Shown here: positions 1 through 36,803 of the stretch, in pieces
Position numbering within the stretch: position 1 is the stretch's first letter
How the letters are laid out: each line of letters begins with the position of its first letter
Source of the DNA: Bacillota bacterium
Lineage (GTDB): Bacteria; Bacillota; Sulfobacillia; Sulfobacillales; Sulfobacillaceae
Direction of reading: 5' to 3'
Length of the DNA stretch: 36,803 bases
Assembly: GCA_023512105.1 (NCBI GenBank)
Contig: JAIMAE010000013.1
Location: forward strand, 1-36,803
Notes under the pieces: model-generated
The model's database searches: none
What the model was told of the DNA's origin: nothing
The model's input: only the letters and a program-made list of their open reading frames with translations
Program-made: the position numbers and the translations under genes

Positions 1-613
1 GGGTGACGATTGCCACCGTGGGATGGGCCCGCAACCACGCCGCCACCGTCTCCGGCCGGGTGTCGGGGAGGATCTCCAAGATGGCGCCCTGTTCATGGTC
101 GACCAGGATCGTGGCATAGGTCTGGCCCTTGCGCCGGGCCCACTCGTCGAGCCCAATCACCCGAGGCGGCGGAGGGTCGGGCAGCGGCATGGCTTGAATC
201 CCGCGATGGAGCGACTGCCGACTGACCGCCAACCCCTCCGCCCGGAGGCGCCGAGCCACCTCCGAGGCTGAAGCGATCAGGGCCCAGCGCACCATGGCGG
301 TGCGCGCGGCCTCAGTCCCGCCTGGATGGGGGGCGACACGGGGTAGCCGTTCACAAAAGCAGGCTTGGGGACAGGCCGGATTGCAGCAGACAAACCGCCG
401 CACCCACAGGTGCCACTGCACCCCCCAGCCCCGCCACGGGAAATCCCCGGGGGACCGCCAGTAATGGCGTTTCACACGACGGCTGGGTTGGCCACCCGTC
501 GGGCAGCAAGCGGTCGGCGCCGTGGTTTCCGCCCAAATCTCGATGGGCGCCCGATCGCCGCTGATCTGGATCACCCGCAGTGGCGTGCGTTCGAGTATCA
601 TGAGACCGGACAT
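1..613 (-). CDS. ISL3-family transposase, N-terminal part
   Basis: The frame is open from an ATG at 613 to the window edge, about 204 codons. The N-terminal zinc finger shows as TACCPTGGQ followed by CCNPACPQACFCERLP. Further on comes VIGLDEWARRKGQTYATIL, where the aspartate is the first residue of the DDE catalytic triad of IS204/IS1001/IS1165-type transposases. The sequence reaches about the middle of the usual 400-560 residues before the edge. A second ISL3 transposase in this window has the same architecture but differs in sequence (VLGVDDWAFRKGHRYG at the same place), so this is a different member. No damage is visible in this part. The plus-strand frame over the same bases is an antisense shadow. 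Confidence 0.85.
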   Translation of the reverse strand, partial: MSGLMILERTPLRVIQISGDRAPIEIWAETTAPTACCPTGGQPSRRVKRHYWRSPGDFPWRGWGVQWHLWVRRFVCCNPACPQACFCERLPRVAPHPGGTEAARTAMVRWALIASASEVARRLRAEGLAVSRQSLHRGIQAMPLPDPPPPRVIGLDEWARRKGQTYATILVDHEQGAILEILPDTRPETVAAWLRAHPTVAIVT

Positions 614-698
614 GAGATCACCATCCTTGCGCGGAGATATCTCATGTCCATTTTCCATCTTCTCAGGTTTCGCCAAGCACCAACTTTGGACAAGAGCC
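1..698 (-). mobile_element. ISL3-family insertion sequence, partial (cut by window edge)
   Basis: The right end of an ISL3-type element. A terminal sequence reading GGCTCTTGTCCAAAG on the minus strand ends at about 698; GGCTCTT is the usual start of ISL3 inverted repeats. The transposase reads away from this end towards the window edge. The other end lies outside the window, so target duplications cannot be tested. Confidence 0.75.
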
Positions 699-1000
699 AT
701 TTCCTCTTGACCAAATACAGGGGGCTGGGCGGGCCCGGTGGGCCCGCTGCGGCGCGCGGGCGGCAGGGTCGCCCGTTCGGCCGTCAGGCGATTGACTTAA
801 ACACTTATTACACTGCGGGGTATAGTACGACACACGTGGAAGCTATCTCGGGCCATGAATTAGGACATGCATTAGGATTAGCCCATAATCCGACCTGTCC
901 GGTGTTAATGAACCCCGATGACGCGTACACCACTTGTGACATTTATACTCCTCAGCAAGACGACATCAATGGTGTGAACGCTATATATGGAGCACCATAG
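699..1000 (+). pseudogene. Matrixin-type zinc metalloprotease, C-terminal fragment
   Basis: From about 790 the frame reads IDLNTYYTAGYSTTHVEAIS and then HELGHALGLAH, the HExxHxxGxxH zinc site of M10A matrixins, ending ...DDINGVNAIYGAP, as matrixin domains normally do with a D-x-xGxxxIYG tail. The domain's N-terminal half and any secretion signal are missing, because the ISL3 element ends at 698. The bases between 720 and 790 are far more GC-rich than the protease part and encode nothing recognisable. This is most likely a 5'-truncated remnant of a secreted protease and no longer expressed. Confidence 0.75.
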
Positions 1001-1050
1001 ATGTCAGCACAACTAGCCCAGATTCTGATTGCGGAGAGGGGGTACGTAAG

Positions 1051-1613
1051 TTGCGAAAAAACTGGAGAATAATAGCTACAATTGCCATCGGTTTTATGGG
1101 AGCCATCTCCGGCCTTGTGTGGGGCAAGACGCATCCCACACTTTCCGGCCGTTACAATATCCATTACAGTTGGGTTCACTTATTCATTCCATCTCGTTCG
1201 AGTCACAAGCTAGTACTCTTGTAGTTGAAGGAGTGGTAGATCGATTAACCAAGACTTGGAAAATCAAGGATCTAAGTTTCAGCCAATATCAGATAACCCC
1301 AATCAAATGGTTCAAAGGCTCCTCTTCCGCACCGATATTAGTGGACCAAACCGGAATCCCCGAATTTTTCAGGTCACATCCAGGGCTGGAAACCGATGAC
1401 CCTCCCCTTCAGGTAGGACAAACCTATATCTTTTTCTTAGTGCCTAGTGGATTAAACGACCAGGCGTATTTTCCGATTAACGGACCACAGGGGCGATACA
1501 TCGTCGCCAATGGCCGAGTTTATTCCCTAGATCAGCAGTATCCACAAATTCGCGGAGAAACTATTGCACAAAAGGGTATATTTGTGTCTGACTTCTACAG
1601 CGAGTTAAAATAA
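1051..1613 (+). pseudogene. Exported protein of unknown function, probably frameshifted
   Basis: A TTG at 1051 has a GGAGAGGGGG ribosome-binding site 9 nt upstream and starts a signal-peptide-like run (LRKNWRIIATIAIGFMGAIS). That frame closes near 1220. The frame starting at ATG 1119 then stays open to 1613 and encodes a regular-looking 165-residue sequence rich in beta-type residues (STLVVEGVVDRL, QTYIFFLVPSGL). The two halves are in different frames, so one indel between about 1100 and 1200 would join signal and body. Alternatively the gene really starts at 1119 without a signal peptide, but no good ribosome-binding site precedes it. The protein family is not recognised. It follows the protease fragment closely on the same strand. 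Confidence 0.5.
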
Positions 1614-1727
1614 CACCGCTCAAAGATTCTGCGACGAGGACAGAGGGTGGAGCGATTATTTGCAGCTACACTTAGTTGCTCTGCCTGATGTCTTTCGTCG
1701 CTGTCTCCCGTGCAAGAATCGTCCCCT

Positions 1728-2201
1728 TTACTTGGCCTTCAAGATGTTTCCCTTCTCATCAATAGTAAATGAAAACGCGTCAATGAGCTTCTCGCCCTTG
1801 TGCATAACCCTATACACCGATAACCTGACTCTAAGCCATGGGACCGAGGGAGCGGCCGAGGGTACTCGCAAATCCACGTACCCCTCGGGGTCTCGATGAA
1901 ACTGTACCGCTTGGGGATTTGCAGGAAAAATCTCTGTGAAGCAGACTTCTTTGCCCTTCGACGACGGAGCGGCCTGGGAGGATGGAAACTGGCACTGACG
2001 ACTTCCCACTTGCCTTGGAAATTGGCTAAGCCCTGCGGCAAGTTGGCTATTATGCACCCGGGACCAAGTGCCCAATTGACTCCAAAATCTTTCAGGAACA
2101 GCGGCCTGCACCCGCACCGGAGGGTCACCTCCGCATCCACTTAGCATAACCATCGTAAAAGCCGCTAGGACTCCCAAGACGCTATGGCTGGACACTTTCA
2201 C
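1728..2201 (-). CDS. Lipoprotein of unknown function
   Basis: 157 residues starting at a GTG at 2201, with AGGGGG about 6 nt upstream. The N-terminus is a lipoprotein signal peptide: VLGVLAAFTMVMLSGC, a lipobox with Cys23 predicted to be lipidated and held on the outer face of the membrane. The mature part is soluble and has no motif I recognise. It ends in a strand-rich segment (RVRLSVYRVMHKGEKLIDAF, then SFTIDEKGNILKAK), typical of small extracytoplasmic domains. It is convergent with the damaged gene ending at 1613 and separated by about 115 bases with no clear terminator. It is one of the few intact genes in the first 4 kb. Confidence 0.7.
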   Translation of the reverse strand: MKVSSHSVLGVLAAFTMVMLSGCGGDPPVRVQAAVPERFWSQLGTWSRVHNSQLAAGLSQFPRQVGSRQCQFPSSQAAPSSKGKEVCFTEIFPANPQAVQFHRDPEGYVDLRVPSAAPSVPWLRVRLSVYRVMHKGEKLIDAFSFTIDEKGNILKAK

Positions 2202-2499
2202 ACCAGCATCCCCCTGGTCAATAACCGCCTAGGATAATTCGATAGTTGCCTCGCTTGGGAACAGCATGTCTTTGTAGTAAGGAAATTCGGTCGGTACCGA
2301 GTCCACTCGGTCGCCTCCGTTTCTGTTTGCCAGAGACTTTTTCGACAAACATGGCTAGTAGTTATCCTAGGCCCGCGCCATCGATGCTCGAAGACGTCCC
2401 GCATGCCTTTCGCTTTGTTTCCTGCGGTTACCTATTTCTGCTGACATCCAGTCAAGCCAATAGTTATGGGCAAAGGGCAATGAACGTGTGGATTAAGCA
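2202..2499. other. Gene-free stretch
   Basis: I see no supported gene, RNA or clear repeat. It presumably contains the promoter of the leftward lipoprotein gene. The short open frames here have no ribosome-binding site or recognisable composition. Confidence 0.5.
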
Positions 2500-2829
2500 T
2501 TACTCCTGGATATCATGATGACTCCGTAGGCTACACTCCGAGAGAGAAAGCAGTCCACTATGGAGTATACCGATTTTTCGGATGGATGTGCATGCCGAGA
2601 CGATTGCGGTAGCCGAAGCACCCGCAGGGCGGTGCCCCGCCCCCGATGTAGGGACGTTGCCGTAGTGCCCGGTGGCGGTATAGGCATTACCCACAACCGT
2701 TTTCCGGGGATGGGCAACCTGGCTTAGGAGCCTCGACGTAGGAGTACCAAGGCCTAATAGCCATGCCAGATAGAGCACCAACACGGAAGGGGCCTGTTGG
2801 AGGGCGCGGGGAGAACCGGGTCGCGGCAC
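2500..2829 (-). pseudogene. Possible remnant of a secreted 3D-domain-like protein
   Basis: A 109-codon frame begins with a hydrophobic signal-like segment (VLVLYLAWLLGLGTPTSRLL) and continues NAYTATGHYGNVPTSG. That resembles the start of the 3D domain of cell-wall-associated proteins, where AYTAxG is followed by TSG and a proline-rich stretch. The expected AVDP...IPLG continuation is not found in this frame or in the other two, so the protein is at best a broken fragment. No convincing ribosome-binding site is seen. It could be chance coding in GC-rich DNA. Confidence 0.25.
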
Positions 2830-2905
2830 TCGGCCGGCACGGAGGGCGGAAAATCAGGGGGTGGTGGTACGTGGAGCCGTTAGGCCACGGACGGGCGGCT
2901 CGCGG

Positions 2906-3460
2906 TCATTCCGGCGGGTGCAATATCTCCCACAGGACCGTGAGATCGTCGGGACGCCGATCGCCGCGCCAAAGCGTTTTGACCCCGGGTTCGCCGTCGC
3001 GCCGACGCCCAAGGAGCGTCTCAATTGGGCAATCCCACGCACGGCAGTCCGCAGTTCGACCGGCGCAGGCGGAGGGTCCGGCCAACGGCCTGCGGGGCAT
3101 CTAACACGGCCCATGCGGCCGGACGCGAGACCGGGGGTACACGACTGCTCTGGCGGTTCGCGAGCCTGGTATGTCCACCACCGCAGACGCCAGGCGTTGA
3201 TCCCATAGACGGCCAGCGCCCGGTCCAAGCGGTCGAAGGTTTCGAGCTGAAGACCTTCCATGTGACAGCCACTCTTGAGGACGTAATGATACCGCTTGAC
3301 GCAGCAGTGATAGGGGTAGTACTGCACGACGGTTTCCGCGGCAGCCAAGTCCTCAACCGGCAAGATGGGAAGCGCCATCCATTCGATGGGGGGCGTCTCT
3401 GCGGGGGGGGCGATTCTGAGCGCACCCATACGGCGGTGACCGTGGGGGTAGGCAACTGCT
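2906..3460 (-). pseudogene. Tn5/IS50-type IS4-family transposase, decayed C-terminal part
   Basis: Pieces of one protein lie in different frames. They are TPTVTAVWVR near 3450, then PIEWMALPILPVEDLAAAET through RYHYVLKSGCHMEGLQLETF (about 3390-3200), then DGEPGVKTLWRG (about 2960). These match, in order, the C-terminal half of Tn5-type transposases, including the final LGRxxDGEPGxxxLWRG block. At least two frameshifts separate the pieces. In the stretch equivalent to (V/I)E-x-YH-x-x-(L/W)K, the catalytic glutamate position reads lysine (VKRYHYVLKSG). The element is therefore dead. Its N-terminal half, expected upstream at 3460-4000, is not recognisable. Confidence 0.75.
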
Positions 3461-4179
3461 CCGCCCGCCGGGTACGGCTCGGCTCGAAAGGCTTTCGGCC
3501 AGGCGGCCCACAGGGCCGGCAGCAGGGGATCTATGCGATCCCTCCTTGGAGATCAAACCGGGGGAACGGCGGCTCCGGGCGCCCGTGGATGATGGGGCAG
3601 CGGAAGCGGCCGTCGGGGTAATGGCCGGTGGTCGACAGATCAGGGCCGGTCTGCCAGGTCCGCGCCAGCCGGGGAAGGTGCGCTGCAGCGCCACCCGCCG
3701 GGCGTCGCGGGCCCGGGCGGGAGAACGGCCAGCCGAGCTGCGGCGAGTCCAGGAACGTCCTCGGCGGCAGACAACCCGATTGGCCCCAATGGCGGGGCTC
3801 CGGGCGGAGCCGGAGCCTACGCGGCCGCTAGGTGAATTTCGAGCGATCGCCGGTGTAGACGCTGGCGATCGGCAGTGCCTCACGCCTCTGGTGGTCCGAC
3901 CCGGTGCGGCTCGCCGTGTTGGTGGTGATTTTCTGCGACCCGTGGGTCACTGCGGCGCCGGTGTGTCAACACTACCGGATGTCTGACCGCCTGGCCCTAA
4001 TTGGGAATTGACCCTCCTCCACTTATGTTAGTGTTGATACGGCTAAGTCCGGGGCTGGCCGCTCGGCGGATGCGCCGGCCCTGTTTGGCCAGTGGAAAGC
4101 AGCCTGACCCACGGCGCCTTCAAGTCGAGCGGTGCGGGTTGGCGGAATGCTTGGTCGAGGAAGGCAGGAGACGGAGCGC
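3461..4179. other. Degenerate GC-rich stretch without a supported gene
   Basis: Open frames occur on both strands but none has a start with a ribosome-binding site or a recognisable domain. Some of it may be the unrecognisable 5' half of the decayed Tn5-type element. A minus-strand piece around 3650-3560 reads like real protein but is short and cannot be assigned. Confidence 0.4.
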
Positions 4180-4208
4180 TTGTAGAACCTGGTTGTGCAT
4201 GGTACAAT
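4180..4208 (+). promoter_or_regulatory. Sigma-70-type promoter of the padR-HAAS operon
   Basis: TTGTAG at 4180-4185 and TACAAT at 4203-4208 are separated by exactly 17 nt. A start site about 7 nt after the -10 box falls at about 4215-4216, on the ATG at 4216, so the transcript would be leaderless or nearly so. Confidence 0.6.
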
Positions 4209-4217
4209 GTGCCACAT
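4207..4217. promoter_or_regulatory. Possible PadR operator
   Basis: ATGT-GCC-ACAT lies across the end of the -10 box and the start codon of the padR gene. PadR proteins often bind ATGT...ACAT dyads, usually with a longer spacer (8 nt in classical sites), so autoregulation here is an inference. Confidence 0.35.
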
Positions 4218-4563
4218 GATAGAGACGCCTCAGGATATGGACCTTGGCCAGCTTCGGCGCGGAGCGGTGGCCTATTGCATTCTGGCCCTTCTGCGCGGCG
4301 GGGAGCGCTATGGCTGGGAGCTCGCGAGCGTCCTCCATGACGCCGGACTCATCGCCGGGGAGGGCACGTTGTATCCCCTGCTTGCCCGGCTTCGGGAAAT
4401 GGGGTGGGTGGACACGGAGTGGAAGCCCTCCCCGCACGGCCCGCCCCGGCGCTACTACCGGCTCACTGTCGCCGGGGTCCAGGCGCTGGCGGCGTTCATC
4501 GAGCGCTGGGGGCGCTTTCGCGACGCCGTGGATCAGATCCTCAGGGGGAGTGAAGACGCATGA
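4216..4563 (+). CDS. PadR-family transcriptional regulator
   Basis: 115 residues from ATG 4216. The winged-helix core is typical of the short PadR subfamily: LRRGAVAYCILALLRGGERY, then GEGTLYPLLARLREMGWVDT (the recognition helix region, with the conserved TLYPxLxRLxxxG) and RRYYRLTVAGVQAL for the wing. PadR proteins are dimeric repressors, often induced by ligands. There is no ribosome-binding site before 4216; the -10 box ends 8 nt upstream, which suggests a leaderless mRNA. An alternative in-frame ATG at 4237 also lacks a well-spaced site. The gene overlaps the next one by 4 nt (ATGA), so the two are translationally coupled. PadR plus HAAS/DUF1700 pairs are a common Firmicute arrangement. 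Confidence 0.9.
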   Translation: MIETPQDMDLGQLRRGAVAYCILALLRGGERYGWELASVLHDAGLIAGEGTLYPLLARLREMGWVDTEWKPSPHGPPRRYYRLTVAGVQALAAFIERWGRFRDAVDQILRGSEDA

Positions 4564-5165
4564 CCTCGCTGGACCGCATCGAGGCCTTGGTCGCCGAGTA
4601 CTTGGCCGCCTTGGACGCCGCCTTGACCGACGTGCCGGCGGCCCGGCGGCGGCAGATCCTGGAGGACGTCCGGCAACATTTGGAGGCAGCCCGGGCCAGC
4701 CTCCCGCCGGACGATGAGGCGGGGATCCGCGCTGTGCTGGACCGATTGGGCGACCCGGCGGCTATCGCGGCCGAGGCCGGCGTCGGCTTCTCCCGCCGTC
4801 CGCGGTGGGTGGATGCGGCGGTCCCCTGGTTGCTCCTGTTGGGCGGCTTTGTCGGGGGGGGCGGTTGGCTGGTCGGGGCCGCCCTGCTGTGGACGTCCCG
4901 GGTGTGGCGGCTCCGCGACAAAATCTGGGGCACGTTGGTGTGGCCGGGCGGGTTGTTCGGCGTGGGAGTCGCCTTCGGGACGGTGGTCGGCGGCGTACAA
5001 ACCTGCTCCGGCAGTACGGTTGCCGGGCATCCGCTGGTGATGCACTGCACCTCGCGTCCCGGATGGTCCGAGCCGGTGGGGATCGCCGTATTGGTGGGAA
5101 TTTTCTGTGCCCAGTTGGTCACCGTCGGCCATCTGGAGCGGGTGCGGCGGGGTGCCGCCCGCTAA
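4560..5165 (+). CDS. HAAS/DUF1700-domain membrane protein, PadR partner
   Basis: 201 residues. The N-terminal 80 residues are helical and match the HAAS signalling domain found next to PadR regulators: YLAALDAALTDVPAARRRQI, then a helix with EDVRQHLEAA and a LGDPAAIAAEA segment. About three hydrophobic segments follow (WLLLLGGFVGGGGWLVGAAL, LFGVGVAFGTVVGG, VGIAVLVGIFCAQLV), so the C-terminal half is membrane-embedded. The start overlaps the padR stop. HAAS proteins are thought to transmit signals between the membrane and the PadR regulator or nearby sensor kinases; the substrate or signal here is unknown. No kinase or transporter gene follows, unlike in many such operons. Confidence 0.8.
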   Translation: MTSLDRIEALVAEYLAALDAALTDVPAARRRQILEDVRQHLEAARASLPPDDEAGIRAVLDRLGDPAAIAAEAGVGFSRRPRWVDAAVPWLLLLGGFVGGGGWLVGAALLWTSRVWRLRDKIWGTLVWPGGLFGVGVAFGTVVGGVQTCSGSTVAGHPLVMHCTSRPGWSEPVGIAVLVGIFCAQLVTVGHLERVRRGAAR

Positions 5166-5205
5166 ATCCCGGCTAGGCGGCGGGCGCATGACTGGAGTGA
5201 GCCGA

Positions 5206-5369
5206 TTCCCCGGCACGGTTGACGGATTCCCCCTCTCCTGGGGAAGTGGCACCCGCCGTGCCGGGAACTCCGCGCCCTGCGGAGGCCAGGTACGTTTCCT
5301 GGCGGTGCCGGGTTCGGTTCGGGAAACAGGAGAGGCACCCCCCTCCCCTCACAGGCAGCGGGGGGTGCC
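5206..5369. ncRNA. Candidate structured RNA or regulatory region
   Basis: Five stems follow one another in 164 bases. (1) TTCCCCGGCACGG (5206-5218) pairs with CCGTGCCGGGAA (5256-5267) with one bulged C, enclosing TTCCCC/GGGGAA. (2) CTCCGC/GCGGAG lies at 5268-5284. (3) CCAGG/CCTGG lies at 5285-5302. (4) GGTGCC (5304-5309) pairs with GGCACC (5334-5339). (5) GGCACCCCCC (5334-5343) pairs with GGGGGGTGCC (5360-5369), a perfect 10-bp stem. Stems 4 and 5 share bases and exclude each other, as in attenuators and riboswitches. No U-run follows stem 5, and no known RNA family is recognised. On the plus strand it lies after the HAAS gene; on the minus strand, after the small secreted protein gene. Confidence 0.4.
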
Positions 5370-5456
5370 CAACTCGTGTGCCGTCTCGTCGACCCTAGGC
5401 CAGGGACCGGGGAATGCCTCCGGACGGCCACCATGGCGCGGGACCCCGAGGAATCT

Positions 5457-5681
5457 CTACCGTAGACCGGTGGCACGATTTGCTGGGGCATGCACGGAGA
5501 CGGTGTGTCCGCCGATGGTTAGGCGAACCGCCTGTCCGGCCCGCAAGGCGTCTAGCGATGGATGGGATAATTCGAACCGGTGCACGGCGACGGGATGGCC
5601 GCTGACCCCAATCGGCGTGGCCGTCCCGGTCAGCGTCAACAGCGCCGTGGAGAGAATCGCGCCGTAGATGGCATGCGTCAT
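5457..5681 (-). CDS. Small secreted protein of unknown function
   Basis: 74 residues from ATG 5681, preceded by AAAGGAG 11 nt upstream. The first 25 residues form a Sec-type signal peptide (MTHAIYGAILSTALLTLTGT, then ATPIGVSG). The mature part, about 48 residues, reads as short beta strands (VAVHRFELSH, AVRLTIGGHTVSVH) and matches no family I know. The frame extends far upstream, but that part is arginine/proline-rich shadow sequence. The gene is convergent with the HAAS gene, and the structured stretch 5206-5369 lies between them. Confidence 0.55.
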   Translation of the reverse strand: MTHAIYGAILSTALLTLTGTATPIGVSGHPVAVHRFELSHPSLDALRAGQAVRLTIGGHTVSVHAPANRATGLR

Positions 5682-6072
5682 GCTCCCTTGCACTCCTTTC
5701 CTCTGTTTCAACCTATCGCGCGGTGGCCCACTCACTCCGGAACCGGGGGGAGGCAGATTCTCCCTGACCGGACAACCGTGCTCGCTCGCGGCGCGGGCTT
5801 CGATGCGAACCCCGCCGCCGGGGGAAGCGTTGCTTCCCGATGGATATAGGCGGGCCCTGCGGTTTCGGTTTCCCGGAGCCCTCGGGCGGCGGTCCCTTCG
5901 GCTGACGTCCAGGCACGCCTGTTTCGGCGGAGCCTCGCATGGCGGCTCCCCTCCTGCCGCCGGCCCCGCTCCCACCGGTATCAGGGACCGGAGACGCACC
6001 GCCCGGGAACCGTTAGCCTACGCCAAAGCCTATAGCAAGGGAGACGCACGCTCCCTAAAGCAGGCGATCGTT
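5682..6072. other. Gene-free stretch
   Basis: It lies between the divergent secreted-protein and sigma-factor starts. I see no gene and no clear promoter. The open frames are GC-rich shadows. Confidence 0.5.
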
Positions 6073-6407
6073 TTGGCCGACGACGCCGATCTGGTCGCCC
6101 GCGCCTGCGGCGGCGATCTCGCGGCGTTTGAAGAATTGTTCGCGCGCTATCACGGCGCGGCTTGGCGCTTGGCCTTCGCCCTCACCGGCGACCGGAGAGG
6201 GAGCGACGACATCGTGCAGGAGGCGTTCCTCCACGCGTTTCGCGCCCTGCCCGGATTTCGCCCCCACCCCCCTTTCGCCCCTGGCTCTTTGCCATTGTGA
6301 CCCATTAAGCCCGTCGGAGCTTCCGCCATGCCCACCGCAAGGTGCCGTTGGACACGCTCCCCGAACAGCCGGATCCGGAGGCGGCTCGGACGCTGGAAGC
6401 CGTGGAG
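6073..6407 (+). pseudogene. ECF sigma factor, broken
   Basis: From TTG 6073 the frame reads ADLVARACGGDLAAFEELFA, then YHGAAWRLAFALTGDR and DDIVQEAFLHAFRALPGF: sigma-70 region 2 of an extracytoplasmic-function sigma factor, which binds the -10 element and core polymerase. Three lesions are visible. A 1-nt loss near 6281 shifts the frame; the right frame continues FAPWLFAIVTH. An in-frame TAA stands at 6306-6308 where a sense codon such as GAA is expected before ARRSFRHAHRK. Finally the linker before region 4 stops at about 6407, where a small repeat element begins. Region 4, the -35 binding part, is absent. Confidence 0.8.
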
Positions 6408-6426
6408 TGTATATTCCGGAAAACTT

Positions 6427-8289
6427 GGCTCTCTCGCGTTTTATGTAGGGCTGGTCCAGGATCGCTTCACCACCCCCTAGGTCTTGCGAACGGCTCCCCC
6501 ACGTTAGCAGACCCCGCCACCTCGGTGGATGGGCGGTGCCTGTCGGGGGCTGCTCCCTCGCCATCGGGCTCTCGTGGCCAGGGCGCAGGGATTCCCCGGT
6601 GGAAACCGCGTTAAGGGCGTCGCCCCGCCGGCTCGAGGCGGAGGCCATGGCAGATGCGGCGGAGGAGGTCCCAGTTCCCTCGGCCCTGCATCAGCCGCCG
6701 CAACCGTTTGATGCCCCTGACCGCCGCTTCCACCGGCCCTTGGCTCCACGGCTCCGTCACGGCGGCCTGGACGGCGGCCCAATCCTGGCGCAGGCTGCGC
6801 GCAAACTGCGCCAAGGCCGGAATCCCACGGGCTTCCGCCGCCCGGACCCAGGCGGCGAGGGCCCGCCCGCAGCGATGGCGGACCAGGGTGACGAATTGGC
6901 GCACCAAGGTCCACCCCCGCCGGAACGTGGCATCCGCGGCCAGCCAGGTACTGAGCCAGCGATCCCAGGCCCGGGGCAGCCGATCCCAGGGTTGGCAGCA
7001 GGCCTGCCGCAGCCACGGCGGGGCGGTCGCGGGCGGCGGGGGCGGGGTGGGGTGGCGCCGGGGCGTGGGATGCCAGCGCTGGAGCCAGGCGTACAGGGTG
7101 GAGCGACTGCCGGGAAACCCCGCCGCGCGGGCGCGCTCCCACAAGGCCTTCCCCGTGCGGGCGCCCTCGGCATACCACGCTTCTAACCGCGGCACCCAGG
7201 CGGCGAGCCGCTGGCGGGCACGCGGCCGCGGGGGACCGGGCGGGGTGGCCTGGGCCAAATACGCGCACGGTTCCGCGATCCAGCCCCAGCTCCCGGGCAA
7301 TGGCGCTCACGGTGGCGCCCTCCGCGTGGCGCCGATGAATGACCTCCCAGCGTGCCCGGCGACGGGCCACCGCCGGCGACACGGGGGTAGCCTCTCCCCC
7401 CGCCGCGGGCGGCTCGGGAGCAGGCGGCGCGGGCGGTTCAGGCTCCGGTTCGGGTGGGCGCCACGCCGCCAGCCACGCGTCCACCGCCATGCCCAAGTTT
7501 TGCAACAGGTGCCAGCGGTCCGCCACCTGGCGGGCCTCGGGCGCGCCGGTCGCAATCCCCTGGGCATAGGCCCCGGACCGGTCCCGGGTCACCACCGCCA
7601 CCCCCGGGTGGGCGGCCAACCAGGCCGCCAGGGTCTCCGCCCGCCGGTCGGGCAGCACGTCCACCACGCGATGGGTTTCGAGATCGACGACCACCGTGCC
7701 GTACCGGTGGCCCTTGCGGAAGGCCCAATCATCCACGCCCAGCACGCGGGGCGTCTCGGGCTCGGACAGGGGCGTTCGGCGCAGCCACCGCAAGCCGGGA
7801 TCCGGGCTGACGGGATAGCCCGCGGCCCGTGCCACCGCCGCCGCCAGCTCGGCGCTGAGCACCCACGCCACCACCAGGACCCATTGGACAAAGGCCGCGG
7901 TATGCCGCTGGCGGGGCGCCACGTCCGGGAGGCGTTCGACAAAGGTCTGCTGGGCGCAGGCCTGATTGTCGCAGCAAAAGCGCCGCAGCCGGATGTGCCG
8001 CCGGGTCGGCTGTTGGCGCCACGGGGTCGTCCACGCCCGGCGTGTCACCCACCCCGCCGTGCGGGTGGACGGCTGGCCACAGGCCAGGCACCGCCCCAGC
8101 CGCGATTGGGAAACCTCCTCGAACCAAATGACGCCGTCGGTCTCCCGCACCCCGGTGATCCGCAAGGCGGGCGGAGGCGCTATAATAGACCGCGAGGACA
8201 TGAGGTATCACCTCGCAGGGAATAGACTCATGTCCTCCTTATTTTACCAGTACCTTCTTTCTGGCCGCTACACGAAATGCGGGAGAGCC
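6427..8289 (-). mobile_element. ISL3-family insertion sequence, complete but inactive
   Basis: The terminal inverted repeats are GGCTCTCTCGCGTTTTATGT at 6427-6446 and, on the minus strand, GGCTCTCCCGCATTTCGTGT ending at 8289; 15 of the first 20 positions match. The length of 1863 bp suits the family. The 8-bp flanks (GAAAACTT and AGTCAAAT) differ, so no target duplication is seen. The single transposase gene has a frameshift. Confidence 0.8.
6611..8201 (-). pseudogene. ISL3-family transposase, frameshifted
   Basis: The first part, from ATG 8201, has the N-terminal zinc finger (CLACGQPS ... CCDNQACAQQTFVERLP), VLGVDDWAFRKGHRYG with the first catalytic Asp, and VVTRDRSGAYAQG with the second. 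A helix-turn-helix follows (VSAIARELGLDRGTVR). Near 7261 the frame breaks. The rest of the protein continues in another frame, YLAQATPPGPP through QGPVEAAVRGIKRLRRLMQG, where the glutamate completes the DDE triad, to GRRP at 6611. The natural junction would read TVR-x-YLAQ, so 2 nt were probably lost. ISL3 transposases are not known to need programmed frameshifting, so the copy is presumed dead. Confidence 0.85.
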
Positions 8290-8292
8290 AGT

Positions 8293-8378
8293 CAAATCGG
8301 AATGCGTGGTGGAAGTGCAATCGGAAACCGTGGTGGAAGTCCAATCGGAATGCATGGTGGAAGTAATCGGAATACGCA
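8293..8378. repeat. 24-bp tandem repeats at an element end
   Basis: The unit CAATCGGAATGCATGGTGGA followed by AGT recurs three times at a 24-bp step (units starting at about 8293, 8318 and 8342) and ends in a partial unit, ATCGGAATACGCA. Unit 2 has AACC in place of ATGC. The same unit appears once, inverted, at 19636-19670. Confidence 0.75.
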
Positions 8379-9314
8379 GTCGTGTGCGAATCAGTGCTTG
8401 GAGGGATAGGGATCCCATCGATGCACACGGTTATCGGTCAGATGATGTCGCCGTCGCACCGTCCCCCTCACTCCTGCAATAAGCTCCTAATGTGAGGGGG
8501 TGCAGTCCGGCGGCGGTGAGGATAGGAGGACGCGACGTCAATACCTGGGTAACTCCTTAACTTACCCTAGAATGAGTCTATCGACGTTTCAGGGTTTTTA
8601 GACTTTCGAGCAGTCGCAGGCCGATAGCGAGTACCCTTCTAGCAGAAAAAAGTCTACCGCTGCACCGTGGACGGCTTTATTTAACACGGGGAGAATATAA
8701 CGTAGCAAGCGGTAGTCCTCGGGACATAGCGGAGTGTTGTCGGAACTATTTCCGCAAACCCCAACCCATTTCGCTGTGGGGTGGGAGTGTTCCTAGGTGA
8801 AGAATGCCGTGGGATGAGCTTGGCTATCCAGGCGCTAAGCCCCAAGGCGAAGCTTCTCAATGCTTTGCCGCGACCCCAGCTGGACTATGAGGTAACATCC
8901 ATGTAGACCAACTTTAAGCTGGCCAGCTACCTTTCACTTTATCCCAGGCCTAGTTTTAAGCGGCACGATGTTGTGTCCACGCGCAAACCCTGACACGATC
9001 GCATGGCCCTCCTGGGTAGCGTATCCGCACAACGGCCTGAGCCGAGCACGTGAGTAGCGGTGGTAAATGCTTGGTGATCTTTGCCCATGGCATTGGGGGC
9101 GTGGAGTCGCTGGTCCATCAACCTATAATGTGCGCCCTGCAGGTACGGAAGATTTATAAATGATGACTAGACTTGTTACTCTCGGTAGGATTATCGTCAA
9201 TTAAGAGATGCCGATAAGATCCTTACAAGGCGGCCGCGACAGCGGCGCAGATTGCCCGTGGCGGTCGAACAGCGGCCCGGTAGGAGGTTATATGCACGCA
9301 GGGAGGTGACGCTT
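8379..9314. other. Long gene-free stretch with one hairpin
   Basis: About 930 bases have no frame with a credible start and composition. The one clear structure is CCCCCTCAC (8463-8471) with GTGAGGGGG (8492-8500), a perfect 9-bp inverted repeat with a 20-nt loop and no T tract. The last 15 bases carry the ribosome-binding site of the monooxygenase gene. Confidence 0.5.
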
Positions 9315-10451
9315 GTGGGATTGTCGGATAGGACGGGAACCAACCCCCTGTTTAATGAGAACCCCCTCAAGCTTGGGATCTTTGGCCCCAATGTCAGCCA
9401 TGGTTGCGCTATTACCACCGCGCCGGGGGCGTTAGAGGTGACCTGGGCCAATACGCGGCGGATTGCGGAGCTGGCCGACGCGGCAGGGTTTGAGGCCTTG
9501 GTGCCGGTGGCCCGCTGGAAGGGGTTCGGGGGGAAGACCAACTTCAATGGAACCTGTTTTGAGACCTATACCTGGGCCGCCGGTCTGGCCGCGTTGACTC
9601 GGCGGATTGCCGTCTTTTCGACCTCCCATGTTCCCACGGTGCATCCCATTTTGGCCGCCAAGCAAGCCACGACCATCGACCACATCTCGGGCGGGCGCTT
9701 TGCGCTGAACATTGTCTGTGGCTGGTATCAACCGGAGATGGAGATGTTTGGCGCCCCCATCATGCCGCACGACGAACGGTATGCCTACGCCTCCGAGTGG
9801 GTGGAGGTGGTGCGCAGGCTGTGGACGGAGGCAGAGGAGTTCGACCACGAGGGGCGGTATTTCCGCATCAATCGGGGTTTTCACGAACCCAAGCCGATCC
9901 AGCACCCGTACCCCGCCTTGATGAACGCGGGCGGTTCTGAGGCGGGGCGCCATTTCACGGCAAAGTACTGTGACATGGCTTTTATCCTTTTGCGGCAGCA
10001 CGATTGGGATGGGGCGCGCGCCCAGGTAGACGCGTTGCGGCGGCTCGCGAAAGAGGAGTATGGGCGAGAGATCCAGGTGTGGAGCTATGGGTACGTCGTC
10101 TGCCGGCCAACCCACCGGGAAGCAGAGGAGTATTTGAACTTTTATGTGCGGGAGCGGGGGGACTGGGAGGCGGTGGAGAACCTGACCCGGATCATTGGTG
10201 TCCAGTCGGATGTGGTCGACCCCGACCAGCTGGAGGCGTTTAAGTTTCACTTTATTGCTGGGTGGGGGGGATACCCTTTAATCGGCACGCCGGAAGAGAT
10301 CACGGAGGATCTGGTGAAGCTCCATCAAGTAGGGCTGGACGGGTGCCTGTTGTCTTGGGTGAACTACGAGGATGGGATCCAGCAGTGGAGGCGGGAGGTA
10401 CTGCCGTTAATGGAGCAGGCCGGATTGCGCAAGCCGGTGACTCTTCTCTAA
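9315..10451 (+). CDS. LLM-class flavin-dependent monooxygenase
   Basis: 378 residues from GTG 9315, with GGGAGGTGA 5 nt upstream. The whole length is a luciferase-like (beta/alpha)8 fold that uses reduced FMN from a separate reductase. Conserved blocks are IAELADAAGFEALVPVARW, TNFNGTCFETYTWAAGLAAL, AAKQATTIDHISGGRFALNI followed by VCGWYQPEMEMFG, DERYAYASEWVEVVRRLWT, and GRYFRINRGFHEPKPIQHP. These blocks are shared by the SsuD, SfnG and RutA branches. The ARWKGxGG and CGWYQPE forms look most like the dimethylsulfone monooxygenase/RutA side, so oxidation of an organosulfur compound or a pyrimidine is plausible but not fixed by sequence. It stands alone: no reductase or transporter is nearby. 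Confidence 0.85.
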   Translation: MGLSDRTGTNPLFNENPLKLGIFGPNVSHGCAITTAPGALEVTWANTRRIAELADAAGFEALVPVARWKGFGGKTNFNGTCFETYTWAAGLAALTRRIAVFSTSHVPTVHPILAAKQATTIDHISGGRFALNIVCGWYQPEMEMFGAPIMPHDERYAYASEWVEVVRRLWTEAEEFDHEGRYFRINRGFHEPKPIQHPYPALMNAGGSEAGRHFTAKYCDMAFILLRQHDWDGARAQVDALRRLAKEEYGREIQVWSYGYVVCRPTHREAEEYLNFYVRERGDWEAVENLTRIIGVQSDVVDPDQLEAFKFHFIAGWGGYPLIGTPEEITEDLVKLHQVGLDGCLLSWVNYEDGIQQWRREVLPLMEQAGLRKPVTLL

Positions 10452-10547
10452 GCCGCTGGACAGGGCCAACAGCGACGGGCCCGCCGCTCAGGCTTTGGGT
10501 AGTCCGACAGACCCGACTTAGCCGGCCGATGGGGGACCGCCACCGGT

Positions 10548-10572
10548 CCCCAAGGGCGTCTTACCCTTGGGG
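10548..10572 (+). terminator. Hairpin after the monooxygenase gene
   Basis: CCCCAAGGG and CCCTTGGGG form a perfect 9-bp stem with a 7-nt loop about 100 bases after the stop codon. There is no U tract, so intrinsic termination is uncertain; it may only stabilise the mRNA end. Confidence 0.4.
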
Positions 10573-11092
10573 CGTGTAAATGGCCGTACGGGGTGAGCCC
10601 AGGGGGCCAACCCGGAACAGATGTCCCGACAGGTCGGCTGCCTGGTGTCTCTCTGGGGGCAAGGGAGGGCGCGGTCGAAGGCAAACTCCCTTAACTAGTA
10701 GACGTTTACGACACGGACCGTTTTGCCGTCGAACTTTGGCTCACGGTCTTCCTGGCCATCCCACCTCACTGGGACGCCTAGCATGGGGCATGGTGACGGT
10801 TCCTGGGGCCACCCGGGTTAGGGTAGGAGGCCCTTCAATAGGGGTCGATTGCATCCGAACGCGGCCAGTCGCGCCGCCGGCGGTTCGCCATGTCCATGCG
10901 CCGAGGCCATCCCCAGCTTGTCTCGGCACGCTGAACGGATAGCCACCGTTGAACGGTGGGTGCCGCCCGCCAGGGCCCGGTAGGGTCCCCTTTGCGCAGA
11001 TGTTCTCCTTCAAGGTCACACGGTCGGCTGGCGCCAGCCACCTTGCAGGACAGTCGATGACCTTGTCCGATGGGGTCGTGTCATGGGGCCTC
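10573..11092. other. Gene-poor stretch, origin unclear
   Basis: Frames on both strands are open for 60-190 codons, but none has a recognisable domain or ribosome-binding site. The patchy proteins suggest an old, frame-scrambled gene, perhaps a transposase on the minus strand. I cannot name it. Confidence 0.35.
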
Positions 11093-11494
11093 TCAAGGTG
11101 CTGCCGTACGGGCGATGACGGCATAAGCCGCACCGAAGTACCCCGGAAGGGGTATCCACGGCGAGACCGCGACCGACGCAGAGGCGGCGATGCGCCAGGC
11201 GGGGACCGAACCGGGAGGGTTTCGGACCCACTGGAACTGGCCGGGGACCAGGGGCAGGTGGGGACCGAGATTGGCTTGCGCCACTTGCCAAAAGGTCGTC
11301 TCACCGGCTCGGCTGGGCCAGGCGGTACGCCGGGCTACGGAAATGGCGGCAGTGGTCAAAGCCGAGCGCAAGCGGGCGGCCACCAGATGCCCCTGCAGGG
11401 CATCCGCGGAGGCGCAGAGGAGGGCGCCGGAGAGGCCTACCCACCAGAGCGTGGCCAGCACAGCGGAGCCCTGGGCCGAACCAGTCGCCCTCAT
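11093..11494 (-). CDS. Tad pilus-associated-like exported protein
   Basis: 133 residues from ATG 11494, which overlaps the previous gene's stop by 4 nt (ATGA). One N-terminal hydrophobic helix (SAVLATLWWVGLSGALLCAS) is followed by a helical segment with ADALQGHLVAARLRSALTTA, then a beta-rich tail. One N-terminal anchor and a small periplasm- or surface-facing domain are the form of TadE/TadF-like minor pilins. The link is to the form and the neighbouring gene, not to a specific motif. The tight coupling shows it works with the 11491-11805 product. Confidence 0.55.
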   Translation of the reverse strand: MRATGSAQGSAVLATLWWVGLSGALLCASADALQGHLVAARLRSALTTAAISVARRTAWPSRAGETTFWQVAQANLGPHLPLVPGQFQWVRNPPGSVPAWRIAASASVAVSPWIPLPGYFGAAYAVIARTAAP

Positions 11495-11805
11495 GGGACC
11501 ACCACCGTGCGTTGGGCCCGGAGCAGGATGGGGGTGGGCCATCCTGCTAACGTGACCGGGTAGCTCACGGTGACCGACCAGGCGGGACCCGCCTGCTGTT
11601 CGGCCCATTGGGCTGGGGCAGGGGAAAGCCCGTCAGCCTGGAGGACGTCGTCCGCCACCTGGATGGCGGCGGTGGACGACTGGGTGCGGCTCCAGATTTG
11701 AGCAGCCCCGTCGGCGGCGTCGGTCAATGCGAGTTGGATGCGGGAGGCTTGCGCCAGGCCGAGTAGGGCGAGGCCGGCGGCCAGAAGGAGGGGCAGGGTG
11801 AGCAA
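11491..11805 (-). CDS. TadE-like minor pilin protein
   Basis: The sequence begins with a strongly hydrophobic helix (ILLTLPLLLAAGLALLGLAQ), followed by ASRIQLALTDAADGAAQI and then beta strands to the end at 11491. This is the usual TadE/TadG shape: an N-terminal anchor, then a conserved helix around which a small domain folds. The start is unclear. The frame is open upstream through GNAYLE, which looks like the true beginning of a TadE protein, but no ATG/GTG/TTG occurs there until the TTG at 11805, and that codon has no ribosome-binding site. The preceding 38-residue gene ends 24 bases upstream, so coupling or a small lesion is possible. Confidence 0.6.
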   Translation of the reverse strand: MLTLPLLLAAGLALLGLAQASRIQLALTDAADGAAQIWSRTQSSTAAIQVADDVLQADGLSPAPAQWAEQQAGPAWSVTVSYPVTLAGWPTPILLRAQRTVVVP

Positions 11806-11828
11806 GATTTCGAGATAGGCGTTGCCGG

Positions 11829-11945
11829 CTACGGAATGGAATTGAGATTTTGTGTGATTTGCCCAAAGGCGTTGGTCAAGGCGTTTCGGAGCGCTTCGAT
11901 GGGGACGATCATGGCCAATACCACGATGATGATCCAGAGTGTCAT
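11829..11945 (-). CDS. 38-residue membrane peptide, Flp-like position
   Basis: The complete sequence is short: MTLWIIIVVLAMIVPIEAL, then RNALTNAFGQITQNLNSIP. One transmembrane helix is followed by an amphipathic tail, the general form of Flp/Tad major pilins and of small holin-like peptides. It lacks the G-E-Y processing motif of classical Flp pilins. It starts 26 bases after the recombinase gene and is followed by the two TadE-like genes, which makes a small pilin operon likely. Too short for a firm family call. Confidence 0.5.
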   Translation of the reverse strand: MTLWIIIVVLAMIVPIEALRNALTNAFGQITQNLNSIP

Positions 11946-11970
11946 CGCGTGATTCACGGCCCGCCCGCCG

Positions 11971-12870
11971 CTAGTCCTCGTCGTCGTCCTCGGGCTCCCG
12001 CTCCACCGCCAGCCGTTCCACCGCCCGCCGCAGCTCGCCCCACTCGGGCAGCGTGTAGCGGGCGGTCGTGTTCAGGGACCGGTGCCCCAGGAGCGCGGCC
12101 ACATCGGGCAGGGGCACCCCCTGCCGGATGAGCTCCCGGGCGAAGGTGTGGCGCAGCTGGTGCGGGTGGCACCGGCCGATGCCGGCGCGGGCGGCCAGGG
12201 TGGCCAGCCGCGCCTCGAGGCCGCGGGGCGTCAAGTCGAACACCCGGTCCCCCAGGTGGGCGGGCCGGATGGCCAGCCACTCCTGCAGCGCCGCCCGCAC
12301 GTCCGCATGCAGCGGCACCGCGCGCTCCACGCGCCGCTTGGCGACGGCCGAGCGGACGCGGACCTGCCCGCTGCGGGGATGGAGGTCCAGGTCCTGCACG
12401 CGCAGGGCGACCACCTCGCCGACGCGCAGGCCGGCCCCGCCCATCAGGCGCAGCCAGGCGAGATCCCGCGCCCGTCGCTTCGGCGAGCGCTCGCGGGCGG
12501 CGGCCCGCAGCAGGGCGTTCCACGCCCGGCGGTCGAGGCCCTGCGGCGCCAGCACCGGCTGGCGGCCGGGGTGGATGCGGGCCGTGGGGTCGGGATCCCA
12601 GCCGGCCCAACGGCCGAACATGCGCAGCGCCCACAGGTGGTGGGCGATGGTGCTCGGCCGGAGGCCTTCCGCGGCGAGGGCGTCCCGCCAGTCCCGGACG
12701 TCCTCCGGGGCGGGGGGCGGCTCGACGCCGCGCTCGGCGGCCCACCGCGCCCAGCGGCGCACGCCGATCTCAAAGGCCCGGCGGGTCTCCGGCGCCCATT
12801 CGGGGTGCGTGGCGAGGCAGGCGGCGATGGCCGGGTCCAAGGATGCCTGGGTCAGTTCCTGGTGTGCCAT
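11971..12870 (-). CDS. Tyrosine recombinase/integrase (XerC/D-like)
   Basis: 299 residues from ATG 12870, with AAGGAGAG 6 nt upstream; the frame continues further upstream but without a second signal. The N-terminal SAM-like core-binding domain spans roughly residues 1-100 (RRAFEIGVRRWARWAAERGV). In the catalytic domain GLRVGEV carries the first Arg at about residue 147. HPHQLRHTFAREL (HxxR) follows at about 235, LLGHRSLNTTARYT at about 260, and Tyr268 is the nucleophile. All key residues are present, so it should be active. It ends with an acidic tail (EPEDDDED). The inverted repeats at 12924-13044 lie directly upstream and are candidate binding sites. Confidence 0.9.
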   Translation of the reverse strand: MAHQELTQASLDPAIAACLATHPEWAPETRRAFEIGVRRWARWAAERGVEPPPAPEDVRDWRDALAAEGLRPSTIAHHLWALRMFGRWAGWDPDPTARIHPGRQPVLAPQGLDRRAWNALLRAAARERSPKRRARDLAWLRLMGGAGLRVGEVVALRVQDLDLHPRSGQVRVRSAVAKRRVERAVPLHADVRAALQEWLAIRPAHLGDRVFDLTPRGLEARLATLAARAGIGRCHPHQLRHTFARELIRQGVPLPDVAALLGHRSLNTTARYTLPEWGELRRAVERLAVEREPEDDDED

Positions 12871-12923
12871 GGCTCTCTCCTTTCTGCCGGACGCCGCCAT
12901 CCCGCGCCGGGGACGGGGCGTCC

Positions 12924-13044
12924 GTGATCCGCACCCGATTTTCCCCGTTAGCCCCCGCGATTCCTTCCTGTGATCCGCACAGTCAGGCGCCCGCCGTGCG
13001 GATAAAGGGGATTATCCGCAGGATGTCCACAGGTCCGGTGGACA
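12924..13044. repeat. Cluster of direct and inverted repeats upstream of the recombinase
   Basis: GTGATCCGCAC occurs twice in direct orientation (12924-12934, 12970-12980). Next comes the dyad TGCGGATAA-(6)-TTATCCGCA (12997-13005/13012-13020), then a second dyad TGTCCAC-(7)-GTGGACA (13024-13030/13038-13044). The common core ATCCGCA/TGCGGAT appears four times. TTATCCGCA is one base from the DnaA box TTATCCACA. The cluster could be recombinase arm sites, an attachment site, or a plasmid-type replication or partition site. Confidence 0.6.
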
Positions 13045-13071
13045 GCCCGCCGCATGCCGAGGCCCAGCGCC

Positions 13072-13338
13072 CTACCGGCAGGGCTCCCGGGGCCGGGCGA
13101 GGTTGACCACCAGGGTGCGGCCCCGGAAGAGCGTCCGGTCCAGCGCCGCCACCGCCGCCTCGGCCTCGGCGGCCGGGACGTCCACGAACCCGAACCCGCG
13201 GGAGCGGCCGGTCTCCCGGTCGGTGGCCGCGCGCGCCCGGGCCGGGTGCCAGGCGGCGAAGAGTGCCAGCAGGTCGGCCTCCGTGGCGGCCCACGGCAGG
13301 TTGCCGACGTAGAGACTTTGCAAGGCGGCCAATCGCAT
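13072..13338 (-). CDS. RRM-domain RNA-binding protein
   Basis: 88 residues from ATG 13338, preceded by GGAGAAAGGAAG. A single RNA-recognition motif fills the protein: LYVGNL (RNP2, residues 9-14), the helix TEADLLALFAAW, RGFGFVDV (RNP1, residues 47-54), AEAAVAALDRTLFRGR and TLVVNLARP. Small single-RRM proteins occur in several bacterial phyla and bind single-stranded RNA, often as cold or stress-responsive chaperones. The gene points the same way as the recombinase, with the repeat cluster between them. No glycine-rich tail follows. Confidence 0.85.
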   Translation of the reverse strand: MRLAALQSLYVGNLPWAATEADLLALFAAWHPARARAATDRETGRSRGFGFVDVPAAEAEAAVAALDRTLFRGRTLVVNLARPREPCR

Positions 13339-13485
13339 CGCTTCCTTTCTCCAGGCTGCGGCGCCATCATGCACCATGATGGGCCGGCGCGGCCCGCGCT
13401 TTGGTTCGGATTGTGCCACACCGCGGACGGCGGCTCAAGCGCGGCGGGGCGGCGGGGAGATGGCGGGCAAGGAGGGCAGAGCAGG

Positions 13486-13806
13486 ATGGTGAGCAAGGCG
13501 CAGACGAAGCGGCAGATCGTGGCTTGGCTGGAGGCGCGCCTGGACGGCGGGGCCGATGCGACCTGGATCGACATGGCGCTCGGGGCCGTGCGGCGGTTTG
13601 TGACGTGGTGGCAGGCGGCCCATCACCAGGGCTGGAACCCGAGGCAGTGGCGCCCTGAGGACATGGCGGCCTACCGGCAATGGGTTGCAACCCAAGGCCT
13701 GCCGGCGGCCCAGGTCGCCGAGGAGTGGGCGGCGCTAGACGACTTCGCGGGGTGGCTCCTGGCCCATGGGGCGATCTGCCGCCATCCGATGCGGGAGGCC
13801 GACTGA
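13486..13806 (+). CDS. Stand-alone recombinase core-binding-like domain
   Basis: 106 residues from ATG 13486, with AAGGAGGG about 11 nt upstream. The sequence is all helical and reads like the N-terminal SAM-like domain of tyrosine recombinases: WIDMALGAVRRFVTWWQAAH, then RPEDMAAYRQWVATQGL and EEWAALDDFAGWLLAHGAI. No catalytic domain follows; the frame stops at 13806. It could be a directionality or accessory factor that competes for the recombinase sites, or the 5' remnant of a second integrase. It is divergent from the RRM gene. Homology is suggested by pattern only. Confidence 0.5.
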   Translation: MVSKAQTKRQIVAWLEARLDGGADATWIDMALGAVRRFVTWWQAAHHQGWNPRQWRPEDMAAYRQWVATQGLPAAQVAEEWAALDDFAGWLLAHGAICRHPMREAD

Positions 13807-13983
13807 TCCTCGGTGCCGAGGCTGGTCATGCCCCGGTACCCCGCAGAGCCGACCAGCCTCCGGGCCCATCGGCGGCCACCCTGGGCCGCGGAGGCGGCGG
13901 GCCCAGACGATGCAGGGACCCCCGCCCCCGATGTCGTACTTGGATGGGTGCAGGGCGCTGGAACGCGAGAGGAGGCAGGAACC

Positions 13984-14841
13984 ATGGCGCAGACGGGCAA
14001 GAAGGGAAAGCCAGATCGGAAGCCGCCGCGCCTCCGCCTCCCGCAGGTGGCGGTGGTGCGGAGCGGGCCGCCCCAGGACGGGCGGTGGCAGCCTGACTTC
14101 ATCGCGCAACAGGGAGGGGCCGTCGGTCGCCAACCCATCCGCCCAGACGCAGAGGTCTCGGGCGTATGCGACATCCTGCGGCGCCACCAGGTGCGCGCCG
14201 GCCTCGCGGTGGTGGTGCCGGTGGTGACCGCGCACTACGCCTATCTCCACCACGTGGGGCTGCTCCGTCCGGACTGGCTCTATCCGTTCCTCCGACAGGG
14301 GGATCCCCTGCGGGCGCAGAACGGCCTGGCCATCCCGGCGCGATGGGTGCCCTTGCCCCGGGACGCGGGTGGCCCCGAGTGGCAGGTGGTCCACCGCCTC
14401 TGCACCGAGGCGGACCGGTGGTATGAGCGGTGGGGGCCCCAGGGCGTCGGCTATGACTATTATGAGCGGCTGTGGGTGGGCGACGACGGGTGGGCGGCCT
14501 GGGTGATGGGCGCCGCGCCCTATGGCGATCCAGAGGTGTTGCGCGGGTTGTACCGGCTGGCCGACGGCACCGACCCCGAGGCGTTCGGTCGCCCCCGGCA
14601 GGTGGCGGCGCACGTGGGGCTGGAAGAGGTTCCGTGGATCGTGGAACGCTGGGCGTGGTTCGGGAAGGGCGCGGCCCCGTCGCCGCCGCTCGTGGGGGCG
14701 GTGCTCGAGGCCCAGTACCGGTATCTGTGCGCCCAGGGCATCGTCGACGATGATCCCCGAGGGTGGCGGCCGCCAACGGCGGAGGACCTCGCGCGGGCCA
14801 TGTTAGTGGCCGGGCAACGCGACCGCACCGACCGCCGCTAA
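13984..14841 (+). CDS. Protein of unknown function
   Basis: 285 residues from ATG 13984, with GAGGAGG about 8 nt upstream. The N-terminus is basic (QTGKKGKPDRKPPRLRLPQ) and the rest is rich in tryptophan, tyrosine and proline (YERWGPQGVGYDYYERLWVG; WIVERWAWFGKG). The last 40 residues (GIVDDDPRGWRPPTAEDLAR) look like a short helical tail. There is no signal peptide, membrane segment or known enzyme motif. Codon use is very GC-rich, like its neighbours, so it probably came with them. A basic N-terminus could mean nucleic-acid binding, but nothing more can be said. Confidence 0.6.
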   Translation: MAQTGKKGKPDRKPPRLRLPQVAVVRSGPPQDGRWQPDFIAQQGGAVGRQPIRPDAEVSGVCDILRRHQVRAGLAVVVPVVTAHYAYLHHVGLLRPDWLYPFLRQGDPLRAQNGLAIPARWVPLPRDAGGPEWQVVHRLCTEADRWYERWGPQGVGYDYYERLWVGDDGWAAWVMGAAPYGDPEVLRGLYRLADGTDPEAFGRPRQVAAHVGLEEVPWIVERWAWFGKGAAPSPPLVGAVLEAQYRYLCAQGIVDDDPRGWRPPTAEDLARAMLVAGQRDRTDRR

Positions 14842-14884
14842 CCTAGGCTATGGTCGAGAGCGCGGAGGGGACCGCGTTCGGGGG

Positions 14885-15100
14885 TCACGCATCGGGCCCG
14901 GGCGCCTCCGGCCCTTCGCCGGGCTCGGGGGCGGCTGCTTCGGCCCACAGCCACAGCTCCGTATCCACCTCGCCGGTGTCAGAATTCCGGCGATAAGCCA
15001 AGCCCCACCCCGGCACCTCAGCCGAGGGCGGGTGCTGGAGCCAGGCCTCTACGTCACGAACGGCTACCCACCCCGGGGTCCGCCAACAGGTGATCCGCAT
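14885..15100 (-). CDS. Small protein of unknown function
   Basis: 71 residues from ATG 15100. The body (VRDVEAWLQHPPSAEVPGWG, then YRRNSDTGEVDTELWLWAEA) is balanced and protein-like, and the tail is acidic and proline-rich. No good ribosome-binding site is visible and the frame stays open upstream with low-quality sequence, so the start is uncertain. It is convergent with the 285-residue protein. Confidence 0.4.
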   Translation of the reverse strand: MRITCWRTPGWVAVRDVEAWLQHPPSAEVPGWGLAYRRNSDTGEVDTELWLWAEAAAPEPGEGPEAPGPDA

Positions 15101-15395
15101 CGACTGCAAAGGTCGCCTCTTTCCGCAGGAGGTTTGGCGGCGCCGCGCGCCGCGGCCGATGGCATTGTACGGTCTCGGGAGCCCGTCGGATGGCGAACGG
15201 CGTCGATGGAGGCAACGCGGCGCAGATTTTGGATCCAACGACCCGGCGCCCAGGGCCGATCGGTGGATGATCACGAACGAGGGGGGCGCCCAGGCCCATG
15301 CGGATGGCCCTAACCGACCGCTCCACGGCTTGGTAGGCTAAGGCCAACAATGGCAACGTCGGCGAGCCGGAAGCCAAGGGTGGAGGTGGCGCGGA

Positions 15396-15815
15396 ATGGA
15401 CCAACCCCCGGGGACGTTGTGGGTGGTGAGCGTCGGGGGCCACCGCTGGGCCGCGCCGGTGGGTGTGGTCGTGGGGCTGGTGGATCTGCGGCACGGGGCA
15501 TGTGGCCGCGATCTCCGCACCGGGCTGACTTGGGCGGCGACGGTGGACGCCCGTCGGCGGTTGGGGGTGGCGCCCCGCGCGCCGCACCGGGGGGTGGGGC
15601 TGCTCTGGCGGGGTTCACGTGGCCACCACCTGGTGATCGTGGACGCCCTGGAATACCTGTGGACACCGCCCCGCGCGCCCGAGCCGGACCACGTCTGGCG
15701 GGCGGAGACTCCGCCGGGCTGGCATGCATGGGTCGCGGCGGCCTACCGCCTGGGGCCGCGGTGGATCTGGCGGTGGCGGGAGGACTGGATAGACTCGGGT
15801 ACGGGCCGGTCGTAG
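15396..15815 (+). CDS. Possible CheW-like adaptor protein
   Basis: 139 residues from ATG 15396, with GGAGGTGG 6 nt upstream. The pattern of strands resembles the CheW fold: WVVSVGGHRWAAPVGVVVGL at the start, TWAATVDARRRLGV in the middle (compare the IxxIDLxxxLG block) and HHLVIVDALEYLW near the end (compare the VDxVxEV block). CheW-type proteins couple chemoreceptors to CheA. No chemotaxis gene is nearby and several conserved positions differ, so the assignment is tentative. The C-terminal 35 residues are tryptophan- and arginine-rich and outside the fold. Confidence 0.35.
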   Translation: MDQPPGTLWVVSVGGHRWAAPVGVVVGLVDLRHGACGRDLRTGLTWAATVDARRRLGVAPRAPHRGVGLLWRGSRGHHLVIVDALEYLWTPPRAPEPDHVWRAETPPGWHAWVAAAYRLGPRWIWRWREDWIDSGTGRS

Positions 15816-16220
15816 TTTCTGAATGTTATTGTTCCGCTCTATGGGACTGGAAAAGCGGAAACCGGAGAATCAGAGCGAGCGCCAGAAACCCCATCGATGT
15901 GGTGGTTCGCTGCGATGGTGCTGGCCATGCGGGAGCAGGAGGCCCACATCGAGGGTCCGTGGGGATCGCCGTGGCATCGTCAATAGGCTCGACTTGCAGC
16001 ACGTCGAGCATCCCCTTCTTTTTGTAACCGGGGGCTGCCGCGCAGTCGCCATCGCCTGGAACACCAGAACCCATGCGAGTGGCCGGGGCGCCACCGCGCC
16101 GCGTAGCAGGAATCGTTCCTCCGCGGCGGGACCAGGCCCTAGCCATTCCATCACAGGAACAATGCCAGCATAGTACCGTGCGAATCCTCGAAGGAGCCGG
16201 CCCGAATCCAGCGCGCCGTG
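15816..16220. other. Stretch without a convincing gene
   Basis: Minus-strand frames contain two short hydrophobic pieces (ALAWVLVFQAM-like and SMGFLALALILRFPLF) in different frames, perhaps the remains of one small membrane protein downstream of the nuclease/helicase gene. No start with a good ribosome-binding site is seen. Confidence 0.35.
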
Positions 16221-19200
16221 CTAGGTTGCGGCATCGGCGTCCAGCACGAACGCGCACAGCGCGTTGACCCCCGGCAGGGCCTCCGGCTGGGCGGGCAGGG
16301 CGTCGAGGAGCGCGGGGCTGCCGACCAGGACCGCCAGCCCCTGGGCGCGGGAGACGGCGACGTTGATGCGGTTGAGGTTGAACAGGAACTCCTGGCCGTG
16401 CGGCAGGTGGTCGGGGTCGGAGGCGGTCAGCGAGTACACGACCACCGGCGCCTCCTGGCCCTGGAAGCGGTCGACGGTGCCGGCCCGCACCCCCTCGGGC
16501 AGGGCGGCCTGGAGCCGGTGGACCTGGGCGTTGAAGGGGGCGACCACCAGGATGTCGGCGGCCGTCAGCTCCCGTTCGCGCCCTGAAGCGTCGCGCCACC
16601 GGCACCGGAGCAGCTGGTCCACGATGGCCGCCACGGCGTCCACCTCCTCGGGCGCCGTGGTGCGGTGGCCCTGGTGCGGCACCTCCACCCACCGCAGCCC
16701 GGCCCCGCCCCAGGGCGCCGGCCCCAGGACCGCTTGGCGGGCGCAGTGGTCGGCGCTCGTGAGCCGCCCATCGTAGGCGATGCGGCCGATGTAGTCGGCG
16801 ATGGTGGGGTGGCAGCGGCGCGTCACGGGCAGGAAGAGGCCGAGGTCGGGGGGCATGGTGGCCCGGCCGGCGAGGAGGTGGCCCAGGGCGGAGACGGCCA
16901 CGCCGTCGGGGTGGTGGGCCTGGACCGGATGGGGCAGTTGCTGGGGGTCGCCCAGGAGGATCAGGTTGCGGGCCGCGCCGCCCGCGGCGAGCGTGTCGGC
17001 CAGGGCGAACTGGCCCGCCTCGTCGATGACCAGGTAGTCCAGCTGGCGGTCCCACTCCTCGCGGGCGAAGACCCAGGCGGTGCCGGCGACGAGCCGCGCG
17101 CCCCCCTGGAAGGCGGGCCAGGCGTTGCGGGAGCCTTCGACGGTGGGGCAGGGGGCCTCGGGGCCGGGGCCCTCCCCGCGCCCGCCGACTCGCACCCCCG
17201 GCAGGGGCTCCGGCCCCCAGGCGCCCTTGACGGCGGCCAGCAGGTTGCGGATGACGAGGTGGCTGGGGCCCGTGACGCCCACGGTGTGGCCCGCCCGCAG
17301 CAGGGCGGCCACCACCCGCCCGCCGAGGTAGGTCTTGCCGGTGCCGGGCGGCCCCTGCACGGCGAGGTAGCTCTGGTCGAGGCGCAAGGCCAGGTCGATG
17401 GCCTCCGCCACGGGATCGGCGCCGGGGGCCGGGAGCGCCGCGCCGTGGGCGAAGCGGGGCGGGGTGCGGGCCAGGAGCGCCGCAAGCGCGGGGTGGGCGC
17501 TGGCATCGCCGGCGAGGGCCAGGGCCACCCGGTGGACGGCGCGCTGCAGGGGCCGGCTGTCGACCGGCCCCCCGGCGATGAGATGCGCGGGGTGGTCCGT
17601 GTGGGGGCTGGGGCGGCGCAGCACGAGCCGCCCGCGGCGGAGGTCGAGGGCCCGCAGGACGCCCGCCTCCTGGCGGGTCTCGGGGTCGACCACGGTGTCG
17701 CCCACCCGGATCTTGACCTCCTGCTCGGCGGGGAAGGCGTAGGCGTCCTCCACCGACCGGGGCCCAGCCGGGGCCCGGTCCAGATGCTCCAGGTGGGCGA
17801 TGGCCTCGGGGTCGTCCCACCACTCCTCGGGCGACCCCGCCCGGCGGCGGAAGAAGGCCTGCCAGGCGACCCGGTCCTCCCGCCGGTGCCACCAGCAGCA
17901 GTGGGCGAGGGGGTCGGCCAGAGGGGAACGGGCCGCCGCGGCCGCGGCCTCCTGGGCCGCCCGCTCCTGGGCCTCCACGGCCTCCGAGGGGCTCGGGTCG
18001 GGGCGCTGTGGGCGCCCGGCGATCCCCGCCTCCGCCCGCAGCCCCTCCAGCCAGTCGCGGCACTCAGCGGTGGACCGGCAGTCGTCGGCGTTGTACCGGG
18101 CGAGCTCCTCCAGCAGCGCGTCGTCGCCCGTGGCCAGCCACCGCCGGTAGGCCGCCACGCTGGCGCCGCCCTCCTGGACGGCGGTGGCGCGCCCGGCGCC
18201 GCGGTACAGGTGCTCCAGGGCCTTGATCGAGTACGACTCCTCGGAGACCTGCACCGCCTCGCGGACGACGCGGTAAAGGTCAACGAGGACCTCGCCACGG
18301 AGGAGGCGGTCGACCTCGGCCTCCCGCGTCCCGTGGCGGCCGGCCAGGCGCTTGAGCGCGTCGACCTCGTAGTGGTTGTAATGGTAGACATGCATCCCGG
18401 GGTGGCGCGCCCAGCGGGCCATGACCCAGTCCACGAACGCCTCGAACGCCGCCCGCTCGGCCTCGGGGGTGTGGCCCCACAAGCACCGATACCGCCACTC
18501 CCCGCCATCCCAACAGCCCCAGCCCCACAGGTACTCCCGCTGGCCGCCCTCGGCCCAGGGATCGCCCTCGAGGTCGAAGAAGACGTCGCCGGGGTCGGGC
18601 TCGGGCAGGCGGGCGAGGCCCCGGCCGGAGGCGGGGGGCAGGAGCTCCAGGCGCGGCGCGCCGTCCTCCCGCGCCCGGCATTGCAGCCGGGCCTGGTGGA
18701 CGAGGCGCTCCAAGGGCGCGGCCCCGATCCCGGGCACCGGCCGCGCCGGGTCCCAGGCGGCGAGGTCGGCCAGGGTGCGGACGCCGGCCTGTCTGAGCTT
18801 GCGGATCTGGTCGCGGCGGATGTCGGCCACCAGGCTCAGGTGGTCGGCCGCCCGGCGCTGGGCGTCGCACAGGGCCTGCCACCGGCACTCGTCGCAGGCG
18901 GCGATGCGGTCGGGGCAGGGGAGGGCGTCCGGGAGCGGGGCCTCCGCGGCGGTGAGGAGCCGCCGGCGGGCACGCTCGACGAAGGCGGCGGCGTGGGCCA
19001 CGGGGAACCGCTCCTCCGTTCCCGCGCCCAGGAGGAGCGCCATGGACGCGGGCAGCCGCCCCTGGATCGTCTCCAGCAGCAGGCTGTAGAAGGCCGTCTG
19101 CACCCAGGCCAGCACACGGGGGTGGTGGGCGAGCTTCGCGTCCCAGACCTCGTAGTGCCAGGGGACCAGGGCCGAGGGGCCGTCGACCCGGACCAGGAAG

Positions 19201-19535
19201 TCGGGCCGCCCGAACCAGGGCGGGTCGAGCAGGACGCCCTGGGCGATGACCGGCGCGCCCGCGCGCATCGCGGCGGCGGTGGCGGCGGCCTGGGCCGCGG
19301 GTTCGCCATCGCTCGGGATCCGCGCGACGGCCCGCCCCTGGGCCTCGAACCGGCTGGCCGCCGCCATCTCCTGTGCCTGGGCCAGCGTCTGCAGCATGGC
19401 CCACTCAGGGTCGTCCGCCGGGGACGGCGCGGCCACTCTTCCAGTTTCGGCCAGCCGCGACCAGGCCAGGCGGTGGGGGCAGGCCAGGAAGTCGGTGAGG
19501 TCTGTGGCGGCCCACCATCCTGAAGATCCGGCCAT
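16221..19535 (-). CDS. TM0106-family RecB-like nuclease fused to SF1 helicase
   Basis: 1104 residues from ATG 19535, with AAGGAGG upstream. Domains in order: a RecB/Cas4-like nuclease with GRPDFLVRVDG (about residue 110) and YEVWDAKLAHHP (about 130), then Q-x-x-x-Y. A four-cysteine iron-sulphur cluster is formed by Cys19 and CPDRIAACDECRWQALC (about 212-230). A predicted RNase-H-like 3'-5' exonuclease has FFDLEGDPW (about 323), HVYHYNHYEVDALKRL and YNADDC (about 483). The SF1 helicase has QGPPGTGKTY (Walker A, about 732), VIDEAGQ (about 835), LLGDPQQLP, DRFQGQE and NVAVSRA. All motifs are intact. The role in cells is not known; the architecture suits DNA end processing in repair or defence. 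It is the largest gene in the GC-rich block, and its upstream side carries the small repeat element at 19636. Confidence 0.85.
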   Translation of the reverse strand: MAGSSGWWAATDLTDFLACPHRLAWSRLAETGRVAAPSPADDPEWAMLQTLAQAQEMAAASRFEAQGRAVARIPSDGEPAAQAAATAAAMRAGAPVIAQGVLLDPPWFGRPDFLVRVDGPSALVPWHYEVWDAKLAHHPRVLAWVQTAFYSLLLETIQGRLPASMALLLGAGTEERFPVAHAAAFVERARRRLLTAAEAPLPDALPCPDRIAACDECRWQALCDAQRRAADHLSLVADIRRDQIRKLRQAGVRTLADLAAWDPARPVPGIGAAPLERLVHQARLQCRAREDGAPRLELLPPASGRGLARLPEPDPGDVFFDLEGDPWAEGGQREYLWGWGCWDGGEWRYRCLWGHTPEAERAAFEAFVDWVMARWARHPGMHVYHYNHYEVDALKRLAGRHGTREAEVDRLLRGEVLVDLYRVVREAVQVSEESYSIKALEHLYRGAGRATAVQEGGASVAAYRRWLATGDDALLEELARYNADDCRSTAECRDWLEGLRAEAGIAGRPQRPDPSPSEAVEAQERAAQEAAAAAARSPLADPLAHCCWWHRREDRVAWQAFFRRRAGSPEEWWDDPEAIAHLEHLDRAPAGPRSVEDAYAFPAEQEVKIRVGDTVVDPETRQEAGVLRALDLRRGRLVLRRPSPHTDHPAHLIAGGPVDSRPLQRAVHRVALALAGDASAHPALAALLARTPPRFAHGAALPAPGADPVAEAIDLALRLDQSYLAVQGPPGTGKTYLGGRVVAALLRAGHTVGVTGPSHLVIRNLLAAVKGAWGPEPLPGVRVGGRGEGPGPEAPCPTVEGSRNAWPAFQGGARLVAGTAWVFAREEWDRQLDYLVIDEAGQFALADTLAAGGAARNLILLGDPQQLPHPVQAHHPDGVAVSALGHLLAGRATMPPDLGLFLPVTRRCHPTIADYIGRIAYDGRLTSADHCARQAVLGPAPWGGAGLRWVEVPHQGHRTTAPEEVDAVAAIVDQLLRCRWRDASGRERELTAADILVVAPFNAQVHRLQAALPEGVRAGTVDRFQGQEAPVVVYSLTASDPDHLPHGQEFLFNLNRINVAVSRAQGLAVLVGSPALLDALPAQPEALPGVNALCAFVLDADAAT

Positions 19536-19635
19536 GGGATGGCCCCTCCTTGCTCGCAGCAGTTGGCATCGCAGGGAAATTCGACATCGAGGCGGTGGAT
19601 CCCTACGCGACCGGGCGGGCAGGCGCGTTGCTAGG

Positions 19636-19686
19636 TGCGTATTCCGATGACTTCCACCATGCATTCCGAGGTTTCCGGAATACACA
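19636..19686. mobile_element. 51-bp palindromic-ended repeat element
   Basis: It begins TGCGTATTCC and ends GGAATACACA (reverse complement TGTGTATTCC), giving 9 of 10 matching terminal bases. Between them is one inverted copy of the 24-bp unit found three times at 8293-8378. It has no coding capacity. It lies about 100 bp upstream of the nuclease/helicase start and marks the drop from GC-rich to lower-GC DNA. Confidence 0.55.
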
Positions 19687-19740
19687 CTCCTGGGCTCTAG
19701 TGGCTGGACCTCCGCTACGATAGCGGTTACAGCATGCTAT

Positions 19741-20010
19741 TTGAGGGAGGAGGAACTTCAGGTACTCACGTTGGTATTGCTAGACGCCGTCCAGGAATGG
19801 GATGAAGGAGTTGGGGCCGTTAGTACCAACCCGAGACATATGGGTTTTGGTTACCTATCTTCGGGGGCGCTATCGAAAATCATATCGGAGGCTAGCGGGC
19901 AACGGATGGCTCAAAATATGGGGATTGGAGTAAGTTGGAGCCCCACGATGTGGTATTTTAGAGGCAAGGTGAGAGGACTACTTTCGATACGAGTTTATAC
20001 TGTGGTATAA
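19741..20010 (+). CDS. Small protein of unknown function
   Basis: Up to 89 residues. TTG starts at 19741 and 19771 are possible; a GGGAGGAGG lies at 19744-19752, too close to one and rather far from the other. The text reads like a folded protein (GYLSSGALSKIISEASGQRM, then GIGVSWSPTMWYFRGKVRGL). It ends 75 bases before the methyltransferase on the same strand and could be a control-protein-like leader gene of the restriction-modification operon, but no helix-turn-helix is recognisable. It may also be a C-terminal fragment. Confidence 0.35.
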   Translation: MREEELQVLTLVLLDAVQEWDEGVGAVSTNPRHMGFGYLSSGALSKIISEASGQRMAQNMGIGVSWSPTMWYFRGKVRGLLSIRVYTVV

Positions 20011-20085
20011 GTGCTTGCTGTTTTAGGTCTTAGAATAACTTCGTTGCCCTTTGGATACAAAGCTAATGTTAGGGTAGTGACAATC

Positions 20086-21084
20086 ATGACTAGACAATGG
20101 AGACACCAGCTAAGTTGCGTTGAACTCTGTGCTGGAGCGGGTGGGTCCGCGCTTGGCCTGGAAATGGCCGGCTTTGGACATGTTGCCCTTGTTGAGATAG
20201 AACGAGACGCCTGCGACACTTTGGCGGCTAATCGGCCAGAATGGAACGTGATTGCAGGAGACATTCGTCAGATAAACGGCCGAGAATATCGTGGTGTTGA
20301 TCTGATTTCGGCCGGCGTGCCGTGCCCGCCTTTCTCTGTTGCCGGAAAACAGCTTGGTCCTGATGACGAGAGGGATCTCTTTCCTGACACGCTGCGTATC
20401 ATAGAAGAAGCAAGACCTAATGCGGTGCTTATTGAGAACGTTCCAGGGTTTGCCTCGAACAAGTTCGCTGACTACCGCAACCGCGTGGTGAACCGGCTGC
20501 ACCGAATGGGCTACCACGTCGAATGGACGGTTTTACAGTCGTCCGACTATGGCGTACCACAATTACGCCCACGCTTTGTTTTGGTTGGAATACGGACGCG
20601 CCGAGCGCTGTTGTTTCGGTGGCCTGCGGCGTTAGGAAGCGCGCCCACAGTCGGCGCAGTACTGCGGGACTTGATGGGTGAACGAGAATGGCCGGGTGTA
20701 GAACTGTGGGCCGAATTCGCCAACGACATTGCACCCACAATTGTGGGTGGGTCGAAGAAGCATGGAGGGCCTGACCTTGGCCCTACCCGGGCGAAGGAGA
20801 AGTGGGCTAAGCTCCATGTTGACGGCATGGGAATCGCGGATACTGCCCCAGGTCCAGAGTTTCCTTTGTATGGCAAACCTCGCCTAACAGTTCGCATGGT
20901 GGCTCGAATTCAGGGGTTTCCTGATACGTGGGTGTTCAGGGGCGGCAAGACTTCGACCTACCGCCAGGTGGGGAACGCCTTTCCACCGCCGGTCGCGCGC
21001 GCTGTAGGCTTGGCGGTATCCACATGCCTTGTCGGTGATGATTTGGCCACACAGTTGGCTGTGGGAGGCGCTCTAGTTGACTAG
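20086..21084 (+). CDS. DNA cytosine-5 methyltransferase
   Basis: 332 residues from ATG 20086; the ribosome-binding site is weak (TTAGGG). It transfers methyl from S-adenosylmethionine to C5 of cytosine. Family motifs in order: ELCAGAGGSALGLEMAGF (motif I, from residue 13), VPCPPFS with catalytic Cys80 (motif IV), ENVPGF with Glu117 (motif VI), DYGVPQLRPRFVLVG (motif VIII) and YRQVGNAFPPPVA (motif X). The target-recognition region between VIII and X is short, about 130 residues, as in single-specificity enzymes. Its end overlaps the restriction gene by 8 nt, so this is the modification half of a type II system. DISARM class 2 also uses a C5 methyltransferase, so it might serve both. Confidence 0.92.
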   Translation: MTRQWRHQLSCVELCAGAGGSALGLEMAGFGHVALVEIERDACDTLAANRPEWNVIAGDIRQINGREYRGVDLISAGVPCPPFSVAGKQLGPDDERDLFPDTLRIIEEARPNAVLIENVPGFASNKFADYRNRVVNRLHRMGYHVEWTVLQSSDYGVPQLRPRFVLVGIRTRRALLFRWPAALGSAPTVGAVLRDLMGEREWPGVELWAEFANDIAPTIVGGSKKHGGPDLGPTRAKEKWAKLHVDGMGIADTAPGPEFPLYGKPRLTVRMVARIQGFPDTWVFRGGKTSTYRQVGNAFPPPVARAVGLAVSTCLVGDDLATQLAVGGALVD

Positions 21085-21946
21085 TATCATTGCTGAGGCT
21101 CGCCAGCAATACCACACTGAGCTCATTCGTGCAGGAGTACTCGGTTTGCGAGCCGGCAACCCGTCGTTTGCTGATGTTGGCAGTAAGACGAGTCTGGATA
21201 TTGCGCAAAGGTTAGCAAAGGTGTTGGCAATCCACACGGGCATGACTCTAGAGAAGACCGAAATGAGTGGGCAGACGCTAGGCAAAAAATTCACGGACAT
21301 CACGATGCAGTTCGTGCAGCGTTGTTTTGATAAGCTTGATGGTGTCAGGCCAGGTCCATGGCGCTATGAAACGGAGCAAGGGATCTCCCGCTTTGTCCAA
21401 TACCGTCACCTTGCCCATTTAGCCGAGTTAGCAGAGAGCAACCCTGACCTTCGTTCTCTCTTGGGATCCGACTACGTGGTGAAGCCAGACATCGTTATTA
21501 GCAGGTTGCGGCTCAAAGATGAGGCGTTTGGGAGCGGGGTCATTTCGGAAGAAGATCGGGTAGCTATGGCCACTCCTTTGCGGGAACAAAACTCGGGCAA
21601 ACCCGGATCTCCGGATCCCATTCTCCATGCCTCGATAAGCTGCAAATGGACAATGCGGAGCGACCGTGCCCAAAACACCAGAACAGAGGCCTTGAACCTC
21701 ATTCGGCACAGGAAGGGCAAGGTTCCCATCATAGTGGCTGTGACTGCCGAACCCATGCCGACGCGGCTAGCTTCACTCGCTCTAGGCACTGGCGATATAG
21801 ACCGGGTTTATCATTTTGCACTGTATGAGTTGCAAGAGGCTGTGCGGGAAAGTGAAAAGGACGACCAGTGCGAGATGCTAAACGAGTTGATTCATGGCGA
21901 GCGTTTATCCGACATCAGCGACCTGCCGTTTGACCTGGCGATTTGA
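21077..21946 (+). CDS. NgoMIV-family type II restriction endonuclease
   Basis: 289 residues from TTG 21077, with GGGAGG 8 nt upstream inside the methyltransferase gene; the 8-nt overlap suggests translation after the methyltransferase. The PD-(D/E)XK core shows as VVKPDIVIS (Asp138) and HASISCKWTMRSDRAQNTR (Lys190), with Glu62 in TEMSGQTLGKKF as the likely extra acid. The spacing PD-x(51)-K with SCKW is the special layout of NgoMIV, Cfr10I and SgrAI-type enzymes. NgoMIV cuts GCCGGC as a tetramer, so a GCCGGC-like site is a reasonable prediction, not a proof. All catalytic residues are present. Its 3' end overlaps the convergent glycosylase gene by 42 nt. Confidence 0.85.
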   Translation: MTSIIAEARQQYHTELIRAGVLGLRAGNPSFADVGSKTSLDIAQRLAKVLAIHTGMTLEKTEMSGQTLGKKFTDITMQFVQRCFDKLDGVRPGPWRYETEQGISRFVQYRHLAHLAELAESNPDLRSLLGSDYVVKPDIVISRLRLKDEAFGSGVISEEDRVAMATPLREQNSGKPGSPDPILHASISCKWTMRSDRAQNTRTEALNLIRHRKGKVPIIVAVTAEPMPTRLASLALGTGDIDRVYHFALYELQEAVRESEKDDQCEMLNELIHGERLSDISDLPFDLAI

Positions 21947-22582
21947 TGAACGTAAAGCCCGGCGATATCGGCAACCTTTTTGAAGAGGGCAAACAGGGCA
22001 CTGGGGTTTTACGGTGCAAATGGTCGCAGCAAAATCCAAGATCGCATAATAAAACCTTGGTTCTTGACCCCGGGGACAACTAGATAACACTTTTTCGGCA
22101 ACGCGAAATAGAGAAGATTTGGTTCTGGGAACCGTTCCATAGAAATACCTGCCACCAAGACGCCCAACATTGACATCGGGTAGAGCGGCACGCTTTTGGT
22201 GTGCAAATACCATAACGGCACCAGCCGTGTACGGGCCAACATGGGGAAGGCGCATGAGTTTGTCTCGTTCTTCAGGAACCGAGCCAATCTCTAGAATGGC
22301 GTGCGCCAGTTCTCTGAGAGCTCGGGCCCTCTGGTATTGTAGCCCTAAGGGGGTCAAAACTTGTAGCAACAGCTCATCTGGCACCGAGGTTAGAGCCATA
22401 GGGTTAGGGGCCAAGTTGATTAGAGTAGGATAGACCTTTGCCACTTTTTGGGCGCCAGTTTGCCGAAGCAACAGTTCCGACACTAGCAGTTCCCAAGGTG
22501 AAACTCGGGGGTGGCGCCAGGGGAAGTCGCGGTAGTTAGTCTCTGACCACTTCAGGAGCCGTTTAGCAAGTACATAGCCCAA
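21905..22582 (-). CDS. HhH-GPD DNA glycosylase, Mig-like (T:G mismatch)
   Basis: 225 residues. I chose TTG 22582 because AGGAGG lies 9 nt upstream; the frame stays open to 22672 but without such a site. The EndoIII/MutY fold is clear: WRHPRVSPWELLVSELLLRQ at the start, then LPHVGPYTAGAVMVFAH, ALPDVNVGRLGGRYF, and a 4Fe-4S loop C-x5-C-x2-C-x5-C (Cys189 to Cys204). At the residue that is Lys in EndoIII and Ser in MutY, this protein has Tyr118, and the catalytic Asp136 is 18 residues on. Mig of Methanothermobacter has Tyr126 and Asp144, the same pair and spacing. Mig excises T from T:G mismatches made by deamination of 5-methylcytosine and is also encoded beside a C5 methyltransferase. It is therefore the probable mutation-avoidance partner of this system. 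Confidence 0.8.
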   Translation of the reverse strand: MGYVLAKRLLKWSETNYRDFPWRHPRVSPWELLVSELLLRQTGAQKVAKVYPTLINLAPNPMALTSVPDELLLQVLTPLGLQYQRARALRELAHAILEIGSVPEERDKLMRLPHVGPYTAGAVMVFAHQKRAALPDVNVGRLGGRYFYGTVPRTKSSLFRVAEKVLSSCPRGQEPRFYYAILDFAATICTVKPQCPVCPLQKGCRYRRALRSSNRQVKRQVADVG

Positions 22583-22817
22583 TGAAGCATTCCTCCTGTT
22601 GATCTTGCCATGTCTCTTCAACCATAAAAATACCCGTAAGACCGTTAAGCCGGCCGGTGTCGGTATACCCATACGGCAGGAATTTTTAGCTGGTCGTCGA
22701 AGAGCAAGTTAGAGACTGGCGAGAAAACACATGTTAACGCTGCATTCCAATCCCGAAGGCTCATGCGCCGGTGATGTGGAATAGCCTAACGGCTAGTGTT
22801 AAGGGGTAATATGTAGC

Positions 22818-23645
22818 ATGGCACGTTCCGCAAACGCACAACTTGCAGTAGATATGTATAATACTCTCCATGCTAAATACGGCTGGAACCCATCTAGGGC
22901 ATGGGAGGGAATAGCGAGGCTGCTACTTACGTGCGAGGTATGGAGAGATGGCCAGTGGGTTGATTTTCACAACGTGGTAGTGTATCGCGAAAGCAACGAG
23001 TTTCCGAGAGATGCTACGGCGCGGAATGCCGCTCTCGAGAGGGCGGAACGATTAAGCACCTATTTGGCTCTATGCCTTGGGGTTTCTCCTCAGCAGCTGT
23101 GCTCTGAGATAGGACTCTTTTGGCGCCATGCCCAAGTTAGGTCCTTACAGCCCCACAATCTCGTGGGAAATGCCTTTCGTTCCTTAGTCGTTCGCGTTCT
23201 TGAACAGTTTGGCAGTTCCGATGTTATGTATGAAGAGGAAGTTAACCCTCATGAGTTATTTCCAGGCCATACATTTCATACACGAAGTAGCAGCCCCAAG
23301 GTGGACATAGTTGCCTACCGTGACGGTACACCTGTTGCTCTTATCTCTACACGCTGGCGATATCGCCACGACCGGGTAGATGTAGTTGACGAGGCGCTAG
23401 CATATATGCCGGCAGCACGCAGAGCTAATCCTTTGTGCCGATTCTATGCAGTGACCGGCGAATTTTCCCCTGCTAGGCTTAAAAAGATCTTAGACAATTG
23501 CCCGCCCATGATGCCAACGGGGGCGATCTCTGGTGCTGTTCATTTTGCTCCCCACTTGATAAGCCGGGGACTCGGAGAGAACGGGAGAGTCAAAGACCTC
23601 CACGATCTCGAATGGCTCATAGGCGAAACAGCCTCGTGGAGGTAA
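22818..23645 (+). CDS. Restriction-nuclease-like protein with altered active site
   Basis: 275 residues from ATG 22818, with AAGGGG 11 nt upstream. The N-terminal 120 residues are helical; the rest has the look of a PD-(D/E)XK core: SPKVDIVAYRDGTPVALIST and then RWRYRHDRVDVV. Asp163 followed by S-T-R179-W-x-x-R-x-D-R repeats, residue for residue in the key places, the S-C-K-W-x-x-R-x-D-R block of the NgoMIV-type enzyme next door, except that the catalytic Lys is Arg. The two proteins are otherwise unlike. It could be a restriction enzyme with an unusual active site, or an inactive binding partner. No second methyltransferase is adjacent. The 235-bp gap from the divergent glycosylase gene should hold both promoters. 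Confidence 0.6.
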   Translation: MARSANAQLAVDMYNTLHAKYGWNPSRAWEGIARLLLTCEVWRDGQWVDFHNVVVYRESNEFPRDATARNAALERAERLSTYLALCLGVSPQQLCSEIGLFWRHAQVRSLQPHNLVGNAFRSLVVRVLEQFGSSDVMYEEEVNPHELFPGHTFHTRSSSPKVDIVAYRDGTPVALISTRWRYRHDRVDVVDEALAYMPAARRANPLCRFYAVTGEFSPARLKKILDNCPPMMPTGAISGAVHFAPHLISRGLGENGRVKDLHDLEWLIGETASWR

Positions 23646-23930
23646 GAGGGGTTGAGGGATGGATAGGGAAGATTCCCGATTGGAAATTGAAGCCCGTTTG
23701 AGAGGCGCGTTAAAACGAGAGGCCCGTCAAGTGTTACATTAACCTTGTTTGCTCCAGTTTGTTTTGATTGTAGAGCGGCGTTTGTGAAGGCTCAGACAAC
23801 AGCGGTGTCACCATCGTGGTTCACTGGAGTCTGCGGCGCTCATGTTGTAAATCTTTGGGTGAGTATCTGCTTGTCGATTCCTCGGTGCGGCTAGTCTACC
23901 GAGAACGAAGATACTGCCATTGATTATTGC
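23646..23930. other. Short gap, one tiny open frame
   Basis: A 27-codon frame at 23658-23741 (MDREDSRLEIEARLRGALKR followed by EARQVLH) has GAGGG just upstream and reads like the start of a helical protein. It stops without a domain, so it may be the 5' stub of a lost gene. The rest separates two convergent genes; CTCGGT/ACCGAG near 23880-23904 is a weak hairpin without a T tract. Confidence 0.25.
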
Positions 23931-24674
23931 TTAGCACCTTTTTAGCTTCATAGCCAGGTTGTCTAAAGTATTGCGATCAGGCAACCAGATTTTCCCAAAT
24001 CCTCTGTGGGCAATCTGAACGTCATGGATCCTAAATTTATAGGCCCAGGTCTTGGGATCACGCTTCCTAAGTAACTTCGCATTTGGAACGTAGATCCGGA
24101 TCAAGTTGAAACCGAACCACAGGTCAGTCTGGAGCTGAATGTCTGCAAATAAATGGTATTTGACCTCAATCTTATGGCGTTCCTTTAGGTATATCAAAAC
24201 ATAAACTTCCCTGAATGCCGAATTGTAAGCGTTACCGAGTCTCCACCTCAATGCTCGCATTTTTGACTCGTACGAACCAGGGATGTGAGCTAGTGCATCT
24301 AAGAAGTCTTGATAACAACGAAGACCGGTATCCTTCCTTAAATAGGAATGGAATGCAGAAAAGGTAGGGATCTTATTAGTCGACTCGATCATCTCGTGAA
24401 ACACGCATACGAGAGGAAACATGGGACGTAGATCTTCAATGACCGGGTGGGCTTCCCTAGCTTTGACATTGGCTAGGGGGCGGTTATCAATGTGGCCCGT
24501 TTCAATGGTCTGGAGAACCTGTTCAATGTCTTCGATGGTGAAGTGATATAAACGACGGTGAACGAACTGTTTCACGTACTGCTGCACCTCGTTGCTAGCA
24601 GACCACGAGGCAAGCAGCTTGTATCCCCCGTTGGAGACCAAGTCCCGGTAGCAGTCGCCGAACGTTACTTCCAT
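23931..24674 (-). CDS. Unknown protein of the DISARM-like operon
   Basis: 247 residues from ATG 24674, with AAGGAG 7 nt upstream. It follows the drmB gene by 88 bases on the same strand and is the last gene of the leftward operon. The first half is helical (ASNEVQQYVKQFVHRRLYHF; VIEDLRPMFPLVCVFHEMIE). The middle reads like strands of an alpha/beta enzyme (REVYVLIYLKERHKIEVKYH, then LFADIQLQTDLWFGFNLIRI), and acidic residues close to Lys could belong to a nuclease core. There is no HxK motif, so it is not the phospholipase-D protein DrmC usual at this place. Not recognised as any known family. Confidence 0.7.
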   Translation of the reverse strand: MEVTFGDCYRDLVSNGGYKLLASWSASNEVQQYVKQFVHRRLYHFTIEDIEQVLQTIETGHIDNRPLANVKAREAHPVIEDLRPMFPLVCVFHEMIESTNKIPTFSAFHSYLRKDTGLRCYQDFLDALAHIPGSYESKMRALRWRLGNAYNSAFREVYVLIYLKERHKIEVKYHLFADIQLQTDLWFGFNLIRIYVPNAKLLRKRDPKTWAYKFRIHDVQIAHRGFGKIWLPDRNTLDNLAMKLKRC

Positions 24675-24762
24675 CCGATTCTCCTTATGCTACGTAAAAG
24701 TTCACTCGCATCCAGCGAACAGGCTACTATCTATGCTCCTATAGTGTATAGTGGCTCCGCTA

Positions 24763-26645
24763 TCAGGCGAAGAAGCCCTGAAGCGACTGGCCGTCTCCTA
24801 CTACTACGCCACGGTCGAGGAACCGGTTAAATCGTTCACAAGCCGTTTCTGGCAGGAGTGCGCAGTTGTGGCAGGCAGCCAGGTTTAACGAATCTGGGCC
24901 CTGCCCCCCTGGCTCCCTAACTCCAAGCATACTGGGTCTGCCGAACACCAGGAAGCCTTAGCCAGTGCATTGCCCAGAACCGAATCGAATCGCCCAGGTA
25001 GCCCCATTTGCACCAAGCCGCCCAAGGTGCCCTCTGCATCGCCGGCGGCAGTGTAAATGAGCAGTCCTGCCATAGGATGCTTCGGATTGTCGGAAACATA
25101 TAGGCGTTCACGCAGGGATGCCGTGCTGTACCCGCACTCGTAGGTGAGCTCATTGATGAGCAAGTGGGATAGCGTATGAACCAGCACAAAAACCGGCGAA
25201 ATCCTTTTTCCGTGTAGTCCTCGCATAGCCAGCGAGGTTTGATAGCGCATGTTCAGCGGTTCAAAGCGGTCGAGCAGCGCCGCTGACTGGGAGGTTTGCC
25301 AGGCAACTAATGTCTGGAAGTTAAGTTCTAGAAAGATGCCTTCTCCGTGAACAATGTACGCGGGAAGCCATCTCTTCCCTGGTGGGGGAGGGTTTCTCCA
25401 TAACATGGCCAGGCGCTCGCCCAGGGTCTGATTAGATTCGGGGTACACCCGGGTAAAACCGGCAAAGGCGCGAGTCTCTCGCATGCGGTCAATGAGCATT
25501 ATGCGCGAGAAGTGTTTCTTTATGGTTGGCTCGTACTGCTGTACTTCTACACTTCTTACCTGCAGTTCGCGGTGGTTATGGGGCTCTTGGAGAACGCGGT
25601 ATTCTTCGTAAAGGAAGGCCGTGTCGGGGTCATGGTCAGGGGTGCTGTCGTCCGCTGCCTGAGAATGCACTTTTGTACGTTGCTGGATTGCGGTCATGAT
25701 TTGGTCATCCGAAAATGAACCTAGCAGTTCCGGGTGTTGACGTCGCAATATCCCTCCACTTAGCTGCCCAGCGCCCTGAAGAATCTCGACGAGTTGCCAA
25801 ATTCGTTCCTCTCTGAGCGCAGAGTCAAGCTCCTCGGGAATACTGATGTCTTGGGGCAGGTAAATAGAGCTTCGGATCTGAGCAAAATACACGTTGCTAG
25901 CGTTTCTGAGTGCTCCCCGAAGAGGTCGGCCACAGAGCTCTCTGGCTTCAGCCCCTAGCCACGGCTTGCTTCCTGTGCAGAGAAAGGGCCTTCCAGCAAA
26001 ATCCAAGGTAGAACTCAATTCGGTTGTCGTGCCATCTGGCGCAGCGTTTGTGATTCCTGCGAGTGTCCGCGCGGGGGTGCCGCAACCTTCACAGGTGACC
26101 CGCTGGTTAGCTAAGGTCAACCCTCCAGTAGAGCGTAGACGCAAAGGGCCATGGCAGTCGGGGCTGGGCGTGCGGTGCACCCATTCATTCCAGGGGAAGT
26201 CATGAAGGTGGCCGAAGTCACATATGGTTACAAAAGGAACCTGGACAAAGTAACTCTTCCGGCCGCGGGCTTCGCAATCCGGGCAGGGCGGCAACTTGCG
26301 GGCCGTGTCGGGAAACTTTTGGAGGAGCCCGCACCGTCGGCAGTAATGCCACGTGGGAAAGCGCAGGCAGGGGATTTTAAGGTCTGCATTAGGGGTGAAG
26401 ATCCCGCGCCGAGGTATGCGGTAGTCTGGTGGCATATAGAAGCAATCAACACCGAGTTGCTTCTCGAGGCGTTCTTCCTTAATGTAGAACTCCTCCGTTT
26501 GGACTGGTACCTGATCAGGATTACTACGATTAAACCAGTGGTCAAGTCCGCAAACAATAAGTGAAATACCGTCCCGCATTATTATCATGGCTCCTACACC
26601 GAACGGCGCTATGAGCTGACCGCGGCGAATAGGCCAGTTAGGCAT
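24763..26645 (-). pseudogene. drmB: DISARM-like DrmB (DUF1998), frameshifted near the 3' end
   Basis: The start is ATG 26645, with AAGGAGAGG 6 nt upstream, overlapping the drmA stop by 8 nt (ATGCCTAA). The N-terminus PNWPIRRGQLIAPFGVGAMI is typical of DrmB. A zinc knuckle (Cys102, 105, 121, 124) and a second cysteine-rich part (CEGCGTPARTL) follow. The DUF1998 region has FVLVHTLSHLLINELTYECG and then WCSADPVCLE. At a run of six G (24904-24909) the frame goes wrong and stops at 24885. With one G added the frame continues QGPDSLNLAACHNCALLPET and so on to FFA at 24763, giving 627 residues and the other half of the C-terminal Cys cluster. As it stands the product lacks those last two-fold cysteines. 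A decayed, phase-variable or mis-sequenced gene are all possible. DrmB is a core DISARM protein that acts with DrmA. Confidence 0.85.
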
Positions 26646-29600
26646 CGAGATCCTCTCCTTGGCTGACATAGATAAACCGCTCAGTGATTTCGGCTTCGCA
26701 CTGAGCATCCACGTGCCTCAGTGACCGCAATGTGGGCCACGCCATCTGGCGCTGGGCCGCGCTTATATAACTTCCTGCGGTGTATAGCAAGGGTTGGGAA
26801 GCATTGTCTCGCGGTTCCCAGTCGGTTCGTTGCCATCGTTGCCATTCTTCCAGCCGCTTCTGAAACACGTTTTGAGCTTGCGCTATAGCTTCAGGTTGCG
26901 CGACGGCAACGCGAGCTTTCAACGTGTTGAAGAACTGGTCGAGTAACTGTGCGGGACAAGGATAGGGACTTCTTCCTACTTTCTTGTCACCGTGCTGACG
27001 TACATAGCCAACCATGAGTGCATGGAGTCCCCGTTCCAGTGCTGGTGTCGAAAATGGTGTTACACTGGAAGGCTCAACGTAAGAATAAAGTCGCTGGTGG
27101 TAACTACGAAAGTGCTCGTAATGCGAGCGATCCCGAGGCTTCGATGCATTGTAGAGTGTCACCACGAGTGCGGGTCTTTCCGTCCACCGGCGGCCTACGC
27201 GTCCGGTTACCTGGATATATTGCGAAGTGGTTTTAGGCTGGCCTGCTACCACCATTAGGGAAAGGCGGTCGATGTCTACCCCAACCTCAATTATGTTTGA
27301 GGCAAGGCAAACATCAACGACTCCCTTAACACCGTAGGGAGTTTCCAGTGACGTAATAGCTCCGCTAATTTCTCCGCTCCTCAAACGGCTCGTTAACTCT
27401 AAGATGTTGCTAACCCGGCGAATCTCACTCCAACGGATTCCAAGACGATTACCTATCGCTTTTAAGTGATCGGGTATGTCCGACTGTAGCAGAGAAATGG
27501 TAGTGCCCAATTCTCTCAGGCTGTTAAAAAACGCCAATACCGTCCACCATGCATCGCGTTGCTCTTCGGGAAGTTGGTTTGCCGCTTCCAATAGCCCAGC
27601 GATTGTCCACACTTCTAGCGACTGCATGGATCTGAGGGCGGGAGCATACACACCGACGTACAATGTTCCAGGGGCGCGTTGACCATTGGGCAACGTGGCG
27701 TGCTGGCTGAAGAAGGAATCCGATATATCGAGCCCTGGAGGAGGAAACACCCGCGCCTTGGGCCTAGCGTAAAGGCGCCGGATTTGCTCTTTATATCGCC
27801 GCGTGGTTGCTGTCGCGCAAACAATCTTAGGCACTACCACCCCTTGCTTCGTCGGTTCTTTGCACAAGTCGGAAATCAGAGTCTCGTACAGGCCGACAAG
27901 TGACCCTAGAGGACCACTCATGAGGTGCAACTCGTCTTGAATTATCAAAGAGGGAGGAGGGGCCGCACGCGAGCCATCATCTTTTAGTCCGAAAAGAGCA
28001 CGAGCCTCGGGCTTCCATGCTAACATCGCGAATTTATCGACTGTGGCTACGACAAGTGTGGGTCGGCGTTCGTAAATGTCCTCATCAATCGTAACAACCG
28101 GCAACTCCGCGTGGAAAGGGCACAAAGGGTCGGGACAGTGGGGGATCACAGTGTCACGCGAGCGAACGAAGCCAATCACTGGCTGAGTGGTCTTTCCCTT
28201 TTCGACAACCCGCCCCATTTGTGCTCCACACCACGGGCATCGGTCGAGCAGGAACGGATTTTGGTCGCCTCCTTTTTTTGATAGGTTTCGATAGGCTTCG
28301 ACGGCATCCTTCCTTGTGTTGGGGGTTGTCTCCCCTCCCAGCCAGATCCCAACCTGAAACGGGGTGCTACCTAATTCCTCATGCTGCCGTCTCAAGAATT
28401 CCATAGCGCATATCAGACGGGCAGCTCGCAAGAATTGCTGCGCCGTTAAGAGGCGGAGCGAATATCTCATAAGTGCCGTGACTCCAGTCGCGGAGGAGTT
28501 CCGTATGCGCTGCAGAAATGCCCCGAATGCTATTAATGCGAGGTATGCTTCGGTCTTTCCACCTCCCGTGGGAAACCAGAGCAAGTCTACTGTTTCCCGA
28601 TTGGGATCTGACGGCTCGCCAACTGACTGTATGGTGGCTAAGAGAAAGCCGATCTGAAACGGACGCCAAGCAAAATTAGAATTAAACGGGGCAGTTAACG
28701 GGGGCTGGTACTGGCCGGTTATTCTAAGGCCGTTGTTTTGATAAGAGGCTCTGCGCATAAGGCGCGGGCGTGTGGCTTGCAAGGATATGGCCTGATTCAT
28801 GAGCACGAAGGCCTTCCGCGCCTGCGGATTTTCGCGGAGGTATTGAATTCCATTCTTCATTCGCTCCCACGCTTCATCAGCTTCTGATAAATTCCTAGTA
28901 GCAATGTCGCGGTAGTCCTCCGCAAGCGATGTGATGCGAGACCCTTGAACTTGTATCCAGCTTTTGTACAATGCGGTGAGTTCGTCGAGAGCGGCGAATC
29001 CTTTTGAAGCGAGCGTATCCTCGTCGGTTAAAATTCCAATCGGTATTTCCAAGGATGTGCCGTCTGCCCGGCGAACATCTGCGGTGATGCTGGGAACCTC
29101 GATGGACGGCATAGGCTCTCCGTACACCGTGGTGGTGCGGTGGTTTTGGGGGTCTTCCCAGTTCGCAGCGCACCCGTGACCTACCGCAAACGTCTGGGCG
29201 TTGGAATACAACAGGCCTAGCGAGCGCAGTTCGTCATCATCGACCGGTCCTAGCCTATGCAGTTCAGGATAAGGAAGTATCATGCCATCTGGCCCACGCG
29301 CGACCGATATTTGTAGGTGACATTGGAATAAGGCCCTTTCATCCACAGCCTCATCACCGTTGCTTTCGTTTACTATCGCAACGGTGACGAGCCAAGGGCA
29401 CCCTTCTATTCTCTCATATCGGCGCGCGTGAGTGACCACCTTAATGTCAAGACCTTCAGTTCCTTCCTCGGTACGGGAGGTGGGTTGCATCTGCACCGCA
29501 CGCGAACTTATGGCCGTGTGGATTGTTGTTAGGCAAACGGGGCTTCTCACCCACCATGTCCACGCTCGCGTCCCGACCCTTACGGGCAATCTGTGATATC

Positions 29601-30069
29601 GCCCCGCAGTAAATGTAATCTTCATCTCAGCTCCGTCAGGAAATTCTGTCAAAAAGCTAACGCCCATGGCACTTGGGCGGTAAGACCCAGTGAAACTGAG
29701 CTCAAAGTCATCGTCGGTCGACCCCCCGTCTAAGCTCTCGCCTCCATCTGCTTGCGTGCCGACTGTGCCAGAGGAATCGCCGTATACATCATCAGAGTCT
29801 TCCAATGGCGCTTGATCTGGTTGAATACAGTCCTCCATTTGGCCCGTGGGGTACAAAACCCCTAACCCATACTGCTGAGTTGGGGTATTTCTAGTTAAAA
29901 TTTCTTGACCCGTTGCAGCGTCCCTCCAGGGCCCCCGTGCCTCCTCTTCGGTTGCGAATATGATCGGCTGGGAGCAATCGAGGTCGCGGCCTCCGCAATT
30001 GGGCCCCAAAAGTTCGCTCCGAAGAAATTTCAGTAATCCATTCCGTGCCGTGAGGTTTTGTTCTAACAT
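26638..30069 (-). CDS. drmA: DISARM-like DrmA, SF2-type helicase
   Basis: 1143 residues from ATG 30069; GGAG lies 14 nt upstream, a weak fit. The N-terminus FLRSELLGPN and GLGVLYPTGQ matches the DrmA start pattern. The acidic stretch at about 85-125 is probably a linker. Helicase motifs: WFPTGGGKTEAYLALIAF (Walker A, about 500), IIQDELHLMSGPLGSL (motif II with DELH, about 710), CATATTRRYKEQ (motif III), NIIEVGVDIDRLSLMVVAGQ (motif V), and YIQVTGRVGRR (motif VI, about 955). All are intact. In DISARM, DrmA with DrmB loads on DNA with 5' overhangs and blocks phage DNA. Together with DrmB downstream and the DrmE-like genes upstream this defines a DISARM-related operon. A Druantia DruE-type helicase is the alternative, but that is one long protein with DUF1998 fused. 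Confidence 0.88.
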   Translation of the reverse strand: MLEQNLTARNGLLKFLRSELLGPNCGGRDLDCSQPIIFATEEEARGPWRDAATGQEILTRNTPTQQYGLGVLYPTGQMEDCIQPDQAPLEDSDDVYGDSSGTVGTQADGGESLDGGSTDDDFELSFTGSYRPSAMGVSFLTEFPDGAEMKITFTAGRYHRLPVRVGTRAWTWWVRSPVCLTTIHTAISSRAVQMQPTSRTEEGTEGLDIKVVTHARRYERIEGCPWLVTVAIVNESNGDEAVDERALFQCHLQISVARGPDGMILPYPELHRLGPVDDDELRSLGLLYSNAQTFAVGHGCAANWEDPQNHRTTTVYGEPMPSIEVPSITADVRRADGTSLEIPIGILTDEDTLASKGFAALDELTALYKSWIQVQGSRITSLAEDYRDIATRNLSEADEAWERMKNGIQYLRENPQARKAFVLMNQAISLQATRPRLMRRASYQNNGLRITGQYQPPLTAPFNSNFAWRPFQIGFLLATIQSVGEPSDPNRETVDLLWFPTGGGKTEAYLALIAFGAFLQRIRNSSATGVTALMRYSLRLLTAQQFLRAARLICAMEFLRRQHEELGSTPFQVGIWLGGETTPNTRKDAVEAYRNLSKKGGDQNPFLLDRCPWCGAQMGRVVEKGKTTQPVIGFVRSRDTVIPHCPDPLCPFHAELPVVTIDEDIYERRPTLVVATVDKFAMLAWKPEARALFGLKDDGSRAAPPPSLIIQDELHLMSGPLGSLVGLYETLISDLCKEPTKQGVVVPKIVCATATTRRYKEQIRRLYARPKARVFPPPGLDISDSFFSQHATLPNGQRAPGTLYVGVYAPALRSMQSLEVWTIAGLLEAANQLPEEQRDAWWTVLAFFNSLRELGTTISLLQSDIPDHLKAIGNRLGIRWSEIRRVSNILELTSRLRSGEISGAITSLETPYGVKGVVDVCLASNIIEVGVDIDRLSLMVVAGQPKTTSQYIQVTGRVGRRWTERPALVVTLYNASKPRDRSHYEHFRSYHQRLYSYVEPSSVTPFSTPALERGLHALMVGYVRQHGDKKVGRSPYPCPAQLLDQFFNTLKARVAVAQPEAIAQAQNVFQKRLEEWQRWQRTDWEPRDNASQPLLYTAGSYISAAQRQMAWPTLRSLRHVDAQCEAEITERFIYVSQGEDLDA

Positions 30070-30093
30070 AGAGTTCCAACTAGCTCCTCTCGT

Positions 30094-31587
30094 TCAAATA
30101 AACTGATTCTCCTTGCGTAATCGTCCTAGCTCGGAAATGGGCACGTAGTAAGTCTTTGGCGCAATGGCCTCAACCACAAATGCCCCATGATTGCCCCAGC
30201 CCGTTTCAGGCATGACTAACTCAAGGTACCCTTGCTCCCATAAGGTTGTGAGATCAGAATGTTGTAGGCTTTCGAGCAAAATGCGTCTAAGCTCTAAGCC
30301 CGCTCTTCTGTGAGCAAGATATAGCCTGCGCGCGTTCTTCCAAAAAGATTTGGGGTCACCAGGAAGGCCGACCAGCCGAGCCACAGCTTCGAAGTCTCGA
30401 TACTTGCGAGGGCTAATGCTCTGCTCCATAGCCCAGTACCTTACGGTGTGTTCGTTGGCTCCTTTGCCGCCCAGCTCACGGAGGCGAGCTGCGGTGTCTG
30501 CGGCCCCCTGATTAGTCAACCAGACGCGCAGGGGGGCTTTCCATTGCGCCTGCAACGCTTGCATCTCCTCGTATTGATCAGCGCCTAGCAACTGTCTAGC
30601 GAACGCCTCAACATGATCTCCCGAATCAGATATGCGGAGAACGATTGCAATGCCTGGATGTAGGGCACTGATCGCGATTCGGTGAAGAGTCGCTTGGGGA
30701 GGGCTTGCGTCGGTGCCTATAGCCATAGCTGTGCCATCCTGTGCCAAAAATACTGTCGACCCATCACCTAACTCTATTAAGCGCGCAGGCACAACGTCTA
30801 TTTTCTCTCGGCTACTCGATTCAAAATCCTCCTGCCGCACGAGCTTGTTCCAAGGCCAATCGAAGTCATCGGTCGCCTGAAAAGTGGCAGTCAACACTAT
30901 CGTGGAGGGCTCATGCTCACGGTCAAACCAAGGAGCAGGCAGTTGAGCTGGTAGCCATTCGTGTACCACCAACTGCAGATTGCGGATCCGTGGAGATCGG
31001 AAGATATACTGGGGAAACCACTGGGGGCTGCCGATTGCAACGGCACGGTCATATACATTAGACTTTCTCAATGCATAAGGGTGTAGTACCCGCACGTGAG
31101 TTTCTAAAACATCGTATGCCAGCGGCTCAAAGATGTGGGCAAGGCGTGGTTTTGGCAACAGAAGAATGGGGCTTTCGCTATCCATGTCTTGAACAAGGCC
31201 TTTCGTTGCACGGAGCAGGGGGGACTCGTCCCGGTGCCTTAATCTGTCTAGTCGCTGGATTAGGTCTTCGCAGGTTAATTGCAGGGCGGGATAAAATCGG
31301 GGGACCTGAATGAGGCGCCGAAGCGTATCCTCATAGTCATGCGGCGTTAGGAGCCGCTCGTTGGCCGACGGGATCGGCAAAACCGCTAACAGAAACCGGT
31401 AATAGCGGAGAGTACTGACTACGGAAGCGAGTATACCTCCCTTATCATCACCGACTTGAGAGGATAGATGAGAAATTATGTGCCAGAAGCGTTTCAACTC
31501 ATCATCCACGACGCGGTGAGTGTAAACCTCAAAATGTTCATAGCACTCATAAAGATGAGAGCATTCATTCATAGTTATCAAGTTCAT
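30094..31587 (-). CDS. DrmE-like protein, C-terminal part
   Basis: 497 residues from ATG 31587, with GGAAGG 10 nt upstream; a GTG at 31596 overlapping the previous stop by 4 nt is the alternative. It lies 24 bases before drmA. The C-terminal third has GANEHTVRYWAMEQSISPRK, then YRDFEAVARLVG, a (T)-V-R-x-W-(6)-I-x-P...D-x-x-A block that I associate with DrmE of class 2 DISARM. A helical N-terminal half and a beta middle part (STVFLAQDGTAMAIG) carry no enzyme motif. Together with the 333-residue product it makes about 830 residues, the size expected of one DrmE. The role of DrmE is not settled in known systems. The family call is from memory of the pattern and gene order. Confidence 0.6.
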   Translation of the reverse strand: MNLITMNECSHLYECYEHFEVYTHRVVDDELKRFWHIISHLSSQVGDDKGGILASVVSTLRYYRFLLAVLPIPSANERLLTPHDYEDTLRRLIQVPRFYPALQLTCEDLIQRLDRLRHRDESPLLRATKGLVQDMDSESPILLLPKPRLAHIFEPLAYDVLETHVRVLHPYALRKSNVYDRAVAIGSPQWFPQYIFRSPRIRNLQLVVHEWLPAQLPAPWFDREHEPSTIVLTATFQATDDFDWPWNKLVRQEDFESSSREKIDVVPARLIELGDGSTVFLAQDGTAMAIGTDASPPQATLHRIAISALHPGIAIVLRISDSGDHVEAFARQLLGADQYEEMQALQAQWKAPLRVWLTNQGAADTAARLRELGGKGANEHTVRYWAMEQSISPRKYRDFEAVARLVGLPGDPKSFWKNARRLYLAHRRAGLELRRILLESLQHSDLTTLWEQGYLELVMPETGWGNHGAFVVEAIAPKTYYVPISELGRLRKENQFI

Positions 31588-31592
31588 GGTTG

Positions 31593-32594
31593 TCACGCCT
31601 TCCGAGTCAAAAACGTGGTTGGTTTAATTTTCGAAACGGTGGGCAGCTGGACCGCAGGATTCGGGATTGCTTGTTGAGCGTATTCCGCTTGTAGCCCTCG
31701 TAAGGCATCTTCAAATAGCGGCTCGCTTGGATCCAGTACGACGATGCTGCGGGTTGGCCGTACAGTCCAGTACGAGTCAATGAAGGCGCGGGCCCCATTA
31801 AAGAGAACTACGTCCGGCGGAGCTTTGCTTTCAGTAAGCCGACTGCACAGCTCTGTGCGGTAGGGCTGAAAAGTTCCCTTTTGAATTCGGACTATGTCGT
31901 CCAGCGTTCCTTCAACATCCTGATCTGGTACTCTTAGCCTTAACAGTGCTTCGTGGCGCACTATATCTGAATGCCCCACAACTACACAGTTTCGTACGGT
32001 CACATGTTGAAGTTTTTCCGCCGCTTCGTGGCCGAGAAGCTGGGCAACAAACCGCTCATTGCCCACTACTTCGCGTCCTTTTTGGTGGCTGGGAAGGTTG
32101 GGCACCGGTGAGGTGGTAAGCGGCCTGACCAAATAGGCCCTGGATTCAGAGATTAGCTCCTCAAGATTCCCGCCGGCCTCTCCTTGAAGCCGCAGGCGCA
32201 AGCGCCTCTCGCCCTCAATCTCAGTCGTACCCATGAGTGCACCTTTTAGGACGCGCTTTCTTCGGCTATACGTAGCAGGCGTACCACAGGGCAGCGAAGA
32301 CAAGTAGTTAAAGTAACTTGAAGGATCATCCGTTTCTTTTTTGACAAGTGCTACGACAATGCCAACGGCGAGCCAGAGAGCAGCGTAATTAAGAATGGGG
32401 AGAACTAGCACCGTCGTAAGTCTGGAAGACGGGGGGATGACACACGTCGCAGCGTTCTGCCCGACGGCAGCCAGCTGACGGCACCAAGAAGGAATAGGGT
32501 ACCATTGTCCTGCCTCATGAAAAGCCAATGGGGAGTCAGAGATTGCCCAATCGTTTTTATGGATCCCGACGAGGCTGCCCACTGGATACCACAC
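31593..32594 (-). CDS. DrmE-like protein, N-terminal part
   Basis: 333 residues from GTG 32594, first gene of the operon; the ribosome-binding site is weak (GGTAGG just before the start). A hydrophobic segment (LTTVLVLPILNYAALWLAVG) could be a buried helix of an alpha/beta fold rather than a membrane span. Further on come LRLRLQGEAGGNLEELISES, VVLFNGARAFIDSYWTVRPT and RSIVVLDPSEPLFEDALRGL, which resemble a nucleotide-binding or helicase-like domain without a Walker A. Its stop lies next to the start of the 497-residue gene in the -1 frame, as expected for a split protein or coupled pair. I read the two as DrmE halves; separate unnamed proteins are possible. Confidence 0.6.
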   Translation of the reverse strand: MWYPVGSLVGIHKNDWAISDSPLAFHEAGQWYPIPSWCRQLAAVGQNAATCVIPPSSRLTTVLVLPILNYAALWLAVGIVVALVKKETDDPSSYFNYLSSLPCGTPATYSRRKRVLKGALMGTTEIEGERRLRLRLQGEAGGNLEELISESRAYLVRPLTTSPVPNLPSHQKGREVVGNERFVAQLLGHEAAEKLQHVTVRNCVVVGHSDIVRHEALLRLRVPDQDVEGTLDDIVRIQKGTFQPYRTELCSRLTESKAPPDVVLFNGARAFIDSYWTVRPTRSIVVLDPSEPLFEDALRGLQAEYAQQAIPNPAVQLPTVSKIKPTTFLTRKA

Positions 32595-32633
32595 CTACCG
32601 TCCACAGCATAACAGGGGAAGAGTGCAAAAATA

Positions 32634-32662
32634 ATTGTAGTAAGTTATTTCTCGAGTGTCAA
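32634..32662 (-). promoter_or_regulatory. Sigma-70 promoter of the DISARM-like operon
   Basis: On the minus strand, TTGACA (32662-32657) and TACAAT (32639-32634) are spaced by exactly 17 nt: a full-consensus -35 and a 5/6 -10. The expected start site is near 32627, about 33 nt before the GTG at 32594. The IS4 end lies 12 bp upstream of the -35 box, so the promoter survived the insertion. Confidence 0.8.
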
Positions 32663-32674
32663 ACTATGCAATTT

Positions 32675-33921
32675 CTGAGCCATCCCCAGTTTTGGGGCAG
32701 TGCCCGGGGAACGCAAAAAGGAAATCCCCTCGCTGACCGCGAAAGATTAGGTCGTCACACCATCATGCGGAAAGCGAGGGGTATCTCCATGGCGAGTGTA
32801 CCACAATGGGAGGCGTGGTGGATGACCCAGATGGGCTCGTTGCGCCGATCGCAGGCAAAAACGTTGGTAGCCTGTATGGCGGGGTTGATCCGCGATGGGC
32901 ACCTGGGCGTCGCCGCCATCGGGCGCGCCATGCCGGGGCCGGTCGCCCCGAAACACCGGATTAAACGGGTGGACCGGTTTTTGAGCGACGCCCGGCTGGA
33001 CCGGGATGCAGCCCGTGCCGATCGCATCCGGCTCGTCGTCATGGGCCGGAAGGTGGTGCGGGTCATTATCGATGGGACGGATGTGCATGATGGCCATCAG
33101 ACCCTGGTGGCGGCGATCGTCACGGGGCATCGCCGGGCCCTGCCGGTCGCGGCGGAGACGGTGGCGAAGGCAGACCTGACCTTGCGGCAAAACGCGATCG
33201 AACTCGCGTTCCTACAGCGCGTGCGGCGGCTCTTTCCCCCCGGCTGTCAGCCCATCCTGCTGGCGGACCGCGGCTTTTGTCGGGTCGCGTGCCTCGCGGC
33301 CGCCGAGGCCCTCGGATGGCGGTACGTCATTCGGCTGACCGGTGACCGGTGGGTGGACACGCCCGATTACACCGGGATCCTCCACGACCTGCCGGCCCGC
33401 CGGGTCCGCTGGGGGGATTGGCGCCGGGCCGCCATCACGAAAGCCCGGTTCGTGACCCGGTTGATCGCCACTTGGGCGGAGGGGCAGCAAGCACCGGGGT
33501 TTCTCGTCACCAATCTCCAATACGTCTCCACCGACCAAGTCATCCGCGAATATGCCCGCCGGTTTCAGATCGAAGAATGCTTCAAGGATAGCAAAAACAG
33601 CCACCGGGGCGGGTTGCGACTGCGGGGGGTACACGTTACCCGCGCCGATCGGTGGAACCGCCTGTGGGTGATTTGGATGTGGGCCTATGCCTGGCTGTCG
33701 TGGGTGGAGCGCTGGGCGGAGGACACGGGCTGGGCACGCCGCCTGCGCGCCAACACCGTCCAGCACCGCACCCATGCCTGTTGGAAGGTAGGCTGGTACG
33801 CGTGGCGTGAACTGCATCCGTCGCTGGACGCCCTGTTACCGTGGCAGCCACGGCTGCTACTGCTCACGCTGGAGTCCCTTCGCGGGTAGTGAATTACGTA
33901 GTTAAAGTGGGGATCAGTCAG
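32675..33921 (+). mobile_element. IS4-family insertion sequence, apparently intact
   Basis: The ends CTGAGCCATCCCCAGTTTT (32675-32693) and, inverted, CTGACTGATCCCCACTTTA (33921-33903) match at 14 of 19 positions. The length is 1247 bp with one intact transposase gene. No target duplication is visible in the flanks (...ATGCAATTT and ACCATGTCA...), so ends may be off by a few bases or the copy is old. Confidence 0.75.
32789..33889 (+). CDS. IS4-family transposase
   Basis: 366 residues from ATG 32789, with GAGGGG 7 nt upstream; ATG 32765 is an alternative. The DDE residues are complete: VRVIIDGTDVHDGH (first Asp), PILLADRGFCRVACLAAAEA (second Asp) and YARRFQIEECFKDSKN (Glu), the last being the Y-x2-R-x3-E-x6-K signature of IS4-family enzymes. 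The N-terminal 100 residues (AKTLVACMAGLIRDGHLGVA, PKHRIKRVDRFL) form the usual DNA-binding part. No lesion is visible, so the element could still move. It reads away from the DISARM-like operon towards the AlbA_2 gene, with which it is convergent. Confidence 0.9.
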   Translation: MASVPQWEAWWMTQMGSLRRSQAKTLVACMAGLIRDGHLGVAAIGRAMPGPVAPKHRIKRVDRFLSDARLDRDAARADRIRLVVMGRKVVRVIIDGTDVHDGHQTLVAAIVTGHRRALPVAAETVAKADLTLRQNAIELAFLQRVRRLFPPGCQPILLADRGFCRVACLAAAEALGWRYVIRLTGDRWVDTPDYTGILHDLPARRVRWGDWRRAAITKARFVTRLIATWAEGQQAPGFLVTNLQYVSTDQVIREYARRFQIEECFKDSKNSHRGGLRLRGVHVTRADRWNRLWVIWMWAYAWLSWVERWAEDTGWARRLRANTVQHRTHACWKVGWYAWRELHPSLDALLPWQPRLLLLTLESLRG

Positions 33922-34015
33922 ACCATGTCATGGTTGCTCAAACCTCCCTTGCAGCTCAGAGGAGATTTCAGAAGTGAACCTCAAGTCGACATTTCGATCT
34001 TCGGGGTGTCGCGAC

Positions 34016-35236
34016 TTACGGCAACACCCAAGGAACTGGGCTATGTTGCCAAAGCCACCTCTCAGCGATCTGCTTGACGCTATCTTCGTGGTGTAGATAT
34101 CCTGAATCATCGAGACAACGGATCACGAAATCGATGGCAATATCGAGTAGAGGCTCCTTTGCGCGCCGTAATGGGCCGTAATGCTGCGCTAGCCGGTAGC
34201 CATTTAGATGAACGGGTACCGTTTTTTCCGCCGAAAATAGTCCTTCGGGAGTGATACCGTCTTCCGGCCAGTTACTCAACGAGAGTTGGATATCGGAGCA
34301 GTAAAAACCAGGGAAAATGCGCTGGAGAGTGTCATCCTCACAAATGGACGAAAGCATGCTAGCTAAGCGGTGTGTCACCCACTGCAAAGGAATTGGACTT
34401 AATTGGCCTCGTGCCTCGAAGGCCACCACTCCTTGGCTGTTAAAGCGCAGCCAAACGTGCGGCGTAGAGAACCGTTCCCGTACTCCATCGATGGCATCCC
34501 TCGCTTCGAAAAGACCGTATGCGGACCGCCACTGGTAAGAGGAGACTGTTCCAGAAATAGGTGCCGCGGTTCTGATCGGGAACCGCCGGAGCACGAACTC
34601 CTTTAGTTGCGTCTTGACCTGGCTGTCGAAGACGGGGGGAACGTCGGAGAAGCGCGCCACCACTGTGAGCCAGTAACCATCCGCGTTGGCCATGGCAGCA
34701 TTACTGGCCCATTGCAGATATGTGGATGCCCTCGGATCGCGAGTGTATTCGTCTGCACTGAAAAGACGACGCAGCGATTCCAGGTCGGCTGGGTGGTTTT
34801 GATCGCCTACGCGGTACAGCACCCCTTTCTGATAGTGCCACAATGGCCTAGGGGCTGATTCGGCATCTACCCAAATCGCTAGAATACATCGCGAGGGATC
34901 GTGGGGAAGTGGGATTGTACGAGATTTAGGCCGATATGTAGGCCGAATATCTTGATAGCATCGGTTGCTCAGACGCTCTTCGGCGCTCGCGGTGGGAATG
35001 CCTGGGGGTGGCCATAGGGGTTGTTTGCTGCTGGTTTTACTTCGATCTTCATCCACTCCGATTAAGATGATGCCCCCATCATGATTGGCCATCCCCACAA
35101 TGGACTCGGTGACTGACTGGGAAAAGTCCCGTTTGAAATCGAGGCGCTCCGATTCAGACGGCGGCGAAGGATCCGTTAGCCACGTTTCAAGGTCTGGGAA
35201 GCTCACTGAATCGAAGTTTTCGAATAAGGCCGCCAC
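34016..35236 (-). CDS. AlbA_2 (Schlafen-type) domain protein
   Basis: 406 residues from GTG 35236, with AAGGTGG 7 nt upstream. The N-terminal 65 residues carry the AlbA_2 signature: ESERLDFKRDFSQSVTESIV (residues 28-47), then GMANHDGGIILIGVDED, where the E...K and the ANxxGGxxxIGVxD turn are conserved. GVLYRVGDQNHPAD closes the domain at about residue 145. The remaining 250 residues have no recognised domain. AlbA_2 proteins range from ATP-binding regulators to RNA-cutting Schlafen relatives and are frequent in defence islands; which applies here is unknown. A promoter lies about 100 bp upstream and an IS4 copy separates it from the DISARM-like operon. Confidence 0.8.
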   Translation of the reverse strand: MAALFENFDSVSFPDLETWLTDPSPPSESERLDFKRDFSQSVTESIVGMANHDGGIILIGVDEDRSKTSSKQPLWPPPGIPTASAEERLSNRCYQDIRPTYRPKSRTIPLPHDPSRCILAIWVDAESAPRPLWHYQKGVLYRVGDQNHPADLESLRRLFSADEYTRDPRASTYLQWASNAAMANADGYWLTVVARFSDVPPVFDSQVKTQLKEFVLRRFPIRTAAPISGTVSSYQWRSAYGLFEARDAIDGVRERFSTPHVWLRFNSQGVVAFEARGQLSPIPLQWVTHRLASMLSSICEDDTLQRIFPGFYCSDIQLSLSNWPEDGITPEGLFSAEKTVPVHLNGYRLAQHYGPLRRAKEPLLDIAIDFVIRCLDDSGYLHHEDSVKQIAERWLWQHSPVPWVLP

Positions 35237-35541
35237 ATTATCACCACCTTAGCCAGCGGGTGTTGGGATTTCACGAGTTCCACCCATAGGGTTTGAACCG
35301 CTGATTCGGACCCCATCCAGGACCATCCGCCGCATAAATTGTACAATCTAAAGCGCTGTCCGCAACAAAAAGCCTAACGCCGCGATATTCTACCGGTTTT
35401 GCAACAGGCGTACCCCTGCTGCGGCGTGTTCGACGGTATCAGACTGACATCGGTTGTAAAGCTAAAGAGTTGGTCTGCTGGCCGATGCTAGGTCGTCATT
35501 TCATCCGTTCCAGGGAATCAGCGAGTGGAGTAGCGTGAATG
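35237..35541. other. Intergenic stretch with promoter only
   Basis: About 300 bases without a gene or repeat that I can support, apart from the promoter at 35338-35365. Confidence 0.5.
35338..35365 (-). promoter_or_regulatory. Promoter of the AlbA_2 gene
   Basis: On the minus strand, TTGCGG (35365-35360) and TACAAT (35343-35338) are spaced by 16 nt, about 100 bases upstream of the GTG at 35236. The -10 box is near-consensus. Confidence 0.5.
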
Positions 35542-35949
35542 TCACCCGCGTGAGACAAGAAAAATAACAAACGCAAATAGACCAGCCACTAACAAAGGCG
35601 CAACGACATTTTGGGTGCGCTGACTAGCGCACAATGCCTGTATAGCATCGGTCAAAATTCTCAAGGCTTCGGATGCCATTGGGTCCGAGCCTGACAGCAC
35701 ATCTAGGCCGACTTCAGTAGCCAAATCGAAGTCGGGATGGTTGACGGTTGCACAGATTCGACCCGACAACGCAGCGTTGTCGCGACGCAGTTCTGCTATC
35801 AATCCGTCTCTCCCTTGGGCTTTAATGTAAGTCGAGATGGCTTGCGATGTTGTTAGCGGCGATTCATGTGTGACTGAAACCCATCCCGCCCACTGGTTGC
35901 GCTTTCGAAGCCAATATTGGTGGCTAGCTTGTAGATCTCCTGGGACCAT
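35542..35949 (-). CDS. Tail-anchored small protein of unknown function
   Basis: 135 residues from ATG 35949, with GAGGAGGA about 8 nt upstream. Residues 1-110 are soluble and mostly helical (SQAISTYIKAQGRDGLIAEL, MASEALRILTDAIQALCAS). The last 20 residues form one hydrophobic helix ending in a short basic tail (VVAPLLVAGLFAFVIFLVSR), so the protein is probably anchored in the membrane by its C-terminus, facing the cytoplasm. Tail-anchored partners occur in some membrane-acting defence systems, but no toxin motif is seen. It lies upstream of the AlbA_2 gene on the same strand, 305 bases away, with separate promoters. Confidence 0.6.
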   Translation of the reverse strand: MVPGDLQASHQYWLRKRNQWAGWVSVTHESPLTTSQAISTYIKAQGRDGLIAELRRDNAALSGRICATVNHPDFDLATEVGLDVLSGSDPMASEALRILTDAIQALCASQRTQNVVAPLLVAGLFAFVIFLVSRG

Positions 35950-36001
35950 GAGGCATTCCTCCTCGACGCGCCGTCTGAGACATCATCCAATGCCTAGAAC
36001 T

Positions 36002-36031
36002 ACTGTATTTTGGGTTATATGGAGTTGTCAA
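36002..36031 (-). promoter_or_regulatory. Promoter of the tail-anchored protein gene
   Basis: On the minus strand, TTGACA (36031-36026) and TACAGT (36007-36002) are spaced by 18 nt, about 55 bases upstream of the ATG at 35949. Confidence 0.55.
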
Positions 36032-36105
36032 CCACAACAATTCGTGGTACCCCAACAACGGTTCGGGGGCTGGGTTCCGAGACGCTGGTTGGCGCATGTG
36101 CATAT

Positions 36106-36126
36106 GCCTCGGGGGTTACCCGAGGC
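36106..36126. repeat. Perfect 8-bp hairpin
   Basis: GCCTCGGG-GGTTA-CCCGAGGC forms an 8-bp stem with a 5-nt loop. There is no T tract on either side. It marks the edge between the defence island and the GC-rich remnant to the right. Confidence 0.5.
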
Positions 36127-36276
36127 TCCGGTCACTTGATATGCACTAAATGGGGGGTTGCGAAGGCATTTAGGGTTGGTAGCATGGGGGATGCCCAGGC
36201 AGAGGAGGGCGGGTAGAGGTTCCGGCGAGGCGGGAACTCCCGAAACCTTAGAAAACTTTCCGTAGCATCTCGTCAG

Positions 36277-36537
36277 TTAGTACCCCGCCATCCGCTCCGC
36301 CCGGACGAGCCACGGCCCGAGGAACCCCCGCACCTCGCACCAGTCCTCGGGGGCGGCGAGGGTGGTGCCCCACACCTCGAGCCGCGTGAGGGTGGCCGCC
36401 GTCTCGGGATCCCAGCCGGGGCCCAGCGGCGGCGGGCATGCGGCGGTGCGCTGGGCGGCGGGGCCCTCCTCATACGAGTACAGCGCCACCTGCTGGGACT
36501 CGTCCTGGAGGGCGGCCTCGCGGTCGGCGGCGGCCTC
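36277..36537 (-). pseudogene. C-terminal fragment of an unknown protein
   Basis: The frame is open from the IS21 border at 36537 to the stop at 36277, 86 codons. It reads as real protein: DREAALQDESQQVALYSYEE, then ETAATLTRLEVWGTTLAAPE and DWCEVRGFLGPWLVRAERMA. The 5' part is missing because the IS21 element begins at 36538. GTG 36489 is an internal codon rather than a true start. The family is unknown. GC content is high, like the 12-19.5 kb block and unlike the adjacent defence genes. Confidence 0.6.
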
Positions 36538-36803
36538 TGTATTTGGTCAAATAGAAAGGGACAGTTTGGTCACCGGAATTCCCCGGTTTGGTCAGAAGAA
36601 ATTCCCCAAATTGGTCAAAACGGGTTGCACGGTTCCTCACCCTCTCGGATGGTGAAAAGGGGCCCAGATCCCCCCGAGAGGAGGCTATTTCGACTAAGGA
36701 TGATTACGATGGCTACCATCGACGATATCAAACGGTTGCAAGCCCAGGGATGGTCCGTGTCCGCCATTGCGGCTACCCTGCACCTGGATCGCAAAACCGT
36801 CCG
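36538..36803 (+). mobile_element. IS21-family element, left end (cut by window edge)
   Basis: It begins TGTATTTGGTCA. Four copies of (T/A)TTGGTCA stand at 36542, 36565, 36587 and 36610, a 22-23 bp step, as expected for the multiple terminal transposase-binding sites of IS21 elements. The start of the first transposase gene follows at 36709. Confidence 0.8.
36709..36803 (+). CDS. istA: IS21-family transposase IstA, N-terminal fragment
   Basis: 31 codons are inside the window, from ATG 36709 with AAGGA 8 nt upstream; ATG 36700 is in frame but too close to that site. The sequence ATIDDIKRLQAQGWSVSAIA followed by ATLHLDRKTV is the helix-turn-helix that opens IstA proteins, which bind the element ends and carry the DDE core. 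The istB gene would follow outside the window. Confidence 0.8.
   Translation, partial: MATIDDIKRLQAQGWSVSAIAATLHLDRKTV

What the first reader, a model, noticed from the sequence alone, without database searches (positions are those of the whole stretch)
20086..32662. Three-layer defence island around a DISARM-like operon
Within 12.6 kb there is a C5 methyltransferase with an NgoMIV-type nuclease, a Mig-like glycosylase, a second restriction-like protein, and a promoter-driven operon of split DrmE-like, DrmA, DrmB and an unknown gene. The combination differs from both described DISARM classes: no phospholipase-D DrmC, no DrmD, and the methyltransferase is bound to a separate restriction enzyme. 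It may be a new DISARM-related type or one in decay.
Basis: partly seen in the sequence, partly recalled or inferred. Interest (0 to 1): 0.8.

Follow-up and report, generated by a model that had tools for sequence, protein, structure and literature searches.

The report
Split-DrmE DISARM relative beside restriction system
This stretch carries an anti-virus helicase operon from a widespread but apparently undescribed branch of the DISARM defence family, in which one large protein is made as two, sitting beside a restriction-modification system of a type that repeatedly accompanies it in unrelated bacteria.

Summary
The genes are there as described. The core, read on the minus strand, is E1 (333 aa), E2 (500 aa), DrmA (helicase motifs intact) and DrmB. 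E1+E2 are one DrmE-like protein made as two, not a decayed drmE. At least 37 loci in about ten phyla carry the same split, 21 of 34 junctions with a 4-nt ATGA/GTGA-type overlap, and their DrmA proteins form one clade (SH-aLRT 100) apart from both described DISARM classes. A plasmid placed in the clade by DrmA alone proved to carry E1, E2 and a NERD helicase across its origin.
No clade member has drmC; most have a NERD-SF1 helicase gene, absent here. 23 of 37 loci hold a C5 methyltransferase (chance expectation about 0.5 of 31; 21 seen) and 21 a Vsr or Mig mismatch-repair gene. This window's methyltransferase is closest to those of four clade loci bearing NaeI. Solirubrobacter has the NgoMIV, methyltransferase and 247-aa genes too.
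Predicted structures suggest DrmE is a helicase-like protein without ATPase motifs, split between its two RecA-like lobes.
Caveats: drmB here has a one-base frameshift that removes two zinc-binding cysteines, so this copy may be broken or mis-assembled. DrmC is often missing in DISARM. The restriction modules also occur alone.

The parts
20086..21084 (+). C5 cytosine DNA methyltransferase (ORF opens at GTG 20011; likely start ATG 20086)
   Evidence: PF00145 E 1.3e-70; 51-54% identical to the MTases of the four NaeI-bearing split-DrmE loci L007, L019, L022, L040, next best 41%; 55-60% to MTases paired with NgoMIV on plasmids
21077..21946 (+). NgoMIV-family type II restriction endonuclease
   Evidence: PF09015 E 2.5e-101; PDB 1fiu E 2e-69 over the whole length
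21905..22672 (-). Mig-like HhH-GPD T:G mismatch glycosylase
   Evidence: PF00730 E 3e-8; best PDB match 1kea 'G-T mismatches repair enzyme', 111.7 bits; PADLOC PDLC03398 E 1.3e-31
22818..23645 (+). 275-aa putative second restriction nuclease (motif VDIVAYR..PVALISTRWRYRHDR..E)
   Evidence: No library hit; 40% identical homologue overlaps a C5 MTase in Kovacikia pB, that MTase 56% identical to this window's
23931..24674 (-). 247-aa protein of unknown function, same strand and about 90 bp downstream of the drmB tail; accessory
   Evidence: No library, plasmid or viral hit; one homologue, 26% identical, beside MTase and Vsr in Solirubrobacter L019
24763..24900 (-). Out-of-frame tail of drmB (LNLAACHNCALLPETACERFNRFLDR...)
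   Evidence: aligned with homologues
24885..26708 (-). drmB (DUF1998/MZB protein), frameshifted in a G6 run at 24904-24909
   Evidence: NF038324 369 bits, cut-off 240; 94 of 100 full-length DrmB keep the CHxC motif, this one only out of frame
26638..30069 (-). drmA, SF2 (YprA-family) helicase with Walker A GKT 504, DELH 712, QVTGRVGR 953
   Evidence: NF038325 858 bits; motifs; tree
30094..31596 (-). E2: C-terminal two thirds of split DrmE (RecA2-like lobe with helical insertion, plus DrmE_C)
   Evidence: PF24957; profile match to fused DrmE 343-875, prob 99.9, E 1e-34; model pLDDT 86.5, Hef 1wp9 Z 10.4
31593..32594 (-). E1: N-terminal third of split DrmE (RecA-like lobe with a Tudor-like barrel inserted); GTGA 4-nt overlap with E2
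   Evidence: profile match to fused DrmE 37-311, prob 93.9, E 1.6e-7; model pLDDT 85.5; overlap
32634..32662 (-). sigma70-like promoter of the E1-E2-drmA-drmB operon
   Evidence: TTGACA-17-TACAAT, 11 of 12, 0.3 expected

Best explanation
A DISARM-related defence operon, E1-E2-drmA-drmB, belonging to a distinct lineage in which DrmE is made as two proteins. Most likely DrmA-DrmB is a DNA-translocating helicase that loads on invading DNA with accessible single-stranded or 5'-overhang ends (shown only for class 1 DrmAB; inferred here). E1 and E2 pair to rebuild a two-lobed helicase-like subunit without ATPase motifs that binds DNA and/or guides DrmAB (inferred from predicted folds). Self DNA is marked by 5-methylcytosine from the neighbouring C5 methyltransferase, and Mig repairs the T:G mismatches left when 5mC deaminates (known role of that family). 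Where other clade members bring a NERD-helicase nuclease, this locus probably relies on NgoMIV and perhaps the 275-aa protein to cut unmethylated DNA, with DrmAB unwinding from the breaks. Shown by computation: lineage, split, gene content, recurrent association. Inferred: mechanism and shared methyl mark. This copy may be non-functional if the drmB frameshift is real.
For: Lineage: split-DrmE loci are one DrmA clade (37 rows, SH-aLRT 100) with class 1 and class 2 outside, separated by several starred branches. Prediction kept: Deinococcus psychrotolerans, placed in the clade by DrmA alone, has E1, E2 and NERD across its plasmid origin. Split: E1 and E2 match consecutive parts of fused DrmE; 4-nt ATGA/GTGA-type overlap at 21 of 34 junctions. 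Content: DrmC 0 of 37, NERD 25 of 37, C5 MTase 23 of 37, Vsr or Mig 21 of 37, MTase plus Vsr/Mig 20 of 37; chance expectation for MTase at most 0.45 of 31, observed 21 (genome counts). GCCGGC-type nucleases (NaeI/NgoMIV families) in 5 loci with orthologous MTases; NaeI in 1 of 197 other actinobacterial genomes. Folds: E1 RecA-like with Tudor-like insert (Z up to 7.4); E2 RecA2 plus helical insertion like Hef, XPF and RIG-I (Z 10.4 over 184 residues); no Walker A in 35 E1. Class 1 DrmAB prefers unmodified 5'-overhang DNA, and its ATPase is limited by methylation (PMC9142583).
Against: No experiment exists for any member of this clade in the papers searched. 14 of 37 loci show no C5 MTase in the stretch fetched, though some stretches are short and in a few the MTase appears to lie just outside. 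NgoMIV and NaeI modules occur without the operon. In the window the RM genes are on the opposite strand with other genes between. E1's fold matches are in the range that unrelated folds reach (Z under 8). drmB is frameshifted here. The tree is a 'quick' one (SH-aLRT only, LG+G4).
Confidence: 0.62

Rival explanations
1. Two independent systems that merely share a defence island: a complete type II RM system (MTase, NgoMIV, Mig, 275-aa protein) and a DISARM-like operon, with no functional link.
For: NgoMIV-MTase pairs stand alone on small plasmids and NaeI modules occur without DrmA; the Nostoc copies have no MTase nearby; in the window the two modules are on opposite strands.
Against: MTase near 21 of 31 split loci against at most 0.45 expected; in several genomes the only C5 MTase is the one at this locus; orthologous MTases with NaeI or NgoMIV in five clade loci; in L019 the operon lies between the MTase and the NgoMIV gene.
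Confidence: 0.3
2. A degraded class 2 DISARM: drmC lost, drmE broken in two, drmB frameshifted.
For: E2 retains DrmE_C and matches canonical DrmE 287-804; drmB is frameshifted.
Against: The split is shared by a whole clade with ATGA-type coupling; class 2 DrmA lies elsewhere in the tree; DrmA motifs intact; no clade member has drmC.
Confidence: 0.07
3. The operon is an ordinary clade member in type, but this copy is inactive (real drmB frameshift) and on its way out.
For: One-base frameshift removes the last two zinc cysteines of DUF1998; an IS element sits just upstream of the operon promoter.
Against: The tail behind the frameshift is still well conserved and every other gene is open, as expected for an assembly or read error in a homopolymer or a very recent change.
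Confidence: 0.35
4. A DNA repair helicase system (MrfAB-like) rather than defence.
For: DrmA belongs to the YprA family, part of which is repair (PMC12458937).
Against: DrmA scores with DISARM DrmA models; patchy distribution (5 of 398 genomes of the phylum), plasmid copies, RM, Vsr and AIPR neighbours.
Confidence: 0.05

Closest known systems
DISARM class 2 (DrmE, DrmA, DrmB, DrmC, DrmMII; e.g. L130 and L131 here)
   Same: DrmA and DrmB as separate genes, a DrmE-family protein upstream of DrmA, C5 methyltransferase association
   Different: DrmE split in two and far diverged (no match to NF038323), no DrmC, MTase outside the operon with its own restriction enzyme, DrmA in a different clade
Fused DrmE_fam (NF038316) loci with NERD-SF1 helicase, DrmA, DrmB and C5 MTase (L041, L042, L043, L045, L053, L071, L115, L116, L119, L123-L125)
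   Same: Same gene order and partners, no DrmC; nearest relatives in the DrmA tree; E1 and E2 align end to end with their DrmE
   Different: DrmE is one 800-930 aa protein; NERD helicase mostly present (absent in the window)
DISARM class 1 (DrmD, DrmMI, DrmA, DrmB, DrmC)
   Same: DrmA-DrmB core
   Different: No DrmD, no N6-type DrmMI, no DrmC; DrmA clade outside
NgoMIV type II RM
   Same: NgoMIV nuclease with adjacent C5 MTase
   Different: Adds a Mig-like glycosylase, a second nuclease-like gene, and the helicase operon next door
ARMADA, BRIGADE, TALON, Druantia (YprA-family systems, PMC12458937)
   Same: YprA-family helicase with DUF1998 module
   Different: Here helicase and DUF1998 are separate proteins, the DISARM arrangement; no BrxHII, PglX or TBP partners seen

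Membership tests
DISARM (broad sense) | DrmA helicase and separate DrmB (DUF1998) core | tested here: met
   PADLOC DrmA E 6.5e-200, DrmB E 6.5e-64; NF038324 over cut-off; NF038325 858 bits, just under 950
DISARM (broad sense) | DrmC phospholipase-D nuclease | tested here: not met
   note PMC9142583: DrmC dispensable and often missing
DISARM (broad sense) | DNA methyltransferase in the operon | tested here: inconclusive
   C5 MTase in the island but on the other strand, paired with NgoMIV
DISARM class 1 | DrmD SNF2-like helicase and N6-adenine DrmMI | tested here: not met
   no DrmD; the MTase is C5 (PF00145)
DISARM class 2 | single intact DrmE of the NF038323 type (cut-off 250 bits) | tested here: not met
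   no NF038323 hit (own genome none); DrmE in two genes
DISARM class 2 | DrmA groups with class 2 DrmA | tested here: not met
   tree; L130 and L131 outside the split clade and its fused-DrmE neighbours
DISARM class 2 | DrmMII cytosine MTase | tested here: inconclusive
   best PADLOC model DruM2, 491.6 bits; DrmMII 141.7 bits; specificity not testable here
split-DrmE DISARM-like clade (defined here) | E1+E2 upstream of DrmA-DrmB, DrmA in the clade | tested here: met
NgoMIV type II RM | NgoMIV nuclease with active-site residues and adjacent C5 MTase | tested here: met
NgoMIV type II RM | recognition of GCCGGC | not testable with these tools
   inferred from homology only
Mig T:G glycosylase | HhH-GPD fold closer to MIG than to MutY, no MutY C-terminal domain | tested here: met
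   (1kea 111.7 bits, MutY 84 bits), 255 aa; activity not tested
Druantia, ARMADA, Dpd | YprA helicase fused to the DUF1998 module | tested here: not met
   MZB is in the separate DrmB gene

The most novel reading that the evidence does not exclude
The split-DrmE operon is a distinct DISARM-like system that carries no methylase and, here, no nuclease of its own, and is a plug-in helicase module sharing the methyl mark and the DNA breaks of whichever C5 restriction system lies beside it (NgoMIV, NaeI, or a Z1-DUF4420-AIPR set), with DrmE acting as a helicase-like subunit without ATPase that loads DrmAB on unmethylated ends.
Probability: 0.25. Interest if true: 0.75.

Novelty: new variant of a known kind. 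Interest (0 to 1): 0.58.

Why it matters
DISARM's self/non-self step, its missing nuclease and the role of DrmE are open questions (PMC9142583 asks for work on DrmD and DrmE). A lineage that has dropped DrmC, splits DrmE at a domain boundary and repeatedly sits beside C5 restriction systems lets each be tested: whether an RM system supplies the mark and the cut, and whether DrmE is a helicase-like subunit without ATPase. PADLOC's DrmE models did not report the window's or L027's E1 and E2, nor the fused DrmE of L053, so such loci are probably under-called.

Tried and rejected
Decayed class 2 DISARM: rejected for the split, kept only for drmB. The 247-aa gene as a degenerate DrmC: no PLD profile hit and no match to the DrmC HMM; its only homologue is beside MTase and Vsr in L019. 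Conserved role of the 247-aa gene across the clade: 1 of 36 other loci. Single DrmE read through a frameshift (assembly error at E1/E2): rejected, since the split and its 4-nt overlap are conserved. Viral-contig scans with E2, the 275-aa and the 247-aa protein found nothing. Relatives of the host genome: no E2 in 60 relatives, 5 of 398 in the phylum (the window genome included). A strict NgoMIV/NaeI-to-DISARM link: rejected, the modules also stand alone, and the NaeI contig of G1188 (L135) has MTase and Vsr but no DrmA on its 11 kb. The L117 DrmA was left out of the second tree as a long branch. Literature: no paper names a DISARM class 3, subtypes or variants; Bell et al. 2025 say only that the DISARM-like clade holds many uncharacterised classes. 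No known fold was listed for E2 residues beyond about 240; that part was barely tested. E1 has no detectable match to canonical class 2 DrmE, though E2 and fused DrmE do.
Full report
What is there. The island at 20.0-32.6 kb has 50-56% GC, against 65-79% in most of the sequence to its left. A sigma70-like promoter with 11 of 12 matches precedes E1, with a DDE transposase gene (PF01609) beyond it. The 275-aa protein has one plasmid homologue (40%), which overlaps a C5 MTase gene that is itself 56% identical to the window's. This makes it a likely restriction nuclease; its S-T-R-W motif resembles the S-C-K-W of NgoMIV (inference).

drmB runs into a stop after a G6 run at 24904-24909. Its conserved tail, LNLAACHNCALLPETACE..., which carries the last two cysteines of the DUF1998 zinc site, follows in another frame. 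Homologues read through ...GGQGPDS.NLAACH.CAL.PET.CE.... Either this copy is very recently broken or the assembly lacks one G.

The split DrmE is real and old. Nostoc plasmids showed the same E1-E2-drmA-drmB set. A scan of one genome per species with a DrmA profile gave 80 loci. After iterated profile searches 37 loci carry E1 and/or E2 of the split type. They come from Actinomycetota, Bacillota, Cyanobacteriota, Acidobacteriota, Nitrospirota, Thermodesulfobacteriota, Myxococcota, Chloroflexota, Pseudomonadota and Verrucomicrobiota. Profile-profile alignment puts E1 on residues 37-311 and E2 on 343-875 of fused DrmE, so together they are one DrmE. Of 34 junctions 21 have a 4-nt ATGA/GTGA-type overlap, as in translationally coupled genes.

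Phylogeny. In the DrmA tree (quick IQ-TREE) all split loci fall in one group of 37 rows with SH-aLRT 100. Two rows lacked flanks. One of them, Deinococcus psychrotolerans L008, was then shown to have E1, E2 and NERD across its plasmid origin; the other, L046, is cut by its contig end. Canonical class 2 loci, found by NF038323 over cut-off (L130 and L131, with DrmC- and MTase-sized genes after DrmB), and class 1 loci lie outside, several starred branches away. The nearest relatives have a fused DrmE of the NF038316 type, usually with the NERD-SF1 helicase.

Gene content. DrmC: 0 of 37. NERD-SF1 helicase: 25 of 37, absent in the window, in Nostoc and in Bacillales. C5 MTase: 23 of 37; Vsr or Mig: 21; MTase together with Vsr or Mig: 20. 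With each genome's own MTase count, chance would give at most 0.45 of 31 loci and 21 were seen. In several genomes the single C5 MTase is the one at this locus. NaeI-family nucleases lie at L007, L019, L022 and L040, against 1 of 197 other actinobacterial genomes, and NgoMIV at the window and L019. The window's MTase is closest to exactly those four NaeI-associated MTases (51-54%; next 41%). NaeI and NgoMIV both recognise GCCGGC (own knowledge). Solirubrobacter L019 has MTase, NaeI, Vsr, the 247-aa homologue, E1-E2-NERD-drmA-drmB and NgoMIV in one row. In Neobacillus L027 the neighbouring C5 MTase goes with Z1, DUF4420 and AIPR genes instead. The same RM modules also occur alone, so the link is a strong tendency and not a rule.

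What DrmE may be. AlphaFold models made from clade alignments are confident (E1 pLDDT 85.5; E2 86.5). E1 looks like one RecA-type lobe with a Tudor-like barrel at about 94-160 (best Z 7.4, which by itself is within the background range). E2 residues 20-222 look like the second RecA lobe with the helical insertion of Hef, XPF and RIG-I (1wp9, Z 10.4, 184 residues, 3.4 A). No Walker A occurs in 35 E1 sequences, or in canonical DrmE. I read DrmE as a helicase-like subunit without ATPase, as XPF's helicase-like domain is, cut between its lobes. This is inference from predicted folds.

Mechanism. Class 1 DrmAB loads on unmodified 5'-overhang DNA and its ATPase is limited by methylation (PMC9142583). 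By homology the window's DrmA, whose motifs are all present, with DrmB and E1-E2 should do the same. The MTase supplies 5mC as self mark and Mig repairs the deamination cost. With neither DrmC nor NERD in this locus, the cutting most likely comes from NgoMIV and perhaps the 275-aa protein. NgoMIV leaves 5'-CCGG ends (own knowledge), a possible loading site; NaeI leaves blunt ends, so this cannot be general. None of this has been tested in any clade member.

Known or new. The papers searched hold no class 3, subtype or variant of DISARM. Bell et al. 2025 (PMC12458937) note many uncharacterised DISARM-like classes without describing this one, and NCBI has a DrmE_fam model. PADLOC reported no DrmE family for E2 and E1 of the window and L027 or for the fused DrmE of L053. 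Preprints outside the library and closed papers were not searched. I file this as a new variant of a known kind.

Noticed in passing
window 21077-21946 and 22818-23645; L019:1999-3009 and 15741-16676: Two restriction-type nucleases share one C5 methyltransferase in both islands (NgoMIV plus the 275-aa protein; NaeI plus NgoMIV).
   Followed up: partly
L021, L027, L032, L039, L044: AIPR-family genes (PF10592 shown for L027; the others by clustering), in L027 with DUF4420 and Z1 genes, recur next to split-DrmE operons, a second kind of restriction partner.
   Followed up: partly
L048, L052, L054, L065, L088: Very large DrmE-like proteins (1090-1725 aa) in place of fused DrmE.
   Followed up: no
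L009:7476-8977: In Priestia megaterium pN447-3.2 E2 is itself broken into two ORFs (206 and 278 aa).
   Followed up: no
window 34016-35236: 406-aa Schlafen AlbA_2 protein on the other side of the transposase gene; possible further defence gene.
   Followed up: no
window 32700-33900 and 36540-36803: DDE transposase gene just upstream of the operon promoter, and what looks like the start of an IS21-type istA gene at the window's end.
   Followed up: partly
L053 and L123: The fused-DrmE loci L053 (Firmicutes bacterium UBA5509) and L123 (G069, same phylum as the window) have identical DrmA, which suggests that the window's host is in a Firmicutes-derived GTDB phylum.
   Followed up: partly
L010-L014, L057-L095: A further group of DrmA-DrmB operons, rich in Streptomyces and Mycobacteriaceae, without DrmE or DrmC but with UvrD/NERD-type helicases on either side of DrmA-DrmB.
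   Followed up: no

Follow-up and report, generated by a model that had tools for sequence, protein, structure and literature searches.

A putative Mig-type thymine-DNA glycosylase encoded beside an NgoMIV-type m5C restriction-modification system in a bacterium of the Sulfobacillaceae

The locus and the surrounding island

We analysed a stretch of 36,803 nucleotides (contig JAIMAE010000013.1), called here the window, from a genome assigned to the Sulfobacillaceae. Its features are listed in Table 1. The start of the gene for an NgoMIV-family restriction endonuclease (REase) overlaps the end of a gene for an m5C DNA methyltransferase (MTase), and on the other side the REase gene meets a glycosylase gene tail-to-tail with an overlap of 42 bp (21905-21946). 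The glycosylase gene is 862 bp from the MTase frame. The first-pass annotation had described the gene as lying tail-to-tail with an m5C restriction-modification (R-M) pair, and this arrangement was confirmed, with the MTase upstream of the REase. The glycosylase frame is open over its whole length; an alternative in-frame ATG at 22672 would give a protein of 255 aa, but it has no Shine-Dalgarno site like that of the TTG start.

Table 1. Features of the window, and the fusion frame found in another genome of the same phylum
Feature	Position	Strand	Details
m5C DNA methyltransferase gene	20086..21084	+	332 aa; PF00145, 239 bits; alternative start GTG 20011
NgoMIV-family type II REase gene	21077..21946	+	289 aa; PF09015, 339 bits
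Mig-type HhH-GPD/[4Fe-4S] glycosylase gene	21905..22582	-	225 aa; start TTG 22582
FeS ligands C189-X5-C195-X2-C198-X5-C204	21971..22018	-	from the family alignment
Tyr179 codon	22046..22048	-	Mig Leu187, MutY Gln182; many MTase-linked bacterial relatives also have an aromatic residue here
Asp136 codon (catalytic Asp)	22175..22177	-	Mig Asp144
Tyr118 codon	22229..22231	-	Mig Tyr126, EndoIII Lys120
Ala44 codon	22451..22453	-	Mig Ala50, MutY Val45; discriminator of T:G vs A:G
Glu36 codon	22475..22477	-	aligned with Mig Glu42 and EcMutY Glu37
Shine-Dalgarno AGGAGGA	22591..22597	-	8 nt upstream of TTG 22582
DrmB	24885-26708	-	DISARM-like
DrmA	26638-30069	-	DISARM-like
DrmE-like protein	30094-31596	-	DISARM-like
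Transposase	32528-33889		
Schlafen/AlbA_2 protein	34016-35236		
Fusion frame	L098:266-2083 (G165:C14)		m5C MTase + Mig-class glycosylase, 606 aa

When compared with NgoMIV (1FIU), the REase scored 237 bits over nearly its full length. It keeps Q63, D140, S185, K187, R191, D193, R194 and E201 of NgoMIV, among them the recognition residues R191, D193, R194 and Q63 and the majority of the catalytic residues, and has Thr at the position of the active-site Glu70 of NgoMIV and five relatives. With this replacement the enzyme may be weakened, or it may use the neighbouring Asp instead. NgoMIV cleaves GCCGGC after the first G (PMC4081073), and on the sequence evidence the R-M system of the window would be expected to recognise and methylate GCCGGC.

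From about 20 kb onward (19700-36803) the G+C content drops from ~0.65-0.79 to 0.50-0.56, and this part of the window probably represents a defence island acquired from elsewhere. The DISARM-like genes (24885-31596) have no m5C MTase of their own within the window; the nearest is the MTase of the NgoMIV-type system.

Relation of the glycosylase to Mig and MutY

A domain search of the glycosylase matched HhH-GPD alone (PF00730, 34 bits), with nothing C-terminal of it. The protein ends about 20 residues past the FeS motif and does not have the NUDIX-like 8-oxoG domain of MutY. The best PDB chain by sequence was Mig (1KEA; phmmer E = 4e-31, far above chance), whereas the scores of EndoIII (1ORN and 2ABK) were well under that of Mig. 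The best identity was 41%, and the protein sits on a long branch.

Tyr118 and Asp136 do not vary in the family alignment. As the first-pass annotation had noticed, they stand at the catalytic positions with the 18-residue spacing of Mig Tyr126/Asp144; the catalytic Lys120 of EndoIII is absent, Tyr118 standing in its place. The annotation also took this Tyr as a mark of Mig, as opposed to the Ser of MutY, and here it was mistaken. Tyr occupies the EndoIII Lys120 position in every MutY-class row examined except one from Neisseria, which has Ser, and also in B. stearothermophilus MutY (PMC2714593). Because nearly every MutY has Tyr too, the Tyr/Asp pair excludes EndoIII but is uninformative between Mig and MutY. 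The first gap of the FeS motif is one residue shorter than in Mig, as it is in the relatives from Thermus and Halomicrobium.

The substrate pocket is more telling. Mig and MutY differ at Mig positions 50 and 187 (Ala/Leu vs Val/Gln), Phe27 and Arg47 also form part of the thymine pocket of Mig, and the double change A50V/L187Q switched the specificity of Mig from T/G to A/G (PMC2714593). In Mig numbering, the glycosylase has Phe27, Gln47, Ala50 and Tyr187 (Phe20, Ala44 and Tyr179 in its own numbering). Phe27 and Ala50 are the residues of Mig, Gln47 is MutY-like where Mig has Arg, and Tyr187 is neither the Leu of Mig nor the Gln of MutY. MutY-class rows have Leu at position 27, Val or Ile at 50 and Gln, Asn or Glu at 187, while Tyr187 was also found in MTase-linked bacterial relatives (L025, L028, L030, L032, L097, L098, L102-L105, L179, L180, L184, L189, L191 and L192). 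Position 187 was the best sorter: one long MutY (L038) combines Ala50 with Glu187, and one MTase-linked protein (L185) Val50 with Tyr187. Since the V45A and Q182L variants of EcMutY bound T:G better and yet did not excise T (PMC2714593), such residues are signs of specificity and not proof of it.

To compare the classes by the rest of the sequence, Mig-class and MutY-class profiles were scored with positions 27, 46, 47, 50 and 187 masked. The glycosylase scored 196.2 bits with the Mig-class profile and 153.6 bits with the MutY-class profile (+42.6). Among left-out controls, the difference was +0.2 to +71 for Mig rows, with a median of +42, and -48 to -104 for MutY rows, without overlap. In a tree of 69 rows, the MutY sequences, among them the short ones of the host family, formed a starred clade (99/95) without the glycosylase, although with this sparser sampling the AU test did not reject joining it to that clade (p = 0.25). 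In a denser tree, for which Mig-class rows were added and the number of long branches was reduced, the protein again fell outside the MutY clade (98/96), and the AU test rejected the joining at p = 0.021. The Mig class as a whole does not form one resolved clade in the trees. The AlphaFold2 model (pLDDT 95.2) fitted 1KEA best (VIA-align Z 25.5, 1.8 A over 208 residues), and Foldseek also ranked 1KEA first; MutY chains, at Z ~24, came within ~1.5 Z units of this fit. Only in structure, and not by profile, is the lead of Mig over MutY narrow. Pocket, masked profile and model support the placement of the glycosylase with the Mig class, and the trees put it outside MutY. The Mig-like identity proposed in the first-pass annotation was supported, and placement inside the MutY clade, which the annotation had named as a refutation, was not observed.

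It could still be argued that the protein is a short MutY whose substrate is adenine opposite G or 8-oxoG, and that chance has placed it beside the R-M genes. It matches the NCBIfam mutY model with 120 bits (the cut-off is 286), Mig apart no well-known enzyme is closer than MutY, and MutY-class proteins without the C-terminal domain occur in the genome family of the host. We consider this very unlikely in view of the pocket residues, the masked profile and the AU test with dense sampling. Moreover, the host, a draft assembly of 404 contigs of which single ones may be contamination, already has a MutY-class gene on another contig (L002), together with an Nth-class gene and three UDG-family genes, so the window glycosylase is not needed for the repair of A:G or U. 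The MutY-class proteins of the host family (L005-L011 and L230-L238) are ~250 aa long and extend 13-47 residues past the glycosylase domain, without an 8-oxoG domain.

A known protein of this kind is Mig.MthI of the Methanothermobacter plasmid pFV1 (1KEA). Like the window protein, it consists of a single HhH-GPD/FeS domain of ~220 aa without a C-terminal domain, has the Tyr/Asp catalytic pair, the Glu, Ala50 and Phe27, and is encoded beside an m5C R-M pair, its own REase being of the NgoPII family (L018). The window protein is 33-35% identical to it and differs in having Tyr for Leu187, Gln for Arg47 and X5 for X6 in the first FeS gap, in belonging to a bacterial genome and in its partner, an NgoMIV-type (GCCGGC) system. 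With MutY, an adenine glycosylase, it shares the fold, the Tyr/Asp pair, the Glu and the FeS motif, but it has no 8-oxoG C-terminal domain, carries Ala/Tyr/Phe for Val/Gln/Leu and falls outside the MutY clade.

The protein was also matched, with 108 bits, by the PADLOC model PDLC03398 ('Type II nicking endonuclease'), and it lies in a defence island, both of which would fit a role in nicking DNA or in restriction, as part of the R-M system or of the adjacent DISARM-like system. The same model, however, gives Mig itself 525 bits, so the label merely repeats how Mig is filed, and it gives MutY 130-171 bits. The lyase position has no Lys, the system already contains the NgoMIV-type REase, and the MTases of the relatives are accompanied by differing REases; a nicking or restriction role therefore seems to us hardly credible. 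A base-excision restriction enzyme of the PabI kind was likewise rejected, since such enzymes have a different fold and an REase is already present. With scores of this size for MutY, PDLC03398 may also mislabel ordinary MutY as a defence gene.

Linkage to m5C methyltransferases across genomes

Relatives were gathered from plasmids, genome contigs and viral contigs and by three phylum-wide searches (398, 400 and 377 genomes). The m5C MTases were detected with a profile made from eight of the MTases encoded at these loci; for one of the eight (L019) the record is cut and was read in the wrong frame. Counting was done on clusters at 80% identity, with the window and the Thorarchaeota-type rows left out, in the linkage survey that the first-pass annotation had recommended. 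With relatives classed as Mig or MutY by residues 50 and 187 alone, an m5C MTase was found within 7.5 kb in 44 of 48 Mig-class clusters and in none of 38 MutY-class clusters (Fisher 3e-20), which also speaks against a MutY that lies beside R-M genes by chance. Within 2 kb an MTase was present in 39 of the 48. The query alignments were built mostly of linked members, so the absolute rates may run somewhat high; the contrast between the classes is unaffected, because both come from the same searches. Nor were MTases linked to those MutY-class proteins that are short and lack the C-terminal domain, so it is not protein length that carries the link.

The linkage is not universal in the Mig class, as no MTase was found near the 24 Thorarchaeota-type Mig-class rows. 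Among L033-L062, the Mig-class proteins of Thorarchaeota have Trp187 and were never seen with an m5C MTase nearby.

The REases of the MTases paired with the relatives vary (PLD, NgoPII and HNH types), and no vsr gene was present within any Mig-class stretch. The proteins from Thermus, Caldicellulosiruptor and haloarchaeal plasmids that lie beside a DNA cytosine methyltransferase are of the same class as the window protein and show the same linkage, with other MTases and other companions; they are annotated as 'hypothetical protein' or 'base excision DNA repair protein'. At two haloarchaeal loci (L015 and L016) the order is Mig, methyltransferase and then an ATP-binding protein. In Thermoanaerobacter thermocopriae (L060:4522-6633) the MTase and the Mig-class gene are each split into two frames, by decay or by sequencing error. 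A scan of viral contigs with the window protein alone gave no closer relative.

Overall, glycosylase and MTase diverge together (Mantel r 0.61, n = 45), but the locus of the window departs from this pattern. Its nearest MTase among the Mig-linked loci, from Chloroflexi (L063), is ~60-62% identical (62% by BLASTP). A Mig-class gene lies near it too, separated from it by an HNH-like frame, and the glycosylase that this gene encodes is only ~36% identical to that of the window. With so close an MTase and so distant a glycosylase, the two kinds of gene may have come together on more than one occasion.

In one genome of the host's phylum (G165) the two domains are joined in a single frame, with PF00145 at residues 18-340 followed by HhH-GPD at residues 419-539. 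In the glycosylase part the class-defining residues are of the Mig kind, and all four cysteines of the FeS cluster are present. The fusion was found once, 266 bp from a contig end, in 1 of 18 genomes of its family, and none was found in a scan of viral contigs. A Thermus plasmid at first taken as carrying a second fusion proved to have two adjacent genes.

These observations bear on whether the protein might be a general U:G/T:G glycosylase with no functional tie to this MTase. Mig processes U:G and T:G equally (PMC2714593), the Thorarchaeota branch is unlinked, and the window glycosylase does not track its MTase. On the other side stand the strong linkage across phyla, the abutting genes, the one fusion and the overall co-divergence, and we regard an untied glycosylase as unlikely.

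Proposed role and relation to Vsr

Based on sequence and model, the protein is very likely a monofunctional thymine(uracil)-DNA glycosylase of the Mig type, which works as repair partner to the GCCGGC-type m5C R-M system next to it. The substrate, the pathway and the methylation site of the glycosylase/MTase pair are as we infer them in what follows. The neighbouring MTase would make 5-methylcytosines, whose deamination to T would give T:G mismatches. The glycosylase would flip out the T opposite G, and also U, into a pocket formed by Phe20, Glu36, Ala44, Tyr118 and Tyr179, with Asp136 as the catalytic carboxylate, and leave an abasic site. Strand cutting is not expected from it, because the Lys of AP lyases is missing. 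The AP endonuclease, polymerase and ligase of the host would then bring back C, so that the host's own methylated sites would be protected.

Presumed purpose and genomic slot are shared with Vsr, although fold and chemistry are unrelated: Vsr nicks, whereas the window protein should excise a base. In Mycobacterium paragordonae an orthologous NgoMIV pair has vsr beside the MTase, and in work on the GCCGGC system of the gonococcus the lesion substrate GTCGGC/GCCGGC was tested with Vsr (PMC6116569). The MTase of the window is ~55-60% identical to MTases that lie beside NgoMIV-family REases on plasmids, and in Loktanella beside a NaeI-family enzyme; several proteobacterial plasmids have neither Vsr nor a Mig-type gene. 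By analogy, the same chemical problem would be handled by Vsr in some NgoMIV-type systems and by a glycosylase here. A natural contrast is thus available between NgoMIV-type systems with Mig, with Vsr and with neither.

The first-pass annotation saw in the gene a bacterial replacement for Vsr. This stands for the single system, where the Mycobacterium ortholog has Vsr, but not for the genome, since the host carries two vsr genes besides, and one of these shares its contig with a further m5C MTase and an ATPase-like gene; the glycosylase is a per-system alternative. The Vsr of one system need not serve the sites of another.

More broadly, Mig-type thymine glycosylases are probably a widespread mobile counterpart of Vsr in bacteria and archaea and include a subclass with an aromatic Tyr/Trp pocket. 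They would be a third gene (once a fused domain) of m5C R-M systems in several phyla, on plasmids and on viral contigs. Mig beside an m5C R-M pair is already known from plasmid pFV1, and the window gene is another case, in a bacterium; the interesting parts are the bacterial breadth of the MTase-linked Mig class and the fusion. A literature search, whose coverage excludes the greater part of subscription journals and with them the primary Mig papers, turned up no account of MTase-linked Mig proteins in bacteria and none of an MTase-Mig fusion. If this reading is true, bacteria commonly meet the cost of m5C methylation with a glycosylase instead of Vsr, and many entries named 'A/G-specific adenine glycosylase', 'hypothetical protein' or 'Type II nicking endonuclease' would be thymine glycosylases. 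Within the survey, Mig position 187 alone (aromatic/aliphatic vs Gln/Asn/Glu) sorts the classes. The self-protection of methylated sites becomes testable with genes from culturable hosts, such as those of the Thermus and Caldicellulosiruptor plasmids.

The host's second m5C system (L114, G000:C350, 1153-5395) consists of a methyltransferase, two frames, one of them HSP90/MORC-type ATPase-like, and then vsr.
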